Positions 1-64,000 of a DNA stretch of 64,000 nucleotides are shown here, one piece after another (positions within the stretch are counted from its first letter, which is position 1; each line of letters begins with the position of its first letter). The position numbers and the translations under genes are program-made. A model generated the notes under the pieces. The model saw only the letters and a program-made list of their open reading frames with translations, ran no database searches and was not told where the DNA came from. The stretch covers positions 62,001 to 126,000 of the forward strand of contig NZ_LXWK01000020.1 in NCBI RefSeq assembly GCF_001669775.1, written 5' to 3'. This DNA comes from Rheinheimera sp. SA_1 (GTDB lineage: Bacteria; Pseudomonadota; Gammaproteobacteria; Enterobacterales; Alteromonadaceae).

Positions 1-487
1 TGACCGCTAGTGCCATCACCTGATAAGCCAGATATTTTTGCAGCAGTTGCGCGCTGCTGTCATTTCGTTCCAGTTTAAATTGCTGAACCCATTGCGCGCT
101 GCCAGGCCGATCGGTTTTCAGTTCAACCAGAATTTGTTCCAGCTCTTGCTGCATCACACCGGGTAAGGCGTCAGTTGGTGGTGTATTCAGTCGGATCACT
201 TTGACCCGTTTATTGGTTGCATGTTCCGGGTCCGGTTTTGTGGTCGTTGCCTCAACCTCTTCGTCAGTGCTAAAGACAAAACTTTGCCCTTCAGCACTAA
301 TGTTATGAGTGACCAGTTGCAGTTTTTCCGCAGTTCGAGCCAAGACTAACTTACTCAGCTCGCCACTTTGAGTGGTCAATTGTTGCTGCAATTGTTGCTG
401 GAACCACCATAAAGTGCCCAGTTGCCCGACCGTCATCAGGGTAAAAATGCCACATAACCCCAGTCCCAGTGCTTTTTGAATTTTCAT
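1..487 (-). CDS. Sensor protein N-terminus, probably histidine kinase (partial)
   Basis: An open frame reads leftward from the ATG at 487 to the window edge with no stop (about 162 residues). It starts MKIQKALGLGLCG, followed by a hydrophobic segment (about residues 6-28), then a Gln-rich and acidic stretch with no further membrane segment before the edge. One N-terminal anchor followed by an extracytoplasmic region is the usual start of a periplasmic-sensing histidine kinase, but no kinase motif lies inside the window, so this is inference. A GGAAG stands about five bases before the start. The gene is divergent from the lipoprotein at 827, and the 339-base gap between them carries TATCAGGA half-sites. 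It could instead be another single-pass sensor or a membrane-anchored protein of unknown role. Confidence 0.6.
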   Translation of the reverse strand, partial: MKIQKALGLGLCGIFTLMTVGQLGTLWWFQQQLQQQLTTQSGELSKLVLARTAEKLQLVTHNISAEGQSFVFSTDEEVEATTTKPDPEHATNKRVKVIRLNTPPTDALPGVMQQELEQILVELKTDRPGSAQWVQQFKLERNDSSAQLLQKYLAYQVMALAV

Positions 488-650
488 CCTGACTTCCCGG
501 TTCATCTGCAATCCCAGAATGGTTGCAGCTGCTGAGATGGCATACTCAAATTTAATGCCAACCATAGTCTTGTTAAAATATCGGTTAAATTTGAAGAAGT
601 TACAAGAATTGCTTGATGCTATGACCGCACCGGAACAGAAAAAATGCCCA

Positions 651-682
651 TATCAGGAAGCTATTATCCTGATATCAGGATA
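651..682. promoter_or_regulatory. Operator-like cluster of TATCAGGA half-sites
   Basis: The 339-base gap between the divergent genes starting at 487 and 827 holds no convincing gene. It carries TATCAGGA at 651-658, the inverse TCCTGATA at 667-674 and a perfect 18-bp palindrome TATCCTGATATCAGGATA at 665-682. Three copies of one half-site within 32 bases, in a divergent promoter region, look like a regulator binding site. The likely binder would be the partner of the sensor gene at the left edge, but that is inference. Confidence 0.45.
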
Positions 683-826
683 TTTCGGAGAGGCTCAAGG
701 TCGCAGAGTTTTATGTGATTGATATTTAAAGATAAAAATTATGGCATCAATCTTTCAATACTCAGCACACTGACAGTGTTGCAACAAGCCGCACTGCGGT
801 ATCAGTTCCAACAGAAGGAAAAAAAC

Positions 827-1372
827 ATGAATAAAACAACCAAATTGATTTTCCCTTTGCTGTTCAGTGCGCTGCTCGCAGCAGGTTGCGCTCAGGCTGT
901 TGCAGCAAAACCGGCTGAGACTCAAACAGCTGAAACCCAGACTCCAAAATCTCAGACAACAGACATCCAGCTGAAAAAAACCAACAAATTCACCAAACTG
1001 GTGCTGGTCACCAATGGCAATGCACAGACGTTTGATTGGTCTGCCGCTGATTTGGCGGATCCGGCCTCGATGGAAAAAGCACTGGCAGAAGTACCGGAAG
1101 CTGAACGTGAAAACATCAAAAAACTGTTATCGCAGATGAAAGAAGGCAACGGTCTGCAATTGGTCACAGAAGGAGATCACAAGGTGATGGTCCATCATCT
1201 GGGGTCGGATGCTGATGGTGTCAAAGTGCTGACCAACAAAAAAGTGATTATGCACAAAATCGGCGGTGGTGATGGCTCAGAGTTTTCACTGCTGAAATCG
1301 CTGCTCACAAATGCCAAGCTCAGCAAAGAGCAGTTGCAGGAATTGCAAAAATTGCTGGATAGTAAGTACTAA
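827..1372 (+). CDS. Small hypothetical lipoprotein (181 aa)
   Basis: The start at 827 follows AGAAGG at a good distance; an in-frame extension upstream lacks signal-peptide features. The protein opens with a lipoprotein signal (MNKTTKLIF, a hydrophobic stretch, lipobox LAAGC, lipidated Cys at about residue 21). A short Thr/Gln/Lys-rich linker with repeated ETQT units follows (residues 30-50), then a soluble domain of about 130 residues rich in Lys, Leu and Glu. No catalytic motif is recognised. It is probably anchored in the outer or inner membrane facing the periplasm; the absence of Asp at position +2 of the lipobox favours the outer membrane. It is transcribed away from the sensor gene at the left edge and is a plausible target or partner of that system. 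Function unknown. Confidence 0.8.
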   Translation: MNKTTKLIFPLLFSALLAAGCAQAVAAKPAETQTAETQTPKSQTTDIQLKKTNKFTKLVLVTNGNAQTFDWSAADLADPASMEKALAEVPEAERENIKKLLSQMKEGNGLQLVTEGDHKVMVHHLGSDADGVKVLTNKKVIMHKIGGGDGSEFSLLKSLLTNAKLSKEQLQELQKLLDSKY

Positions 1373-1390
1373 CCGCAAAAAAGGTGTGTC

Positions 1391-1461
1391 CACAACCGCG
1401 CACCAGCCACCCGATGTGCATCCTGGAAGATACAGGTGGCCGGTGTCGCGGTTGTGTTTTT
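1391..1461 (+). terminator. Long-loop inverted repeat with T-tract
   Basis: CACAACCGCG at 1391-1400 pairs with CGCGGTTGTG at 1447-1456, and GCCACC (1406-1411) with GGTGGC (1435-1440) nested inside; TTTTT follows at 1457-1461. It lies 19 bases after the lipoprotein stop and is a probable intrinsic terminator. Confidence 0.55.
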
Positions 1462-1598
1462 ACCCTTCATCCTTGAAGCTGCAGGGTTGTTGGCCGCCCT
1501 CGCTCACCCCAGTCACTTAGAACAGCTAAGCTCCTGTGGATTCCCTCGGTTGCCGCGGTTCCACCGTGGCCATTCTGCATCTCCAATGATTTTGGGTA
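1461..1598. repeat. Intergenic palindromic repeat family R1, copy 1
   Basis: The ends are near-inverted: TACCC...ATCCTTGAAG at the left and CATCTCCAATGATTTTGGGTA at the right. The interior reads TTGTTGGCCGCC, then a central hairpin CTTAG-loop-CTAAG flanked by CCCCAGTCA and CTCCTG. The same sequence in inverted orientation, with changed but still pairing stem bases, occurs at 30262-30388. A second left arm (CCCTTCATCCTTGAAGCTGC) is repeated directly at about 1603-1625, just after the stop of the M2 peptidase gene, so two insertions or a partial duplication occurred here. No coding content. This looks like a non-autonomous mobile or REP/MITE-like element. Confidence 0.75.
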
Positions 1599-1641
1599 CA
1601 TTCCCTTCATCCTTGAAGCTGCAGGTGCACTTTAGCCGATT

Positions 1642-3486
1642 TTACCAGCCGCAAGTCCGGCCTTTGTTTTGCTCGTCCAGATAAGTCTGCAACGGCGCGA
1701 AATAAGCAAGAATGGCCGATGAATCCATCGTTGGCTGACCGGTCAGGCTTTGCATGGCGTCTTGCCATGGCTTGCTGGCACCCATTTCCAACATAGTGTT
1801 GAGCTTGGCACCGGCTTCTTTGCTGTTGTAAATCGAGCAGCGATGGATTGGGCCGTCGTCTTTGGCAATTTCACACAAGGCTTTGTGGAATTGGAATTGC
1901 TGAATATGCGCCAGGAAATAGCGGGTGTAAGGCGTGTTGCCCGGCACATGATACTTGGCACCGGCATCAAAATCGCTTTCGCTACGGGCAACCGGAGCGC
2001 TGACGCCCTGGTATTGTTCACGTAGCTTCCACCAGGCATCGTTGTATTGCTCAGGCGTCACTTTGCCGGAGAACACCTGCCAGCGCCATTGATCAACCAG
2101 TAAACCAAACGGCAGGAAAGCCACTTTATCCAGCGCCATTTTCATCAACAGACCAATGTCTTTTGACTCGTCCGGCACTTGTTCCAGCAGGCCAATTTGT
2201 TGCAGATATTTTGGGGTGATCGATAAAGCGATGGTATCGCCAATGGCTTCGTGGAAACCATCGTTGGCGCTGCCCTGATAAAAAATTGGCAGCTTGTTGT
2301 ACGCACGTTGGTAGTAGTTGTGCCCCAGTTCGTGGTGGATCACCGCAAACTCTTCGCCGGTGCGCTCGATACACATTTTGATCCGCAAATCGTCTTTGTT
2401 ATCGAGGTTCCAGGCTGAAGCGTGACATACCACGTCCCGATCCTTAGGTTTGGTGAATAAAGAGCGGGTCCAGAAAGTCTCTGGCAATGGCGCAAAACCT
2501 AAGGAGCTGAAAAATGCTTCAGCGCCTTTGACCATCTTCAGTTCATCATACCCTTTGGCGGCCAACAGCTTGGTGACGTCATAACCCGGATCAGAATTTT
2601 CCGGCGCTACTAAATCGTAAATATTGCCCCAGGTTTGTGCCCACATATTGCCGAGCAAGTGCGCTGGAATAGGTTTGTCCTGTGGCACTTTGTCGGTACC
2701 GTATTTTTCACCCAGTTTGGCGCGGACATGGCAATGTAACGCCTGATACAGCGGCTTGACGGTGGCCCACTGTTTATCCAGTTCAGCGGCGAATGCATCA
2801 GCATCCATATCGTACTTGGACCGCCACATGGCGCCGGTGTCGGCGTAGCCAAGCTCGCGCGCACCTTCATTGGCCAGTTCGACCTGCCGTTGATACAACG
2901 GTCGCATTGGCGCTGCGGTATCGTGCCAGCCTTTCCACATTTCTAATTGTTCGTCGTAATTACGCGAACTGGCCATAGTGCCGGACATTTGGCCCAAATC
3001 CAGACAAGTGCCGTCAGCTTTACAATATTTGCCTTTACCGTACATGCCATTCAGTTTGGCGGCAAGGCCAGCCAGTTCAGCAGTTTTCGCGCTGTCGGTT
3101 GGTGCGGCTAAGGTCAGTGCTTGTTTCAGTAATTCCAGCTGGCGGCGGGTATCCGCGTCCACTTGAACCTGATTAAACCGGGCGGCTTCATTGGCCATTT
3201 TGACGATTTTGGCGGTCAGTTTTTCATTGACTGACGCCGCTAAAGCTTCGGTATCTTCGGTAATAAAGTTGTTGGCGATCCATTCGGCGCGGCCGCTTTC
3301 GATACTCAACGCTTCGAGCTCGCTGGCGGACTGTTGTAAAAAGGCTTTCGCTTGTTCAGCCGTCGGTGCTGCGGCTTCTGCTGCTACCGGTGTGCTGGCT
3401 GCTGGTTTTTCAGCTGCGGGTTGGCAACCGGCCAGCAGTGCTGTGCTGACCAGTAACGCTATTAAACTGGGTTGAAGTGATTTCAT
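1642..3486 (-). CDS. M2-family peptidyl-dipeptidase (ACE-like) lipoprotein
   Basis: A zinc metallopeptidase of the angiotensin-converting-enzyme family, expected to release C-terminal dipeptides from peptides in the periplasm or at the outer membrane. The start at 3486 gives a lipoprotein signal with lipobox LLAGC; AGGA lies about eight bases upstream. A longer frame to 3555 adds 23 residues that spoil the signal. The catalytic motif HHELGHNYYQRAYNK sits near residue 384 (HExxH), and the third zinc ligand lies in FHEAIGD about 24 residues on. The C-terminal block with YTRYFLAHIQQFQFHKALCE is typical of M2. The length of 614 residues matches single-domain bacterial ACE homologues. A 16-bp inverted repeat sits in the leader (3524-3574). 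Downstream are R1 repeats. Confidence 0.95.
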   Translation of the reverse strand: MKSLQPSLIALLVSTALLAGCQPAAEKPAASTPVAAEAAAPTAEQAKAFLQQSASELEALSIESGRAEWIANNFITEDTEALAASVNEKLTAKIVKMANEAARFNQVQVDADTRRQLELLKQALTLAAPTDSAKTAELAGLAAKLNGMYGKGKYCKADGTCLDLGQMSGTMASSRNYDEQLEMWKGWHDTAAPMRPLYQRQVELANEGARELGYADTGAMWRSKYDMDADAFAAELDKQWATVKPLYQALHCHVRAKLGEKYGTDKVPQDKPIPAHLLGNMWAQTWGNIYDLVAPENSDPGYDVTKLLAAKGYDELKMVKGAEAFFSSLGFAPLPETFWTRSLFTKPKDRDVVCHASAWNLDNKDDLRIKMCIERTGEEFAVIHHELGHNYYQRAYNKLPIFYQGSANDGFHEAIGDTIALSITPKYLQQIGLLEQVPDESKDIGLLMKMALDKVAFLPFGLLVDQWRWQVFSGKVTPEQYNDAWWKLREQYQGVSAPVARSESDFDAGAKYHVPGNTPYTRYFLAHIQQFQFHKALCEIAKDDGPIHRCSIYNSKEAGAKLNTMLEMGASKPWQDAMQSLTGQPTMDSSAILAYFAPLQTYLDEQNKGRTCGW

Positions 3487-3523
3487 CAGAGGTTCCTGTA
3501 GGCTTTTATTGTTTTGTTGGCTG

Positions 3524-3574
3524 TGCTGGCAGTCAGTGATTGCCGACTTATGCAATATTCACTGACTGCCAGCA
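3524..3574 (-). promoter_or_regulatory. 16-bp perfect inverted repeat in leader of M2 gene
   Basis: TGCTGGCAGTCAGTGA (3524-3539) and its exact complement (3559-3574) flank a 19-base spacer. It lies 38 bases upstream of the M2 peptidase start, on the transcript side. It may be a leader hairpin or a spaced operator; no T-tract follows, so a simple terminator is unlikely. Confidence 0.5.
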
Positions 3575-3647
3575 GTATTATCCTTTGGTTAAATATTTGC
3601 AAACCGGTCGGGGCAGTGACGGGTTACTGCCCCATCCGATGTTGAAA

Positions 3648-6452
3648 CTAGGTCGTTGCACCAGTTTCCGATCCTGCGTCAGTTGACGGCTTCTTCGCCG
3701 GAACCGGCGCTATATATCCAATCAGCAGCATTAATACCCCAACCACCACAAAGGATAAAATCCGCGCCATCGAACCCTGGTCGGCCAGATCAACGGTAAA
3801 CAGCTTCGCCACCACCGCCAGCAACAACAGGCCACCACCAAGCCATAATCCGCGAAATTGACGACGGGAAGCTTGTTGCATACTCATGAGTGCCAGCAAA
3901 GTCCAGCTAATGGAAAGTGTCATCTGCACCTGCGGGTTTTGCCATAAGAATGCCAGCTGATACGGAATGTCTAACAGCCAGTGCAGACTGCGCAGCAGCA
4001 CCACGTTCAGCCAGCCGAAACTAAGCAAAGCAAGCAGCTGCAAGGCGGAATTGGTCAGTTTTTGCTGTGGTAACCAAAGGTACAATCCGAACAAACAAAC
4101 CACGGCCAGCATCAGCAGATCGGGTGCATTGAGTAGTGGCAGATACCAGGCGTTTAGCTGTGCCGGGAACATTGCAACCCAGCCACCCCAAACCAGCAGT
4201 AATGCCAGTAACGGTTTCGGCAATACCGTCTGATAATCGCGAGATTCGAAGCTTCCAGGCCAGTGTGGCTGGCGGCTTAACCAGAGCCAGCACAGAACCG
4301 GTAGCATTAACATAACAAACAGGCCATAGCTGAAAGTTAAGTCAGTCAGATGCCACAGCTCGCGCCAGCTGAACATTTGCCACAAAGCCAGAGTCACCAG
4401 CAACCAGCCGGTGGCCAGATGATAAAAACGGCGCAGTGACGAATTCATCAGCTGGCGTTGTTGGTAAAGCCAAAAGTACTGCATCAGGGCAAAACTCAGG
4501 ACTCCGGCAATTTCCGCCAGGGTCAGTGGTTGCGGTGATGCCGTGCGCAGGTGTATCAGCGCTGTGAAGGGCAGCAAGCTATGCATGGCTGTTGCCAGCA
4601 CTGGCCAGCCTTTACTCAGCTGGTAACTCAACAGGCAGCTGAGCGCGAGCAGTAAAGTGAAAGTGCCGCTGTGACTGGCAGGATCCAAATGTGTCGACAC
4701 TTCCAGCCAAAAGGCCGTCAACCACAACAACCAGCCGATGCCCCATGGAAATAGGGCGGCTTGTTGTTCGTGGCCATGGCCGTATTTTTCCAGTAAGGTC
4801 GCCATGATCAAGGCTGGTAATGCCAACAACATCAGATCAATAAAGTCGCCACTCAGCAGCGGCACTGCTCCGGCGTCGGGTAAGTCAAAGGCAAAAAAGC
4901 CGGCAAGCGCCAGTAAATAAAGCAGGTAAGCCGCCAGTCTCGACAATAAACGTTGCTGACGTAACCCAAGCCACAATAATCCGGCAGCTTCCAGCGCCCA
5001 ACTGACCGAAATCCAGTGGCCACTCAGCGCCAGTGGGATCACCAGCGTGGCGAATAACAACGCCAGCGCGATTTGGCTTTCCAGATAAAGTTGATGGGTG
5101 GCACCATTCTTTTGCCACAACTTTCGCCATACCAGGCCGGCCATACTGGCGTAAATCAGCGCCAGCAGCGCACTGCTCCAGGCCAGACCATATTCGTATG
5201 GGTCCATCAGCACCGCCTGGATGGCAAAAGCCGCCAGCGGTAAACCAAACACCAGACTGCCATCAACCAAGCCGGTTAACTTCGGCGGTTGTCGTAATGA
5301 AAACAATAACGACACTGCGAGATACAACAGGAAATAACCCAGCATAAAGGCCTGCACCACAGCATAATCTGCCGGCGAATACTGCAATACTGCCCACCCC
5401 AGGCTAATACCAAAGGTAAAAACAAAACCGGTCCAATTGAGTAACCGCCAGCTTTGAAACCAGGCTATCGTCAGAATGCCGAGATTCAGCAGCAGATAAA
5501 AACTGAATAAACCGACAAAATTATTGGAACCGTCAGAAGTTAACACCGGCACCATAAAACCACCGGCAGTAGCAAACAATGCCAGTACCTGGGCTTGTTG
5601 CCTTACCGCCAGCGCCACCCCAGCGCAGGTGATCAATAACATGCCGGCAAAAGTCTGGCCGCTGCTGAGGATCGGCGCGAATTTCATCGCGGCGAATAAC
5701 GTCAGATAACAGACCGCCAGACCACCACCTTGCAGAATTAAGCCGTAATGAAAGTTACGGTTTCTGGTGCGCCAGCCAATACCAATCAAGCCAAAGCCGG
5801 TCACGCCAATAGCACTCAGTCGCGCTTCAATCGGAAACCAGCCCTGATCCGCCAGATGCCTGATCAAAAACGCCAGCCCGAAAAACAGCACCACCATGCC
5901 AATTTTCACCACCGGATTGCCTTCACGTAGATAATTCATCGCCCAGGTCCAGATGCGGGACTGGCTTAGATCGGAAATTGCGCTTTGATCCGGAGTTATC
6001 CCAGCCGTGGGTGTTGCCAGGGATGGGGCGGATAAAGATGGCGAGAACTCAGCAGTCGAAGCAGGAACTTGCAGCGAAACATGTTGATTCGCTGCTGCCA
6101 CGGGCTCTGGCGGAAACAATAATGAAGTAACGTCGATATACTGTGGCGGGCTGCCAGTTTCGGCAAATTCAGCGGCCGCAATAGTTGGCGGCTCTTCGGA
6201 CAAACTGTTTGCTGCTGTAGAGTCGGCACTTGCAGTGATGATTGCAGCATCGGGCTGCGGTGCCGTTTGCAACGAGGTTAACTTTTGTTCTGCCTGGCTC
6301 AACCGCTTGTTTAATAACTCGAGCTTTTCTGAAAGCTGCAGCACTTTGGCCAGTAAAAATCCAAAAACGGCACCAGGCAATACCGCTTCTTCACCCACAA
6401 ACATTAGTGCCGCGGCAATACCAAGGGCGGTCAGGAGCAGGATCATCACCAA
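3648..6452 (-). CDS. DUF2339 family polytopic membrane protein
   Basis: A 934-residue inner-membrane protein. A first hydrophobic segment is followed by a short Leu/Lys/Glu coiled-coil-like stretch (about residues 35-65) and a low-complexity Ala/Pro/Thr/Ser linker to about residue 160. Then comes the DUF2339 signature around IWTWAMNYLREGNPVVKIGM and RHLADQGWFPIEARL, followed by some 20 or more closely spaced hydrophobic helices to the C-terminus. Family function is unknown. Three in-frame starts exist: TTG 6452, GTG 6449 and ATG 6446. The AAGGA upstream is about 8 bases from TTG and about 14 from ATG, so the TTG may be real. It is apparently monocistronic, with the M2 gene 161 bases downstream on the same strand. 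Confidence 0.9.
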   Translation of the reverse strand: MVMILLLTALGIAAALMFVGEEAVLPGAVFGFLLAKVLQLSEKLELLNKRLSQAEQKLTSLQTAPQPDAAIITASADSTAANSLSEEPPTIAAAEFAETGSPPQYIDVTSLLFPPEPVAAANQHVSLQVPASTAEFSPSLSAPSLATPTAGITPDQSAISDLSQSRIWTWAMNYLREGNPVVKIGMVVLFFGLAFLIRHLADQGWFPIEARLSAIGVTGFGLIGIGWRTRNRNFHYGLILQGGGLAVCYLTLFAAMKFAPILSSGQTFAGMLLITCAGVALAVRQQAQVLALFATAGGFMVPVLTSDGSNNFVGLFSFYLLLNLGILTIAWFQSWRLLNWTGFVFTFGISLGWAVLQYSPADYAVVQAFMLGYFLLYLAVSLLFSLRQPPKLTGLVDGSLVFGLPLAAFAIQAVLMDPYEYGLAWSSALLALIYASMAGLVWRKLWQKNGATHQLYLESQIALALLFATLVIPLALSGHWISVSWALEAAGLLWLGLRQQRLLSRLAAYLLYLLALAGFFAFDLPDAGAVPLLSGDFIDLMLLALPALIMATLLEKYGHGHEQQAALFPWGIGWLLWLTAFWLEVSTHLDPASHSGTFTLLLALSCLLSYQLSKGWPVLATAMHSLLPFTALIHLRTASPQPLTLAEIAGVLSFALMQYFWLYQQRQLMNSSLRRFYHLATGWLLVTLALWQMFSWRELWHLTDLTFSYGLFVMLMLPVLCWLWLSRQPHWPGSFESRDYQTVLPKPLLALLLVWGGWVAMFPAQLNAWYLPLLNAPDLLMLAVVCLFGLYLWLPQQKLTNSALQLLALLSFGWLNVVLLRSLHWLLDIPYQLAFLWQNPQVQMTLSISWTLLALMSMQQASRRQFRGLWLGGGLLLLAVVAKLFTVDLADQGSMARILSFVVVGVLMLLIGYIAPVPAKKPSTDAGSETGATT

Positions 6453-6558
6453 AATTGAGTTCCTTCTTGTGGCGCTATGGCTTTTTAGTTACACAGTAGC
6501 TAAGTCATTATCGAACTGCAATCGCTGGAGCACACTGCGTAAATTCAGCGGGTATACC

Positions 6559-7242
6559 TCATTCTTTTGGCATTTCCTGCATCAGCAGGTAAAACTTATT
6601 GCTGTTACCATCTTCAGATTTTGTGGAAAAACTAAAGCTGCGACCCCGAGCCCAGGCCTGTTTTCTAAGTTCAATGTTTAGCTGCATTTCCAAGCCGTCC
6701 TTCAGATAAAGCCCGGTAATTTCACAGCCGTTTTGTCGGCAATGCACTTTATCGAGCTGAATCAAGTGCTGGTTTTCGTTTGTCAGATAAAAATCCCGCA
6801 GTCGATGTTCAGTCAGCGTAGCCCAATGATGGTCAATTTCAGATTGCTGAAATGCACGGATCAACTGTTTAGTGGCTGCGGGTTGCCATTGTAAAATTTG
6901 ATAGGTCGATTCCGGATAGTGTTGCTGCAAAAATTGCCGCCATTGCGCATCATCAACTTGCTCTGTGTATTCCCGTCCATCCTGTTGTGCCACTTCTGCC
7001 AGCAGATCCTTGCCGGTTGTGTTCACCGCGGTCTCTGAAGTGGGAAGAGCTTCAGCTTTTGGTTTTTTGCCGATTTCAAGAGCTACCGGAGTGTGAGTTG
7101 TTGCCGCTGGCGGAGAAGTTGAGATTGAGGGGGAAGTCTCGGTTGGTGGAGCTATCCGCTCCGTGGTTACCGCACGACCCAGGCAATAACCTATTGCCAA
7201 TCCTGCCAGTAAAATCAGGCTATATCGTACCGATGCCGACAT
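6559..7242 (-). CDS. Membrane-anchored hypothetical protein (227 aa)
   Basis: AAGGAG lies 8 bases before the ATG at 7242. The protein begins MSASVRYSLILLAGLAIGYC, a single N-terminal membrane segment or uncleaved signal. A Pro/Thr/Ser-rich linker follows to about residue 60, then a soluble domain of about 150 residues. Two cysteines in the pattern CRQNGC, about two-thirds along, could form a disulfide in the periplasm. The C-terminus is KFYLLMQEMPKE. No known domain is recognised. It is on the same strand as the DUF2339 gene (106 bases apart) and as the kinase upstream (139 bases), so an operon with either is possible but not shown. Confidence 0.8.
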   Translation of the reverse strand: MSASVRYSLILLAGLAIGYCLGRAVTTERIAPPTETSPSISTSPPAATTHTPVALEIGKKPKAEALPTSETAVNTTGKDLLAEVAQQDGREYTEQVDDAQWRQFLQQHYPESTYQILQWQPAATKQLIRAFQQSEIDHHWATLTEHRLRDFYLTNENQHLIQLDKVHCRQNGCEITGLYLKDGLEMQLNIELRKQAWARGRSFSFSTKSEDGNSNKFYLLMQEMPKE

Positions 7243-7381
7243 GTTCAGCTCCTTGTCTGCAAATCCTGCCGGATGTTAACAGGATGAAACAATGACGGCA
7301 AGCTACGCTCTGCCAGCAACACGCATCGGTGCAGCTTGTGTCTTTTACTACAACGATGGTGCTGGGGGGAAGCGCCACCAG

Positions 7382-8644
7382 CTATGCCGGCATTTCCAAC
7401 CTGAAGCTGGCTGACGGACTGGCTTGCTGCAGCGATAAATCGCCATCCATCGCCTGCATCAGTTGCCGCGATAAGGCCAGGCCGATGCCATTGCCTTTGG
7501 CTTTGGTGGTGAAAAACGGCGTAAACAGACTGTGGACCGCGTCTTGGCTAATACCAACGCCATTATCGGTGATGTCGAGCAAAATGCGCTCTTGCCGCCG
7601 GCTGATCGTTAAAGTGAGCAGCACTGGTGCGCTCGCTGATACTGCCTGAATAGCGTTGGTGGCCAGATTTAACAACACCTGCTCCAGCAAGGCCGGGTCG
7701 CACCACACTTCAGAGCTGATTTCTGTTTGTTCAGGCCATTGCCAGTGCAGCTGCGGGTATTGCGCCTGCAGTAAACGCAGGCTGTGCTCAACCAGAGGTT
7801 GGAGTGGCGTGCGGCAGAGTTCGCAGTGAATGGGCTGGGTCAGGCTGCGAAACCTGTCCAGAAACTGCAGCAGATGATTACCACGCTGTTGCACCGTCGC
7901 CAGCGCTAATTGCGCATCTGCCAAATCTTCGGCATCAGGCGCCTGTAACAGCTGGCGGACCGATTCAGTTAAGGATGTCATCGGCGTAATAGAATTAGCC
8001 ATTTCATGGTTCAGCACCCGCAGCAGCTGTTGATAAGCCTGCACCTTTTGTTGTTGCAGCGGGCTACGGATACTTTGTAAGGTTAGCAGATAGCTCCACT
8101 CACCCAGCAGGCGGGTGCGCACCATACTGAGAGCCAGCACATCTTCCGGCAGTTGCAGTGTAGTGTGTTGACTCGGCGGTGCCTGCAGCAAACTCCGGAC
8201 ACGCTCCAGTAGCACCGGCCCGGTTTGGCTTTGCAAACGTTGTGCTGCCGGATTTTGTTCCAGCACTTCCCCTTGTTCGGATAAGCGCAGCACTGCAATA
8301 TCCAGCTGGCTCAATAAAGTTTGCAGGTAATTGGCGCGTGATTCGGCCTGCTCGCGGGCATACAGCAGCTGACTGCGGATTTGCTGCAGTAACGCCGCAG
8401 TGGCGGGTTGTTGTTGATCCTGTAGTGACAGATCGGCATTGGCTAAAGCCTGCAGTAGTCGCTGCGTTTGTTGCTGCGGCGCCTGATACAGTTGCCATAG
8501 CTGATACAGGCTAAAGCCGGTAAACACCAGACACAGCACTAAACGCGCGCTGAAATGTTGCTCGTTGATCCATAACCAACAGGCAACAACAGTACTGCCC
8601 AGCAGCACTGTCATGTTGAGCAGCCATTGGGTTTTTGGGCTCAT
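7382..8644 (-). CDS. Sensor histidine kinase, partner of the NtrC-type regulator
   Basis: A 420-residue inner-membrane kinase. Two N-terminal hydrophobic helices (about residues 8-55) have almost no loop between them, so the signal is probably sensed in or near the membrane. A PAS-like stretch follows (about 110-150). The phosphoacceptor motif VLNHEMANSITPMTSL then comes near residue 220, and the ATPase domain has N box LLNLATNAIQA, G1 DITDNGVGIS and G2 GNGIGLALSRQLM. The H-box style (HEMANSITP) is that of NtrY-like kinases that pair with sigma-54 regulators. Its ATG overlaps the stop of the regulator gene by four bases (ATGA), so the two are translationally coupled. The divergent ABC export operon at 10375 is the probable target. 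Confidence 0.93.
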   Translation of the reverse strand: MSPKTQWLLNMTVLLGSTVVACWLWINEQHFSARLVLCLVFTGFSLYQLWQLYQAPQQQTQRLLQALANADLSLQDQQQPATAALLQQIRSQLLYAREQAESRANYLQTLLSQLDIAVLRLSEQGEVLEQNPAAQRLQSQTGPVLLERVRSLLQAPPSQHTTLQLPEDVLALSMVRTRLLGEWSYLLTLQSIRSPLQQQKVQAYQQLLRVLNHEMANSITPMTSLTESVRQLLQAPDAEDLADAQLALATVQQRGNHLLQFLDRFRSLTQPIHCELCRTPLQPLVEHSLRLLQAQYPQLHWQWPEQTEISSEVWCDPALLEQVLLNLATNAIQAVSASAPVLLTLTISRRQERILLDITDNGVGISQDAVHSLFTPFFTTKAKGNGIGLALSRQLMQAMDGDLSLQQASPSASFRLEMPA

Positions 8645-10065
8645 AAACCGTACTTCTCTAAACGCCGATACAGCGCACCGCGAGTCAGTCCAAGCGCTTG
8701 CGCGGTCTGGCTAATATTGCCCTGATAAAAACTCAGCGCCTGCCGAATGGTTTTTGCTTCGACTTGTTCCAGCAAAAACTCCGGACTGGCCGGTACGCTT
8801 TGTTGCTGTGCGACGACTGATTTGTCTGGATCAGAATCTGGTGCTGCTGAGGTTAAAGCCAACTGCAACTGACTAAAATCCAGCTCCGAATTCTCACTTA
8901 ACACCACGGCGCGTTCCAGCACATGCGCCAACTGGCGGACGTTGCCCGGCCAGTGATATTGGCTCAATAAATCAAGCTGCCCAGGCGTCAGCTGCAAACC
9001 GCTGCGCTGATACTGTGCTGCGTACAATTGCAGATAATACTGCGCCAGCATCGGGATATCTTCACGGCGTTGGCGCAGCGGCGGCAATACAATTTCGACT
9101 GTATTAATGCGGTACAACAAATCCTGGCGGAATAACCCTTGATCGGCGAGTTGCTGCAAGCCCTGATTGCTGGCGCAAATTAGCCTTAAATCAATAGCTT
9201 CAGCCGCAGTAGCACCTACTGAAATGACCTGGCGTTTTTGTAGTACCGTCAGTAGTTTTGCCTGATCGGCCAGTGCCAGATTGGATAATTCATCTAGGAA
9301 TAAAGTACCGCCACGCGCCTGCCGGAAGCGGCCGGGGGCATCGGTGACCGCGCCGGTAAAAGCGCCTTTTTTGTGCCCGAACAGCTCACTTTCCAGCAAA
9401 CTTGGCGTGATGCTGCCCATATCGACACAAACCAGCGACGCCTGCGCTCGCAGCGATGTCCGGTGAATAGCTTCGGCCACCAACTGCTTACCGGTGCCGC
9501 TTTCGCCGAGTAACAAGATGTTAGCGTCGGTGGCGGCAGCCTTATGGATTAGTTGCCGCACTTGTTGCATTGCCGGGCTATCACCTAACAGTGGCTGGCT
9601 TTGTCCGGAATTTAACGGGTTGGCATTGAATGCCGGGTTCGGCGCCACCTGTGCCAGCTGGAGGGCGATGATCTGGCGCAGTTGCTCGTTTTGCCAGGGC
9701 TTGGCGACAAAATCGCGGGCGCCCAGCTGCATCGCTTGCACCGCGAGGCCAACGTCAGCATAAGCAGTCATCAACACCACTTTTAAGTCCGGCTGTAGCG
9801 CTAGCGCCTGTTTCAGGTAATACAAACCTTCAGCGCCGCTGGCCGCGTCCCGACTGAAATTCATATCCAGCAGCAACACCTCAATCCGCTGTGAGCGCAA
9901 AATCGTCAACAATTCGCCCGGTTCGTTACTGGTCAATAACCGACAACCCAACGGCTTTAAACACAGTTTGCAAGCCAGCAGCAGATCGGTGTTGTCATCC
10001 AGCACTAACACCGCCGGCCGCTCCGACACTGCAAATGGTTCTGGAACTACTACAGGTGACGACAT
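8641..10065 (-). CDS. Sigma-54-dependent NtrC-family response regulator
   Basis: 474 residues in the classic three-domain order. The receiver has the acidic pair in VLVLDDNTD, the phosphoacceptor Asp in VLLLDMNFS, MTAYAD and the Lys in FVAKPWQ. The AAA+ domain has Walker A GESGTGKQ, the sigma-54 contact motif GAFTGA and Walker B GGTLFLDEL. A Fis-type helix-turn-helix at the C-terminus ends LGLTRGALYRRLEKYGL. The start at 10065 follows GGAG by eight bases; a longer frame to 10251 would run through the upstream activator sites and lacks a receiver-like extension, so it is rejected. The regulator should bind the two palindromes at 10224-10271 and activate the sigma-54 promoter at 10323 for the exporter operon. 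Confidence 0.95.
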   Translation of the reverse strand: MSSPVVVPEPFAVSERPAVLVLDDNTDLLLACKLCLKPLGCRLLTSNEPGELLTILRSQRIEVLLLDMNFSRDAASGAEGLYYLKQALALQPDLKVVLMTAYADVGLAVQAMQLGARDFVAKPWQNEQLRQIIALQLAQVAPNPAFNANPLNSGQSQPLLGDSPAMQQVRQLIHKAAATDANILLLGESGTGKQLVAEAIHRTSLRAQASLVCVDMGSITPSLLESELFGHKKGAFTGAVTDAPGRFRQARGGTLFLDELSNLALADQAKLLTVLQKRQVISVGATAAEAIDLRLICASNQGLQQLADQGLFRQDLLYRINTVEIVLPPLRQRREDIPMLAQYYLQLYAAQYQRSGLQLTPGQLDLLSQYHWPGNVRQLAHVLERAVVLSENSELDFSQLQLALTSAAPDSDPDKSVVAQQQSVPASPEFLLEQVEAKTIRQALSFYQGNISQTAQALGLTRGALYRRLEKYGL

Positions 10066-10223
10066 GGCTAAAACTCCGGATGAACGATGTACCACAGGCA
10101 ACAAATGTGAATTGATGTCGTGGGAATGTTGCCAAAACCAGCACCTTACCTGAAGGCCGGATGCTCTGGCAAGCCAGGCTAAACCCTTGAATAATCGCTG
10201 TATCGCCAGCGAAACGGCGCAAC

Positions 10224-10271
10224 TGTCCAGTAATGGACACTTCGCGCTCACAGACTGTCCATGGCTGGACA
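10224..10271 (+). promoter_or_regulatory. Two upstream activator palindromes, TGTCCA-N4-TGGACA
   Basis: Site 1 TGTCCAGTAATGGACA (10224-10239) and site 2 TGTCCATGGCTGGACA (10256-10271) share perfect 6-bp half-sites and are spaced 32 bases centre to centre, about three helical turns. They lie 52-99 bases upstream of the sigma-54 promoter, in the usual place for an NtrC-type enhancer. The obvious binder is the regulator encoded at 8641-10065. Confidence 0.85.
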
Positions 10272-10322
10272 GTGACTTTATTGGATGAAATGTAACTTGT
10301 TGTATTTGTTTAGGTAATTAAC

Positions 10323-10337
10323 TGGCACAGCCCTTGC
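10323..10337 (+). promoter_or_regulatory. Sigma-54 (-24/-12) promoter of exporter operon
   Basis: TGGCACAGCCCTTGC matches the consensus TGGCAC-N5-TTGC exactly. It lies 37 bases before the start of the adaptor gene at 10375, with the AAGGA ribosome site at 10363-10367. Confidence 0.92.
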
Positions 10338-10374
10338 GAACATAAAAGTAAGTCGAGATTGCAAGGATCCAGAA

Positions 10375-11652
10375 ATGGACAAAATAATTGCGCTACAACC
10401 TATCTGGCGCCAGCCGAAATTCCGCTTCAGCGCTTTGACCATTGCCGCCATGCTGCTGGCTGGCGGCAGTTTGTGGCAATGGCGGGCAAATGCCAGTCCG
10501 CAGGCCGAACTGCATATCAGTTCGCTGCAAACCGCGCTGGTACGCAGTGAAAATTTCAGCGAAAACCTGCAATTGCGCGGAGTGGTATTGCCACAACAAA
10601 CGGTGTTTCTGGATGCGATTGAAGGTGGCCGGGTTGAACAGCGGCTGGCTGAGCCTGGCAGTTATGTTGAAGCCGGTCAGCCACTGGTGCAGTTGACCAA
10701 CACTGCGCTGCAACTGGATTTTATCAGCCGGGAAGCACAGGTCAGTGAGCAGCTTAGTTTTCTACGTACCACCGAACTTGCCATGGCCACCACCGAGCTG
10801 GATTTAAAGCAGCAGGTACTGGATGCCAGTCATGCGATCCGTCAGTTGGAACGACAGATCGGCTTTAGCAAACCTCTGGTGGACCGTGGTGTGCTGGCCA
10901 AAGAACAGCTTCGTACGATGGAAGAAGATTTAGCCTTTCAACGCGAAAAACTACAGCTCAGCCAACAACGCCAGCAACAGCAGCTGACGGTGCAACAGGT
11001 GCAGAAAAAGCAGCTGCAGGACAGCGTGGCGATGCTGAGTAAAAATATCGGATTTGCCCGCCAGCAGCTGCAAAATTTGTTAGTGCGGGCGCCGGTCAGC
11101 GGTTATCTGAGCGAATTTCAGGTGGAACCTGGTGAATCCAAAGCGCCGGGTAGCCGGCTGGGTCAAATCGATATTCCCGGTCGGTTTAAGTTACAGGCGC
11201 AGGTGGATGAATTTTATTTAAGCCGTATTCAGCCGGGGATGAGCGCCACTTTGCAAAGCCCTGCGACGCCAGCCAATCCGCAGTCCATTCAAATCAGCCG
11301 TATCGATAGCAGAGTGGTGAATAACCAATTTAGTGTCGAACTGTTACTGCCAGAGCAATTTCAGGGAAAACGAGGCCAGACATTGATTTTCGATTTGCTG
11401 CTGGAGCAAAGCACCAGCCAAAGTCTGGTATTGCCGCGGGGCGCTTATTTAACTGACGGCGGCGGCCAGTTTGTTTATGTGCTGGACCAAAGAGGCAAAG
11501 CAACCCGCCGTGCCGTGCAGCTGGGCCGGCAAAGTAGCCAAAGTGTGGAAATTCGCACTGGTCTTGTCGCGGGCGAAAATGTCATCATCTCCAGCTATCG
11601 CGATTTTCGCCAGGCTGACCAACTCCAATTCAACACAGGGAACGCATTATGA
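10375..11652 (+). CDS. HlyD/MacA-type periplasmic adaptor of ABC exporter
   Basis: A 425-residue membrane-fusion protein. An N-terminal anchor (about residues 20-38) is followed by a first lipoyl-like half, VEQRLAEPGSYVEAGQPLVQL (positions in two parts, about 85-105). A long Gln/Leu-rich coiled-coil hairpin follows (about 120-225), then the second half LLVRAPVSGYLSEFQVEPGE and beta-barrel and membrane-proximal domains. It should link the inner-membrane ABC permease to an outer-membrane channel; no TolC-like gene is in the window. AAGGA sits seven bases before the ATG. The stop overlaps the ATPase start (ATGA, 11649-11652). Expression is expected from the sigma-54 promoter at 10323. Confidence 0.93.
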   Translation: MDKIIALQPIWRQPKFRFSALTIAAMLLAGGSLWQWRANASPQAELHISSLQTALVRSENFSENLQLRGVVLPQQTVFLDAIEGGRVEQRLAEPGSYVEAGQPLVQLTNTALQLDFISREAQVSEQLSFLRTTELAMATTELDLKQQVLDASHAIRQLERQIGFSKPLVDRGVLAKEQLRTMEEDLAFQREKLQLSQQRQQQQLTVQQVQKKQLQDSVAMLSKNIGFARQQLQNLLVRAPVSGYLSEFQVEPGESKAPGSRLGQIDIPGRFKLQAQVDEFYLSRIQPGMSATLQSPATPANPQSIQISRIDSRVVNNQFSVELLLPEQFQGKRGQTLIFDLLLEQSTSQSLVLPRGAYLTDGGGQFVYVLDQRGKATRRAVQLGRQSSQSVEIRTGLVAGENVIISSYRDFRQADQLQFNTGNAL

Positions 11653-12338
11653 TTGAACTGAAACAACTCAGCCGGGTATTTCGCACGGGTCAGCTGGAAA
11701 CCACAGCGCTGAATAATATTCATCTGAGCATTCAAAGTGGCGAGTTCGTTGCCATTATGGGGCCGTCTGGTTGTGGTAAATCGACTCTGCTCAGCATCCT
11801 TGGCATGCTGGATAGCCCAAGTCGCGGTCAGTATCTGTTTAAACAGCAAGATGTGGCGCCGCTGAAGGAACATCAGCTGGCCAATATCCGCAAACAACAT
11901 CTGGGTTTTGTGTTTCAGAGTTTTAACCTGATTGATGAGCTGAGTGTGGCTGAAAACGTCGAATTGCCGCTGCAATACCTGGGTGTCGGCAAAGCAGAAC
12001 GCGAACAGCGGGTGGCTTTGATGCTAAAACGGATGGCGATTGACCATCGCGCCGATCACAAACCGCTGCAGTTATCCGGTGGTCAGCAGCAACGGGTGGC
12101 TGTAGCGCGGGCTTTGGTGATTAACCCAAGCCTGATTTTGGCGGATGAGCCGACTGGTAACCTCGATTCGAAAAACTCGGAAGAAGTGATGCAGTTATTG
12201 TCTGAGCTGAACCGGCAAGGCACCACCATTGTGATGGTGACGCACTCAGAGCATGAAGCGCAGTACGCCAGCCGGATCGTCCGGATGCTGGATGGGCAGA
12301 TTGTTTCCGAGCGGGTGCTGGAGGTGAAATATGGCTAG
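11649..12338 (+). CDS. ABC transporter ATPase, MacB/LolD type
   Basis: A 229-residue nucleotide-binding subunit. Walker A is GPSGCGKSTLL (about residue 38), the Q-loop is in FVFQSFNLIDELSV, the signature is LSGGQQQRVAVARAL, and Walker B is LILADEPTGNLDS, followed by the switch His in VTHSEHEA. The sequence style (LDSKNSEEVMQLL) is that of the LolD/FtsE/MacB group that drives FtsX-like permeases by mechanotransmission rather than classical transport. It overlaps both neighbours: four bases with the adaptor gene and eight with the permease gene, which implies one coupled transcript. Confidence 0.95.
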   Translation: MIELKQLSRVFRTGQLETTALNNIHLSIQSGEFVAIMGPSGCGKSTLLSILGMLDSPSRGQYLFKQQDVAPLKEHQLANIRKQHLGFVFQSFNLIDELSVAENVELPLQYLGVGKAEREQRVALMLKRMAIDHRADHKPLQLSGGQQQRVAVARALVINPSLILADEPTGNLDSKNSEEVMQLLSELNRQGTTIVMVTHSEHEAQYASRIVRMLDGQIVSERVLEVKYG

Positions 12339-14748
12339 TCGCATCTCTACCCTGGGGCAGGCGTTGAATTTACGCACCGGCTGGCGGTCGTTGTGGCGTC
12401 AGCAACTGCATATGCTGCTGAATTTGTCAGGCTTGGCGCTGGGCTTAGCAGCGGCCTTATTGATTTTATTGTTTGTCTGGTATGAACTGGGTTTTGATCA
12501 GCAGCAGCCAAATGCAGAGCAGAGTTACCGGTTAGAGCAGCACTTTGAGTCCTTGGGTCAGCGTTTTCCGGTGGCAAGCCCAGCGATGATCGGTTTGCTG
12601 CAAAATTATGATGCTGGCATCAAAGTCACCCGGATGACGTCAGCGGCGCCTGATGTGGTGGTGCCAAGCCGCGGTCCGCAAGGGCTGAAACTAGTGCACC
12701 CGCTGGCGGTGGAAGCCAATTTCACTGACTTTTTTCAGGTTAATGTGCTGCAAGGTGATTTGGCTGTGGTGCTGCAAAGCCCACAACAAATTGCATTATC
12801 GCAACAAGAAGCCGAGCGGTTATTTGGTTCGGCGTCAGCGCTTGGCCAACAACTGCAGCTCGGCGACAAACCTTATCAGGTCGGTGCGATTTTTGCGCCG
12901 CTGTCAAAACAAAGTCATTTGCCTGCCGGTTCGCTGCGCCGGATTGATGAGAACGATATTAATCGGCCGTTGCGGATCAATAACGTCTATACGTACCTGC
13001 ACTTACCCACTGGACTGGACTTCGAACCTATGCTGCAGCAGCTGACTACGCAGCTGAATCAGCAAGCTTATGACGGCCGGCAAATGACTGAATTAAAGCT
13101 GCGTAAACTGACCGATATCCACTTACATTCGGCGTTGTCGCATGAGTTTAAAGTGAACGGCTCGTACACCACAGTACAGATTTGCCTTGGCCTTGCCGCT
13201 TTGTTAGTGGTGATTGCCGGTATCAACTTCGTCAATATGAGCATCGCCAGAGCGGGTCAACGCGCTAAAGAAGTGGGTGTGCGCAAAGCGCTGGGCGCCA
13301 GTCGTGGCCAGCTGATCGCGCAGTTTTTGCTGGAATCGTTGTTATTGGTGGCGATGGCCGGTTTGTTGGCGGCGGTGCTGGTGGAGTTGTGCCTGCCTTG
13401 GTTTAGTCACTTAGTCGATCGGCAACTGACCCTGGATTATCTCGGTGGTTTTGGCTTCATGCTGAGCGCGGTGGTCATGGTGATTGGTTTGCTGGCAGGA
13501 GCGTATCCGGCGTTTTTTCTTTCGGCCTTTGATGCCAAAAAAGTGCTGAGTGGCGATTTTCAGCGCGGCCAGACGGCGATTTGGCTGCGGAAATTGTTGC
13601 TGGTGTTGCAAGGGGCGATCAGTGTTGGGTTGTTGGTCAGTACCTGGGTGCTGCAGCAACAACTGACCTTATTGCAAAGTATGCCAACCGGCTATGATCG
13701 GCAGGCCAGGCTCAATATCAGCGAAATAGATAATCAGCAAATGTTCTGGGACAACACCCACAGTTTAACCAATTTATTAGCGCGCCAAAGCGGTGTGCAA
13801 GCCGTGACGATGTTGGATATGAATCTGACCGATACCATTTCCCAGGCGCAAACTCTACAAGTGCCGGGGCAACCCGATTTACCTCCGGTGCGGCAGTTAG
13901 GGGCTGGTTATCAGGTGGTTGCAGCAGCGGGTTTCCGTTTGCTGGCGGGGCGTGATTTTAGTGCCGACTTTGCCGACTGGTATCAGGCAGATGATAAACA
14001 AGCGCAGGCTGCAGTACTCATTACCGAATCGTTGCTACATAAAGCCGGTTTGCAAAGTCCGCAGCAGGCGATTGGCCAAGTCTGGACGATCCCGGGTGAA
14101 CAGGTGCCGTTGAAAGTGCAGGTGGTTGGGGTGATTGCCGATTTACAAATCGGTTCGGCCGTGGGAACACCCGAACCACTACTGGTGATTTGTGGTCGTT
14201 CGCCGATGCGCACTGCTCAGTTGCTACTCAAAGTTGATCCGGCACAAGCGCTAACGCTACGCCCGTTGTTAGAACAGCAAGTGCAGCAGAAATTGCAAAA
14301 AAACGAGCTGAAAAGTAGCTGGTTAGCCGATGATTTTTATAGTCTGTATCAAGGACAACGTCGGCAAAGCCAGGTGGTGACGTTGTTTGCGCTGCTGGCT
14401 GTTGGCCTGACCTTAGCGGGTTTATTTGGTTTGTCGGCATTCAGTACTGCGCAGCGCAGCCGGGAAGTAGCAATGCGTAAAGTGTTGGGCGCCAGCCGAC
14501 TAGCGTTGGTGCAACTATTAGCCAATGAATATCTGCGGTTGATGGCGGTTAGTATCGTGCTGGCGACCCCGCTGACCTATTGGTTATTAGGACAATGGCT
14601 GGCGCAGTTTTCAGCGCAGGTAACACAATCGCCTCTGGCTTATCTTGCTGCCGCGGCTTTAACTCTGGGGTTAAGCTGGCTCACCGTCGCCAGCCTCGCC
14701 TGGCAAGTGACCAATCGATCGCCGGCGATGGTACTGCGGCAACTCTGA
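12331..14748 (+). CDS. FtsX/MacB-type ABC permease with two FtsX domains
   Basis: An 805-residue inner-membrane permease. GGAGG stands six bases before the start at 12331. TM1 is near residue 30, followed by a MacB-like periplasmic domain (about 55-270) and an FtsX block with three helices (about 280-400, containing NMSIARAGQRAKEVGVRKALGAS as its coupling motif in two parts). A further helix (about 420-445) and second periplasmic domain follow, then a second FtsX block (about 685-800) with the same motif, STAQRSREVAMRKVLGASR. The duplicated coupling motif shows the two-domain layout of fused permeases, so a homodimer may not be needed. The substrate is unknown; this group includes exporters and resistance pumps for peptides, macrolides and lipids. 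No terminator is obvious downstream; repeat R2 lies 112 bases on. Confidence 0.93.
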   Translation: MASRISTLGQALNLRTGWRSLWRQQLHMLLNLSGLALGLAAALLILLFVWYELGFDQQQPNAEQSYRLEQHFESLGQRFPVASPAMIGLLQNYDAGIKVTRMTSAAPDVVVPSRGPQGLKLVHPLAVEANFTDFFQVNVLQGDLAVVLQSPQQIALSQQEAERLFGSASALGQQLQLGDKPYQVGAIFAPLSKQSHLPAGSLRRIDENDINRPLRINNVYTYLHLPTGLDFEPMLQQLTTQLNQQAYDGRQMTELKLRKLTDIHLHSALSHEFKVNGSYTTVQICLGLAALLVVIAGINFVNMSIARAGQRAKEVGVRKALGASRGQLIAQFLLESLLLVAMAGLLAAVLVELCLPWFSHLVDRQLTLDYLGGFGFMLSAVVMVIGLLAGAYPAFFLSAFDAKKVLSGDFQRGQTAIWLRKLLLVLQGAISVGLLVSTWVLQQQLTLLQSMPTGYDRQARLNISEIDNQQMFWDNTHSLTNLLARQSGVQAVTMLDMNLTDTISQAQTLQVPGQPDLPPVRQLGAGYQVVAAAGFRLLAGRDFSADFADWYQADDKQAQAAVLITESLLHKAGLQSPQQAIGQVWTIPGEQVPLKVQVVGVIADLQIGSAVGTPEPLLVICGRSPMRTAQLLLKVDPAQALTLRPLLEQQVQQKLQKNELKSSWLADDFYSLYQGQRRQSQVVTLFALLAVGLTLAGLFGLSAFSTAQRSREVAMRKVLGASRLALVQLLANEYLRLMAVSIVLATPLTYWLLGQWLAQFSAQVTQSPLAYLAAAALTLGLSWLTVASLAWQVTNRSPAMVLRQL

Positions 14749-14860
14749 GTGAGTTATGGTGTTTGGTTGAAGGTCTGTGGGAATATCAGGGGGCGACAGG
14801 TTGTTATCCCTGTTGTTCCGGCGGCAGGTGTTGAATGACCGAAACTTTGCTCTCTACACA

Positions 14861-14947
14861 ACCAACAACCGGTAACTACTCCGCTCGCCCGTTCGCGCCT
14901 CCCGCGCTCACTGTTGAATGCTCACTGCGCAGTTACCGGTTGTTGGT
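14861..14947. repeat. 87-bp palindromic repeat family R2, copy A
   Basis: The arms ACCAACAACCGGTAACT (14861-14877) and AGTTACCGGTTGTTGGT (14931-14947) are perfectly complementary over 17 bp. The interior includes GCCCGTTCGCGCCTCC and GCTCACTGTTGAATGCTCAC. An 87-bp copy in inverse orientation is at 57565-57651, with only seven differences, and a decayed copy at 53331-53400. The rest of the 14749-15049 gap shows nothing else. Probably a non-autonomous mobile element; it may also stop transcription of the exporter operon. Confidence 0.8.
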
Positions 14948-15049
14948 TTGGGGACTGTTTTATTAAGATAAATGTGTGGTTTGAGTTAATTGCGGATTTA
15001 ACTCCGTATTCATTGCCTTGTCCGCTGAAACATATTTTTATATTTGATT

Positions 15050-15346
15050 TTATTTGGAGCGATTCAAGTGTTCGGCAATGAGTGACAATACAAGTGGCTT
15101 CAACGATTTTGAATCGAGCACTTCAAAATTATCAAAGACCATTTCAACCCCAGACTGATTATCCATAGCGATCTTCAAATTCATCAACGAGAAATTAGCC
15201 TTACCTTTCCCTTCTTTGACTGCTTGGGCAATTGTTGGGCCTATACTGCCACAAGAAACGTACATGGGCCCGTTACGCTCAGATAGTTTATCTAGATCTA
15301 CACCATGTCTTGCTACGACAGTCACTGTTTCTTCTTTGCTATTCAT
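15050..15346 (-). CDS. Small soluble hypothetical protein (98 aa)
   Basis: AAGG lies about eight bases before the ATG at 15346, which supports translation. The protein has no signal peptide and no membrane segment. It is a mixed alpha/beta-looking sequence (starts MNSKEETVTVVARHG, ends LIAEHLNRSK) with one Cys in YVSCGSIGPT. No family is recognised. The surrounding DNA is AT-richer than that of the neighbouring exporter genes and is bordered on one side by repeat R2 and on the other by another intergenic repeat, so it may be an acquired cargo gene. It is isolated, with no operon partner. Confidence 0.6.
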   Translation of the reverse strand: MNSKEETVTVVARHGVDLDKLSERNGPMYVSCGSIGPTIAQAVKEGKGKANFSLMNLKIAMDNQSGVEMVFDNFEVLDSKSLKPLVLSLIAEHLNRSK

Positions 15347-15579
15347 TGCATCGACCTTATTTTCTAATGAATCTGTCCTTTAGCCAACGTAAAGTATAGT
15401 CGGCAGCAAGTATTCATTGGTCCTAGTTGTTTTACTAAATGATGCACGAAATCACTGGTACCTAATGGCCATATTTTGGAAGATAATACAATTTCTTGAA
15501 CATAGTATGAGTAGCGCTGCTTTTTGGCCCCGTAAAGCGAGCCGGTGGTTTGGCCGGTTTTGAGGTTTTAAAACTGCAC

Positions 15580-15760
15580 ACTGTTTGAGCGATTTGACGT
15601 TAGCAAATCGCGAGTTTGCGCAGTTGCCTCAAAATCGAGACAAACTTCCGGGCTTTCGAGCGATCCGGGGTCGCCTTTTCTTTGGTTCTTTCTTTTGGCG
15701 AAGCAAAAGAAAGATACTCGCCGTAGGCGAAACCCACGCCAGGCCTGCATGGCCAAACAA
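15580..15760. repeat. Intergenic repeat with strong AT-rich hairpin
   Basis: The 459-base gap 15347-15805 has no supported gene. Its right half carries a compact element: an 11-bp stem TCTTTCTTTTG / CAAAAGAAAGA (15687-15714) closing on a GCGAAG loop, preceded by GGGTCGCCTTTTC and followed by TCGCCGTAGGCGAAACCC, itself a second small inverted repeat (TCGCC...GGCGA). From memory, very similar sequences (CTTTCTTTTGGCGAAGCAAAAGAAAG) recur between genes in other gammaproteobacteria. It lies just downstream of the PLP-enzyme gene and may end its transcript or be a mobile repeat. Confidence 0.5.
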
Positions 15761-15805
15761 CCATAAAGCAACGCAGTTTGCACTGCGCTGTGCAAATCAG
15801 CTCAC

Positions 15806-16969
15806 CTACAACAGCGCCAACGCCTGCGACAAATCTGCAATTAAATCATCAGCATCTTCCACACCAATACTTAACCGCACCAATTTGTCGGTGACACCGG
15901 CTTTTGCGCGATCGGCGGCGGTCATGGCGGCGTGGGTGGTAGAAGCCGGATGACAGGCCAGACTTTCTAAATCGCCTAAGCTTACCGCTTGGGCAAATAA
16001 CGTCAGGTTATCCAGCAGTGTTGCCGCTGCGGCAAAACCACCGGCCAGTTCCAGCGCGACCATGCCACCAAAACCACCTGCGGTGTCTTTAATCACCTGG
16101 TGGCCGGGATGTTCAGCAAGCCCTGGGAAAAACACTTTTTCCACTTTTGGATGTGCTGCCAGAAATTCTGCGACTTTTTGTGCTGCAATCAGGTGTGCGT
16201 CCATCCTAAGTGGCAGGGTTTTTACACCGCGTTGTAATAAATAAGCTTCTTGCGGGCCCATCGGTGCGCCGATGTGTTTCAGCGCAATAGTGCGGATGCG
16301 CTGGATCAGTGGGCCGTTGCCTGCAACCACACCAGCAATAATGTCACCATGACCACACAAATATTTGGTGCCGCTGTGCATCACTACATCAACCCCCAGT
16401 TCCAGTGGCCGGAACAGGTATGGCGTTAAAAAGGTGTTGTCACAGACGGTAATAGCGCCAATTTCGCGGGCGACAGCGACAATTTTGCGGCTGTCGATGA
16501 CTTTCAGTGTTGGGTTGGTGATAGGTTCCCACAATACTAAACGGGTGTTGGCGCTGTGATTGGCGACAAAATCATCGTCGCTGCTGTAGCTGGTCACTTT
16601 CACGCCAGCGCGTACTAAGGTATTGCGTAAAAAGGCATCGGTGCCGCCGTACACCGGGTCAATAAAGGCCACTTCATCACCTTGTTGGGTCAGGGCGTAG
16701 ACAATGCTGCTGATCGCCGCCATACCGCTGGCGACCACGACTGCTTCATCAGCGCCTTCCATCGCTGCCAGTTTTTGCTCCAGCGCGCTGGACGTTGGAT
16801 TGCCCATCCGGCTGTAAATATACCCCGGGTTCTGCCCGGCGAAACGCGCCTGACCTTCAGCGGCAGTGCCGTAGCTAAAGGTGCTTGTCAGATAGACCGG
16901 GGTGTTTAAAGCGCCGGTGGATGGATCCGGTTGTTGGCCAGCGTGAATAGCGAGGGTGCGAAATTTCAT
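15806..16969 (-). CDS. Cys/Met-metabolism PLP enzyme, CGL/MGL type
   Basis: A 387-residue fold-type I enzyme of the trans-sulfuration family, cytosolic, expected to catalyse an alpha,gamma- or gamma-elimination on cystathionine, methionine or a related sulfur amino acid. The PLP Lys is in MHSGTKYLCGHGDIIAG; YSRMGNPTSSALE and SGMAAISS contribute phosphate and dimer contacts, and the C-terminal SLGDLESLACHPASTTH is very like methionine gamma-lyase. However, the loop that reads LYGCT in classical methionine lyases reads VYGGT here, so the diagnostic Cys is missing. Cystathionine gamma-lyase activity is therefore at least as likely. The start at 16969 (MKFRTLAIHAGQ) fits the family; the frame extends 12 residues upstream without support. 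Monocistronic. Confidence 0.85.
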   Translation of the reverse strand: MKFRTLAIHAGQQPDPSTGALNTPVYLTSTFSYGTAAEGQARFAGQNPGYIYSRMGNPTSSALEQKLAAMEGADEAVVVASGMAAISSIVYALTQQGDEVAFIDPVYGGTDAFLRNTLVRAGVKVTSYSSDDDFVANHSANTRLVLWEPITNPTLKVIDSRKIVAVAREIGAITVCDNTFLTPYLFRPLELGVDVVMHSGTKYLCGHGDIIAGVVAGNGPLIQRIRTIALKHIGAPMGPQEAYLLQRGVKTLPLRMDAHLIAAQKVAEFLAAHPKVEKVFFPGLAEHPGHQVIKDTAGGFGGMVALELAGGFAAAATLLDNLTLFAQAVSLGDLESLACHPASTTHAAMTAADRAKAGVTDKLVRLSIGVEDADDLIADLSQALALL

Positions 16970-17138
16970 CAAAGTACCTGCTTGAATAAATGCTTGATGC
17001 GCCACTGCATTGGTGCAATCAGAAGTTGAAAACTGTTATACAAAGAGTAGCTGTTCGCGCCAGGAAAGCGGAGCCTTCCGGACGCACAGCGTTATGGGTT
17101 GCTTGTTGCAGTGTGTAGCGTGTAACTGAACAGATTTG

Positions 17139-18158
17139 TTAGCCTGCCAGATCCAAATCCGCATAATGACTAGCGGCAACATCGCGGTGCGAACGCAAAC
17201 GGCCTTTCAGCACATTCTGTCCAACCTGATAAAACAACGGGTTACGTGGATCAGAAGCCGGGCCTTTGGCTTCAGCGGCTAAATGTGATGGCAGCTGTAA
17301 TAGCGGTACTGTGGCATCCAGCTGCGCTGCCATAAAAAAGGCACAGGAATAACGCTCGATACCGGCCACCGGACTGGTGACTCGGTGTAAGGTCGCTTTT
17401 AAGTAGCCGTTGGAGGCCAATTCCAGCAATTCGCCGATGTTCACCACAAAAGCACCGGGTAATGGTGCAGCGCCAACCCAACCATCGTCGGTCAATACTT
17501 CTAAGCCGGATTGATCAGCTTGCAATACCAGCGTCAGATAACCTGGATCTTTGTGGGCGCCAACCCCTTGTTTACTGCTGCTGGCTTGTTGGCCCGGGTA
17601 GCGAATAAGTTTCATATGCTGGTAAGGACCTGCAGCAATGGTCGGTTGTAGCGCATCGGCAGGTAATTCCAGCGCCTGCATAAAAGCACCCAGCAAAGTT
17701 TCTGTTAAATCAGATAGTTGCTGCTGCCAGCCCAGCATTTCGTCTTTAAAACCCGGCATAGCCTCTGGCCACTGATTTGGGCCAATCAGCCGGCGCCACG
17801 GCTCTGTTGATTCTGGTAAGCCGCTGACAATGTCTTCGCGCATGATGTCGAATTGTTCACGTTGATCGGGCTGGCCGAGTGTTAGCTCACCGGCGACTCC
17901 GGTATAACCACGAAAATGTGGCGAGTGGATCATCTGCACCGCTTTTTTCGCGGCACTTGGCAGGGCAAAAAACTGTTTCGCCAATTGTAATACCTGTTGC
18001 TGGCGATGGTCGCTGATGCCATGACCCACCAGATAAAAGAAGCCGACATCACGGGCGGCGTGGCGCAGCTGCTGTAAAAACAGCGCCTGCTCAGTGGCCG
18101 TTCCGCTCAGCTGACTTAAATCCAGCACTGGTAATTGTGGGCGCGTAACAATATGCAT
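17139..18158 (-). CDS. Isopenicillin-N-synthase-like 2OG-Fe(II) dioxygenase
   Basis: 339 residues. An N-terminal non-heme dioxygenase domain (PVLDLSQLSG..., FYLVGHGI) is followed by the 2OG-Fe(II) oxygenase core. The iron ligands are visible as HKD in VGAHKDPGYL (about residue 200) and the His of ATLHRVTSP; the 2-oxoglutarate-binding Arg...Ser is in ERYSCAFF. GGAG is six bases before the ATG at 18158, and a GTG one codon upstream is too close to it. Bacterial members of this family act on small molecules, and some are annotated as ethylene-forming or flavonol-synthase-like; no substrate can be assigned here. It is on the same strand as the PLP enzyme but 169 bases apart, so probably separate. 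Confidence 0.88.
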   Translation of the reverse strand: MHIVTRPQLPVLDLSQLSGTATEQALFLQQLRHAARDVGFFYLVGHGISDHRQQQVLQLAKQFFALPSAAKKAVQMIHSPHFRGYTGVAGELTLGQPDQREQFDIMREDIVSGLPESTEPWRRLIGPNQWPEAMPGFKDEMLGWQQQLSDLTETLLGAFMQALELPADALQPTIAAGPYQHMKLIRYPGQQASSSKQGVGAHKDPGYLTLVLQADQSGLEVLTDDGWVGAAPLPGAFVVNIGELLELASNGYLKATLHRVTSPVAGIERYSCAFFMAAQLDATVPLLQLPSHLAAEAKGPASDPRNPLFYQVGQNVLKGRLRSHRDVAASHYADLDLAG

Positions 18159-18927
18159 CACAGACTCCGACTCTCAACATCGACCACAACAAGCTGCGAT
18201 TACAGCCATGCCGGTCATTCAATGAGCGCATTTAATCAGGCTGTCTTCCGATAAAACATGACCAAAACTCTCTGATTAAGTTTTTTTTGATATAAGCAGA
18301 TGGCTGGATAGATAGCAGTTTTAATAACTAAAGTAGTTTTGTAAGGTTGGACGGATTTTTTGGGTGAATGCCTGACAGCAGAATAAGCCGCACAGGAAAT
18401 GATTTCAGAGTAACACTATGAAAAAGTTACATATTTTATGGTAATTAAACATGGATGCTCGTGAATCAAAGCTCTCTTGACGCCCAGCTATTTAGCCGTC
18501 TGCTTACAACTAAAAGATCTGTAATAGCTGAATTATTGCTAAAGGGCCTCAGTCTGCTGATCAATCTCCCCTATAGGATTTGCCAGGAAAAGGACCTTGA
18601 AATGGTGGCTGCGACTTTAGCCATCTTTGTCGCGCCATTTCATACTGTTCTTTGTGAACCAGGTGGGGGTAAAGGTTGTATTTGTTTAACAGACAGATAT
18701 TGAGTTGTATTTAAAAGCGATTTTGGGTACAGCTCAGCGGCATCCGGGAAGATGTCATGCAACAACGAATAAAGGACTATGGATGGACAGTTTGGTGGTG
18801 AATACTCAATTCGCCTTGATGGTAAAGCGCGGCGCAATCTGTAAAAAAACTGCTGGTGTGAAGCTTTGTTGAGCCATTTTTTAGAAAGCTAACCTTTGGC
18901 TGCGGTGCTCCATTACGTTTTTTCATA
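18159..18927. other. Gap of about 770 bases without a supported gene
   Basis: Short frames occur on both strands (for example 18455-18703 +) but lack ribosome sites, recognisable motifs or gene-like composition. The DNA is AT-rich, with a T-run at 18282-18290. It precedes a lipoprotein gene whose start is unclear, so it may hold that gene's promoter or decayed coding sequence. Confidence 0.4.
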
Positions 18928-19881
18928 TTGCTGCTCACTGTGCTTTTGGCATTATCAGCATGTTCGTTGCGACCTGATCCAGAGCAAATGCTGAGTTCCG
19001 TGATGGCTAAAGAGTTTCCTATGAAAAAAACGGACTCGGTACAGAAAGTGTCATTACATGCAGTGATGCATTACCGTTCGTTTTTTCATAACGACTTTTA
19101 CACAGTGTCTTTTTATCCCGGTAAAGATGGCGCATTGCATCCCTATCAAAGGCAAGATCTACAACTGTTATGGCATAGTCCGCTGCAACAGTTTGATGTA
19201 ACTATTCAGTATGATGAAACCCTGCAGCACTGTGCAAAACAGCTGCAGCAAGTGCCTTTGGCGCAATATTTTCCGGTTGAGTACTTGATGTCAGAAAGCC
19301 AGCGCTTACCTTTGACGATTGTGCTGACCGGGCAATCCACTTTTGCTACGCTGAACCCTATAGATCCCAAAAAACCGATGCTTCGTTTTGTATTTCGTTA
19401 TTCATGTGATAACTCGGATCCCAGAGAGTTTTTTCTTGGGATGACCGGTACGGTTTACCATGAAACTGTGCATTATTTTCAGCAACATGATAGTGGACGC
19501 TATGACCGGTATTATCCGGCACATCATGATACCGCGCGGCAACAGGCGATATTGCGGGAAGCGGTTGCAAAGATTCAAGGGGCTTGCGCACAGTTGCTAG
19601 CTCCCATCTTTACTTCAATGTTGATCACCAAACCCACAGATCACAGCCGACTTGTACTTGCTGACACTCCGGACAATGCTGCGCAACATTCTATAGCCGG
19701 AGGCTTGCTTGGCATCATTTGGCTTGGACGTTTTATCGACAACGAAGGCTTTATTCACAAAACCAATACCGCCCAATATGAACAGGTGCGGGCAGCTTGT
19801 AGTGCGGATAGTAGCGAGTTGATTCAACAGGCTGCAGCTATTGTTGCTGAGCGGGTTATTGCTAAAGCACCTGCTGACTAG
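18928..19881 (+). CDS. Unrecognised lipoprotein with HExxH motif (about 317 aa)
   Basis: The protein has a lipobox ALSAC at its extreme N-terminus and the motif VYHETVHYFQQH at residues 176-187 (H178, E179, H182), the HExxH pattern of zinc metallopeptidases. A possible third ligand is the Glu in LREAVAKI further on. No known peptidase family is recognised, so activity is inference. The start is odd: TTG 18928 leaves only eleven residues before the lipid Cys and no ribosome site is seen, yet the same frame is open back to 18862 and encodes a perfect basic n-region (RKLTFG...LRFFILLL) with no ATG, GTG or TTG. The true start may be a rare codon, or an upstream start was lost by mutation. A 25-bp palindrome follows the gene. 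Confidence 0.7.
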   Translation: MLLTVLLALSACSLRPDPEQMLSSVMAKEFPMKKTDSVQKVSLHAVMHYRSFFHNDFYTVSFYPGKDGALHPYQRQDLQLLWHSPLQQFDVTIQYDETLQHCAKQLQQVPLAQYFPVEYLMSESQRLPLTIVLTGQSTFATLNPIDPKKPMLRFVFRYSCDNSDPREFFLGMTGTVYHETVHYFQQHDSGRYDRYYPAHHDTARQQAILREAVAKIQGACAQLLAPIFTSMLITKPTDHSRLVLADTPDNAAQHSIAGGLLGIIWLGRFIDNEGFIHKTNTAQYEQVRAACSADSSELIQQAAAIVAERVIAKAPAD

Positions 19882-19894
19882 GTTTGTTAATTTC

Positions 19895-19948
19895 GGGGGT
19901 CAGAGTTAATTGTTAACAGAATGCTGTTAACAATTAACTCTGACCCCC
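19895..19948. repeat. Perfect 25-bp inverted repeat with 4-base loop
   Basis: The left arm 19895-19919 begins GGGGGTCAGAGTTAATTG; the right arm 19924-19948 is its exact complement, with the loop AATG. It sits 14 bases after the lipoprotein stop and just before the terminator of the TonB receptor gene. A GGGGTCAGAGT head is, from memory, common next to RAYT-type transposase genes in gammaproteobacteria, and a RAYT relic is present at 55380-55668. A REP-like element is likely; it could also end transcription. Confidence 0.75.
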
Positions 19949-19955
19949 AAATAAA

Positions 19956-19983
19956 AAGCCCTGCCAGTTTCCGGGCAGGGCTT
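19956..19983 (-). terminator. Intrinsic terminator of TonB receptor gene
   Basis: AAGCCCTGCC (19956-19965) pairs with GGCAGGGCTT (19974-19983). Read on the minus strand the stem is followed by TTTTTAT, 25 bases after the receptor stop codon. Confidence 0.8.
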
Positions 19984-20007
19984 GTGTCGACCTTCAAAAA
20001 AACGAAG

Positions 20008-22866
20008 TTACATTTTAAACGACACAGTGCTATAGAACAGCTGGCCGATATTGTCGTAGCTGGCTGAACCGGTACCGGTGCCGGTGGTGACACCTGGCAG
20101 GTTGCGGTCAAACAGGTTGTCGATGCCGACAGTCCATTTCACACCGCTGCTGAATTCATAACCCAGGCTGATGTCACTCACAAAGTAACTGCCGTAGTTC
20201 ATGATGTCCGACGGATCCGGGTTAATCGCCAGTGACTGATCAGTATACAGGCTGATACCGCTTAAATGACGGGTCTTCCAGGTTGCAGTCCAGGCATCGC
20301 GGTTATAAGCCACGCTGTAGTTTTCCTGCCAGGTCGCTTCACCTTCTGTACCAGCGCGCTGTTCAAATTCAGCCGGGTTGTTCTGGAACGAGAAAGTTTT
20401 GCGTGAATCGAGGTAAGTACCAACCACTTTGGTTTTAACCCGGCCACCGGCAACATCAAAATCGTAACCCAGTTCGAAGTCGACACCTTCAGCGGTTTGT
20501 GCGGCCACGTTCAGCGTGCTTGACGTGATCAGTTCCAGCTCTTTGCTGGTTGGATCACGAACGATTTGCTGACAGAACACATTGTTAATACCGTTTGCTG
20601 AATCAACACACTTGTTGACCACGTTTTGTGCAGAAACAGTGTCGATAGCGTCGTCAATTTCAATCGACCAATAGTCGACGGTCAGTGTCGCGTTTTCAAT
20701 CCACTCCGGCTGATAGACAAAACCAATGGTGTAGCTGTCTGACTCTTCTGCTTTCAGATTGCTGTTACCACCGGACAGGCCTTCAATGCTGCTGCCGGTT
20801 GCAGTGGACACAAACTGCGCCGGAACCCCTAAAGCGGCACAGTTAGTGACGCGGTTGGCGCTTTGCTTGTAACGGATATCACAAGGATCGCTGACGCGGA
20901 AGAAGGTCTGATTCAGTGGACGATACAGCTCACCAATGTTTGGCGCGCGCAGAGCGACTGAATAGGTGCTGCGGATCCGTAATTCGTCGGTCATTGTCCA
21001 GTCCAGACCGGTTTTCCAGCTGGTGGCTTCACCGATGGTGCTGTAATCGGCATAACGGGCAGCGGCATCAAAGGTCAGATCCTGGAATGGACCCACATCG
21101 CTCAGCAGCGGCACTGTCACTTCTGCGAACATTTCTTTGACGTGGAACTTACCGTGGGTGGCTTGCAGTGCGTTCAGGAAAGTTGCACCTGTGGCGGCAA
21201 AAGCATCCGGCACGTTATCGCTTTGTTCATGACGGTATTCCACGCCACCAGCAAAACCGATGCCACCGGCTGGTAAGTCATACAGGTTGCTGTTGGCAAA
21301 AGATGTACCGACAACCCGTTGTTTAATCTTCGCTTCTGAAAAAGCTGTGGTGTTAAACCAGTTCGCTGCAGCCTGGTTCACTGCGCCGTTACCGAACACA
21401 GACGTCGGCACACAACCGGCGGCACGAGCGGCCACATCACGGCAAACGATCTGGCCGTTGACGTTAATGGCATCAATCGATTGCGCCCAGTTTTTCCGGA
21501 TCAGGTTGTTGAAGTTTTTCTGTTTCAGCGTGGTCTGGCCATGCGTCACAAAGCTATCAATTGACCAGTCGTCGTTCAGCTGACCTTTCAGGCCCAGGTT
21601 AAACTGATCGGTGATCCGGGTGTTTTCTTCCTTGCGACGGCCCGCATCTTTGTTAAAGCGGTGTACGCTGATAGTCTGCTTGTTGCTGGCATCCATCAAC
21701 GCGCCCAGGCTTGGGCTGACAAAAGCGTTGTCGCGCTGGATCACCAGTGCTGAACCGTATTCAAAAAACGATGGTTGACGATCGGTGTAACCTTCATTCA
21801 CCACGTGTTTGGCTGAAGCGCTCAGCGTCATTTCCGGCGTCAGGTCATAATCGCCTTTCAGGTTGAAGCTGTAACGATCAAAGTTTGGCTGTAAATCGTC
21901 GTAATCACGCAGGTTCAACAGTTCACAGTTCTGACAGGCTGTATCAGACGCAAACACGGTACCCATCTGCTGTGGACGCACTGAACCGTCCGGGTTAAAG
22001 GTATACCAAACTTTGTTCAGCAGGAAGTTACCGTTGACTGAACTGTCGTAATAACCGGCATTTGGTAAGGTAATGCGGTCAGGCACGCCATCATGAATGG
22101 TATTGCCAGCGGCATCTTTTTGCGTTTCTTTGTTGGCAGGGTTGGTCACGGCAAACCACGGCGTGCGGGTCAGGCTGCGATCGTTGGCATTCATACCATC
22201 CTGAGTGGCGAAATCAGCAGCAAAAGCCACGTTGCCATCGCCATTGGCGATATCCTGACCGTAAGAGAAGGTCAGTTTCTGGTTGTGGTACGGATTGTCA
22301 TTGGCCTTGCTGGCAGTGGCTGAAACGTCCAGACCCTGAATATTTTTCTTCAGTTTGAAGTTCACCACGCCTGTGACAGCATCAGCACCATAGATGGCCG
22401 AAGCGCCACCGGTGATAATTTCAACACTTTCCACCCAGGCGGTTGGAATGGTGTTGGTATCGACAGAGGCCGTACCGGCACTGCTAGCCACATGACGTTT
22501 GCCATCAACCAGCACCAGAGTACGGGAAGTGCCCATACCACGTAAATCCAGTAAGCTTAAACCGGCCGTGCCAATTGAATTACCTGAGTTGGCCAGAGAG
22601 TAAGTAGAGGCCAGAGCTGGCAGCTCGTTTAAGGCTTCACCGATATTCAGCGCGCCGGTTTCCAGCAGTTCAGCACCACTGATCGATGTGACTGGAGAAG
22701 GAGAAATAGCGCCTTCGCGCATAATCCGGGACCCGGTAACTTGCACCCGCTCAACGGCGGCTTCAGTTTGTTGGGCAACAACGGCTGTGCTCAGCAAAGT
22801 GCTGGCAGCGGCTGCCGAATACAGACTCAGTCTGATTGCTTGGTTTAATATTGGACGACGAAACAT
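20008..22866 (-). CDS. TonB-dependent outer-membrane receptor (952 aa)
   Basis: An active-transport receptor of the outer membrane. The signal peptide (MFRRPILNQAIRLSLYSAAA..., cleaved near VVAQQ) is followed by a TonB-box-like stretch (ERVQVTGSRI) and the plug domain (PSPVTSISGAELLETGA... GASAIYGADAVTGVVNF). The beta-barrel of about 750 residues ends in alternating aromatic/hydrophobic strands (LFYSTVSFKM). The motif VTGSRI and the size fit the large carbohydrate/peptide receptor group common in Alteromonadales rather than siderophore receptors, but the substrate is not evident; no degradative enzyme or SusD-like partner is adjacent. ATG 22866 is preferred; a GTG two codons upstream lies on the GAGG ribosome site. 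An intrinsic terminator follows. Confidence 0.93.
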   Translation of the reverse strand: MFRRPILNQAIRLSLYSAAAASTLLSTAVVAQQTEAAVERVQVTGSRIMREGAISPSPVTSISGAELLETGALNIGEALNELPALASTYSLANSGNSIGTAGLSLLDLRGMGTSRTLVLVDGKRHVASSAGTASVDTNTIPTAWVESVEIITGGASAIYGADAVTGVVNFKLKKNIQGLDVSATASKANDNPYHNQKLTFSYGQDIANGDGNVAFAADFATQDGMNANDRSLTRTPWFAVTNPANKETQKDAAGNTIHDGVPDRITLPNAGYYDSSVNGNFLLNKVWYTFNPDGSVRPQQMGTVFASDTACQNCELLNLRDYDDLQPNFDRYSFNLKGDYDLTPEMTLSASAKHVVNEGYTDRQPSFFEYGSALVIQRDNAFVSPSLGALMDASNKQTISVHRFNKDAGRRKEENTRITDQFNLGLKGQLNDDWSIDSFVTHGQTTLKQKNFNNLIRKNWAQSIDAINVNGQIVCRDVAARAAGCVPTSVFGNGAVNQAAANWFNTTAFSEAKIKQRVVGTSFANSNLYDLPAGGIGFAGGVEYRHEQSDNVPDAFAATGATFLNALQATHGKFHVKEMFAEVTVPLLSDVGPFQDLTFDAAARYADYSTIGEATSWKTGLDWTMTDELRIRSTYSVALRAPNIGELYRPLNQTFFRVSDPCDIRYKQSANRVTNCAALGVPAQFVSTATGSSIEGLSGGNSNLKAEESDSYTIGFVYQPEWIENATLTVDYWSIEIDDAIDTVSAQNVVNKCVDSANGINNVFCQQIVRDPTSKELELITSSTLNVAAQTAEGVDFELGYDFDVAGGRVKTKVVGTYLDSRKTFSFQNNPAEFEQRAGTEGEATWQENYSVAYNRDAWTATWKTRHLSGISLYTDQSLAINPDPSDIMNYGSYFVSDISLGYEFSSGVKWTVGIDNLFDRNLPGVTTGTGTGSASYDNIGQLFYSTVSFKM

Positions 22867-23275
22867 GTACACCTCAAATTGTCGAAATTAGTTGCGCTAG
22901 TGAAAGACCAATTTCAGCTTTTTAGTACCTGGAAATAACACAAAACGTGCCCCGGTTTTCGGGGCGGCGGATTCTATAGAAAAAACCGGCGCTGCCGCCA
23001 AAAATGCGATGGAAATCCGGACTTCCGCAATCAACTGCTGATCAAAACAACAATCCGCATAGCAAATAAACAAAAATTGTCGCTTCTGTGAACAGCGCTT
23101 TCTGGCGATGGGATGACTCGGCAAGACTTGATTTGCATGGTCTTGCTGAGTTTCAAAGCGCAGGTTAGCTGCAGCAGCATTCGATGAATTGGCATGGTAT
23201 TTATTGAATCGGTGAGGCGTTGCAACCACTTATTTTGCAATTTGGCTTGGCAAGCAAATGGCTTTCAGCTATAAA

Positions 23276-23289
23276 TGTAAGTGCTTACA
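23276..23289. promoter_or_regulatory. Near-palindrome TGTAAGTGCTTACA (LacI-type operator-like)
   Basis: TGTAAG-TG-CTTACA is a 6+6 inverted repeat resembling LacI-family operators (which usually have CG at the centre). It lies about 410 bases upstream of the TonB receptor, in a 660-base gap without genes. No LacI-type regulator gene is in the window. Low certainty. Confidence 0.3.
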
Positions 23290-23323
23290 TGTGGCTAAAA
23301 ATGCGTATAGAACCGGCATTTTT

Positions 23324-23339
23324 GGTTCCACGTGAAACG
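23324..23339. other. parS: parS-like centromere site
   Basis: GGTTCCACGTGAAACG fits the chromosomal parS consensus reported for Vibrio cholerae chromosome I (NGTTNCACGTGAAACN, recalled) at every defined position. It lies in the 22867-23527 gap, outside genes, where ParB sites are often but not always found. fadBA, pepQ and slt nearby suggest an origin-proximal position, where parS sites concentrate. parAB themselves are not in the window. The only copy noticed here. Confidence 0.65.
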
Positions 23340-23527
23340 CGCTTTTGGTGTGAATATGACCCCGGTTGATCTGGCATGGGCAACAAAGTTGGCTGGTGGT
23401 TATCGCGCTGATTTTGTTTGTCAGATCAACTTTATCTTCCTGAGTGAAATCTGCTCTCCCTCAGTCGCCCTGTTCCCGTTTGTCATCCTCGGAGAACAGG
23501 TGCGGCTGATTTTCTACTGTGAAGTAA

Positions 23528-24112
23528 CTAGCTTTGTTCAGGGAACAGCAAAATCATCTCTGCTGCCGAACAATGGCAATCAAAACCACAACGCACACAG
23601 GCATAACCCTGCAAACTTTCGGCGCGCCATTTATCCGGATGCTCTTTGATCAGCACCCCACCATGCCGGCTGAAATACTTCACCGCCGCATTGCCCGGAC
23701 TTTGTTGCCACAAGTGCGCTAAACCTGCAATCGCACCTTGTTGTTGTAAGGCTGCTATCGAAAGTTGCAGTAATTTTCCGCCAATGCCACTTCCTTGTTG
23801 CGCCGGTGCCACGGTATTACATTTAAAATAAGCGACTTTTTCCGGTGGCACTGGCCATAAGTCCGGGCTACACCATTGATCTAAAACCCATTGTCCTGCC
23901 GCAAATGCCAGCCGGAATCCCACCAACTGGTTCGCATCCGCATAAGCGACAAAACTGGCATTTTGCTGCTGCACCAAACCACGGTCGAAATATTGTTGCA
24001 GGACTGCGGGTGTCAGATAACCATCACCATGCACCAGATTGCCAAGTTGCAACACCGCAGCAAAATCTTCGGGCTGCATCGGTCGGTAGTGGATGTTGTT
24101 GATTGTATTCAT
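23528..24112 (-). CDS. GNAT-family acetyltransferase (194 aa)
   Basis: A cytosolic N-acetyltransferase of unknown substrate. The N-terminus IHYRPMQPEDFAAVLQLGN is the typical first strand and helix of GNAT. The acetyl-CoA pyrophosphate-binding signature appears as VAPAQQGSGIGGKLLQLSI (about residues 115-133), followed by AAVKYFSRHGGVLI, the usual strand 5/strand 6 region. The start at 24112 (MNTINNIHY) is chosen over a TTG eight codons upstream because the extension carries no family sequence; no clear ribosome site is seen for either. It is divergent from the oxidoreductase gene at 24234, with about 120 bases between, so the two may share a control region. Confidence 0.82.
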   Translation of the reverse strand: MNTINNIHYRPMQPEDFAAVLQLGNLVHGDGYLTPAVLQQYFDRGLVQQQNASFVAYADANQLVGFRLAFAAGQWVLDQWCSPDLWPVPPEKVAYFKCNTVAPAQQGSGIGGKLLQLSIAALQQQGAIAGLAHLWQQSPGNAAVKYFSRHGGVLIKEHPDKWRAESLQGYACVRCGFDCHCSAAEMILLFPEQS

Positions 24113-24233
24113 GCTGTGGTCTGAAAGGCTTGGCAAGGTAGGTATATCTTGCCATGATTAGGCGCATAACTACAAAGGGCTCCGCCCTGAATTCCGACTG
24201 ACCCTCAGTAAGCAGATACGAAGCAGACTTCTT

Positions 24234-25604
24234 ATGACAGCAGCAAAAAATCCGGCCAGCGCCATGTACGATCCGATGCACGATATTTTTCCCGGTCAAC
24301 ATCAACCTTACCCTGATAGTTATTGGGCGGCGCAATCTGGTGAGGCGCCGGCCGATGACGGCATGTTAAACGGCGACATCAGTGTAGATGTGGCGATTAT
24401 TGGCGCTGGTTATACCGGGCTTTCCACTGCGTATCATCTGGCGACCGAACATGGTGTGAAAGCCGTGGTGTTGGAAGCCAATCAGACTGCCTGGGGCTGC
24501 AGCGGCCGCAATGCCGGATTTGTGCTGAAGTCCAGTGGGCGTAAACCTTATGCCCAGATGCAAAAACAATGGGGCGATGCGGTGATGCACGGCATTTACC
24601 GCGAGTTTTGTGAAGGTGTGGATACAGTTAAAGCGCTGATTGCCAAAGGGATTGATTGTGATATGCAGCAACCCGGTTATCTGCGGATGGCGCATAAGCC
24701 GTCAATGTGCAAAGTGTTACAAGCGCAAGCCGAATTACAGCAAAAAATGTTTGGCTATCAAGTCGAAGTATTAACGCAGCAACAAGTGCGGCAACAATAT
24801 GTCGGTGATCAACAAGCCTTTGGTGCTTTGCGCTATGCCGATGGTTTTGGGGTCAATCCGTTGAAACTGGCCTGGGGCTATCAACGGCTGGCGCGGGACG
24901 CCGGCGCCCGTATTCACAGTGGTTCACCGGTGATTGACTGGCAGCAACAGGCCGGCAAGCAATTATTGATCACACCATCGGCGCGGGTGCAGGCGAAGAA
25001 AGTGGTGATTGCCACCAATGGCTACACGCCGAAAAACTTTCATGCCGGAGTGCAGGCGCGCACTTTACCGGTGTTATCGCAGATTATCGTCACCGAACCG
25101 TTAACTGCTGAGCAACTGGCAGCCTGTAATTTCCTGACCAGTCACGTGGTGATGGATACCAGAGCCCTGAAATACTATTACCGTAAACTGCCGGATAACC
25201 GGATTTTATTCGGCGGTCGTGGCGCCATTACCGGTAAAGACGCCGCCAATCCATATTACGCTGACCGGTTGCTGCAGGTGTTGCAGCAGAGCTTTCCGGC
25301 TTTGCGGCAAGTTCGTTATCAATATAAATGGTCGGGCTGGGTCTGTATGGCGCTGGATGATATTCCACATATTTATCAAGCAGATGAACGTGGTGATGTG
25401 CTGTACAGCATGGGCTACTGTGGCAGTGGTTTGTCGTTTTCGGTGCAAGCGGGTAAGCGCCTGGCAGAGCGGGTCATGGGCATTGCCCAACCGGCATTGC
25501 CGCTGTATCAAACGGCTTTGCCTAAATTTCCATTGCCAGCGCTGCGTCGGTTGGGACAGTGGGGTTATTTTCATTACGGTAAATATAAAGACCTGTGGTT
25601 TTAA
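24234..25604 (+). CDS. FAD-dependent amine/amino-acid oxidoreductase (DAO family)
   Basis: 456 residues. The FAD dinucleotide motif VDVAIIGAGYTGLSTAYHLA lies near residue 50, followed by VVLEANQTAWGCSGRNAGFV (the GxSGRNxG block of the family). A C-terminal DAO region contains FGGRGAI and a late flavin-binding stretch, YSMGYCGSGLSFSVQAGKRLAE. The layout and length match gamma-glutamylputrescine oxidase (PuuB)-like and related glycine/sarcosine-type oxidases, which oxidise a secondary or primary amine and pass electrons to oxygen. No other putrescine-pathway gene is nearby, so the substrate is open. The first ATG is weakly supported by a ribosome site; in-frame ATGs at codons 11 and 15 are alternatives. 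Confidence 0.88.
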   Translation: MTAAKNPASAMYDPMHDIFPGQHQPYPDSYWAAQSGEAPADDGMLNGDISVDVAIIGAGYTGLSTAYHLATEHGVKAVVLEANQTAWGCSGRNAGFVLKSSGRKPYAQMQKQWGDAVMHGIYREFCEGVDTVKALIAKGIDCDMQQPGYLRMAHKPSMCKVLQAQAELQQKMFGYQVEVLTQQQVRQQYVGDQQAFGALRYADGFGVNPLKLAWGYQRLARDAGARIHSGSPVIDWQQQAGKQLLITPSARVQAKKVVIATNGYTPKNFHAGVQARTLPVLSQIIVTEPLTAEQLAACNFLTSHVVMDTRALKYYYRKLPDNRILFGGRGAITGKDAANPYYADRLLQVLQQSFPALRQVRYQYKWSGWVCMALDDIPHIYQADERGDVLYSMGYCGSGLSFSVQAGKRLAERVMGIAQPALPLYQTALPKFPLPALRRLGQWGYFHYGKYKDLWF

Positions 25605-25870
25605 GGCCGCCACACCGGGAAAGCTCCATCAACACCACAGAAGCAAACCGGCTGCTGATGGTGTGAATTTGCATTAAATCTCAGTTCTGCCGGTCTTATT
25701 GGATGTTTTTTGGCCGGTGCTTGCAAGGCACTCACTTGGTGCCAATCGCCTGGTTTATGGTCAATTCAGGTAAATATGTATAATATTTGTTTATTTAATT
25801 TGCAGTTTTGTGTTGAATTTATGCCGGAATCGGCCTACCATGCCGATCGTAGCTTAATGGAGCAAAGCGC

Positions 25871-26068
25871 ATGATTGTAATGGAACTGTTACCTAATTTT
25901 AATGAACTCTTTGTCGCCTTTGGCGTCCTGTACTTTTGGTACGCGCCATTAATTCTGATTTTCAGCCGCCCCGGACTGAATTTCGCCCAACGTCTGCGTT
26001 GGGGGATCGTCTGTCTGGCCTTGTCGTGGCTGAGTTATTTCTGGTTGAAGCAACAACAAAAAAGTTAA
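25871..26068 (+). CDS. Small two-helix membrane protein (65 aa)
   Basis: GGAG stands eight bases before the ATG, so translation is likely. The protein has two hydrophobic helices (about residues 8-30 and 42-60) joined by a short basic loop (FSRPGLNFAQRLRW) and ends in a Lys/Gln tail. The positive-inside rule puts the loop and C-terminus in the cytoplasm, which would require one helix to be tilted or both ends inside; topology is therefore uncertain. It precedes the ABC-2 permease by 138 bases on the same strand and could be an accessory subunit, but no family is recognised. Confidence 0.65.
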   Translation: MIVMELLPNFNELFVAFGVLYFWYAPLILIFSRPGLNFAQRLRWGIVCLALSWLSYFWLKQQQKS

Positions 26069-26206
26069 TTTGCAGTTATTTTTGCTAAAAAATAGCCGAT
26101 TTGACGGAGTTAAAATTTGGCAGCTATTTATCCTGTTGATTTGTAATGAATATATTTTGGCGCAGCATTTGCTTTCCTCAATTAACTTATTGCTATCAGG
26201 ATCAAC

Positions 26207-27049
26207 ATGATGTCCGCCACAGCTTCTTCTTTTCCAAAGTTCTGCCGCAATACCTGGTTAATTACCCGCTTTGAATTATTTCGTTTGTTTGGCAGCCCAC
26301 GCGGTTGGTTTGCGTTAGCGGCATTTGCCGTGATCTGGTTTTTAATTCTGCGTTACCCCATTTTTGAAGCAAGTTCTGCCCTGCAGCAAGCCGACACCCA
26401 GGCTATGTTGAGTCGGGTTTTTGGCATGATCGGTATGTACAAGCTGATGGCCTGGCCGCTTCCCGAACTTATCGTGTACTGGCTGATTAGCCTGGTGCTA
26501 CTGCCGCTGGCCGTTGTCATCACCAGTGCCGATCAGACCAGTAGCGACCGCTCGCGGGGCACCTTACGTTTTCTGACCTTACGGACCAGCCGCGACACCA
26601 TTTTTTTCGGTCGTTTTCTCGGGCAGTGGCTGGTGCAAGGATTGCTCATCGTGATTTCATTGGTCGCAACACTCGGGCTTGCGGTGTGGCGGCAACACAG
26701 TTTGTCACTACCGGCATTAGAGGCAGCTTTGATCATGGCGCTGAATCTGGTGATTGTGCTGGCACCTTTTACCGCGCTGATGGCGTTATGTTCGGTGTTA
26801 GTGCGCTCGTCGAAACTTGCGGTTTGTCTGGCGATCGTTGGCGGTGGTGTGCTGGTTGGTCTGATTAGCTGGGCTGGCTGGTATTTTCCGGATGTGTTGC
26901 GGTTGCTGCAATATATGCCTGGTGCGCAAGTGCCGGCATTACTCAGCAATCAGGGGTGGTCGACCTTTAAAGAAGTGACCTTACCACTGGCACAAACCGT
27001 GGTACTGCTGGCGCTGGGCCGGATCGCATTACAAGGAAAATCATTATGA
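26207..27049 (+). CDS. ABC-2 type transporter permease (280 aa)
   Basis: An inner-membrane permease with six predicted helices and a short cytosolic N-terminus (FELFRLFGSPRGWFALAAF, the typical entry helix of ABC-2/NosY-like permeases). A cytosolic loop, SSDRSRGTLRFLTLRTSRDT, couples to the ATPase. AGGA lies just before tandem ATG codons at 26207 and 26210. The stop overlaps the ATPase start (27046-27049, ATGA), so the two form one transporter. Family members export lipids, polysaccharides, antibiotics or bacteriocins; the substrate here is unknown. No regulator is adjacent. Confidence 0.88.
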   Translation: MMSATASSFPKFCRNTWLITRFELFRLFGSPRGWFALAAFAVIWFLILRYPIFEASSALQQADTQAMLSRVFGMIGMYKLMAWPLPELIVYWLISLVLLPLAVVITSADQTSSDRSRGTLRFLTLRTSRDTIFFGRFLGQWLVQGLLIVISLVATLGLAVWRQHSLSLPALEAALIMALNLVIVLAPFTALMALCSVLVRSSKLAVCLAIVGGGVLVGLISWAGWYFPDVLRLLQYMPGAQVPALLSNQGWSTFKEVTLPLAQTVVLLALGRIALQGKSL

Positions 27050-27957
27050 GCACTATTATTCAGGCGCAGCAATTATCTAAATCTTTTGGCCGGCATCAGG
27101 TTCTGCATTCCCTGAACTTCTCCCTTGAAGCTGGCGAGCCTATTGCGCTGATTGGTCCAAACGGTGCCGGCAAAACTACTTTATTCAGTATTTTGTGTGG
27201 GTTCCTGAAACAAGACCATGGCAATATTGAAATCTTTGGCCAAAAGCCAGGCAGTGAGGGATTGTCCGGCCGGGTGAGTGCATTGCCACAAGATGCGATG
27301 CTGGATCCGAATTTCTCCATCGGTACACAGTTAACCTTTTATGGCCAGTTACAAGGCATGAATAAAGCCACGGCCATCGCCGAAACCCGCCGGGTATTAG
27401 CCTTGGTTGATTTAGCCGATTATATCTCGCAAAAAGCCACGGTGCTGAGCCATGGTATGCGCAAACGTGTTGCGATTGCTCAAGCTCTGTTAGGGCAACC
27501 TGAGCTGGTGCTGCTGGATGAACCAACCGCTGGCCTGGATCCGGTGAATGCCTTGCAAGTGCGGCAAATCATTGCAAATCTGACGTCTGAAGCGACTTTT
27601 ATGATTAGCTCCCACAACATTTTTGAACTGGAACGGCTCTGTGGCACCGTGTTGTATCTGGAGCATGGCAAGCTGGTACAGCAACGTTCGGTACAACAAG
27701 GCGCTGTCGGTTATCTGAGTTTGCAACTCGAAAACGCCGATGCTGCGTTGGTACTGAATGTGCTTCGGCAGTTGCCCGGTGTTAGCAGCGTTGAGAATGC
27801 ACAGAAAAACGAATTTGCTATCCACTATGACCGCGAACTGGCACCTGATCTGGATATCACCCTGATTGGTGTGCTGCGGGCCCAGGGCTGGCAGTATCGC
27901 AGCCTGACGCAGGGACGAACTTTAGAACAGCAGTTATTTGCAGTGGCAAACGGCTAG
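27046..27957 (+). CDS. ABC transporter ATPase, CcmA/NatA type (303 aa)
   Basis: The partner of the upstream permease. Walker A GPNGAGKTTLFSIL lies near residue 36, the Q-loop region is SALPQDAMLDPNFSIG, and a slightly divergent signature, LSHGMRKRVAIAQAL, has His in place of the second Gly of LSGG. Walker B is LVLLDEPTAGLDP and the switch His is in SSHNIFELERLC. A C-terminal extension of about 80 residues (VLNVLRQLPGVSSVENAQ...) is the regulatory tail common in this subfamily. The operon ends 34 bases before the convergent fdxA stop. Confidence 0.92.
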   Translation: MSTIIQAQQLSKSFGRHQVLHSLNFSLEAGEPIALIGPNGAGKTTLFSILCGFLKQDHGNIEIFGQKPGSEGLSGRVSALPQDAMLDPNFSIGTQLTFYGQLQGMNKATAIAETRRVLALVDLADYISQKATVLSHGMRKRVAIAQALLGQPELVLLDEPTAGLDPVNALQVRQIIANLTSEATFMISSHNIFELERLCGTVLYLEHGKLVQQRSVQQGAVGYLSLQLENADAALVLNVLRQLPGVSSVENAQKNEFAIHYDRELAPDLDITLIGVLRAQGWQYRSLTQGRTLEQQLFAVANG

Positions 27958-27991
27958 TACCGACGATGAGGCGTGCGTCTGCGGTGTGATG

Positions 27992-28315
27992 TTAACTTTC
28001 GAGGAATTGCAGTTTATCTGGTACGCCATTCCAAAGGTCGGCATCGGTCGGGGCTGCTTTGACGGTGTTGATATTGGGCCAGACCAGCGCCAGTTCGGCA
28101 TTCAGCTCGATAAATGGCTGTTGCCCTTCAGGTAAGGCGTCGTGTTGAAAAATGGCATTGGCCGGACACTCTGGCTCACATAAACCACAATCAATACAAA
28201 TGATTGGGCTAATAGCAAGGAAGTTGGGGCCTTCAAAAAAGGCGTCCACTGGACAGACGGCGACACAGTCGGTGTATTTACATTTGATACAGTTATCAGT
28301 GACGACAAACGCCAT
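27992..28315 (-). CDS. fdxA: 7Fe ferredoxin FdxA
   Basis: 107 residues, a cytosolic electron carrier. Cluster-binding cysteines appear as [14 protein letters not shown] (with the spacing of a [3Fe-4S]/[4Fe-4S] pair) and [16 protein letters not shown]. The C-terminal extension of about 50 residues ([13 protein letters not shown]...) is typical of the Azotobacter-type ferredoxin FdxA. GGAGG is five bases before the ATG at 28315, which fixes the start; a frame running further upstream lacks support. The gene is divergent from the flavoprotein gene at 28533, which could be a redox partner, though this is only inference. Confidence 0.95.
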
Positions 28316-28532
28316 GTTGACCTCCACAAACCACGGGCCCAATAAATCCGCCAATTTGCGGCGGAATTGTACGGAACAAACACAAAAATACAAGTCAGCA
28401 GTGGCTTTGTAAGCTTTGACGCAAATTGTAACGGCATTTATTACGTCTGATCAGCCAATTTGACGTAAAATAGCCGCAATTACCATCTTGTGAGCTGGCG
28501 ACATGCTGGCTAAGACACCGATAGGACTTTGC

Positions 28533-30149
28533 ATGATCCGTTTAACTGAAATTAAATTACCACTGAATCACGACGAGGCTGCGCTGCCAGCGGCCATTCT
28601 TAACAAGCTTAAGATAAAACCGGAACAGCTGAAAAGTTTCAGTATGTTCAAACGTGGTTATGACGCACGCAAAAAATCTGACATTCAGCTGATTTACACC
28701 CTGGATGTTGACGTGGATCAAGAAGCGCTGCTGCTTAAAAAGTTCGAAAAAGATCAACACGTTAAACCGTCCCCTGACACCAGTTATAAGTACGTGGCGC
28801 AGGCACCGGCGCAGTTAAGCGACAGGCCGGTGGTGATTGGTCTTGGCCCTTGTGGTTTATTTGCCGGTTTGTTGCTGGCGCAGATGGGGTTTAAACCGAT
28901 TATTCTGGAGCGCGGCAAAGAAGTCCGCGAGCGCACCAAAGACACCTTTGGTTTCTGGCGCAAAAAGCCGTTAAATACCGAATCAAACGTGCAGTTTGGT
29001 GAAGGTGGCGCTGGCACTTTTTCTGACGGCAAATTGTACAGCCAAGTGAAAGATCCAAAACATTATGGCCGCAAAGTGATGAGCGAATTTGTCGCCGCCG
29101 GTGCGCCTGATGAAATTATGTATGTCAGCAAACCCCATATCGGCACCTTCAAGTTGGTGAATATGGTGGAGAAAATGCGCGCCAACATTATCGAACTTGG
29201 TGGCGAAATTCGTTTTAGTACCCGCGTTGACGATTTGTTGCTGACCGATGGCGAAGTCACAGGTTTGCAACTGTCGACCGGTGAAACCTTGCCGTGTCGT
29301 CATGTGGTGCTGGCGGTCGGTCACAGCGCCCGCGATACCTTTGAGATGTTGTATCAGCGTGGTGTTTACATTGAAGCCAAACCTTTTTCAATTGGGTTTC
29401 GGATTGAACACCGCCAGTCGATGATTGATGAATGCCGCTTTGGCAGCAATGCCGGTAACCCACTATTGGGTGCTGCTGATTACAAACTGGTGCATCATTG
29501 CAGTAACGGCCGCACGGTTTACAGCTTTTGTATGTGTCCGGGTGGCACAGTGGTGGCTGCGGCATCAGAAGCAGGCCGGGTTGTCACCAATGGTATGAGC
29601 CAATATTCGCGCAACGAACGTAATGCCAACAGCGCCATCGTCGTTGGTATTGATCCGGAACGCGATTATCCAGGCCACCCGCTGGCTGGCATTGAATTGC
29701 AACGAGTTTTAGAAACTCAGGCCTTTGTGCTTGGCGGTGAAAACTATGATGCGCCAGCCCAGCTGATTGGTGATTTCCTTGCAGGTACAGCATCCACTGA
29801 ATTTGGTGAAGTACAGCCGTCGTATACGCCTGGGGTGACACTGACTGATTTATCTAAAGTGTTGCCAGATTTTGCCATCGCAGCTATTCGCGAAGCGATC
29901 CCGGCTTTTGATCAGCAAATCAAAGGTTTTGCCCGGCCGGAAGGTTTACTCACCGGCGTCGAAACCCGCACTTCGTCACCAATTTGCATTAAGCGTGGCG
30001 CCGATTTCCAAAGTCTGAATATCAAAGGTTTATACCCAGCTGGCGAAGGCGCCGGTTATGCCGGTGGTATTTTGTCGGCTGGAATTGATGGGATTAAGGT
30101 AGCTGAAGCTCTGGCTTTGGCGATGCTGGCGCAGAATCAGTCTGCGTAA
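28533..30149 (+). CDS. FAD-dependent dehydrogenase, COG2509-like (538 aa)
   Basis: A cytosolic flavoprotein of a widespread uncharacterised family. An N-terminal region of about 85 residues (MIRLTEIKLPLNHDEAALPA... FKRGYDARKKSDIQLIYTLDV) precedes the FAD-binding Rossmann motif VVIGLGPCGLFAGLLLAQMG and ILERGKEVRERT. The family hallmark QFGEGGAGTFSDGKL follows; the C-terminus has the second flavin motif GLYPAGEGAGYAGGILSAGIDG. ATG 28533 follows AGGA by about seven bases; an upstream ATG at 28503 would add ten residues lacking family similarity. Neighbours give no pathway; the divergent fdxA might supply electrons. Confidence 0.9.
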   Translation: MIRLTEIKLPLNHDEAALPAAILNKLKIKPEQLKSFSMFKRGYDARKKSDIQLIYTLDVDVDQEALLLKKFEKDQHVKPSPDTSYKYVAQAPAQLSDRPVVIGLGPCGLFAGLLLAQMGFKPIILERGKEVRERTKDTFGFWRKKPLNTESNVQFGEGGAGTFSDGKLYSQVKDPKHYGRKVMSEFVAAGAPDEIMYVSKPHIGTFKLVNMVEKMRANIIELGGEIRFSTRVDDLLLTDGEVTGLQLSTGETLPCRHVVLAVGHSARDTFEMLYQRGVYIEAKPFSIGFRIEHRQSMIDECRFGSNAGNPLLGAADYKLVHHCSNGRTVYSFCMCPGGTVVAAASEAGRVVTNGMSQYSRNERNANSAIVVGIDPERDYPGHPLAGIELQRVLETQAFVLGGENYDAPAQLIGDFLAGTASTEFGEVQPSYTPGVTLTDLSKVLPDFAIAAIREAIPAFDQQIKGFARPEGLLTGVETRTSSPICIKRGADFQSLNIKGLYPAGEGAGYAGGILSAGIDGIKVAEALALAMLAQNQSA

Positions 30150-30261
30150 TTCATGTTGTTGTGATATAAAGACGTTTTGTCAAACTAACGTAAACAAAAG
30201 TATGGTGTAACCCGGCATTTATCTGTAGCCAGCGATGGCTGGTGCAGTTAACAATGACGTG

Positions 30262-30388
30262 TATACCCAAAATCATTGAAGATTCGGGTAGGCGGTAACT
30301 GAGCGAGACCCCAGGAGCATAGCTATCTATGTGACTGGGGCGAGTGAAGGCGGCCAACAACCCCGAATCTTCAAGGATGACGGGTATA
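30262..30388. repeat. Intergenic palindromic repeat family R1, copy 2
   Basis: 127 bp bounded by TATACCCAAAATCATTGAAG and its near-inverse ending CAAGGATGACGGGTATA, with arms GAAGATTCGGG / CCCGAATCTTC. The centre is CATAG-ATAG-CTATG between AGGAG and GACTGGGG. It is the inverse orientation of copy 1 at 1461-1598. It ends 24 bases before the ribosome site of the gene at 30424, so it forms part of that gene's leader or promoter. Confidence 0.8.
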
Positions 30389-30423
30389 GGTCTTACCATC
30401 GGATCAATGAAAAGGAGTGCAGA

Positions 30424-32151
30424 ATGCGTAAGACCTTGATAGCTGTCGCTGTAATTGCCGCCGGAGCGCTGGCTTATTATAAATTTGGCCCGGGCATGGC
30501 CTCGGCACCAGAACTGGCAGGCCTGGAATACGTTCCGGCTGACACCGCGTTGTTTTCAGCGCAGGTAACGCCAATTGACCTGGGAAGTTATTTGTCCAGC
30601 CTCGGCATGGGCCCACAGTACTACGATGCCAATATGCAAAAAGCCTTTGCCGATATGGCCGTTGAAGCTACCGAAGCACAACACAAATTCGGTTTGGCAC
30701 TGGTTCAGACCTATATGAAAGCGCTGGCTGATCCAGCCGCATTAAGTGCCAATACCGGTATTAAAGCGCAAATGCGCAGCTTGGCCTATATGGTTGGTTT
30801 GTCACCGGTACTGCGGATGGAACTGGGTGATGAAGCTGCATTCTGGCGTCTGTTCGATGACGCTGAAAAAAGCAGTGGTTTCAGCCATGTAGCGCAGCAA
30901 ATCAACACTATTAAATACCGCCAGTACCGTTTTACTCACGAAGAACTGACCATGGATTTACTGGTTTCAGTGCAAAACGGCTGGGCCACGATTGCTTTTA
31001 CCTCAGAGAAATTTGATAAGCAGCATCTGGCCATCATGGTGCAGGCAGAAAAACCAGAGCAAAGCCTGGCGAATACCTCAACTATCAAAGATCTGCAGCA
31101 GAAATATCAGCTGGAAAAAGGTGCTTATGGTTATCTGAGCACCGCACAGTTCAGCAAGTTCCTGACCAGTAAAGACGGTAACCGTCTGGCGAAAGACGTT
31201 GAAGCTGTGTTTGGTGCAGAAACCACCGTCGCTTTGGCCGCTTGGCGCAACCCGGCTTGTGAAGCCGATGTTGCCGCTATCAGCGCCAGCTGGCCGGGGC
31301 TGTTTATCGACAATAAGTTTGACCTGTCCAATTCAGCGTTGCTGAAAGTGACGGGCCGGATGTTGATCCCAACCGAAAATCAGGAAACAGTGAAGTTGTT
31401 GGCCGCTTTACGTGGTTTCCTGCCGGCACATACCATGTCCCTTCACAATTCAGGCATGTTTTCAATGGCGGTAGGTTTGGACGTTGCACAACTGGCCCCG
31501 ACGCTGGGTAAACTCTGGACCGGTTTAACTGAACCGGCTTACAGCTGCCAGCCGTTAGCTGAGATGCAAACGCAGATGAAACAATCAAATCCATTAGCTG
31601 CCGTGGCGATGGCGGGGATGGCGAGTGGGCTGCAAGGTCTGTCGGTGACAATCAACGACGCCGAACTTGACCTCACCACCAGTAACCTGAAAAGTGCTGA
31701 CGCGCTGGTGACGGTGTCTGCCGATAACGCCCGCACCTTCTTTGAAGGTATTAAAGCGTTTTACCCACCTTTGGCAACCGTTGCATTACCTGCAGCTGGC
31801 GAAGAGCTGGATTTAGCTTCCATCGTTCCGGAAGTCGCTGTACTGGGTATTCAGCCAAAATTAGCTTTGTCTGATTCGCACCTGTTGTTATACGTTGGAC
31901 CAACTGCGACCACGCAATCGGCAGCAGTTGCTAAAGAAAGCCTGGCTAAAAATGGCTTGCTGAGTTTTGGTATGGACTATGGCCGTTTCTTCAAAGCGCT
32001 TGAAGCCGCCATGAAAGCCAGTGGTACTGAAGTTCCGCCTGATTTCCAGCAGTTCTCTGGTAGCACCATGAAAATGGCGCTGAAAATGGATGTGAATCAA
32101 CAAGGTGTGGTGATGAACTCCGAGCTGGAAATGGCGCTGGCGCCGAAATAA
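30424..32151 (+). CDS. Exported protein of unknown function (575 aa)
   Basis: AGGAG is six bases before the ATG at 30424; extending upstream would read into repeat R1. The N-terminus MRKTLIAVAVIAAGALAYYK is a single membrane anchor or signal. The rest is soluble, starting ELAGLEYVPADTALFSAQVT, alpha/beta in character, with frequent Ala, Leu and Met and only two cysteines noticed (NPACEAD and YSCQPL), which may form a disulfide in the periplasm. The pattern 'YVPADT' followed by long repeats of amphipathic segments resembles large periplasmic proteins of unknown function, but I cannot name a family. An intrinsic terminator follows at 32185. Transcription is apparently monocistronic. Confidence 0.82.
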   Translation: MRKTLIAVAVIAAGALAYYKFGPGMASAPELAGLEYVPADTALFSAQVTPIDLGSYLSSLGMGPQYYDANMQKAFADMAVEATEAQHKFGLALVQTYMKALADPAALSANTGIKAQMRSLAYMVGLSPVLRMELGDEAAFWRLFDDAEKSSGFSHVAQQINTIKYRQYRFTHEELTMDLLVSVQNGWATIAFTSEKFDKQHLAIMVQAEKPEQSLANTSTIKDLQQKYQLEKGAYGYLSTAQFSKFLTSKDGNRLAKDVEAVFGAETTVALAAWRNPACEADVAAISASWPGLFIDNKFDLSNSALLKVTGRMLIPTENQETVKLLAALRGFLPAHTMSLHNSGMFSMAVGLDVAQLAPTLGKLWTGLTEPAYSCQPLAEMQTQMKQSNPLAAVAMAGMASGLQGLSVTINDAELDLTTSNLKSADALVTVSADNARTFFEGIKAFYPPLATVALPAAGEELDLASIVPEVAVLGIQPKLALSDSHLLLYVGPTATTQSAAVAKESLAKNGLLSFGMDYGRFFKALEAAMKASGTEVPPDFQQFSGSTMKMALKMDVNQQGVVMNSELEMALAPK

Positions 32152-32184
32152 AGTCACTACGCAATAAAATCAGTGTTGTCTGAG

Positions 32185-32219
32185 AACCGCAGCCCTTGAA
32201 CCGGCTGCGGTTATTTTTT
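32185..32219 (+). terminator. Intrinsic terminator
   Basis: AACCGCAGCC (32185-32194) pairs with GGCTGCGGTT (32203-32212), and ATTTTTT follows. It ends the transcript of the 575-residue gene, and overlaps nothing of the convergent yjeH-like gene. Confidence 0.88.
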
Positions 32220-32233
32220 GATGACAGTCCAGC

Positions 32234-33496
32234 TTAGGCTGCTTTGGTTCTTAGCCATTGTTGTTGCCACCACAGTAGTGGTGCAGTAATCAGGATTAGC
32301 AATACCGCGTAACTCATGGCTGCGCCCAGCATCCATACCAGCAACAAACAAATGCCAATACTGACAGACACCACCAGCCGGTGTTTCGAAGGTAGTAACC
32401 GCAGTGCTGCGGTCATGCTGCCCAGATAAATCAGCACAAACACGCCATTCACCCAGCCGATCAAGTCCGGCAATCCGGCATCCAGCCATTCGGCGCCACA
32501 CAACACAATTGCCATCAGTGACAAAATACTCCCAAGTGCCCGCTCTGGCACCTGATGCCGGTTCAGTGGTTGTAATGCTTTGGGCAACACGCCGTTGTTA
32601 CTGAAACTCCAGCACAGCCGCGCCACGCTGGCGGTATAGACATTCACAGTGGCGAGGCCACTACAAAGCCCAAGTACGCCAATCAGCAGATAACCACCTC
32701 CGCCAAATAAGCGGTTAAAACCATCGACCATACTTAAATCTTCGCCTGGCTGGGCTAAGATTTGCAGCAAATGGCTGCAACCGAGATAAATACAACCGAC
32801 CACCAACAAGCCGAGCAACAAAGCTGGCACTAAATCACGTTTGGGGTCGCGAAAATCCTGGGCTAAATGGGTCATGGCCTCGACGCCAAGAAAACTCCAG
32901 AACCCCAGAGCCAACGCTGCGGTAAAACCGGCGGTATTGAATTCAACCCTGGTGTTGTCTGGTAAAGGTACGTTATCTGCCTGATACGCAAAAGCACCAA
33001 ACATCAACAACACCACTGCCACAATGAGTAGTGTTAAACCCAGCTGTAGTTTGGCGGACAACTGCACACCACGCCGGTTCAGTAGCCACAACAACAGTAA
33101 AAACATGAGTTCCACCGGCAGCTGCCAATAACGTAAATCGCCAAGCCAGGGGCTCAGCAGTGGTGCGACAAAGGAATAAGTCATCATCATGGCGGCCGAA
33201 GCACCGAGCGGCACGACCAGCACAAACATCAGTCCGGTGACCCGACCAGCCAGTGACCCGAAAGCTTCACCGACAAAATGCGCAGGCCCCGCGGCATGAG
33301 GCAGCACCCGCGCCAGTGCTGCAAACACAAAAGTGACTGGAATGGCTAATATGGTCAGCAGCAACCAGGCCCAACTGGCAAAAGAGCCGGCCTGGGCGAT
33401 GGTCAGTTGTGGCAAAATAAACACGCCGGTACCGAGCAAGGTGGTCGCCAGCAGTGCCGCTCCTTGCCAGAGGTTTAGTTTATGACTTGTGTTCAT
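32234..33496 (-). CDS. yjeH: APC-superfamily amino-acid exporter, YjeH-like
   Basis: A 420-residue inner-membrane protein with 11-12 helices. The start MNTSHKLNLWQGAALLATTLLGTG contains the unwound TM1 motif (LLGTGVFILPQL) of APC carriers. AHFVGEAFGSLAGRVTGLMF and FWSFLGVEAMTHLAQDFRDP match the E. coli L-methionine/branched-chain amino-acid exporter YjeH closely by eye. It should expel excess methionine, leucine, isoleucine or valine. The start at 33496 is preferred over upstream in-frame codons because it begins the conserved region; AGGA lies about nine bases before. Divergent from an Lrp-type regulator gene with about 175 bases between, the usual exporter/regulator pairing. Confidence 0.85.
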   Translation of the reverse strand: MNTSHKLNLWQGAALLATTLLGTGVFILPQLTIAQAGSFASWAWLLLTILAIPVTFVFAALARVLPHAAGPAHFVGEAFGSLAGRVTGLMFVLVVPLGASAAMMMTYSFVAPLLSPWLGDLRYWQLPVELMFLLLLWLLNRRGVQLSAKLQLGLTLLIVAVVLLMFGAFAYQADNVPLPDNTRVEFNTAGFTAALALGFWSFLGVEAMTHLAQDFRDPKRDLVPALLLGLLVVGCIYLGCSHLLQILAQPGEDLSMVDGFNRLFGGGGYLLIGVLGLCSGLATVNVYTASVARLCWSFSNNGVLPKALQPLNRHQVPERALGSILSLMAIVLCGAEWLDAGLPDLIGWVNGVFVLIYLGSMTAALRLLPSKHRLVVSVSIGICLLLVWMLGAAMSYAVLLILITAPLLWWQQQWLRTKAA

Positions 33497-33671
33497 CCCG
33501 CAAGATCCTTTTTTGTTGTAGCCAACCGCCGTCATTATCTCTGGCACTATATTTCTGACATTATGCTACCTTGTTTTTGCAGTGCAAAATGGCGGAAAAT
33601 TGCTGTCCTTTGCCGACGTTTTGTCGGGCCAACCCGCTTTCTGCCGGTGTTCTGTCCAGATTGGAGACTTT

Positions 33672-34130
33672 GTGTCAGATAAATTTGATCAGTTGATTAT
33701 CAAAGCATTACAGGAAGATGCGCGCCAGTCAGTTTCATCAATTGCTGAGCAGGTTAATTTATCGCGCAGTGCTGTGTCGGAACGGCTAAAGCGGCTGGAA
33801 CAAAGTGGCGAAATTCGTGGTTATCAGGTGTTGCTAGGTGCTAAAACTCAGCCCGCTGTTGCTGCTTATTTTGATATTCAGCACAACAGTGCGCGTTGTG
33901 CTGATGTGATCCCGTTGCTAACCGCCATTCCGGAAGTGCGACGCTGTCACGGTATCAGTGGTGAAATTGATTTAATTGTGTTTGTGCAGGCCGATTCGGT
34001 GGCGCGGTTACATCAAATTCGTGAACAACTGGATGCACATCCTGCCATCATAAAAATTAAAACCCATATTGTGTTGAGTGATTGGATCAACCGGACTGAG
34101 CAGAGCAGCGGATCTCTGACTAAAGATTAA
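33672..34130 (+). CDS. Lrp/AsnC-family regulator (152 aa)
   Basis: An N-terminal AsnC helix-turn-helix (FDQLIIKALQEDARQSVSSIA, then VNLSRSAVSERLKRLEQ) is followed by a C-terminal RAM ligand-binding domain (VPLL-like ISGEIDLIVFVQADSVARL). The GTG at 33672 follows GGAG by five bases, and the protein then starts VSDKFDQL, as expected for the family; a longer frame to 33582 lacks support. Its position divergent to the YjeH-like exporter suggests that it senses an amino acid (Met, Leu or similar) and controls the exporter. A GC-rich terminator follows at 34141. Confidence 0.9.
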   Translation: MSDKFDQLIIKALQEDARQSVSSIAEQVNLSRSAVSERLKRLEQSGEIRGYQVLLGAKTQPAVAAYFDIQHNSARCADVIPLLTAIPEVRRCHGISGEIDLIVFVQADSVARLHQIREQLDAHPAIIKIKTHIVLSDWINRTEQSSGSLTKD

Positions 34131-34140
34131 ATCCCGGATG

Positions 34141-34166
34141 AAAAAATAGCCGGGCTTAGGCCCGGC
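34141..34166 (-). terminator. Intrinsic terminator between convergent genes
   Basis: GCCGGGC (34149-34155), loop TTAG, GCCCGGC (34160-34166). AAAAAA at 34141-34146 becomes a U-tract on the minus strand, so it chiefly ends the TonB receptor transcript from the right; the stem may act on the regulator transcript too. Confidence 0.8.
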
Positions 34167-34198
34167 CATGTTCTGTCTTTCATAAAATCTGCGAATAG

Positions 34199-36799
34199 TT
34201 AGAACTTATAACTGACCTTGGCATAAACGTAACGGCCACGCGGGCTATAAATGCTGCTCACGTAACCGTACAAGTCACCGTCGCCATCACCAGCGGCAAA
34301 TGGTGGATCTTCATTCAACAGATTGCTGACCCCAACTAACAGTTTGGTTTGAGCATTCAGATTGTAATAAACCTGCGTATCAACCGTGATTTGAGAATCA
34401 ACCATCTCCGACGTTTCAGTGTCAAAATCCAGTGAACCGTCGAAATCTATGTCCGGTGTATCTTCAAACTCGCCGATGTAAGATAAAGATGCTGCCACAC
34501 CCCAATCGTTCCGGCTCCAGTCAGCTGAAGTCACCCAGCGATATTGCGGGTAACGATATTCACCAGCATAAGAGCGGTTATCTTTTTCAAATTCATCCAG
34601 ATAAGTCCATTCCAGATTAAATTTCAGCAGACCGTTATCACCGAGATCCATTTTGTAGTTCCCTGATAAATCAAGGCCCTGAGCTTCTTGTGAACTGACG
34701 TTAAAGTAACCATTGTTGATGCGGTTTAAGATCCCCAGCGTCTGACCCGCCAATGGGGTAAAGCGGATACAAATGGTGCTGTTTTGCTTACCACATTCGG
34801 CCTGATACACTTCACCAAAGGGTACTTCGTCTATCTTGTTGTCCTGGGTGATGCTCCACAAATCGACGCTGAAATCCAGATCAGGCGTGGCCTGCCACAC
34901 CATACCAACGTTCCAGCTTTCCGACTCTTCAGCTTTCAGATTTGGATTACCGGCAAACACAATGGTGTAATCGGTTGAAGCACAGGCTGGATTTGCGGCA
35001 TTGGGTGTTGGGCAGAGGAAGGTATCAATAAAAAATTGAGATTCCTGTGATGGCCCTAAACCAATTTGTGCCAGTGACGGTGCCCGGAAACCCTGGCTCC
35101 AGGATGCGCGCAGCGACACAGTGTCGGTCGGGGTGTAGTGCAAGGCGATTTTTGGATTGGCAGTGCCGCCAAAATCGCTGTAATGGTCGTAACGTTCGGC
35201 CAGTTGCAACTCAAGGTTTTCCAGTACCGGTACTGACAGTTCGATATACGCTGCTTTTTGTGAGCGCGATGCAGCTGCTGAGACCGATTCCGTACCAAAA
35301 ATAAGTCCGCGTGTGAACTGGTCATCCGGCGTATCACGTGCATCTTCTTTGCGGTATTCCACACCAGCCGCCAGGCCAACAGCACCGGTTTCCAGCTGGA
35401 ATAGTTCGCCACCAATATGTGCATCGATCGACGTCAGATGCGACTTACCACGACGCACCAAGCTGGTGGTAATGGCATCAATAACCGATTGAGGGTTTTG
35501 CACGCCACCAAATGGGTTATAGCGACCGGCATTAATTTCGGTTTGTAAAAAGTCGGTTCTGACCCAGCCCTGATCCCGTTCACCGGTCTGAGTCGCTGCG
35601 CTGCGACCTTTTTGTGCTGCAGCTTCCCATTCCCAGTTGTTAAAATTACCGCGAATACCTGCTAACAACCGCAAGGTGTCTGAGGTAATGTCCCAGCGAC
35701 GGTTACCGGCATCAACAGTACGATAACGACCTATTTTGATGTCCTTTTTCCACGGGTTATTTGGGTGCGAACCCGGTACTGTCAGGCCAGCGCCTTCATC
35801 CAGAGGTGTCGCTGCACCGCCGGCAGTTGAGGTATTGTGCTGAACGGCGATTTCAGAAAATATCTCAATATCACCATCCAGTTTACGGCTTAAGTTTAAG
35901 ATAGCGCCAAGCCGTTCAGCTGCCGGAATGGCGATGGATGCCGGGCCATAATCATACAAACACGTCTGGCCGGCAATGCTGTCGGCCGGACAACCTGGAT
36001 CCCGAAGCGTTACACCATCAACAATAAAGCGACCGGGATAACCCCGTGAAGAACGCAGGTCCTGACCACCGTAAACGGATTGGTTGGCAGTGCCAAAGCG
36101 GCCCAGCTCTGAGTTATCAATTTGGCCGTTGTTAAAATAATCCAGAATTAAGGTGGCGTTACTTTTATCATCACCTGTGCCCCAGACGGTGCTGAGGGTG
36201 GTTTCGTCATATCCAGGGCCGGTAGCAGAGCCATAACCTAATGACACATCGGTGCCGGTATAGTCTTTGCGTAGCACCACGTTGACAACACCAGCCACAG
36301 CGTCTGAGCCGTAAATTGCCGATGCACCGTCTTTCAGAATATCAACCCGTTCAATGGCGGCAACCGGAATGCTGTTGATATCAACAAACGAATTGACGAT
36401 GCCTTCAGCAAAAGCACTGGTCGCCACACGGCGGCCGTTGATGAGCACTAAAGTCGCGTCAGCGCCAAAACCACGTAAGCTGATGGCTGCGGCACCATTG
36501 GCGGTTGAATCCTGGCTGTTACCGCGGGTGGAGAAAGTGCCCGCACCGGTTGCTGGCAAGCGTTCCAGCAATTGTTGTAAGTTATCAAAACCAGATTTAT
36601 CAATCATATCGCGATTGATGACGGTCACCGGCGACGGTCCTTCCATATCTGTGCGTTTAATATGAGAGCCGGTGACCTGCATCCGTTCGACGGCTTTTTC
36701 TTCGGCGGGTGGGGTAGCCTGCGCCAGAACGGCGCTGCTGCAAAGAATGGTACTGACGGCAAAAGCGCAACGATGTAGTTTCGATCTAATGTGTTTCAT
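34199..36799 (-). CDS. TonB-dependent outer-membrane receptor (866 aa)
   Basis: AGGA precedes the ATG at 36799 by about six bases. A signal peptide (MKHIRSKLHRCAFAVSTILCSSAVLAQA) leads to ERMQVTGSHIKRTDMEGPSP, the TonB-box/plug entry, with plug motifs GFDNLQQLLERLP and GASAIYGSDAVAGVVNVVL. The barrel includes GGVEYRKEDARD-type strands and ends YVYAKVSYKF, the proper terminal aromatic. By style it belongs to the large Xanthomonas/Alteromonas receptor group that takes up peptides or glycans. The S9 peptidase lipoprotein is divergent 326 bases away, so oligopeptides are a reasonable substrate guess (inference). Confidence 0.93.
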   Translation of the reverse strand: MKHIRSKLHRCAFAVSTILCSSAVLAQATPPAEEKAVERMQVTGSHIKRTDMEGPSPVTVINRDMIDKSGFDNLQQLLERLPATGAGTFSTRGNSQDSTANGAAAISLRGFGADATLVLINGRRVATSAFAEGIVNSFVDINSIPVAAIERVDILKDGASAIYGSDAVAGVVNVVLRKDYTGTDVSLGYGSATGPGYDETTLSTVWGTGDDKSNATLILDYFNNGQIDNSELGRFGTANQSVYGGQDLRSSRGYPGRFIVDGVTLRDPGCPADSIAGQTCLYDYGPASIAIPAAERLGAILNLSRKLDGDIEIFSEIAVQHNTSTAGGAATPLDEGAGLTVPGSHPNNPWKKDIKIGRYRTVDAGNRRWDITSDTLRLLAGIRGNFNNWEWEAAAQKGRSAATQTGERDQGWVRTDFLQTEINAGRYNPFGGVQNPQSVIDAITTSLVRRGKSHLTSIDAHIGGELFQLETGAVGLAAGVEYRKEDARDTPDDQFTRGLIFGTESVSAAASRSQKAAYIELSVPVLENLELQLAERYDHYSDFGGTANPKIALHYTPTDTVSLRASWSQGFRAPSLAQIGLGPSQESQFFIDTFLCPTPNAANPACASTDYTIVFAGNPNLKAEESESWNVGMVWQATPDLDFSVDLWSITQDNKIDEVPFGEVYQAECGKQNSTICIRFTPLAGQTLGILNRINNGYFNVSSQEAQGLDLSGNYKMDLGDNGLLKFNLEWTYLDEFEKDNRSYAGEYRYPQYRWVTSADWSRNDWGVAASLSYIGEFEDTPDIDFDGSLDFDTETSEMVDSQITVDTQVYYNLNAQTKLLVGVSNLLNEDPPFAAGDGDGDLYGYVSSIYSPRGRYVYAKVSYKF

Positions 36800-37125
36800 A
36801 GCAATCCTTTTGTAACCTGGGAATATTGTTTTTTTAGTGTTACCTGCCGTTATCCGGCCGTTTACCTATAGTACAAAACTGCCGCTTTCGTCGGATTACA
36901 GCCGAAACTTTGCATAATTTTTTTTCATGCATCCTCTGAAGCAGCGATTTCCAGGGTTTTTGAAATATATTTTTACAAATCAACGGTTTTACCGTAGTAA
37001 TTTCATGGTTAGCTTGCACGTTGCTTGAATTTTAATCAGTGACGTTTTACTTTCGTCAGGGAACGGGCTGAGTCGTCAGCGTTGCAGTGGATAATTTCAT
37101 TTACATAAAGGCAGAAGGAATTCGA
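36800..37125. other. Divergent promoter region without clear operator
   Basis: 326 bases between the TonB receptor and S9 peptidase starts. AT-rich (T-runs at 36829-36836 and 36919-36926). It must hold both promoters. No convincing palindrome or coding content was found. Confidence 0.5.
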
Positions 37126-39084
37126 ATGAAAAGTTACCAGGTACAGAGAACCAGATCTTCGGTGATATTGCTCAGTTTATTGACCGTCTCTATCCTTGCA
37201 GGTTGCGAGAAGGCCACAGCACCAGCTGAACCAGCCGCTGCCGCCGTCGTTACTGCAGAACCGACGACTACCAAAGCTGCGGTATTTGCCAACTATAGCG
37301 CTGAGCAGTTTTATGCCACCAGGTCGTATCAGGGCAGCGCGATTAATCATAACGGCCAGTCGTTACTGGTGGCTTCTGATGAAACCGGCGTGTTTAATTT
37401 GTACCGCGTGAGTCTCGATGGCAAAAGTTGGCAACCGCTGACCACATCGACCACTGACGCCATATTGCCCGTGGACTGGTTTCCAAAAGACGATAGAGTG
37501 TTATATACCGCTGATCAGGGCGGCAATGAACTCCATCATCTGTATGTGCTTGAAGCTGATGGCAAAGTGGTTGATTTAACCCCAGGTGACAAACTCAAAG
37601 CGATGTTTGGCGGCTGGCTGGGTGATACGGCGTTTTTTGTGATGAGCAACGAGCGCGACCCAAAATTTTTCGATTTGTATCAGTACGACGCTAAAACCTA
37701 CGCCCGCACCCTGGTGTATCAAAACAAAGAAGGTTTTGAAGTGGCGGCGATCAGCGACGATGGCCGTTATCTGGCGCTGAGTAAAGAACGCACCAATGCT
37801 GACAACAACCTGTATTTACTTGATTTACAAGATCCAACTAAAACCCCGCTGCATATCACTCCCCATGATGGCAATGTCACTTTTACCGCCCATGGTTTTA
37901 GCCGTGATGGCAAACAGCTGATTTTTGGCTCGGATCAAAGTTCGGAATTCAGTCAGGCTTTCAGTTATGACCTGGCCAGCAAGCAAAGTGTGGTGTACCA
38001 GCAGGCCGACTGGGATATCAGCTACATCGGTTTTAGCAAAGATAACAAATACAAGGTGACAGCCGTTAACGCTGATGCTTCGACCAAAATTCAAATCACC
38101 GACCAAAACACTGGCCAGCCACTGCAATTACCCAAGTTACCGGACGGCGATTTACGCGGCATCAGCTTTTCGGCCGACAGTCAGTATTTAAGCTTTTACG
38201 TCAATGCCGACAACAGTCCGTCTAATTTATACGTCTGGAAAATTGGTGATGCCAGCGCCAACCGGTTAACTCAGGCGCTCGACAGCAATATCAACGAAAA
38301 CAATCTGGTGATGAGCGAAGTGGTGCGTTTTGCCAGCTTTGACGGGGTGCAAATTCCAGCCTTGTTGTACCAGCCAAAACAAGCCAGCGCCAATAGCCGC
38401 GTACCGGCAGTGATTTGGATCCACGGCGGCCCGGGCGGCCAATCCCGCACCGGTTACAATCCGGTGATCCAACATCTGGTGAATCAGGGGTATGCGGTGT
38501 TGGCGGTGAATAACCGTGGCTCTACCGGTTATGGCAAAACCTTTTTCCACCTGGACGATTTAAAACACGGTGAAGATGATTTGCAGGACATTGTGTATGG
38601 CAAAAAGTATCTGCAATCGCTGAACTGGGTCGCCACAGACCGTATTGGCGTGATGGGCGGCAGTTACGGTGGTTATCTGACGATGGCGGCGATGGCCTTT
38701 ACTGACGAATTTAAACTGGGCATCAATATTTTCGGTGTAACCAACTGGGTACGGACTTTGGAAAGTATTCCACCATGGTGGGAATCGTTCCGGGAGTCTT
38801 TGTATGCAGAACTTGGCGATCCGGCCAAAGACGGGGAACGCCTGCGCCGTATTTCGCCGTTATTCCATGGCGACAAAGTGAAAAAGCCGGTGCTGGTGGT
38901 ACAAGGTGCCAACGATCCAAGGGTATTACAGGTAGAAAGTGATGAAATGGTCGCAGCTATTAAGAAAAATGGCGTGCCGGTGGAATATGTATTGTTTCCG
39001 GATGAAGGCCATGGTTTTGTCAAAAAAGCCAACCGCATCACCGCGCAAAATGCCTATTTAGCCTTTTTGCAGAAGTATTTGTAA
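37126..39084 (+). CDS. S9-family serine peptidase (prolyl oligopeptidase-like) lipoprotein
   Basis: 652 residues. Lipoprotein signal with lipobox ILAGC (about residue 25), then a seven-bladed beta-propeller (about 55-390; repeats such as SFSADSQYLSFYV) and an alpha/beta-hydrolase domain. The catalytic Ser is in GGSYGGY (S513), the Asp in GANDPRVLQ and the His in DEGHGF near the C-terminus; the oxyanion region is IHGGPGGQ. It should release dipeptides or short peptides, often after proline, at the periplasmic face. AAGGAA is five bases before ATG 37126; an earlier in-frame ATG (37087) would bury the signal. A strong terminator follows. The divergent TonB receptor may import its products or substrates. 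Confidence 0.93.
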   Translation: MKSYQVQRTRSSVILLSLLTVSILAGCEKATAPAEPAAAAVVTAEPTTTKAAVFANYSAEQFYATRSYQGSAINHNGQSLLVASDETGVFNLYRVSLDGKSWQPLTTSTTDAILPVDWFPKDDRVLYTADQGGNELHHLYVLEADGKVVDLTPGDKLKAMFGGWLGDTAFFVMSNERDPKFFDLYQYDAKTYARTLVYQNKEGFEVAAISDDGRYLALSKERTNADNNLYLLDLQDPTKTPLHITPHDGNVTFTAHGFSRDGKQLIFGSDQSSEFSQAFSYDLASKQSVVYQQADWDISYIGFSKDNKYKVTAVNADASTKIQITDQNTGQPLQLPKLPDGDLRGISFSADSQYLSFYVNADNSPSNLYVWKIGDASANRLTQALDSNINENNLVMSEVVRFASFDGVQIPALLYQPKQASANSRVPAVIWIHGGPGGQSRTGYNPVIQHLVNQGYAVLAVNNRGSTGYGKTFFHLDDLKHGEDDLQDIVYGKKYLQSLNWVATDRIGVMGGSYGGYLTMAAMAFTDEFKLGINIFGVTNWVRTLESIPPWWESFRESLYAELGDPAKDGERLRRISPLFHGDKVKKPVLVVQGANDPRVLQVESDEMVAAIKKNGVPVEYVLFPDEGHGFVKKANRITAQNAYLAFLQKYL

Positions 39085-39093
39085 CAGCAGAGG

Positions 39094-39130
39094 CCCGTTG
39101 TACCTGAAGTTTCGGGTACAACGGGTGTTT
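39094..39130 (+). terminator. Intrinsic terminator of S9 peptidase gene
   Basis: CCCGTTGTACC (39094-39104) pairs perfectly with GGTACAACGGG (39115-39125), followed by TGTTT, ten bases after the stop codon. Confidence 0.78.
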
Positions 39131-39155
39131 ACCCTGCAACTTCAAGGATGAAGGC
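39131..39155. repeat. Solo arm of repeat family R1
   Basis: ACCCTGCAACTTCAAGGATG and the following AAGGC are, in reverse complement, nearly the left end of R1 (CTTCATCCTTGAAG...TGCAGGG) seen at 1461-1485. Only this arm is present, immediately after a terminator hairpin. Confidence 0.5.
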
Positions 39156-39223
39156 CAGAAGTTATTGATCTTCAGGCTCGCTCTGTTTACCCTTGCGCTA
39201 TTGATACTGCTCCGGATGTCACC

Positions 39224-39724
39224 ATGTCTGCCAAAACGCCAAAAACTGCTTTGCCTTTGACTTCCGCCATGGAGCCGCTGTCTGCCGACCGTTTACAAGC
39301 TTTACATCTGGATCAGCAGCTGTGCTTTGCGATGTATTCAACCTCCTTGTTGATGACCAAAATTTACAAGCCAATGTTAGACCAACTGGGTCTGACATAC
39401 CCGCAATACCTGGTGATGCTGATTTTGTGGGAAAAAGATGGCCTGGCGCTGAAAGATATCGGCGAGCAATTACATATTGATTCCGGCGCCTTAACGCCGG
39501 TGATTAAACGAATGGAAGCGCAGGGCTTGTTAACCCGTCGCCGCCAGCCGGATAACGAACGGACGTTAGAAATTTGCCTGACCCCAGCTGGCTGGGCGTT
39601 GCGACCAGCAGCCAGTGAGGTCAATCGGAATCTCGGCATGAAATGTGGGATGGCCGAGCCGGACATTATTGCGCTGCGTCAACAGCTTATTGCGCTGCGT
39701 AGCAGTTTGCAGCGCGCTTTGTAA
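39224..39724 (+). CDS. ohrR: MarR-family regulator, OhrR-like (166 aa)
   Basis: A winged-helix repressor resembling organic-peroxide sensors. The segment LDQQLCFAMYSTSLLMTKIYKP carries the N-terminal reactive Cys of OhrR in its usual context (QLCFAMYS), with the conserved LGLTYPQYLVMLILWE following. The DNA-binding part is DIGEQLHIDSGALTPVIKRMEAQGL and the wing RRRQPDNERTLEICLT. One further Cys (MKCGMAE), near the C-terminus, could serve as the resolving residue. The usual target gene ohr is not adjacent, so the target is unknown. The start at 39224 gives an N-terminal tail longer than usual; the internal ATG at codon 16 (MEPLSADR) is an alternative. Convergent with the M9-like gene (4 bases between stops). 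Confidence 0.82.
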   Translation: MSAKTPKTALPLTSAMEPLSADRLQALHLDQQLCFAMYSTSLLMTKIYKPMLDQLGLTYPQYLVMLILWEKDGLALKDIGEQLHIDSGALTPVIKRMEAQGLLTRRRQPDNERTLEICLTPAGWALRPAASEVNRNLGMKCGMAEPDIIALRQQLIALRSSLQRAL

Positions 39725-39728
39725 CAGC

Positions 39729-40712
39729 TTAATTTGCGCTATATTTGCCATTGTTAACAGGCTGAAGCGCGGTTTTTCCGGCGCTGGCCTGCTGCGTCAG
39801 CCACTGACTAAATTCCTGATCCATCGACGTACCCCAGCTGCGCACCAGCGCCTGATACCTGGGGTAGTCGCCATTGCGTAGCAATTTCAGCATCCCATCA
39901 ACTTTCGGGCGTTGTTGCTCCAGCAAATAACGAGCAGCCAGATAACCCCAGCGATAAATCCGATCACTGCCATGATTGCGCTCATAACCTGTATGAAACA
40001 GTTCACTCAGTTTAAATTGCTGGGTGGCCGCCAGTTTCAGCGCTTCCTGATTCTCTGTGCCATGCGCCACGTACTCGGCCATGCCTTCGGTCCACCAGAC
40101 TAAATAAGGGGTGTCGGGCGCCGGGGTCGGACAGTTTTCCGGTGGCGCATGCGAGTCGTGTAAAGTGGCACAAAAATCACCGTATAAATTAAAACGACCA
40201 TCCAGATAGTGCACAAATTCATGGCTTAAATTCCAGACCTGGCCTTGCTCACGCTGGTAAGCAACAAATTCAGCCTGATTGCCTGGCTGATCAGGAAAAC
40301 CTTCCAGATACATACCACCATTGTCGGTCGGCATTTGAAAATGCTGGCCAGCAAATTCAACATACTGCTGTTTTGACTGATAAATATTGGCGCGCAGCAT
40401 GGTGTTATGATCATGCCTCACCGCTTTACCAGCACTTTGAAATAACTGATGGAAACGTTGCTCAATGGCGGCAAGTTGCGCGCAGGCCGCCTGTTGCTGC
40501 GCCGGAGTCAGTGCTGCCGAGCGAAGCGTCAGGCTGGCGCTGCATTGGTGCTGCTGACTGAGGATTTGATCCACACTCGCCATTTTTGTGTTGTCGGCCG
40601 GATTGGCATTGGCGATGTTACAAATAACCAAGCTGCTCATCAGCAAACTGCTTTTTAGCCAACGGTTTCGTTGCAACCGTTGAAGCGCAATTAAAAATGT
40701 CATCTTCGTCAT
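39729..40712 (-). CDS. Collagenase-like M9 metallopeptidase, catalytic domain only
   Basis: 327 residues, exported (signal of about 36 residues ending ICNIANA). The zinc motif HEFVHYLDGRF (H164, E165, H168) and the downstream EGMAEYVAHG (third-ligand Glu) are those of M9 (Vibrio/Clostridium collagenase) catalytic domains. Typical M9 enzymes are 700-1000 residues with an activator domain before and PKD/PPC or collagen-binding domains after; all are absent. It may therefore cleave gelatin or soluble peptides rather than native fibrils. Two cysteines (DFCATLHDS, PENCPTP) could form a disulfide. AGGAG precedes ATG 40712. The gene is divergent from the hydroxyproline/peptide operon across a 122-base gap holding a palindrome, so joint control is likely. 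Confidence 0.85.
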   Translation of the reverse strand: MTKMTFLIALQRLQRNRWLKSSLLMSSLVICNIANANPADNTKMASVDQILSQQHQCSASLTLRSAALTPAQQQAACAQLAAIEQRFHQLFQSAGKAVRHDHNTMLRANIYQSKQQYVEFAGQHFQMPTDNGGMYLEGFPDQPGNQAEFVAYQREQGQVWNLSHEFVHYLDGRFNLYGDFCATLHDSHAPPENCPTPAPDTPYLVWWTEGMAEYVAHGTENQEALKLAATQQFKLSELFHTGYERNHGSDRIYRWGYLAARYLLEQQRPKVDGMLKLLRNGDYPRYQALVRSWGTSMDQEFSQWLTQQASAGKTALQPVNNGKYSAN

Positions 40713-40747
40713 AAATTCTCCTGAAACTGTTTACTTTCAATTCAAAT

Positions 40748-40763
40748 ATATTGTATACAATAT
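40748..40763. promoter_or_regulatory. 16-bp palindrome ATATTGTATACAATAT (GntR-type operator-like)
   Basis: A perfect palindrome in the 122-base divergent gap between the M9-like gene and the hydroxyproline dehydratase operon. The core TTGTATACAA matches the style of GntR/FadR(FCD)-family operators, which commonly control hydroxyproline and amino-acid catabolism. No GntR gene is in the window. Its placement lets one regulator control both directions. Confidence 0.6.
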
Positions 40764-40834
40764 TCTATATCAAGAATTTTCCTTGTGCGCAGGACACGAA
40801 ACCGTGCCAGTACCAAGCCGGAACAGAAGGTTAA

Positions 40835-41965
40835 ATGCAAAGCTATCAGCGATTTACACAGTGGCAACCGCCGCTCGATAACAAGACAATGCCACCAACC
40901 ACTGCTTTAGAAATCCGCACCTTGGATTGTCACACCGGTGGCGAACCGCTGCGCATCATTACGGCTGGTTTTCCGGAACTTAGGGGTGATTCGGTGCTGG
41001 CAAAACGGCGTGATTGTCAGCAGCGTTTTGATGGGTTGCGCCGGGCGTTGATGTGGGAGCCGCGTGGCCATGCCGATATGTACGGCTGCATTATTGTGCC
41101 GCCAGAACGCGCCGACAGTGCGTTTGGGGTGATTTTTCTGCATAACGAAGGCTATAGCACCATGTGCGGTCACGCGATGATTGCGCTGGCCAAAGTTGCG
41201 ATTGAAGCCGGCGTAGTACCGATGACGGAGCCTGTTACTGCTTTTGCAGTGGATGCGCCTTGTGGCCAGATCCGGTTATTTGCAGAGGTAAAGCAAGGTC
41301 AGGTGCAGCACTGCTGGTTTCACAATGTGCCCTCTTTTGTGGTGGCGACGGATCAACGCCTGTATCTGTCAGGGATTGGTGAACTGACCTACACCCTCGC
41401 TTATGGCGGCGCTTTTTATGCTTATGTCGATGCTGCCAGTATTGGCTTATCGCTTGAGGCGCAAAACCACCGGCAAATTATTGAACTGGGTCAGCGAATT
41501 AAGCTGGCGCTTTCGCAGCAACTTGAGATTCAGCACCCGTTCGAGCCTGATTTAAACTTTTTATACGGCACTATATTTACTGGCGCACCGCTTTTTGCAG
41601 GCGATGCACATAATTCAGCCAATGCAAACCGTCCGCTAAGTCCAAACAATCCAGCCAGTCCAACAGCCGCCATGCGCAACGTCTGTGTGTTTGCCGATGG
41701 TGAGCTAGACAGAAGTCCTACCGGCAGTGGTGTGTCGGGTCTTGCCGCCATTTTGCAGCAGCAAGGCAAGCTGGCGCTCGGGCAAACGCTGGTGATCGAA
41801 AGTATTCTCGGCTCGCAGTTTCAATTATCCATAGTTGAATTAGTGCAGTACGGCCGTTATCCGGCGGTGATCCCGCGGGTGCAAGGCCAGGCTAATGTCA
41901 CCGGGCGCCACCAGTTTTATCTTGATCCCCAAGATCCATTTGCAGAAGGATTTATCTTCCGATGA
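40835..41965 (+). CDS. trans-3-hydroxy-L-proline dehydratase (proline racemase family)
   Basis: 376 residues, cytosolic. The first catalytic residue is Cys111 in NEGYSTMCGHAM; the second position, Cys in racemases and 4-hydroxyproline epimerases, is Thr296 in DRSPTGSGVSG. The Cys-Thr pair marks trans-3-hydroxy-L-proline dehydratase, which makes pyrroline-2-carboxylate. The substrate-side motif DCHTGGEPLRII is intact. AAGG is four bases before ATG 40835; the internal ATG at codon 19 has no ribosome site, so a slightly long N-terminus is accepted. The stop overlaps the next gene (ATGA, 41962-41965). The following reductase-like gene (43133) would convert the product to proline, which strongly supports the call. 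Confidence 0.88.
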   Translation: MQSYQRFTQWQPPLDNKTMPPTTALEIRTLDCHTGGEPLRIITAGFPELRGDSVLAKRRDCQQRFDGLRRALMWEPRGHADMYGCIIVPPERADSAFGVIFLHNEGYSTMCGHAMIALAKVAIEAGVVPMTEPVTAFAVDAPCGQIRLFAEVKQGQVQHCWFHNVPSFVVATDQRLYLSGIGELTYTLAYGGAFYAYVDAASIGLSLEAQNHRQIIELGQRIKLALSQQLEIQHPFEPDLNFLYGTIFTGAPLFAGDAHNSANANRPLSPNNPASPTAAMRNVCVFADGELDRSPTGSGVSGLAAILQQQGKLALGQTLVIESILGSQFQLSIVELVQYGRYPAVIPRVQGQANVTGRHQFYLDPQDPFAEGFIFR

Positions 41966-43095
41966 ACACAGGAATTCCGATGCTGGCACCGTTGCAGCCA
42001 CAGTTTGCCAATCGCCTTGCCGCATTTCGGCAGGCGATGCAACAAGCCAATCAACAGGCGGCGCTGATTTTTGGCGCTGAGAATTTACGTTATCTGGTGA
42101 ACTACGCCGGTGAAGCGGCTTGTGTGGTATTGACCCAGCACAGCGTGGCTTTGATCACCGATTACCGTTTTGAAGCACAGGCGCGGCAGGAATGCGCAGT
42201 GGCGCAAAATGGCTGCCGGGTGATTTGTCGGGATCGTGATCAGCAACGTCTTGGCGAAGCACTGGCGCTGGAGTTCGCGGCGCAGCAGGTGAGTCGTGTC
42301 TGGTATGAAGCTGAGTCTGTGAGTGTGCAGCAATGGCAACTGTTGCAACAGGATCTGTCAGCTGTGCAATGTAGCCCTTGTCCACCGGTGCTCACCAGTT
42401 TGCGAATCGTCAAAGACGATTGGGAAGTGGTGCAAATTCAGCGCGCGGCGCAGATAGCCGATGCCGCTTTAGCCCAAACCTTGCCGCTGTTGCAGCCGGG
42501 GATCACCGAGATTGATTTTGCCACAGAACTTGAATACCGGCTGAAAAAGCTGGGTGCTGAAGCCTTGTCCTTTGCCACTATTGTTGGTTTTGGTGCACGT
42601 TCAGCGTTGCCGCATGCTTTGCCTGGTACGCAGCGACTGAAAAAAGGCGACTTAATCCTGATTGATTTTGGCGCTGTGGTAAATGGTTATCGCAGCGATA
42701 TGACCCGCAGTTATGTTGCCGGCAAAGCTGATTTATTGCAGTTACAGCTGTTTCAGGCGGTACAGCAGGCGCAGCAGGCCGCATTAAAAGCAGTCAAAGC
42801 CGGGATTTCAGCCAGTGCGTTATTTGCTATTTCCGATCAGGTGTTACAACGCTCTGAATTTGGCCGTTATGCCGGGCCGGGTCTTGGTCATGGCGTCGGG
42901 TTGCAGTTGCACGAACAACCCTTTTTAAGTCCCGGCAACGAGCTGAAATTACCAGCCGGTGCCGTGATCACTATCGAGCCAGGTGTGTATCTGCCCAATT
43001 ATGGCGGGGTGCGGCTGGAAGATGATGTGCTGGTGACCGCGCATGGTTATCTGCAGCTGACCAAAGCACCGACGCAGTTTGCGCTGGAATGCTAA
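41962..43095 (+). CDS. M24-family Xaa-Pro peptidase (377 aa)
   Basis: A cytosolic metallopeptidase of the aminopeptidase P/prolidase group. An N-terminal creatinase-like domain (about residues 8-140) is followed by the pita-bread domain with the five metal ligands in place: two Asp in LIDFGAVVNGYRSDMTRSY, His in GPGLGHGVGLQLHEQP, Glu in TIEPGVYLP and Glu in GVRLEDDVLV. It removes the residue before proline from dipeptides or longer peptides, releasing proline-rich products. It is coupled to the dehydratase gene by a four-base overlap. In this context it should process collagen-type Xaa-Pro or Xaa-Hyp peptides brought in by the POT carrier. Confidence 0.92.
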   Translation: MNTGIPMLAPLQPQFANRLAAFRQAMQQANQQAALIFGAENLRYLVNYAGEAACVVLTQHSVALITDYRFEAQARQECAVAQNGCRVICRDRDQQRLGEALALEFAAQQVSRVWYEAESVSVQQWQLLQQDLSAVQCSPCPPVLTSLRIVKDDWEVVQIQRAAQIADAALAQTLPLLQPGITEIDFATELEYRLKKLGAEALSFATIVGFGARSALPHALPGTQRLKKGDLILIDFGAVVNGYRSDMTRSYVAGKADLLQLQLFQAVQQAQQAALKAVKAGISASALFAISDQVLQRSEFGRYAGPGLGHGVGLQLHEQPFLSPGNELKLPAGAVITIEPGVYLPNYGGVRLEDDVLVTAHGYLQLTKAPTQFALEC

Positions 43096-43132
43096 GCCGC
43101 ACCTGCTCCTTTTATTTTTAGAGACGTACGCA

Positions 43133-44074
43133 ATGCAAATTATCAGCGCACAACAAGTGGATCAAGTACTGGATTTCCCATTGTTGATCAATGCTTTACA
43201 ACAAGGTTTTGCCAAAGAGTTCACCATGCCGGCAAGGCAGGTTTGGCCACTGACGCCGGGCAGCCCTGAAGCGTTTGCATTATTGCCAGCCTGGAATGAG
43301 CAGGTGATCGCAGTAAAAGCCTTTAGCTATTTTCCGGATAATGCTGAGCTGCAATTGCCCACTTTACACGCCAGTATTTTGTTGTACCGGCGTGATAACG
43401 GCGTGCCGCTGGCCTGGGTCGAAGGCAGCAGCGTGACGTGCTGGCGCACCGCCGCAGTATCGGCGTTGGCGTCCCGTTATCTGGCGCGGCCGGATTCCCG
43501 CACCCTGCTGTTACTCGGTAGTGGCCGCCTGGCGTTACCACTCATTCAGGCACATCTGGCCGAACATGATTTACAAACTTTATTGCTGTGGGGGCGTAAT
43601 CAGGCGGCAGCGCGCCAACTCTGCCACAGGGTGCAGCAGTTATATCCGCGGCTGCAAGTCCAGGTGGTGCAGGAGATTAACGAGGCTTGTCAGCAGGCCG
43701 ACATCATCGTCGCTGCCACCGGCTCGCCGACGCCGCTGTTATTTGGCAACCATATTCCGCCAGGCTGTCATGTCGATTTGCTCGGCAATCACAGCCCGCA
43801 GCAGCGTGAATGTGACACTGAGTTAGTACGGCGCGCTTCGGTGTATGTCGATGATCGCAATAATGTGCTGAATGAAGCGGGCGAGCTGTTGATCCCAATC
43901 GCCGAGCAACAGTTTTCCGCCAACGACATTCGCGCCGAACTGGCCGAGCTGTGCCGCCGCAATCTGCCAGCACGGCAACATCGTGATGAAATCACCTTGT
44001 TTAAGTCGGTGGGTACGGCGCTTAGTGATTTGCTTTGCGCCGAATTGGTGTTGCAGCGCCCCTACTTCAACTAG
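43133..44074 (+). CDS. Ornithine cyclodeaminase family; likely pyrroline-2-carboxylate reductase
   Basis: 313 residues. The substrate-side Lys is in VIAVKAFSYFPDN, and the NAD(P)-binding Rossmann motif is LLLLGSGRLALPLIQAHL (about residues 122-139) with VAATGSPTPLL. DLLGNHSPQQRECD replaces the usual GSF/Asp block of true ornithine cyclodeaminases. Family members next to trans-3-hydroxyproline dehydratase genes are known to reduce pyrroline-2-carboxylate to L-proline, so context decides the call. A longer frame begins inside the previous gene; ATG 43133 is preferred for the conserved MQIISAQQVDQVLDF start, with only a weak GAGA ribosome site. Third gene of the operon. Confidence 0.85.
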   Translation: MQIISAQQVDQVLDFPLLINALQQGFAKEFTMPARQVWPLTPGSPEAFALLPAWNEQVIAVKAFSYFPDNAELQLPTLHASILLYRRDNGVPLAWVEGSSVTCWRTAAVSALASRYLARPDSRTLLLLGSGRLALPLIQAHLAEHDLQTLLLWGRNQAAARQLCHRVQQLYPRLQVQVVQEINEACQQADIIVAATGSPTPLLFGNHIPPGCHVDLLGNHSPQQRECDTELVRRASVYVDDRNNVLNEAGELLIPIAEQQFSANDIRAELAELCRRNLPARQHRDEITLFKSVGTALSDLLCAELVLQRPYFN

Positions 44075-44098
44075 TTAAAAAAACTCAGAGAAAAACCT

Positions 44099-45877
44099 AT
44101 GAGCTCAGTCCGACGCAGCCCCTTTCCGGCGACTTTTTATGTCGCCAATACCATGGAAATATTCGAACGACTGGCCTGGTACGGCTTTTTCAGTTTGTCC
44201 TCTTTGTATATGACCAGCCCAACAAGCCATGGTGGTCTTGGTTTTAGCGATCAGGAACGGGGCTTTTTGCAAGGTATGATCCCGTTTTTGCTGTATTTAC
44301 TGCCGGTGCTGACCGGCGCGCTGGCTGATCGCTATGGTTATCGGCGGATGTTTTTATGCTCTTTTGCGCTGATGGCGCCGTCTTATTATCTGCTGGGACA
44401 AGTCGAGAGCTTTTGGGCATTTTTTATGGCCTTTACCGCAGTGGCGGTTGGTGCGGCCTGTTTTAAACCGGTGGTGGTGGGCACCGTTGGCCGCTGCAGC
44501 GACGACAGTAATCGCGGGCTGGCGTTTGGGATTTTTTACACCATGGTCAATATCGGCGGTTTTGTCGGGCCATTGGTCGCCGGGTATTTGCGGGCGATCA
44601 GCTGGGACTGGGTGTTTGTAATGTCGTCATTGTGGATTTTAATCAATTTTATTCCGGCGTTATTTTGGTACCGCGATCCGGTGGTTAATACCTCGGATCA
44701 ACGCACCGTGCGCCAGGTGCTGCAGGAAATGCAGCAGGTGCTGGGTAACGGACGGCTGGCGCTCTTGGTGTTGCCGTTATTATTGGGGTTGATGTTCAGC
44801 CCACGCTTTGCCATCAGTTGGTGGCAGATGTTGTTAGTCGCTGGTCTGTGGATTGGCCTGAATCTGGGCTGGAGTTACGGCCTGCGCCTGGCGAAAAGTC
44901 TGCATTCGAACGGCAACTCCGGGCAAATCTTAGCTTGGTATCAGCAGCAAATGCAGCTGGGTAACGGCCGTTTTGTCTGCTTTTTGCTGCTGCTCACCGG
45001 CTTTTTTACTGCGTACAATCAGTTATTTATCACCTTGCCGGTGTATTTACGCGATTACGTCGACACCCGTGATTTGGTGCAAAGCCTGGCGGCCTGGTCG
45101 CCAACGTTGCTGGACTATTTTGCGGCGGTCAATATTCCACAACTGGCGGCCGCTTTACCTGCTCTGGCCATCCAGTTTGGCACTTTAGAGCCTGCACAGT
45201 GGCAAAGTCTGGTGTTGGAACTGGCGCATCACAAAATTTTGCTGCCGCCTGACGAGATGGCTGCTGGTTTACAGGCTTTACTACAGCAGCAACTAAGCGC
45301 CGAACAACTGGCCAGCCAGTGGGCCGCTGAATACCGGCAGATTAACCCGGAATATATTGTTAACCTTGGTTTTGCCACGATAGTGCTGGCGCAGATTGCT
45401 ATCAGTACTTTTATTGAGCGCTGGCCGGCGATACCGGTGCTGGTGGTCGGCACTGTGGTGATGGCCGCTGGTTTGCTGGGCTGTGGACTGTCCGGCATGT
45501 TGCTGGTTGGCGGCGTAACGATCGTCGGTGCTGTCGTGGTATTTTCCTGTGGTGAAATGATTGCGTCGCCAAAAAGTCAGGAATATGTCGCGGCTATAGC
45601 ACCGCGCCATCAGACGGCGATGTATATGGGCTATTACTTTGTGGCGATGGCGCTGGGCAATTTATTTGCCGGATTATTATCAGGTTTTGCCTACACCGTC
45701 ATTGCCAAACAAATGAACCAGCCGCTGTTGATGTGGGTTTTGTTCGCTGGTATCGCACTACTGACTGCCGCTGGTATGTTGATATTTCACTACTGGGTGC
45801 AGCGGCAGCCGTTGCCGGTAAAGCTTGATGTTGCAAAGACCAATGCGACTGAGGTTAACGGCGAGTGTTTAACCTGA
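44099..45877 (+). CDS. POT-family proton-coupled oligopeptide transporter (592 aa)
   Basis: An inner-membrane major-facilitator carrier for di- and tripeptides. The proton-coupling motif of the family is visible as EIFERLAWYGFF (ExxER) in TM1, and GALADRYGYRR and FKPVVVGTVGRCSDDSNRGLAFGIFYTMVNIGG are classical POT signatures. It has about 14 helices with a long interdomain insert (roughly residues 330-420, including AAWSPTLLDYFAAVNIPQ and Gln-rich helices), larger than in the E. coli Dtp proteins (about 500 residues). It is 24 bases behind the reductase gene, so it belongs to the operon and likely imports the proline- and hydroxyproline-containing peptides used by its partners. Confidence 0.9.
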   Translation: MSSVRRSPFPATFYVANTMEIFERLAWYGFFSLSSLYMTSPTSHGGLGFSDQERGFLQGMIPFLLYLLPVLTGALADRYGYRRMFLCSFALMAPSYYLLGQVESFWAFFMAFTAVAVGAACFKPVVVGTVGRCSDDSNRGLAFGIFYTMVNIGGFVGPLVAGYLRAISWDWVFVMSSLWILINFIPALFWYRDPVVNTSDQRTVRQVLQEMQQVLGNGRLALLVLPLLLGLMFSPRFAISWWQMLLVAGLWIGLNLGWSYGLRLAKSLHSNGNSGQILAWYQQQMQLGNGRFVCFLLLLTGFFTAYNQLFITLPVYLRDYVDTRDLVQSLAAWSPTLLDYFAAVNIPQLAAALPALAIQFGTLEPAQWQSLVLELAHHKILLPPDEMAAGLQALLQQQLSAEQLASQWAAEYRQINPEYIVNLGFATIVLAQIAISTFIERWPAIPVLVVGTVVMAAGLLGCGLSGMLLVGGVTIVGAVVVFSCGEMIASPKSQEYVAAIAPRHQTAMYMGYYFVAMALGNLFAGLLSGFAYTVIAKQMNQPLLMWVLFAGIALLTAAGMLIFHYWVQRQPLPVKLDVAKTNATEVNGECLT

Positions 45878-45980
45878 ATGCTGATAAGCCAGGCTCTTTC
45901 ACTGCGCTCAATACGGAAAACTGAGCGCCGTTTTAAGACTACACTTAGCCTTACCTTTTGCTGCCAGTTTGGGTGTTCTG

Positions 45981-46964
45981 ATGAGCGCCGCCACTCTTTG
46001 TTGTTATCAGGAAGACGATGCAAAACATTGTTGCCACGAACCGGCCGCTGCGTCCGGCCTTTGTTATTGGCACGATCCAACAATTTGCAAAGATCAGCCT
46101 GGGGACAAAACAGCCTTGGAACTGTACGCCAAAAATGGTGGTCAGCTGCGTGGTCTGGCGCTGAAACGTGCCCAGCTGGCAGGATTAAATCTGGCAGCGG
46201 CACCGGGGCAAGCCGGTTACGATTTAAGTTTCAGCGATTTATACCGCGCCAATTTACATGGCGCGCATTTGTATAAAGCTAATCTGACCGAAGTCAATCT
46301 GATGAAAGCCGACTTGCGTGAAGCCAACGTGCACTGGACCTGTATGCATCAGGCGAATTTATTAGGGGTGAAATGGGCCGGGGCCCGTCTTGAAAATATG
46401 CAGCTCGGTAAACAATTGCGGCAGGAAAAAATCGCTCATCAAGCCGATAAAATCCGCGACCGGGCGCTTGCCAATGATTATTTCGAGCAATCAGAGGAAA
46501 TTTACCGCGACCTGCGTAAAGCCGCCGAGCATGAAGGTTTATTTGTGTTATCAGGTCGTTATATTCAACAGGAACTACGGATGCGCCGGTTTCAGTATCC
46601 CCGCTGGAGCAAGCCGCGGTTGCTGTCAAAACTGATTGATGTCTTTTGCGGATATGGTGAAGAGCCACTGCGGGTGGTGCTGTTTTCGCTATTACTGATA
46701 TTCCTCAGTGCCATTTGTTATTTTTTCCTCGGCGTGATGAGTGGCGGTGAGTTATTGCAGTTTAATCCGGCCGATAATTTCTGGCATCAGTTGAAGCTGT
46801 TCGGTACCTGTTTGTACTATTCGGTGGTGACCTTTACCACTCTTGGTTACGGCGATATCACGCCGATTGGCTGGTCGCGGTTATTTGCTGCTTTTGAAGC
46901 TTTTACCGGTAGTTTTACCATCGCCTTGTTCGTGGTGGTGTTTGTGAAAAAAATGACCCGCTGA
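45981..46964 (+). CDS. Pentapeptide-repeat protein fused to a two-TM K+ channel
   Basis: 327 residues. A Cys/His-rich head comes first (CCYQEDDAKHCCHEP, then GLCYWHDP; about residues 7-32), a possible metal site. A pentapeptide-repeat block follows (about 55-135: LRGLALKRAQLAGLNL, ADLREANV, HQANLLG), then a charged helix and a C-terminal pore module: TM1 (about 228-250), pore helix, selectivity filter TTLGYGD (GYG at 289-291) and TM2. This is an Ion_trans_2-type potassium channel with a right-handed beta-helix on its cytosolic N-terminus, so gating by a bound ligand, protein or metal is possible. The start at ATG 45981 is preferred over an upstream TTG; the ribosome site is weak. No operon partner. 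Confidence 0.85.
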   Translation: MSAATLCCYQEDDAKHCCHEPAAASGLCYWHDPTICKDQPGDKTALELYAKNGGQLRGLALKRAQLAGLNLAAAPGQAGYDLSFSDLYRANLHGAHLYKANLTEVNLMKADLREANVHWTCMHQANLLGVKWAGARLENMQLGKQLRQEKIAHQADKIRDRALANDYFEQSEEIYRDLRKAAEHEGLFVLSGRYIQQELRMRRFQYPRWSKPRLLSKLIDVFCGYGEEPLRVVLFSLLLIFLSAICYFFLGVMSGGELLQFNPADNFWHQLKLFGTCLYYSVVTFTTLGYGDITPIGWSRLFAAFEAFTGSFTIALFVVVFVKKMTR

Positions 46965-47124
46965 TGGTTGCGGCGTCAAAATCAATGCGGTGATGGTGAT
47001 AAATCTGTGGCGGTGGATTGATTAACGTCAGCGGCCACCCCATTTCCTTTCCAGCTGTATTTTTGGCGCTCGCACCGTGGTGCTGGCCGCCGTTCTGATT
47101 GACCAACCAAACCGGGGAATGAAC

Positions 47125-47637
47125 ATGCTTTATGACTTAACCGTAGTGCAGTTCAGCAAAATGCTGAATAACCTGAACGCTATTCTGGACAAAGCAGCGC
47201 TGGTTGCTGAAGCGAAAAAATACGATGTGACGGTGCTGTTAAATTCGCGATTGGCACCGGACCAGTTTAACCTGATCCGTCAGGTGCAAATTGCCTGTGA
47301 TACCGCCAAAATTGGTGTCGCCCGCTTAGCCGGTGTGGTCGACAGTGCGCCAAAACATGACGACAGCGAAACCACATTAGCCGAGCTGAAAACCCGTATC
47401 GCGCAAACGCTGGATTACCTCAACAGCTTTAAAGCTGAAGATTTGGCCGAAGCAGCTGAACGTCACATCAGTCAGCCGCGTTGGGAAGGTAAATACCTGA
47501 CCGGCTTAGAGTTTGCTATCCAGCATGCCATTCCGAATCTCTATTTCCACGTCACCACCGCCTACGCCATTTTGCGTCACAACGGTGTGGATGTGGGCAA
47601 AAAAGACTATTTAGGCGCAATGCCGTATAAGGCTTAA
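47125..47637 (+). CDS. DUF1993 family protein (170 aa)
   Basis: A cytosolic all-helical protein starting MLYDLTVVQFSKMLNNLNAILDKA and containing RLAPDQFNLIRQVQIACDTAK and FHVTTAYAILRHNGVDVGKKDYLG, the features of DUF1993 (a DinB-like four-helix fold). Function is unknown; relatives occur as single genes. Three conserved His positions could bind a metal as in DinB, but this is inference. Two ATGs (47119, 47125) compete; GGGGA is six bases before 47125 and only one before 47119, so the second is chosen. A terminator hairpin lies 15 bases after the stop. Confidence 0.88.
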   Translation: MLYDLTVVQFSKMLNNLNAILDKAALVAEAKKYDVTVLLNSRLAPDQFNLIRQVQIACDTAKIGVARLAGVVDSAPKHDDSETTLAELKTRIAQTLDYLNSFKAEDLAEAAERHISQPRWEGKYLTGLEFAIQHAIPNLYFHVTTAYAILRHNGVDVGKKDYLGAMPYKA

Positions 47638-47652
47638 TTAGCCGGGTATACT

Positions 47653-47676
47653 GAGGTCAGCACTCATGCTGACCTC
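47653..47676 (+). terminator. Intrinsic terminator
   Basis: GAGGTCAGCA (47653-47662), loop CTCA, TGCTGACCTC (47667-47676), then a pyrimidine-rich tail TTCATCTTCTTCC. It ends the DUF1993 gene. The remainder of the gap to 47930 is AT-rich and shows no gene. Confidence 0.75.
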
Positions 47677-47930
47677 TTCATCTTCTTCCTGTGTTACCCG
47701 CTACGGCCAGCCTAAACCCACTCCAACTTTCTGCTGTTAAACTTCAACCACTTTATTACATAAATGACTATTAACTGGTCGCAATCCGTTATCAATAAAA
47801 CGCGTCAATTTATAAGATATTGAATTATAGATAAATTTCCTTTGGCATTTAACTTGCCATCCGTTGTGGCCTAATCGGCATATATCCAAATTATGTTTCA
47901 AACAACGATTCAAACTAACGGAAACACTCC

Positions 47931-48830
47931 ATGAATAAAATATTCTTTAATGCGCAGCAGCAACTGAGAAATGGTTGGTGGGTAATGGTATTTATCGCCA
48001 TTCTCGCCGTGTCACGTCAGCTTTATAAACCGACCAGAGATTGGCTGGCCAGTCTTGGCGCCAGCACCATGCAGCTCGAACCGCTGGCACTGGTATTTTT
48101 ATTGTTAGTCAGTTGGAGTTGTGTGTTGTTACGAAGACAACGACTGGCCGATCTGGGGCTGGCTTTGAATTCCCGCTGGTGGCAACAGCTGTTGTTTGGT
48201 ACTGCTGCTGGCATGGCGATGATGGCTGTGATTGCGTTGCTGATGTGGAGCTTTTCAGCAGCCACCTTTGGCATCAATCCTAAGTTTCAAGCCGCAGATT
48301 TAATCTTAGGTGCTTATTTGCTGTTGTTAGGCGCTGCGCTGGAAGAGTTACTGTTTCGGGGTTTTGTATTTCAGCGATTGATCGATGGGTTGGGGGTTTG
48401 GCCAACGCAGCTGTTATTTGCCGCCATTTTTGCCGCTGGGCACATGGAAAATCCTGGCCTTGAGGGCAGCGCCAAATTGGTGGCAATGCTGGATCTGGCC
48501 TTAGCTTCATTGTTGCTTGGCCTGGCTTATCTAAAAACCCGCAGTCTGGCGTTGCCGCTGGGTCTGCATTTTGGCTGGAATTGGGCGCAAGGGTATCTGC
48601 TGGGGTTTCAGGTCAGCGGGCACGAACATAACGGCTGGTTGTTACCACAACTGCAAGCCCAGCCAGATTGGCTAACCGGCGGTAATTTTGGCGCCGAAGC
48701 CTCGATATTTGCGGTGTTTGTTGATTGTCTGGCGTTGTGGTTGTTATGGCGCTGGCGTGGGGTGGCTGAGGCGTCAACTTCACCAGAACTGATGCCGAAC
48801 GCAACAAAAACAGCAACTTTGCCTGGCTAG
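47931..48830 (+). CDS. CPBP-family intramembrane metalloprotease (299 aa)
   Basis: A polytopic membrane protein with about eight helices. The CAAX-protease/bacteriocin-processing (Abi) motifs are in order: EELLFRGFVFQRL (motif 1, EExxxR), FAAGHMENP (motif 2, the metal-binding His) and HFGWNWAQG (motif 3, His and Asn). Prokaryotic members serve as maturation or immunity proteases or have unknown roles. No bacteriocin gene is adjacent. The gene stands alone with an AT-rich upstream region, and is convergent with argP. Confidence 0.88.
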   Translation: MNKIFFNAQQQLRNGWWVMVFIAILAVSRQLYKPTRDWLASLGASTMQLEPLALVFLLLVSWSCVLLRRQRLADLGLALNSRWWQQLLFGTAAGMAMMAVIALLMWSFSAATFGINPKFQAADLILGAYLLLLGAALEELLFRGFVFQRLIDGLGVWPTQLLFAAIFAAGHMENPGLEGSAKLVAMLDLALASLLLGLAYLKTRSLALPLGLHFGWNWAQGYLLGFQVSGHEHNGWLLPQLQAQPDWLTGGNFGAEASIFAVFVDCLALWLLWRWRGVAEASTSPELMPNATKTATLPG

Positions 48831-48874
48831 CCGCGACTGCCAGAGTCAGAGGGAGTTCGCGGACTCTTGCGGTT

Positions 48875-49747
48875 TTATTCTTGTATCAAATACAGCTTTG
48901 CTGTCTGCTCCACCCGCTGTCGCAACAACTGCAGCAGCGGGCTTTCGCTTTGCCAATAATGCCAGTACAGCGGTGTGTCAAGCGCATAACCCGGCGATAA
49001 ATCAATAAGTTGCCCCGAGTTCAGCAAGTGCTGGCTTTGCAGTTCTGGCAATAAACCAAAACCTAACCCCGCCACAACAGAGCGGACAAAACCTTCGGAT
49101 GATGGACATAAATGCACCCGCTGTGGGGTGGCTCCGGCGATGTCCTGCAAATACTGATGTTGCAGCTGGTCGTCCTGACTAAACACCATACAAGGTAAAG
49201 CAGCAATTTTCTGCGGCAGGTTTTCAGTGAGTTGATGCCGTTTTACAAAATCGACACTGGCCACAGCACGATAACGTAACGCGCCCAAATATAACGCCGC
49301 ACCACCATTTACTGGCTGCGCGGCGTCACAGACACAAGCCATTACCTCACCCTGCTTCATTCGTTTTAAGCCAACCGACTGATCCTCAACCACTAAATCA
49401 AACTGTACGCCGGGATGATCCGGTAGCACTAACGCTTGTGGCAACCAGGTCGCCAGTGAGTCGGCGTTGGTGGCGAGGCGCACCACCAAATGCTCGGGGT
49501 CATCAGTCAACCCTAGCGCCGCTTCCATTTGCCGCACTTGTTGCAGGTGATTCAGCAAGCGCTGACCGGTAGCGGTGGCGACCGGCGGTGTGGTGCGCAA
49601 CAACACCGGCTGACCCAGTAAAGCTTCCAGCTGTTTGATCCGCCGACTGACCGCCGACTGGGTTAAAAACAGCTGCTGCGCTGCTTTTTCAAAACCTTGT
49701 TGTTCAATCACCGCCGCAAGGGCTTGCAGGAGTCGATAGTCAATCAT
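48875..49747 (-). CDS. argP: LysR-family regulator ArgP
   Basis: 290 residues. The N-terminal helix-turn-helix (DYRLLQALAAVIEQQGFEKAAQQLFLTQSAVSRRIKQLE) and the region LVVRLATNADSLATWLPQAL are nearly the same as in E. coli ArgP by eye. The C-terminal effector domain has SSEGFVRSVVAGLGFGLLPE. ArgP senses lysine and arginine and activates the exporter gene. It is divergent from the LysE/ArgO-type gene at 49890, with a 142-base control region between, which confirms the identity. Confidence 0.93.
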   Translation of the reverse strand: MIDYRLLQALAAVIEQQGFEKAAQQLFLTQSAVSRRIKQLEALLGQPVLLRTTPPVATATGQRLLNHLQQVRQMEAALGLTDDPEHLVVRLATNADSLATWLPQALVLPDHPGVQFDLVVEDQSVGLKRMKQGEVMACVCDAAQPVNGGAALYLGALRYRAVASVDFVKRHQLTENLPQKIAALPCMVFSQDDQLQHQYLQDIAGATPQRVHLCPSSEGFVRSVVAGLGFGLLPELQSQHLLNSGQLIDLSPGYALDTPLYWHYWQSESPLLQLLRQRVEQTAKLYLIQE

Positions 49748-49889
49748 GATTAAAACTCATGGTATCTGAAAATTATTCGTTGGATTCATTGTAGTGCGGA
49801 TCTTTAGACTATGACCAGTGTTGTGTGGCTGCTGCGCAAACGCCCGGCAAATGGCCGATCGCAGACCTGCCTTGTTATGGAGCTAAACC

Positions 49890-50489
49890 ATGTTGTCATT
49901 TTTTACCGGTTTTACCGTCGGGCTTAGTCTGATTGTGGCCATCGGGGCGCAAAATATCTGGGTGCTAAGCCAAAGTATGGCCGGTGCCAACCGGCTGGTG
50001 ATTGCGCTTGTTTGTATCAGCTGTGATGCGCTGCTGATTGTCACCGGGGTTTATAGCGTGCAGTGGTTACAACAAATTATTCCGCCGCTGGTGCCGGTGC
50101 TGACCTGGTGTGGCGTACTGATGTTGTTATGGTTGGCCTACGGCGCTGGACGGCGAGCCTGGCAAGGCAGTGCGGGGCTACTGGCAACGCAACAAGTGCA
50201 GGTCAAACCCTGGCAGCAAACTGCTTTGACGGCACTTGCTATTACTTTGCTCAACCCGCATGTCTATCTCGATACCGTGGTACTGATTGGCGGAGTTGGC
50301 ACCTTGCAACCACAACCGGCCTGGTTCACTGCTGGCGCTTGTCTGGCCTCGTTCATGTGGTTCAGCAGTCTGACTGCTTTGGCTCCAAAGTTAAAAACAG
50401 TGTTGAGTTCACCCAAACGCTGGCGGATCTTTGATGCACTGGTGGCGCTGACTTTAACCGGGATAGCGCTGAAGCTGGCGGTGGCTTAA
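49890..50489 (+). CDS. argO: Basic amino-acid exporter ArgO (LysE family)
   Basis: 199 residues, six helices. The start MLSFFTGFTVGLSLIVAIGAQN carries the family motif (GAQNIWVLSQS), and the second half has ITLLNPHVYLDTVVLIGGVG, the LNPHVYLDT signature of LysE/ArgO. It exports arginine or lysine and related toxic analogues. Expression should depend on ArgP encoded divergently. The 285 bases downstream hold an inverted repeat near 50513-50559 (CCATTTGC...GCAAATG), possibly a terminator, and then AT-rich DNA. Confidence 0.93.
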   Translation: MLSFFTGFTVGLSLIVAIGAQNIWVLSQSMAGANRLVIALVCISCDALLIVTGVYSVQWLQQIIPPLVPVLTWCGVLMLLWLAYGAGRRAWQGSAGLLATQQVQVKPWQQTALTALAITLLNPHVYLDTVVLIGGVGTLQPQPAWFTAGACLASFMWFSSLTALAPKLKTVLSSPKRWRIFDALVALTLTGIALKLAVA

Positions 50490-50774
50490 ACGGAAAACAA
50501 GGCGCGAAGCAGCCATTTGCAAGTTAATGTTAAGGCCATTGGCAAATGCAGATGGCGCGTGATATAAGCTCGCGGCCTTTTCAACACTGTGTTCGGCCCC
50601 GGTTCTGTCCCGTTGAAAATCTCTGTTAAAGCAAGGTAGAAATGTACCTTTATGCTTATCAAAAAAGAAAAATTTTCTTTTACAATGTCATTTATCGGAT
50701 GCTCTCACCAATCGTTACGTCATTTATACCGAGTAAGTTGCAGGATCCGGTATGGAGCCTAAAAAGGAGAAATT

Positions 50775-51404
50775 ATGAACCCATTTGAAATAGGTTATTT
50801 CAGCGAACATGACCTTAAATTTGCAGGATTCAAAAGACTTGGAAGTAATGTCCGAATTGCCAAGAACTGCACAATCATCGGCCTTGAGAACATCGAAATT
50901 GGTGACAATGTTCGAATTGATGGCTATTGCACTATTATCGCCGCCGGGAGCGGTTGGCTGGAACTCGGTTCACATATTCATATTGGTGCATATTGCTTGC
51001 TGTCGGCAGGGGATGGGATCCGCATGGCGGACTTCAGCGGCCTCTCACATGGGGTGCAGATATACAGCAGAACTGATGATTACAGCGGTAAACATTTAAC
51101 CAACCCGACCGTGCCAGAAAAATATACTCACTTGACCCGTGGTGCTGTCACGCTTGAGCGACATGTCGTTATTGGCGCTGGAACTGTAGTTTTGCCTAAA
51201 GTATCAATCGGTGAAGGAGCAACTGTCGGTGCGTTATCGCTGGTTACCAAAAGCCTTGAAGCATGGGGTGTTTTTTTCGGCAGTCCGGCAAAACGACTTA
51301 AAGGCAGGTCAAAACGCTTGCTGGAGTTAGAGGCAGAATTACAACAAGAGAACGCCCATCAGGATGCTCAAACGGAAAAGCGACCACTCGAAGTTAAGCT
51401 GTAA
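50775..51404 (+). CDS. Hexapeptide-repeat acyltransferase (WbbJ-like, 209 aa)
   Basis: A left-handed beta-helix acetyltransferase. Hexapeptide turns are visible as VRIAKNCTIIGLENIEIGDNV, IDGYCTIIAAGSG, HIHIGAYC and the C-terminal set VVIGAGTVVLPKVSIGEGATV, ending VFFGSPAKRLKGR (each part under the full repeat). An insertion with YSRTDDYSGKHLTNPTVPEKY between coils is typical of sugar O-acetyltransferases such as those in O-antigen loci. AAAAGGAG lies directly before ATG 50775. The substrate is probably a nucleotide- or lipid-linked sugar. No other polysaccharide gene is near, and base composition is AT-richer than the flanks, so acquisition is likely. Forms a pair with the gene at 51602. Confidence 0.87.
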   Translation: MNPFEIGYFSEHDLKFAGFKRLGSNVRIAKNCTIIGLENIEIGDNVRIDGYCTIIAAGSGWLELGSHIHIGAYCLLSAGDGIRMADFSGLSHGVQIYSRTDDYSGKHLTNPTVPEKYTHLTRGAVTLERHVVIGAGTVVLPKVSIGEGATVGALSLVTKSLEAWGVFFGSPAKRLKGRSKRLLELEAELQQENAHQDAQTEKRPLEVKL

Positions 51405-51601
51405 CCTTATGCTTTACAAAGAGAGTATTGTTAAAAATTAACAAATTGCTCAGAGCAAGACGTTGTTGATGCTACTATCGATGTAGGTGCAGGCTGCACT
51501 GCTTTTCGGATTGTGTTGATGACCTCGTTTTTTGTCCGGCCTCACAATACAATCGTTTATCCAGCAGCTAGCTTTACATTGAATTGTAACAGGACGAAAA
51601 A

Positions 51602-52267
51602 ATGAAACTTTATGGTGTTATCGGAGCTGGTGGGTTCGGTAAGGAAGTCATGCCCCTCGCAGCACATTGGTTGCCAATTTGGGATGGTATTGAACATGAT
51701 TCCGAGCTGGTGTTTGTAGTCGAAGATCAGTATTTCACGCAAAACCAAAGAGTTAATGGTTATCGTGTCATGAGCATGACAGAGTTTCTTACGGCACCCG
51801 TTTCGGAGCGTCGATTCAATATTTCGATTGGAAATTCTGCTGTTCGAGAGCGCATCGCAAACAGTATCCCGGCAGATGTCGCAACGCCATTCTCTATCCA
51901 TGCACCTAATCATGTGTCATTGGATGGAAACAGCATCGGCGATGGCGCAATTTTCTGCAGCTTTACCAATGTAACTTCTAACGCAAAAATTGGCCGCTTC
52001 TTCCATGGCAACATCTACTCCTACGTGGCTCATGATTGTGTGATTGGCGATTTCGTAACATTTGCCCCCGGTGTCATGTGTAATGGGCATGTGGTGATAG
52101 AAGATCATGCTTACATTGGGACTGGCGCAATTATCCGCGACGGTACCGATAAACCCATTGTTATTGGACGCGGTGCGGTAGTCGGCATGGGTGCTGTGGT
52201 GACAAAAAGTGTTCCGCCCGGAGTCACTGTGATTGGAAATCCTGCGAAGCCTTTGATCCGAGACTAA
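51602..52267 (+). CDS. PglD/NeuD-like sugar acetyltransferase (221 aa)
   Basis: A two-domain protein. An N-terminal Rossmann-like PglD domain (MKLYGVIGAGGFGKEVMPLA, about residues 1-85) is followed by a left-handed beta-helix (SLDGNSIGDGAIFCSFTNVTS..., HDCVIGDFVTFAPGVMCNG, IGRGAVVGMGAVVTKSVPPG) ending GNPAKPLIRD. The probable catalytic His is in YVAHDCVIG. Relatives acetylate UDP-4-amino-sugars or sialic acid precursors for glycans. No aminotransferase or dehydratase gene for such sugars is present, so the substrate must come from elsewhere or the locus is a remnant. The gene is 198 bases after the first acyltransferase; CAGGACG precedes the start. Confidence 0.88.
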   Translation: MKLYGVIGAGGFGKEVMPLAAHWLPIWDGIEHDSELVFVVEDQYFTQNQRVNGYRVMSMTEFLTAPVSERRFNISIGNSAVRERIANSIPADVATPFSIHAPNHVSLDGNSIGDGAIFCSFTNVTSNAKIGRFFHGNIYSYVAHDCVIGDFVTFAPGVMCNGHVVIEDHAYIGTGAIIRDGTDKPIVIGRGAVVGMGAVVTKSVPPGVTVIGNPAKPLIRD

Positions 52268-52479
52268 TACCAGCGGGTGCTGAACGATGGTGTTGGCACC
52301 TTGCAGTTGTCACTCTGTGGTTTACCCCAGGAGCCCATGACTTGAACCGGCGCTTCGCTGAATTTGGCTTGGGTTATCCGATTGGTGATGCACTATCAGG
52401 CCGGAGTCAATCAAAGCCATTTGCCTTATTCCGATGATTCAGCCCGACCCTTTCTACAATCATTGCAGGAGATATGCTG

Positions 52480-52782
52480 ATGCACTTTCTGTTGATATAC
52501 GACATCGCCACAGATTATTTAGCGCGACGCGGTGAATTCCGGATGGCTCATCTGGCGCTGGCTTGGCAGGCCGCTGAGCGTGGTGAGTTGTTGTTAGGTG
52601 GTGCTATCGGCGATCCGGCAGACGGCGCCATGTTGCTGTTTCGCTGCGATAGTGCCGAAATTCCGGCCGCTTTTGCTAAAGCTGATCCCTATGTGCTGAA
52701 CGGCCTGGTCGCCCGCTGGCAAGTGAAACCCTGGAACACTGTGGTTGGGGATGGCGCGGCGACGCCTGTTAAGCCTGCATAA
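52480..52782 (+). CDS. YciI-family protein (100 aa)
   Basis: A small cytosolic protein with the ferredoxin-like YCII fold: MHFLLIYDIATDYLARRGEFR at the start, AHLALAWQAAERGELLLGGAI in the middle, and FAKADPYVLNGLVARWQVKPWNTVVG at the end. The conserved His (AHLALA) and Asp (DPYV) are the family's putative active pair. AGGAG is eight bases before ATG 52480, and two bases before the alternative ATG 52474, so the second is chosen. Function in the cell is unknown. Between 52268 and 52479 the DNA looks partly coding but is not open. Confidence 0.88.
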   Translation: MHFLLIYDIATDYLARRGEFRMAHLALAWQAAERGELLLGGAIGDPADGAMLLFRCDSAEIPAAFAKADPYVLNGLVARWQVKPWNTVVGDGAATPVKPA

Positions 52783-52875
52783 TATCGAGTTTGGGCAAAT
52801 GAACGTTATATGCTTTGTTTCGTTGATTTACTCTACCCACTTTTTAGATGTTCTTTTTTATCAAGGGGGTCTTCG

Positions 52876-53322
52876 TTGAATACTGCAATCAGTTTTAGAT
52901 GTTATGCCGCCAATGATAAAGATGCCTGTCTTAGGTTGTTTGACGAGAACTGCCCTGCGTTTTTTTCCCCCAATGAACGTGCTGATTATGCACAATTTCT
53001 CGATGCCGCCCCTTCAGGCTATGAAGTATGTATGTTGGATGGCGCTGTTATTGGTGCTTATGGTCTAGTGGGTGCAGATCAAGCATGGCGCCATCTCAAT
53101 TGGATTTTAGTCTCAGCTAAAGTGCAGGGATTAGGGATTGGTTCAGTATTTATGGACCGAACAATCCGGATCGGAAAAGCCGCCAATATTGTTGGAATCA
53201 AAATAGCTGCCAGTCATTTATCAGCGCCATTTTTTGCTAAGAATGGCGCTGTGCAGCTTCAGATGATTGAAAATGGCTGGGGAATTGGCATGCACCGCAT
53301 AGATATGGAATTAAAGCTTTAA
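52876..53322 (+). CDS. GNAT-family acetyltransferase (148 aa)
   Basis: The domain begins ISFRCYAANDKDACLRLFDE; the acetyl-CoA loop reads AKVQGLGIGSVFMDRTI (about residues 84-100), and APFFAKNGAV is the usual closing strand. The TTG at 52876 is preferred as start because AAGGGGG stands six bases before it and the protein then starts directly at the domain; an ATG at 52810 in the same frame would add 22 residues with a Cys/Phe-rich sequence unlike the family. The substrate is unknown. A decayed R2 repeat starts eight bases after the stop. Confidence 0.75.
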   Translation: MNTAISFRCYAANDKDACLRLFDENCPAFFSPNERADYAQFLDAAPSGYEVCMLDGAVIGAYGLVGADQAWRHLNWILVSAKVQGLGIGSVFMDRTIRIGKAANIVGIKIAASHLSAPFFAKNGAVQLQMIENGWGIGMHRIDMELKL

Positions 53323-53330
53323 TTTAGTAA

Positions 53331-53400
53331 ACCAACTACCCGCAACTGCACAGCGGGCATTTAAAGGTGAGCGCCGAAGACGTGTACTGAGTACGGTTAA
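53331..53400. repeat. Decayed copy of repeat family R2
   Basis: ACCAACTACCCGCAACTGCA and the following GTGAGCGCCGAAGACG align with copy B (57565 onward: ACCAACCACCGGCAACTGCG, GTGAGCGCCGGAGGCG) at roughly 70 percent by eye. The right arm is lost, so it is no longer palindromic. Confidence 0.6.
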
Positions 53401-53413
53401 ACTCCGTTCGTTT

Positions 53414-53749
53414 CTAGGGATGATGGCGTAAACTTTTGATCAAAGTAGCATCGGCCGCCAACACCATGGTATTGCAGCTTGCTATGCAGGCTAAAATGGC
53501 GGCCCGCGGCCCGTTTTGCCAGGCATCACTGGCATAAAACGCCTGCTGGCTTTGCTCACAATGCAATACGCTTTGATAAGCCCGCACCAACATATAAGTG
53601 TCTGGGGTTTGCAATGAGGCAGTGGCGAGCACCACATCAATCCCCGCGGTGGCCAGTAGCGGCAAGGATTTTTCATGTAACAATTGATGGAACTCTGACC
53701 CAGTGCCTGGTTTTAATTGGTAACTGCGAATTTCAATAATATTTTTCAT
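53414..53749 (-). CDS. NIPSNAP-family protein (111 aa)
   Basis: A dimeric alpha/beta-barrel-type small protein. It begins MKNIIEIRSYQLKPGTGSEFHQLL, the standard NIPSNAP entry, and contains DTYMLVRAYQSVLHCEQSQQAFYASDAW, matching the family's core. The function is unknown; members are often stand-alone stress or catabolic accessory proteins. The frame extends to 53869, but the added residues do not fit the family, so ATG 53749 is chosen although its ribosome site is weak. It is divergent from the Lrp-family gene at 53880 (about 130 bases between), which may regulate it. Confidence 0.82.
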   Translation of the reverse strand: MKNIIEIRSYQLKPGTGSEFHQLLHEKSLPLLATAGIDVVLATASLQTPDTYMLVRAYQSVLHCEQSQQAFYASDAWQNGPRAAILACIASCNTMVLAADATLIKSLRHHP

Positions 53750-53879
53750 CGCTGAACATCTGCTAAAGTGGCAATAACAAGCCAATATGGTAAGTGGGAA
53801 CCACCTACCGATACAGTGCAAATCCCAAGCATTTACGGCGATATAACCACTGAATTCAAGATATTTCACTAGGTTTACT

Positions 53880-54341
53880 ATGGCTTTTGAACTTGATAAC
53901 TACGACCGTAAAATTATCGCCCTGTTGCAAAGCAATGCGCGTATCAGTTACACCGAAATTGGCCGGCAAGTCCATCTCACTGCGCCAGCTGTGACAGAAC
54001 GTGTGCGGCGTTTGGAAGAGGCAGAGGTGATTACGGGCTACCAAACACGAGTCAATTTGCGCGCCTTGGGTTATAGCTTTGAAGCCTTTATCAACATTGT
54101 GGTGGATTCACATGCCGCCTTGGATGCTTGGGCCGCAGCTCATGCCGAAGTGTTAGCGCTGCACGCGACCACCGGCAATCACTGCGCGCTGATGCACATC
54201 GGTGTCACCTCGCCGGAACATTTACAAAATGTGTTAATGTCGTTGGGTAAACTAGGCAAAACCAGTACCTCGATGGTGCTGTCATCTCAGTTTGAAAACC
54301 GTCCGCGTTGCCATGGTGATCAACTGCCGAAATCCTCCTGA
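53880..54341 (+). CDS. Lrp/AsnC-family regulator (153 aa)
   Basis: An N-terminal AsnC helix-turn-helix (LDNYDRKIIALLQSNARISYTEIG, then VHLTAPAVTERVRRLEEA) and a C-terminal RAM domain (INIVVDSHAALDAWAAAHAEV, TGNHCALMHIGVTSPEHLQ). AGG is six bases before the ATG. The ligand is unknown. Position divergent to the NIPSNAP gene suggests local control of that gene. The C-terminal ligand loop (TGNHCALM) differs from the GxxD motif of amino-acid-sensing Lrp proteins (the 33672 paralogue has SGEIDLIV), so it may sense something else. Confidence 0.9.
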   Translation: MAFELDNYDRKIIALLQSNARISYTEIGRQVHLTAPAVTERVRRLEEAEVITGYQTRVNLRALGYSFEAFINIVVDSHAALDAWAAAHAEVLALHATTGNHCALMHIGVTSPEHLQNVLMSLGKLGKTSTSMVLSSQFENRPRCHGDQLPKSS

Positions 54342-54646
54342 CTCGCGCCACAGAACTGGCTCCTCAAAACTGGCGCCTGCCAACGGCAATTTGCAGTATC
54401 AGCGCCACCTATGCTCAACAAATGCGCAGTGTTTTTTCGACCTTAAAGCCCTTGCTCGCGAGGCAATTTAGCAAGCTTCCGCCGCTTTTGCGAAATCCAA
54501 AGTAAAACCAGTATAAATCTGTGAAATCCGTGGCTAACCAGGGGCAACTACTTGGCATTGTCTATGTCCTGACAGGGCCTGGTGCCTTATGATCTCGTTC
54601 GTCTTTTGCCCATGCGGCACCATCTCTCAATCAAGGAAAACACAGT
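54342..54646. other. Gap of 305 bases without a supported gene
   Basis: Mixed-composition DNA between the Lrp gene and the next gene. No stable hairpin with T-tract, no repeat copy and no gene-like frame was found. The sequence just before 54647 supplies AAGGA for the next start. Confidence 0.4.
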
Positions 54647-55132
54647 TTGAATGACCCTAAACATGATTTTGATTTTTTCGTTGGCCGCTGGCGGATAGAA
54701 AACCAACGGCTGCGTCATCGTTTGCAACAGTCCGACGACTGGGAGCACTTCGAAGCGAGCCAAGAGATGCGATTGCTGCCAGGCGGCATCGGCAATTACG
54801 ATGATTTCCTCGCACCCTGCTGGCGCCCGGATTTTGTCGGCATGTCGCTGCGTTTGTTCAATCCGCAAACACAATTGTGGAGTATTTATTGGCTCGACAA
54901 TATCAACGCCGGTCTTAATGGCGCCGGTAGTTTAATGCCGCCCGTCGTAGGCAAGTTTGAAAATGGCATTGGCATCTTCGAATGTGATGATGAGCTGGAC
55001 GGCAAACCTATTCGGGTTCGCTATACATGGTTTGATACCGACACCGAAACCCCGCGCTGGGAGCAAGCGATGTCTGCTGATCAGGGCAAAACCTGGGAAG
55101 TGAATTGGCGCATGCAAATGTACCGGCAATAA
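54647..55132 (+). CDS. DUF1579-like small protein (161 aa)
   Basis: A soluble beta-rich protein that begins MNDPKHDFDFFVGRWRIENQRL, the typical 'FDFFVGRW' opening of DUF1579-like lipocalin-fold proteins. It continues with QLWSIYWLDN, GIGIFECDDELDGKPIRVRYTW and closes GKTWEVNWRMQMYRQ, all consistent with a single beta-barrel. Function is unknown. The start codon is TTG at 54647, with AAGGA about nine bases upstream; the only nearby ATG is in another frame, so the TTG is well supported. No operon partner. Confidence 0.8.
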   Translation: MNDPKHDFDFFVGRWRIENQRLRHRLQQSDDWEHFEASQEMRLLPGGIGNYDDFLAPCWRPDFVGMSLRLFNPQTQLWSIYWLDNINAGLNGAGSLMPPVVGKFENGIGIFECDDELDGKPIRVRYTWFDTDTETPRWEQAMSADQGKTWEVNWRMQMYRQ

Positions 55133-55379
55133 AACTTATCTTTGGTGGTCGACATCCGTTCATGTTAAGCGGTATTGAGTCATAGACAGCAGCGCCTTAC
55201 TGCCCACATGACGTGCTGTTCTTATGTCGGCCAAAAGGCGCAGCAAAGTCCAGGTAATGATACATCTCTACGAGCACATAGAGTCTAATTTGTGAGCAGC
55301 AGATTTTTAGGTGTCAAGCGTGTGCAGTCATGGCGGTTAACAGCTCATCGCTGGCATAACGATTGACCAAAAAATGTAA

Positions 55380-55668
55380 TTAATACAAAGAACTACATCG
55401 CCTCGCTACATCTGTCATCGACAAATTCAATGCGCGCTGTTTTTGAATTTGCACGACCAAGTGGTAGTGATTAGACATAACGGCATTGGCGGAAATATCG
55501 ACACAAAACAATTGGGTAAGCTCAACAAGCCTGGCCACAATCGCATCGGTGGCTGAAATCTTTGCTATCGACAACACCAAGCAAAAATGTGCGGCGCACA
55601 CAGCGGCTAACGATGTGATCATTGGGCGCAGTATCTACTGATATCAGCGATTTTCGGGGCGAGGGCAT
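55380..55668 (-). pseudogene. Frameshifted RAYT (Y1/IS200-like) transposase relic
   Basis: AAGGA precedes ATG 55668. The first frame reads MPSPRKSLISVDTAPN, then DHIVSRCVRRTFLLGVVDSK, which is the conserved N-terminus of REP-associated tyrosine transposases, and stops at 55522. The next frame picks up with ARLVELTQLFCVDISANAVM then SNHYHLVVQI, holding the HUH metal-binding pair (HYH), and stops at 55380. The C-terminal half with the catalytic Tyr is missing. So this is one gene broken by a frameshift and truncated. It may once have mobilised the palindromic repeats in this chromosome. Confidence 0.82.
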
Positions 55669-55808
55669 TGGGATTTCCTTGACGGTCCGTGTCGAGGGCA
55701 GGCTTTTACGATGGTTGCTGAAATATTAATGTCAAGGTTTGGCTGTATTCGGTTGGGTGTCGATGGAGGCCCCGTCCATTAAGGTCCATAGCAGTAGCAC
55801 TGAGTCAT

Positions 55809-55833
55809 AAACCCGACCATAAAGGCCGGGCTT
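55809..55833 (-). terminator. Intrinsic terminator of 53-residue gene
   Basis: On the minus strand the stem AAGCCCGGCC / GGTCGGGTTT forms with G-U pairs, loop TTTAT, then TTATGACT. The G-U pairing works only in RNA read from the minus strand, in keeping with the gene at 55850-56011. Confidence 0.65.
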
Positions 55834-55849
55834 TAGACAACAAATAGTA

Positions 55850-56011
55850 TTACGAATTACGACCGTGCGAGCCAGACTGAGGCTTTTTATCGGGACTCAA
55901 AGCAGGTTTTGGTTGGTCGGGTTTTTGCTGATTCTTTTGATCTTTATTTCCGCTGTTACGTTTGTCTTCGTCCATTGCCGGACGACCACTTTGATCTTTC
56001 TGGTTAGCCAT
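55850..56011 (-). CDS. Small highly hydrophilic protein (53 aa)
   Basis: AGGAGG stands six bases before ATG 56011, one of the best ribosome sites in the window, and a terminator follows the stop, so this short gene is likely real. The sequence (MANQKDQSGRPAMDEDKRNS, later KNQQKPDQPKPALSPDKK) is built almost wholly of Lys, Asp, Gln, Asn, Pro, Ser and Gly, with no aromatic residue, no Cys and no hydrophobic core. It must be disordered. With about 7.5 percent Gly and extreme hydrophilicity it resembles hydrophilin or stress-type small proteins, but no family is identified. Confidence 0.72.
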   Translation of the reverse strand: MANQKDQSGRPAMDEDKRNSGNKDQKNQQKPDQPKPALSPDKKPQSGSHGRNS

Positions 56012-56536
56012 GACAGGCCTCCTGATAGTAAGTGAAATACACTATGTTGTTCATTGTGAACAGTAAAACTGATTCACCACTGCAATATGACTGCACGAAA
56101 AATCAACATGTCTATAAGGTGAGGCGTTAGGATAGTGCTCGGACGCACTCTAGTCTGTGCGTTAGCAAACGTGAACAGAGGCCATTTTCGCTGAGGGATC
56201 CCAGCAACTAGCAGTGCACCCAACGCAATGATCAAGGTTGAGCGATATTCGGCTGGGTGTCCACGGAGGCCGCCATTTGAGCGTGATGGCATTATCGGGT
56301 GTGGCGAGCGCCGACGAAATATTCGCCATAGGTGTCAAATGTTATAGCGCAGGGTCCTTCATGGCAGAATCCGCATATGGCCATGTATTGGCTCAGATGC
56401 AAATATTTCAGCAAACCGGTGCATTGCAACCTGCAGTGAGTCATTTGAGTTATGGCGAGATGAACCAGATGATAAGCTGATTGGCTCTCTTGGCTCGTCA
56501 CTTTCTGTGCGTTTCGATCACTAATCCGATCGGCTT

Positions 56537-56644
56537 AAGCGGCACGGGTAACAGCAACGCAGACACACCGTAAATACGTCCCTGTAGGCTCGATTGCGGC
56601 ATCCATGCCGCAAACGGTCTGCTTTTGCTGTCACCCGGCCGCTT
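56537..56644. repeat. 108-bp long-hairpin intergenic repeat
   Basis: The 28-base arms 56537-56564 (AAGCGGCACGGGTAACAGCA...) and 56617-56644 (...TTGCTGTCACCCGGCCGCTT) are complementary apart from about three positions. Inside is a second palindrome, TTGCGGCAT-CC-ATGCCGCAA (56594-56613), and the segment CCGTAAATACGTCCCTGTAG, which I recall from intergenic repeats of other gammaproteobacteria. The rest of the gap 56012-56790 shows no supported gene. Confidence 0.65.
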
Positions 56645-56790
56645 CAGTAACTTTTTTTAACTTGTTCCGGCATTCCACGGGCACAACCTTCCTGTACCCT
56701 TAACTGAACAATGTTGTTGAACATAAAGACAATAACAGATAGTTTGAATCCCATCAGAGGCAATAAATGTAGGCCGATTAGAGGATATGC

Positions 56791-57528
56791 ATGTCTCACA
56801 ATATGATGCAAAAGGTAAACAGTTTTGCTCTGAGAGCTTTTCGAGATACAGCTGATAAAGATTATATTCTCGCCCGCATGGCATATAAGACCGATCTATT
56901 CCCGCAGTTCCATTGGTCTGCGCTTCATGCTCTTGAGAAATATGCCAAATGTATTGCAATTCTCACTCGCATCCCAAAGCCTAAAAAAGATCACATAAAG
57001 CACGAAGTAAACCGGAGCTTGGAGCTTATTTCCGAGAAGCTAGATATAGCGCTATCGGAGCAAACAAAGAAATTCATAGCTCGTCTTGAAGAGTATGGCG
57101 CAAGATTTCGATATTTAGAGATCTCCTGGTTTATAAACGACTGTGAACTAGCAAAGCTAGATCGTGCTGTTTGGGAATTGCGCCGCTTTTGTAATGCTGA
57201 GTTGTATGTTTATTCTGGAGACCATTTTGTTTCGTTATGCAACGACAAATACGAAGCTATTAGATCCATCGAAAAACCAAACAAAATAAATACTCTCGTG
57301 CCGGGCGGGTATCTTGAAAAAACACTGGAGAATCGAAAATCCAGGGCAAGACCTGATTTAGTTTGGTGCAATCTCTACTACACAAATTCCAACAGAAAGT
57401 CAGTACTTATGAAAAGTGGCAAAATGGCTGAAAATTCTCCGTTTTCTCTGTACCCGGAAATTATCGAGGAAGTGTCGAAATATACATTTGTCCCAGATGA
57501 AATAAAAAATGCATACAAAAACGGCTAG
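56791..57528 (+). CDS. HEPN-like hypothetical protein (245 aa)
   Basis: GAGG lies six bases before ATG 56791. The N-terminal 130 residues form a helical domain: FRDTADKDYILARMAYKTDL, then HWSALHALEKYAKCIAIL and KHEVNRSLELI, the spacing seen in HEPN domains (helix with Ala/Leu-Glu-Lys-x-Lys, then Lys-His). No clean RxxxxH RNase motif is evident, so it may be a non-nuclease HEPN or only similar. The C-terminal part (LVPGGYLEKTLENRKSRARP...) is unassigned. The gene is AT-rich compared with its neighbours and sits between the 108-bp hairpin repeat and repeat R2 copy B, which suggests acquired DNA. No nucleotidyltransferase partner is adjacent. Confidence 0.65.
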   Translation: MSHNMMQKVNSFALRAFRDTADKDYILARMAYKTDLFPQFHWSALHALEKYAKCIAILTRIPKPKKDHIKHEVNRSLELISEKLDIALSEQTKKFIARLEEYGARFRYLEISWFINDCELAKLDRAVWELRRFCNAELYVYSGDHFVSLCNDKYEAIRSIEKPNKINTLVPGGYLEKTLENRKSRARPDLVWCNLYYTNSNRKSVLMKSGKMAENSPFSLYPEIIEEVSKYTFVPDEIKNAYKNG

Positions 57529-57564
57529 CAACCATCGGATATTTGATGATTAGAAAAATCCCCA

Positions 57565-57651
57565 ACCAACCACCGGCAACTGCGCAGTGAGCATTCAACA
57601 GTGAGCGCCGGAGGCGCGAACGGGCGAACGGAGTAGTTGTCGGTGGTTGGT
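57565..57651. repeat. 87-bp palindromic repeat family R2, copy B
   Basis: Inverse orientation of copy A (14861-14947) and the same length. Arms ACCAACCACCGGCAACT (57565-57581) and AGTTGTCGGTGGTTGGT (57635-57651) pair over 16 of 17 positions. Relative to copy A, two stem positions have changed on both sides so that pairing is kept. It lies 37 bases after the HEPN-like gene. The rest of the gap to 57820 holds the fadA terminator. Confidence 0.8.
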
Positions 57652-57765
57652 CCCGGTAATGGCTGACGGGGTGCTATCTTCATCCTATTGTTGCTGTGCG
57701 ATGGCGCTGCGCTTATCGCACCTACGTGTATTTTTACAGACGGATATCTCGCACAAAACCAATAA

Positions 57766-57794
57766 AAAAGGGCCGATAATTTATCAGCCCTTTT
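57766..57794 (-). terminator. Intrinsic terminator of fadBA
   Basis: AAAAGGGC (57766-57773) and GCCCTTTT (57787-57794) enclose an AT-rich inner stem GATAA/TTATC; on the minus strand a T-run follows. It lies 27 bases after the fadA stop. Confidence 0.82.
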
Positions 57795-57820
57795 CATTGA
57801 AACATCAATCATCGAATGAT

Positions 57821-59005
<1,185 letters not shown>

Positions 59006-61159
59006 TTAAACCGGGTAAAACACTTGGCCGTTGGCAGCCATAGCGCGGGTTTTGTCAGTCACCTGGTAGATTTCACCTAAGTGTGCATATTGGTCAGCTA
59101 AAGCGACAAAGTTGGCGAGGCCAATGGTGTCAGCATAACGCAGCGGACCACCGCGGAACGGAGGGAAACCTAAACCGTAGATCAAGCCCATATCAGCTTC
59201 AGCTGCTGATGCCACAATGCCTTCTTCTAAACAACGAATGGCTTCGTTGATCATTGGCACCATAGTGCGGGCAATGATTTCATCGGCGGAGAAATCTTTG
59301 GCTGGTGCTGCAACGCCTGCTAATAACGCGGCGCTGGCGGCATCCAAATCTTTTTTCGGTTTGCCTTTGGCATCTTTGCTGTAAGCGTAGAAACCGACAC
59401 CGTTTTTCTGACCAAAACGCTGCGCGTTATACATAGCGCTCACTGGATCGTTATCGACTTTGGCCATCCGCGTTGGGAAACCAGCGGCCATCACGTCGGT
59501 ACAATGATGGGCGGTGTCTAAACCAACCACATCCAGCAAATAGGCCGGGCCCATTGGCCAACCAAATTGTTTTTCCATCACTTTGTCGACTTTGGCAAAG
59601 TCAGCACCATCCAGCACCAGTTTGCTAAAACCAGCGAAATACGGGAACAACACACGGTTGACGTAAAAACCCGGGCAGTCGTTGACCACAATCGGCGATT
59701 TACCCATTTTGGCAGCGTAAGCCACCACAGCTGCGATGGTTTCATCCGAAGTATCTTTACCGCGGATAATTTCCACCAACGGCATCTGATGTACCGGGTT
59801 AAAGAAGTGCATACCGCAGAAACGGCTGGGATCTTCTAAATTTGCCGCTAAGGTATTGATGGAAATCGTCGAAGTGTTGGAAGTGATAATCGCATCCGGG
59901 CCAACCACTGATTCAATTTCTTTCAGCACTGTGCCTTTGATTTTCGGGTTTTCGACCACAGCTTCGACCACGATATCGACGCCTTTGACGGTTTCGTTCG
60001 ACAGTGTTGGTGTAATAGAAGCAATCACTTTAGCCATACCGGCCGCATCTAAACGTTTGCGCTCAACCAATTTGCCTAACAGCTTAATGGCTTCGCCCAT
60101 GCCCAGTTGCAATGCTTTGTCAGCGATGTCTTTCATCACCACTGGCACGCCTTTGGAAGCAGACTGGTAAGCAATACCGCCCCCCATAATGCCAGCGCCT
60201 AACACGGCAGCTTTGTTGATGGCTTTTTTCGCCAGTTTGCCGGCTTGTTTGGCTTTGCCTTTGATCAGCTGATCGTTTAAAAACAAACCAATTTGCGCGG
60301 TGGCAGCATCGGTTTTTGCCAGTTTGGCAAAACCGGCGTTTTCCAGCGCGACAGCACCGGCACGGTCTAACCGTGCGGCTTTTTCAATTGTTTCTACTGC
60401 AACCATCGGCGCCGGGTAATGTTTACCGGCGGTAGCGAACACCATGCCTTTGGCGGTGTTGAAGCTCATGATGGCTTCGGTTTTATTCAGTTTTAATGGC
60501 GACAATTTAGCTGCGCGCTTTTTGCGCCAATCCAACTTGCCGGCAATGGCGTCTTGCACCATCGATAAGGCTGCGGCCATCAGTTTATCCGGAGCAACCA
60601 CGGCATCGACTGCGCCTTCTTTTAACGCTTGTTCAGCGCCACGTTCTTTACCGGTGGTGATCCACTCCATCGCGGTGTCAGCACCGACAATGCGTGGTAA
60701 ACGGGCGGTACCGCCAAAACCTGGCATCAGGCCCAGTTTCACTTCTGGCAGACCAATTTTGGTGGTGGTATCGGCCACGCGGTAATCCGCAGTCAATGAC
60801 CATTCACAACCGCCGCCTAAGGCAAAACCTTTTAATGCAACGATGGTTGGAACCGGTAAGTCTTCGGCGAGGTCAAAGATGTCCGAAGCTTGTTTAATCC
60901 ACGGGATTAAATCGGCTTCTGGTTTTTTGAAAGTGGCAAGAAATTCAGTAATATCAGCACCAACGATGAAGGTCTCTTTGCTGCTGTTGTAAATAAGGCC
61001 TTTGAGTTTTTCATCTTTATGCAGGATTTCCAGCGCTGCGCGGCAATCAGCCAGCGTTTGCTGGTCAAATTTATTTACCGAGCCGGCTGCGTTAAAGGTA
61101 AACTCGGCAATACCGTCAGCAATGTATTGCACGGTAATGCTGGAACTCTGGTAGATCAT
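59006..61159 (-). CDS. fadB: Fatty-acid oxidation complex alpha subunit FadB
   Basis: 717 residues. The N-terminal enoyl-CoA hydratase/isomerase domain (about 1-190) has both catalytic Glu in [13 protein letters not shown] and [14 protein letters not shown]. The 3-hydroxyacyl-CoA dehydrogenase part has the NAD motif [19 protein letters not shown] (about residue 318) and the catalytic region [19 protein letters not shown]. The C-terminal domain ends with [16 protein letters not shown]. It performs hydration, dehydrogenation and isomerisation steps of beta-oxidation together with FadA. AAGGAGAA lies upstream of ATG 61159. A PsrA-type operator is found at 61270, about 110 bases upstream, between fadB and slt. 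Confidence 0.97.
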
Positions 61160-61269
61160 GGATGTTCTCCTTCGTCGCGTAGGTGACAGATGCTTTTATT
61201 TTCGCAACAGGTCAGATGAGTCTTGTGCGGGTCCAGTGTGTCGCGGTTCAGAAAAAAATTCAACCGTTA

Positions 61270-61287
61270 TTTAAACGCTTGTTTGAA
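61270..61287. promoter_or_regulatory. PsrA-type fatty-acid operator
   Basis: TTTAAACGCTTGTTTGAA; in reverse complement TTCAAACAAGCGTTTAAA, one base from the recalled PsrA pattern TTCAAAC-N4-GTTTGAA of gammaproteobacterial fatty-acid regulons. It is in the 207-base divergent gap, 110 bases before fadB and 80 before slt, so it probably represses fadBA. Confidence 0.65.
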
Positions 61288-61366
61288 TTTGCCGTCGACG
61301 CCTGTGTAACTATAGGTGGTATTTATACAGATGTGGCAACCGAACTTCAGGTTTTCAGGTACAACC

Positions 61367-63280
61367 ATGCTACGCACACGGGGCCGTCTGCTGCTCTGTT
61401 TACTGACGGCTATTTGCAGTATCAGCACCCAGGCAGCACCGTCCGATCAGGTGCTGCGCGAGCGTTTCCTCAAGGCCGAGAAGAGCATTCATAAGGTCAC
61501 GCCGGAGCAAGCCGGCAAGATGCTGCGCGATTTACACCAGTATCCGCTCAAGCCCTATATCGAGTTGGAAGTGCTGAGCCGCTCGCTGAAAGACACCGTC
61601 AAAGTCAAAGAGTTCATCAAACGCCACCAGGGCACGCCACTGGAGTGGACCTTAAAAAAACGCTGGCTGATGTATCTGGCCGGTGTTGGTTTAACTCAAC
61701 CCTATTTAAAAAACTATGCGATGGGCACCGATGTGGTGCTGGATTGTTATGCGCTGCAACTGCGGTTAATCAACCAGCCGCCGGCCGACGTGTGGCCGGA
61801 AGTGACGCAGCTGTGGACTGTCGGTAAATCGTTGCCAAAAGAATGTGATCCGCTGTTTTCACGCTGGCAAAAAGCCGGTCAACGCACGCCGGAAGTGATT
61901 TGGGCACGGTTAAGTAAAGTGGCCGATGGCGGAGATGTGCGCATTATTCCTTACCTGCGCACCCTGCTGCCAAAAAACCTGCAGTACCTCGGTGATAAAT
62001 GGAAGCATGTGATTGAAAACCCGGGCTTAGTGCAACGGCAAAAATTCCTGCCGCTGAAACATCGTTGGGAACGGGAAATACTGGCTTATGCGCTGAAAAA
62101 AATGATCTGGAAACAACCAGAGCAAGCGCTGCGGGTATGGCAACGGTTTGAATCCGATCCACAGTTTACCAAGTCGCAGCGCATTGATGTAGCGCGGCAG
62201 TTTGCGATAGCACTGGCCAGTAAAGACGACCCGCGTGCCGCCAAATTTATGCCGATGGTGCCGGTTGAGCTCAAAGACGACTTATTTATTCAGTGGCAAC
62301 TAACCTGGTTGCTGCGGCAAAACCAATGGCAACAGGTGCAGGATTTGATTCTGGAACTGCCAGCGGAAAGCCAAAGCGATGATAGTCTGCAGTACTGGCT
62401 GGCGCGGGCTTACCAGCAAACCGGCTTGTTGGAAAAAGGCGATCAGTTGCTGGCGAAAGTGGCAGTGCAGCGCAGTTATTATGGCTTTATGGCGGCGGCA
62501 AAATTAGGGCTGAAACCTAGTTTGGCGCATCGGCCGGTGCCGATTAGCGCTGAGCAATATCAGGCGTTTAAAAAGAGTGATTCCATCGCCCGGATGTATG
62601 AGTGGCAGGCGATTGGCCGGCCGAATGCCGCGAAGCGTGAGCTGAGTTTCCTGCAAAAATATGGCTCGGAGACGCAAAAATTTGGTGCGGCGAAATACGC
62701 TTATGATAAAGGCTGGTACGACCGCGCTATTTTTGCACTGGCCGATGCCGGGTATTGGGATGATGTCGATATGCGTTTCCCGATGGTGTTTAATCAGGAA
62801 ATTCAAAAGCATGCCAAAGCCGCCCGAGTTGATCCGGCCTGGGCGATGGCGATTACCCGCCGCGAAAGTACCTTTATTCCTACCGCCAAATCTCCGGTTG
62901 GTGCCCATGGTTTGATGCAAATTATGCCGCAAACCGCCAAACATATTACCGGGCGGCGGGTGCCGGTTGAAACCTTATACAACCCCAATACCAATATCGA
63001 TATGGGTACTGACTATCTGAATTATTTAATGCGCCAGAACGATAACAATCTGGTATTCGCGACGGCCTCCTATAACGCCGGTTACAGCAGAGTGAAAACC
63101 TGGCTGCCGAAAAACCGCCAGATGCCGCTGGATATTTGGATTGAAACCATTCCGTTTAAAGAAACCCGCGAGTACGTCAAAGCGGTGTTGGCTTATTATC
63201 AGATTTACAATATCCGGATGAATCAACCGACAGATGTGTTTGTGCCGCTGAGTACGATGCAGGTTGGCGAGACGACCTGA
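61367..63280 (+). CDS. slt: Soluble lytic murein transglycosylase (Slt70 family)
   Basis: 637 residues, close to the length of E. coli Slt (645). A signal peptide (MLRTRGRLLLCLLTAICSISTQAA) is followed by the long helical superhelix ring (about 30-450) and the C-terminal lysozyme-like domain. The catalytic Glu500 is in ITRRESTFIPTAK, with SPVGAHGLMQIMPQTAK and ATASYNAGYSRVKTWL as the following family motifs. It cleaves peptidoglycan glycan strands, leaving 1,6-anhydro ends, in the periplasm. The start at 61367 (AGGT before) gives a proper signal; 17 extra codons upstream do not. It is divergent from fadB. Confidence 0.94.
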   Translation: MLRTRGRLLLCLLTAICSISTQAAPSDQVLRERFLKAEKSIHKVTPEQAGKMLRDLHQYPLKPYIELEVLSRSLKDTVKVKEFIKRHQGTPLEWTLKKRWLMYLAGVGLTQPYLKNYAMGTDVVLDCYALQLRLINQPPADVWPEVTQLWTVGKSLPKECDPLFSRWQKAGQRTPEVIWARLSKVADGGDVRIIPYLRTLLPKNLQYLGDKWKHVIENPGLVQRQKFLPLKHRWEREILAYALKKMIWKQPEQALRVWQRFESDPQFTKSQRIDVARQFAIALASKDDPRAAKFMPMVPVELKDDLFIQWQLTWLLRQNQWQQVQDLILELPAESQSDDSLQYWLARAYQQTGLLEKGDQLLAKVAVQRSYYGFMAAAKLGLKPSLAHRPVPISAEQYQAFKKSDSIARMYEWQAIGRPNAAKRELSFLQKYGSETQKFGAAKYAYDKGWYDRAIFALADAGYWDDVDMRFPMVFNQEIQKHAKAARVDPAWAMAITRRESTFIPTAKSPVGAHGLMQIMPQTAKHITGRRVPVETLYNPNTNIDMGTDYLNYLMRQNDNNLVFATASYNAGYSRVKTWLPKNRQMPLDIWIETIPFKETREYVKAVLAYYQIYNIRMNQPTDVFVPLSTMQVGETT

Positions 63281-63378
63281 TTGCTGTTGGCGCAGTGATT
63301 GCAGTATTCTTGATGCCGGATAAGATGAATGTGTACATGCCGTTTCGCTGCCCGCGAACACGGCATCGCCAATAATAA

Positions 63379-64000
<622 letters not shown>

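Follow-up and report, generated by a model that had tools for sequence, protein, structure and literature searches.

The closest described systems deal with hydroxyproline (Hyp) and collagen. In Alteromonadales, the accessible part of Leyn et al. 2016 (PMC5343134) describes a GntR-type regulator, HypR, with a 4-Hyp operon and the secreted collagenases colA1-3; the predicted regulon also includes YpdF and other proline peptidases, a permease for proline di- and tripeptides, a TonB transporter and COG2423. A 21-kb cluster of Colwellia BB5 is reported, in the portion of Borchert et al. 2021 (PMC7883544) considered here, to contain an M9 collagenase, an MFS carrier, YpdF, an OCD-family enzyme and a protein annotated as an epimerase. 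Pairs formed by a Thr-bearing proline-racemase homologue, the trans-3-Hyp dehydratase, and an OCD-family pyrroline-2-carboxylate reductase are found in the available sections of Zhao et al. 2014 (PMC4113996), where peptidase and transporter families neighbour one cluster (species of Bacilli). In Streptomyces coelicolor, according to the accessible part of PMC6608401, HypR represses Hyp catabolism and the M9 collagenase SCO5912, as established experimentally.

Gene content of the locus

The window, i.e. the whole stretch of 64,000 nucleotides of Rheinheimera sp. SA_1 DNA that was analysed, contains an M9 peptidase gene divergent from a four-gene operon, as the first-pass annotation had proposed; every reading frame was confirmed at its coordinates and matched its family in Pfam. 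The short M9 peptidase (M9s; 327 aa) is encoded on the minus strand (39729..40712; Peptidase_M9 PF01752, E 8.6e-77, residues 15-304). The plus strand encodes a trans-3-Hyp dehydratase-type enzyme (40835..41965; Pro_racemase PF05544, E 6.3e-103), an M24 Xaa-Pro aminopeptidase/prolidase, YpdF/PepQ-like (41962..43095; Creatinase_N and Peptidase_M24, PF00557, 1.3e-61), a putative Delta1-pyrroline-2-carboxylate reductase of the OCD/mu-crystallin family (43133..44074; OCD_Mu_crystall, 7.5e-53; NF004793) and a POT-type MFS peptide carrier of 592 aa (44099..45877; MFS_1 and PTR2, PF00854). The dehydratase and M24 genes overlap by 4 bases, and the remaining gaps of the operon are of 37 and 24 bases. 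The OCD gene was searched as 43124-44074, a query with three codons too many, the first ATG being at 43133.

M9s scored 258.7 bits against PF01752 (cut-off 26), and the Pfam search returned no other family for it; the activator domain M9N (PF08453), found by Pfam in both other M9 proteins of the genome, was absent. The zinc site H164-E165-H168 plus E209, an HExxH motif with its downstream Glu, was invariant in 30/30 aligned sequences (the window protein and 29 hand-picked from 120 listed matches), and so were C181 and C194, located in an insert that both long M9 proteins of the genome lack. The stand-alone M9 subfamily had 333 relatives at E<=1e-10, and the 120 listed were all of 258-357 aa. 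The predicted structure (mean pLDDT 80.8) had VhaC and the Grimontia collagenase as its best PDB matches, with rmsd 1.8-2.2 and 39% identity. Judged by eye, the N-terminus is signal-like, which suggests that M9s is exported. Could M9s be a true collagenase on triple-helical collagen, either unaided or through an activator domain provided in trans? The intact zinc site and the close match to the peptidase domains of VhaC and Ghcol speak in favour, as does the description of the activator domain as a single-domain triple helicase in the accessible part of PMC11032491, implying that it could support the action of a separate peptidase domain on a collagen mimic in vitro; but M9s is without M9N, and the peptidase domain of VhaC alone, as a fusion, cuts a short peptide while being inactive on triple-helical peptide and collagen fibres (PMC8799719, in the portion considered), so a collagenase of this kind seems quite unlikely. 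The role of the stand-alone M9 subfamily is likely to be peptide trimming and not collagen attack, and thus the label 'collagenase' on such genes may overstate their ability to degrade collagen.

The second protein scored 344.7 bits against PF05544 (cut-off 27). It is named dehydratase-type because the NCBIfam dehydratase models were matched below their cut-offs (NF045511, 359.1 of 540 bits; NF047722, 231.4 of 550), and the alignment displayed an insertion of roughly 20 residues near positions 253-277. Its catalytic pair is Cys111/Thr296. The same Cys/Thr pair occurs in 13/13 aligned homologues, while the HypE paralogue of the genome is Cys/Cys; Thr occupies the second catalytic position in 30/30 loci scanned (L008-L037) and also in the best PDB match, 6r76. 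The accessible text of PMC4113996 links the Cys/Thr pair to the dehydratase reaction and identifies the OCD-family partners as reductases. The OCD protein of the window reached 384.2 bits against the Delta1-pyrroline-2-carboxylate reductase model NF004793 (cut-off 322) and 118.1 of 350 bits against the ornithine cyclodeaminase model NF005762. On this evidence, the dehydratase-type protein would dehydrate trans-3-Hyp.

A different assignment, in which the operon serves 4-Hyp and ornithine by means of an alternative 4-Hyp epimerase and an ornithine cyclodeaminase/P5C reductase, and not 3-Hyp, follows published readings of similarly annotated genes. In the available part of PMC5343134, COG2423 is interpreted as the ornithine cyclodeaminase of the HypR regulon, which also has hypY as an alternative epimerase; for the Colwellia cluster, that of PMC7883544 gives the corresponding names, epimerase and P5CR/ornithine cyclodeaminase. 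It is nevertheless very unlikely. The replacement of the second catalytic Cys by Thr in all the homologues and loci mentioned, the existence of the genome's own Cys/Cys 4-Hyp epimerase in a separate operon, and the scores of the OCD protein, over the reductase cut-off and under that of the cyclodeaminase, all argue against it. The preferred reading is that the dehydratase-reductase pair would serve 3-Hyp, a minor residue of collagen (PMC9166765, in the part considered), with 4-Hyp handled by the separate operon.

The M24 protein was below the NCBIfam cut-offs for PepQ (198.7 of 630 bits) and for the PRK09795 aminopeptidase, which we take to be YpdF (191.2 of 393). The carrier exceeded the PTR2 cut-off (PF00854; 41.4 bits, cut-off 27) with a higher score for MFS_1 (121.8), and did not attain that of the NCBI oligopeptide:H+ symporter model TIGR00924 (73.7 bits, cut-off 130.2). 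It appears to be a divergent POT relative, for which peptide transport and its direction are predicted.

Conservation and boundaries of the gene set

Gene neighbourhoods were compared in the best 80 of at least 566 loci (ORF calling gave no reference match in L122, L142 and L171). The full layout, M9s / dehydratase-M24-OCD-POT in identical order, was present in 5/80, the hosts of the exact arrangement being Rheinheimera, Undibacterium and an Oxalobacteraceae MAG, while Colwellia and Thalassomonas had variants of it; M9s lay near the dehydratase gene in 9/80 in all. Among the 12 genomes with M9s in a family sample of 147 (M9s-type being the 12 best rows by genome, with reading frames of 308-360 aa and E<=3.3e-77), 7 had it beside cassette genes, and in G083 M9s and cassette were consistent across two contig ends; in 4/12 M9s was away from the cassette, which counts against the role proposed below. 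Close relatives of the carrier (E<1e-100) occurred in 21/147 genomes, and these carried an M9 gene in 21/21 cases and a dehydratase-type enzyme in 19/21, the 34 dehydratase-type genomes of the 147 being defined by a cut at the gap from E 8.1e-68 to 1.4e-58. Since the same five genes recur in the same order in other genera, and carrier, M9 and dehydratase co-occur, the association goes beyond chance: the five-gene set is a real module, and the proposed co-conservation of a collagen-peptide/hydroxyproline module with the M9 gene held up in the neighbourhoods.

In Colwellia, loci L126, L178 and L180 show the order POT-dehydratase-M24-OCD. The M9 present in L126 and L178 is of the long type and not M9s, and hyp genes are adjacent in L178 and L180.

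At lower coordinates than M9s are a MarR/OhrR-type gene (39224-39724), an S9 peptidase gene (37087-39084) and a TonB receptor gene (34199-36799). The first-pass annotation had pointed to the last two as neighbours of the utilisation set; both are real, confirmed reading frames, but their membership in the module is not supported, and neither is that of the MarR gene. Among the best 80 of at least 566 loci, close copies beside the module were restricted to L103 and L120 for S9, to L103 for TonB, and to L103 and L120 for MarR; L104, from another Rheinheimera, had neither the S9 peptidase nor the TonB receptor beside the module, and near the three window genes there was no palindrome of the kind described below within 2 mismatches. 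Some receptor may still belong to the module, because distant genes of TonB type (25-30%; L106, L109-L111, L178) and of S9 type (21-27%; L107 and L132 among cassette loci) lie near other copies. An exact palindrome stands 106 bases ahead of the TonB-type gene in L178, so there the receptor may belong to the regulon.

The shared palindrome and HypR

The divergent promoter carries a perfect palindrome, ATTGTATACAAT, at 40750..40761, between the M9s and dehydratase genes, read from the sequence as a predicted HypR operator. A promoter-like match for the M9s gene (TTGATA-17-TATATT; 40745..40773, minus strand; consensus match only) overlaps it; the promoter scan gave 4 matches in the region versus 6.6 expected by chance, and the number from the terminator scan of the region was not above chance. 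With at most one mismatch, the palindrome also stands ahead of the genome's two other M9 genes and of its trans-4-Hyp operon. Counting up to one mismatch to TATTGTATACAATA and leaving out two-mismatch sites, the genome has 5 sites, 4 of which precede the three M9 genes and the hyp operon; ATTGTATACAAT itself is at both the window promoter and the hyp operon. The latter includes, after HypE (over its model cut-off), a gene for a GntR/FCD HypR-type regulator (L069, 12826-13485). The palindrome halves TTGT..ACAA fit the FadR-subfamily consensus TKGT/ACMA quoted in the accessible part of PMC6608401, and HypR has an FCD domain.

The palindrome is conserved in L103, L104 and L120, and in 12/14 relative loci (L074-L087); the 20 stretches compared (6 belonging to the window's genome, the other 14 to hand-picked genomes) serve as illustrations and do not form a sample. 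In a set of 147 related genomes, HypR and the palindrome were both present in 59, palindrome only in 16, HypR only in 7 and neither in 65 (p = 3e-18, a value that overstates independence because the genomes are akin), with 214 palindrome sites versus 15 for a control pattern. Among 75 sites listed, 30 had a match to M9, proline racemase, POT or HypR at a distance of up to 6 kb and 45 had none. M9 promoters had the palindrome in 47/90 cases and were without it in 43/90, versus at most 2/90 for each of 59 control palindromes; in genomes without HypR it was in 2/11 M9 promoters. The M9 promoters lacking the palindrome, its presence in some genomes without HypR and the reverse, and the 45 sites away from such genes speak against the regulon reading. 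The promoter count started from 92 rows with E<=2.6e-35, leaving out all weaker rows and one stop-containing frame in G079; the start was the first ATG after a stop, and 2 rows without an identifiable start were dropped.

The shared operators make it probable that the M9 gene and the operon are controlled jointly. Local regulation might instead come from the MarR/OhrR-type gene next door, which a gap of 4 bases separates from the end of the M9s gene (145.6 bits against an OhrR model whose cut-off is 200), the palindrome being then its own or that of a third factor. However, this gene occurs in only 3/80 loci (best 80 of at least 566: L103, L120 and, with 40% identity, L112), L104 keeps the palindrome without it, and the same palindrome, found in the HypR operon as well as ahead of M9 genes far from the locus, goes together with HypR in the 147 genomes, so that regulation by the MarR-type protein seems highly improbable. 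The shared palindrome, its co-occurrence with HypR and its enrichment in M9 promoters indicate instead that the module is probably the 3-hydroxyproline/peptide arm of a HypR collagen regulon. In Burkholderiales with the same gene order no ATTGTATACAAT precedes the dehydratase gene, so control by HypR does not extend to every copy of the module. The Burkholderiales loci share AT-rich stretches at that position.

Proposed role and relation to described systems

Within a collagen-utilisation regulon, the locus is likely to be a branch under HypR control that deals with collagen peptides and 3-Hyp. Unwinding and cutting of collagen would fall to two long M9 collagenases encoded elsewhere in the genome (C12 and C16) and presumably secreted, and M9s would trim the released or denatured chains to Gly-X-Y pieces, trimming and not unwinding because it has no unwinding domain. 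The POT-type carrier would import di- and tripeptides, and the M24 enzyme, with others elsewhere, would remove the residue ahead of Pro or Hyp. Free trans-3-hydroxy-L-proline would lose water to give Delta1-pyrroline-2-carboxylate, whose reduction would yield L-proline, while trans-4-Hyp would go to the separate hypO/hypDEH operon. HypR, as a GntR/FCD repressor, is predicted to bind the palindrome and close both divergent promoters until hydroxyproline appears. The full route from collagen-type peptides to proline claimed in the first-pass annotation is too broad: M9s is a peptidase domain only, with the activator-domain M9 genes elsewhere in the genome, and the dehydratase-reductase pair would handle the minor 3-Hyp, 4-Hyp belonging to another operon.

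The collagen tripeptide Gly-3Hyp-4Hyp withstands plasma peptidases exceptionally well (PMC9166765, accessible part). It is conceivable, though rather doubtful, that the cassette is dedicated to its scavenging: M9s, as a subfamily of its own that has no activator domain and carries an insert with two cysteines next to the active site, would release it at the cell envelope, a POT subfamily import it, the M24 enzyme open it, and two HypR-controlled branches use 3-Hyp and 4-Hyp, the module having moved as a unit between Alteromonadales-type bacteria and Burkholderiales with a change of regulator.

The layout, which the first-pass annotation did not know in exactly this combination, is precedented in kind by the HypR regulon (PMC5343134) and the Colwellia collagen cluster (PMC7883544), as far as the available parts of both articles go. 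Unlike the window, the HypR section of PMC5343134 names no 3-Hyp dehydratase, assigns COG2423 to ornithine degradation, mentions an 'alternative 4-Hyp epimerase', and has neither a stand-alone M9 nor the five-gene layout. No 3-Hyp step is proposed for the Colwellia cluster in the accessible text of PMC7883544; our gene-level comparison was with L126, L178 and L180, not with BB5. The portion of PMC4113996 considered mentions no collagenase or collagen regulon, and the name 'Colwellia' is absent from the text of the article. The S. coelicolor regulon, in the part of PMC6608401 considered, differs in its DNA motif and has no 3-Hyp arm, and SCO5912 has M9N, PKD and PPC domains. A literature search, with subscription journals largely outside its reach, gave no publication beyond the cited works on a layout with 3-Hyp dehydratase. 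Systems of this general kind have been described before, while the arrangement and the 3-Hyp branch seem under-described. The present analysis points to a stand-alone M9 subfamily that probably trims peptides, and would add a 3-Hyp branch to the HypR collagen regulon, whose OCD-family enzyme was read as part of ornithine/P5C metabolism in the accessible parts of PMC5343134 and PMC7883544.

Genes of the module

The five genes claimed by the first-pass annotation, which had read them as a module for the use of collagen and hydroxyproline peptides, were all found where it had placed them. They are a short stand-alone M9 peptidase gene, M9s (39729-40712, minus strand, 327 aa), and a divergent cassette on the plus strand coding for a trans-3-hydroxyproline (3-Hyp) dehydratase-type homologue of proline racemase (40835-41965), an M24 enzyme (41962-43095), an OCD-family protein (43133-44074) and a POT carrier (44099-45877). 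The genome holding the window measures 5.16 Mb. Among the named loci fetched, the nearest relative of the window is that of Rheinheimera riviphila (L103), with 79-97% protein identity over 13 neighbouring genes compared. The R. riviphila carrier (L103:13252-14781) has 509 aa versus 592 aa in the window, lacks an internal stretch at about residues 225-290 of the window protein, and picks up again near a repeated LGNG motif.

Concerning M9s, residues 15-304 of 327 match the Pfam profile of the M9 peptidase domain, and its predicted structure shares 39% sequence identity with Vibrio and Grimontia collagenases over the matched parts. Judged by sequence, M9s is a true M9 peptidase domain. The M9N activator domain was absent from it in the Pfam search, while both long M9 genes elsewhere in the genome carry M9N, one of them together with a PPC domain. 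A database search restricted to proteins of 0.55-1.75 times the length of M9s gave 333 relatives at E ≤ 1e-10, with the names Rheinheimera, Undibacterium, Paucibacter, Roseateles, Massilia, Shewanella and Ferrimonas among them. The 120 relatives listed are 258-357 aa long, and 118 of them fit the pattern C-x(2-4)-HD-x-H-xx-PE-x-C, an insert that separates HExxH from the third zinc ligand and that both long M9 proteins of this genome lack. When both zinc-site motifs were required in strict form, 108 of the 120 agreed, and the zinc ligands are invariant in a 30-member alignment. The short M9 thus looks like a separate subfamily. A lipobox-like motif occurs within the first 40 residues of 26 of the 120, and none was found in that stretch of the window protein. 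In one family genome (G124), M9s (L079:7573-8481) is split over two frames and is therefore frameshifted or misassembled.

The racemase homologue has the active-site pair Cys111 and Thr296. Cys/Thr is common to all 13 aligned homologues, while the 4-hydroxyproline epimerase of the same genome has Cys/Cys. The Thr form was present in 30/30 loci with the best dehydratase matches of the family-genome scan, nine of which also had the Cys form nearby. In characterised trans-3-Hyp dehydratases, Thr replaces the second Cys, and the reduction of the product to proline falls to OCD-family neighbours (PMC4113996). The window OCD protein exceeds the NCBI cut-off for Delta1-pyrroline-2-carboxylate reductase, the next-best OCD match in the genome having 34% identity. 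Two NCBI dehydratase models match the window protein below their cut-offs, so it is named dehydratase-type. An insertion of about 20 residues (approximately 253-277) between its two parts is absent from the protein of family genome G083.

Conservation of the layout

Co-conservation of the M9-like gene with the operon, implied by the earlier reading, was borne out by the gene neighbourhoods. A dehydratase scan of named genomes, not a census, was surveyed for the best 80 of at least 566 loci. The full order, M9s (minus) and dehydratase-M24-OCD-POT (plus), was found in five of them: R. riviphila (L103), Rheinheimera sp. (L104), an Oxalobacteraceae MAG (L105), Undibacterium macrobrachii (L106) and U. 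flavidum (L107). M9s was present in four further loci: with the dehydratase gene, reaching the contig end (L120); with one long ORF across the dehydratase and M24 positions and then OCD (Pelomonas, L115); with a second M24 and then dehydratase-M24-POT (L117); and convergent with POT-dehydratase-M24-OCD (Thalassomonas, L132). The long ORF of Pelomonas sp. BJYL3 (L115:10162-12180, 672 aa, best match M24) is a possible dehydratase-M24 fusion. Colwellia loci L126, L178 and L180 have POT-dehydratase-M24-OCD, with POT as two ORFs in L126 and a long M9 in L126 and L178. Considering the same best 80 of at least 566 loci, the carrier was found in 13, a close M24 in 19 and at least one 4-Hyp (trans-4-hydroxyproline) gene match in 22; 33 had the dehydratase gene, with or without OCD, and no other reference match, and three had no reference match.

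In the sample of 147 genomes from the window's family, M9s-type proteins occurred in 12, beside cassette genes in seven, apart in four and split in one (G083), where the M9s half and the cassette half each stop at contig ends with matching orientation. Any M9 was found in 45 of the 147, a dehydratase-type enzyme in 34 and the carrier in 21; all 21 carrier genomes had M9, and 19 each had the dehydratase and HypR.

Predicted operator and HypR

A perfect palindrome, ATTGTATACAAT, lies at 40750-40761 in the intergenic region of the divergent genes and overlaps a promoter-like match of M9s. With at most one mismatch, TATTGTATACAATA occurs at five sites in the whole genome: this one, one upstream of each of the remaining M9 genes (at distances of 106 and 87 bases), one separating hypO from hypDEH in the 4-Hyp operon, and, with one mismatch, one directly upstream of a gene for a 317-aa AraC-like regulator (family by eye; L090, G000:C1:530748-530761), a possible additional regulon member. 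The 4-Hyp operon encodes a 219-aa GntR/FCD protein, assigned as HypR by position and family. The names hypO, hypD and hypH come from Pfam class (DAO, DHDPS and aldehyde dehydrogenase) and position, and hypE exceeds its NCBI cut-off.

In the 147 genomes, whose relatedness means that the palindrome/HypR and promoter counts measure how strong the association is rather than independent events, palindrome and HypR occurred together in 59, palindrome only in 16, HypR only in 7 and neither in 65 (Fisher p 3e-18). Exact palindromes numbered 214, versus 15 for a reversed control pattern, and 184 of them fall in the 66 HypR genomes. Among 90 M9 genes whose start could be defined, 47 had the palindrome, allowing one mismatch, between -400 and +60, versus at most 2 for each of 59 composition-matched control palindromes; the exact form was there in 16. 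The 47 divide into 45 of 79 promoters in HypR genomes and 2 of 11 in genomes without HypR, both in G048.

The palindrome, with no more than one mismatch, precedes a cassette gene or an M9 gene in 12 of 14 loci from relatives (L074-L087); in the other two, M9s is cut at the contig end (L081) or lies away from the cassette (L083). In a Colwellia MAG (L178, about 4978-5084), an exact palindrome lies 106 bases upstream of a TonB-receptor-type gene, 25% identical to that of the window, which may belong to the regulon there. A second M24 enzyme of the window's genome (L275, G000:C12:328414-329625) is 60% identical to the M24 adjoining M9s in G095, and no palindrome with up to two mismatches was found near it. 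The palindrome was also absent from Burkholderiales loci whose gene order equals or resembles this one, so the module there must be controlled otherwise. A conserved stretch (about 9900-9970) that contains TTTCAGAAT and TTTCTGAAA precedes the dehydratase genes in both Roseateles L108 and Pelomonas L115 and may be a different operator.

Proposed route and known systems

The long M9 enzymes would open collagen and M9s would trim the chains to tripeptides, a size accepted by POT carriers. This division is proposed because a fusion of the VhaC peptidase domain without the activator domain kept about 70% of the activity on Pz-peptide and had zero activity on triple-helical peptide or fibres (PMC8799719), and the ColG activator domain unwinds collagen (PMC11032491). 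Gly-3Hyp-4Hyp, a collagen tripeptide of exceptional peptidase resistance (PMC9166765), would suit a cassette whose last steps form a 3-Hyp pathway, alongside a 4-Hyp pathway that shares its operator.

Neither an interpretation of the dehydratase-OCD pair as a 3-Hyp route nor a stand-alone M9 in this layout was found in the texts consulted from three papers on known systems (PMC5343134, PMC6608401, PMC7883544); other papers may hold them. Among Alteromonadales, the HypR regulon was predicted mostly for Shewanella, with three collagenases, further Pro peptidases, a di/tripeptide permease and COG2423 enzymes (PMC5343134). In Streptomyces, HypR represses an M9 collagenase, as found experimentally (PMC6608401), and a Colwellia collagen cluster holds M9, an MFS carrier, YpdF, OCD and an epimerase (PMC7883544). 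So, this kind of system is already known; the one in the window is a real, conserved module for collagen peptides and 3-hydroxyproline, probably controlled by HypR.
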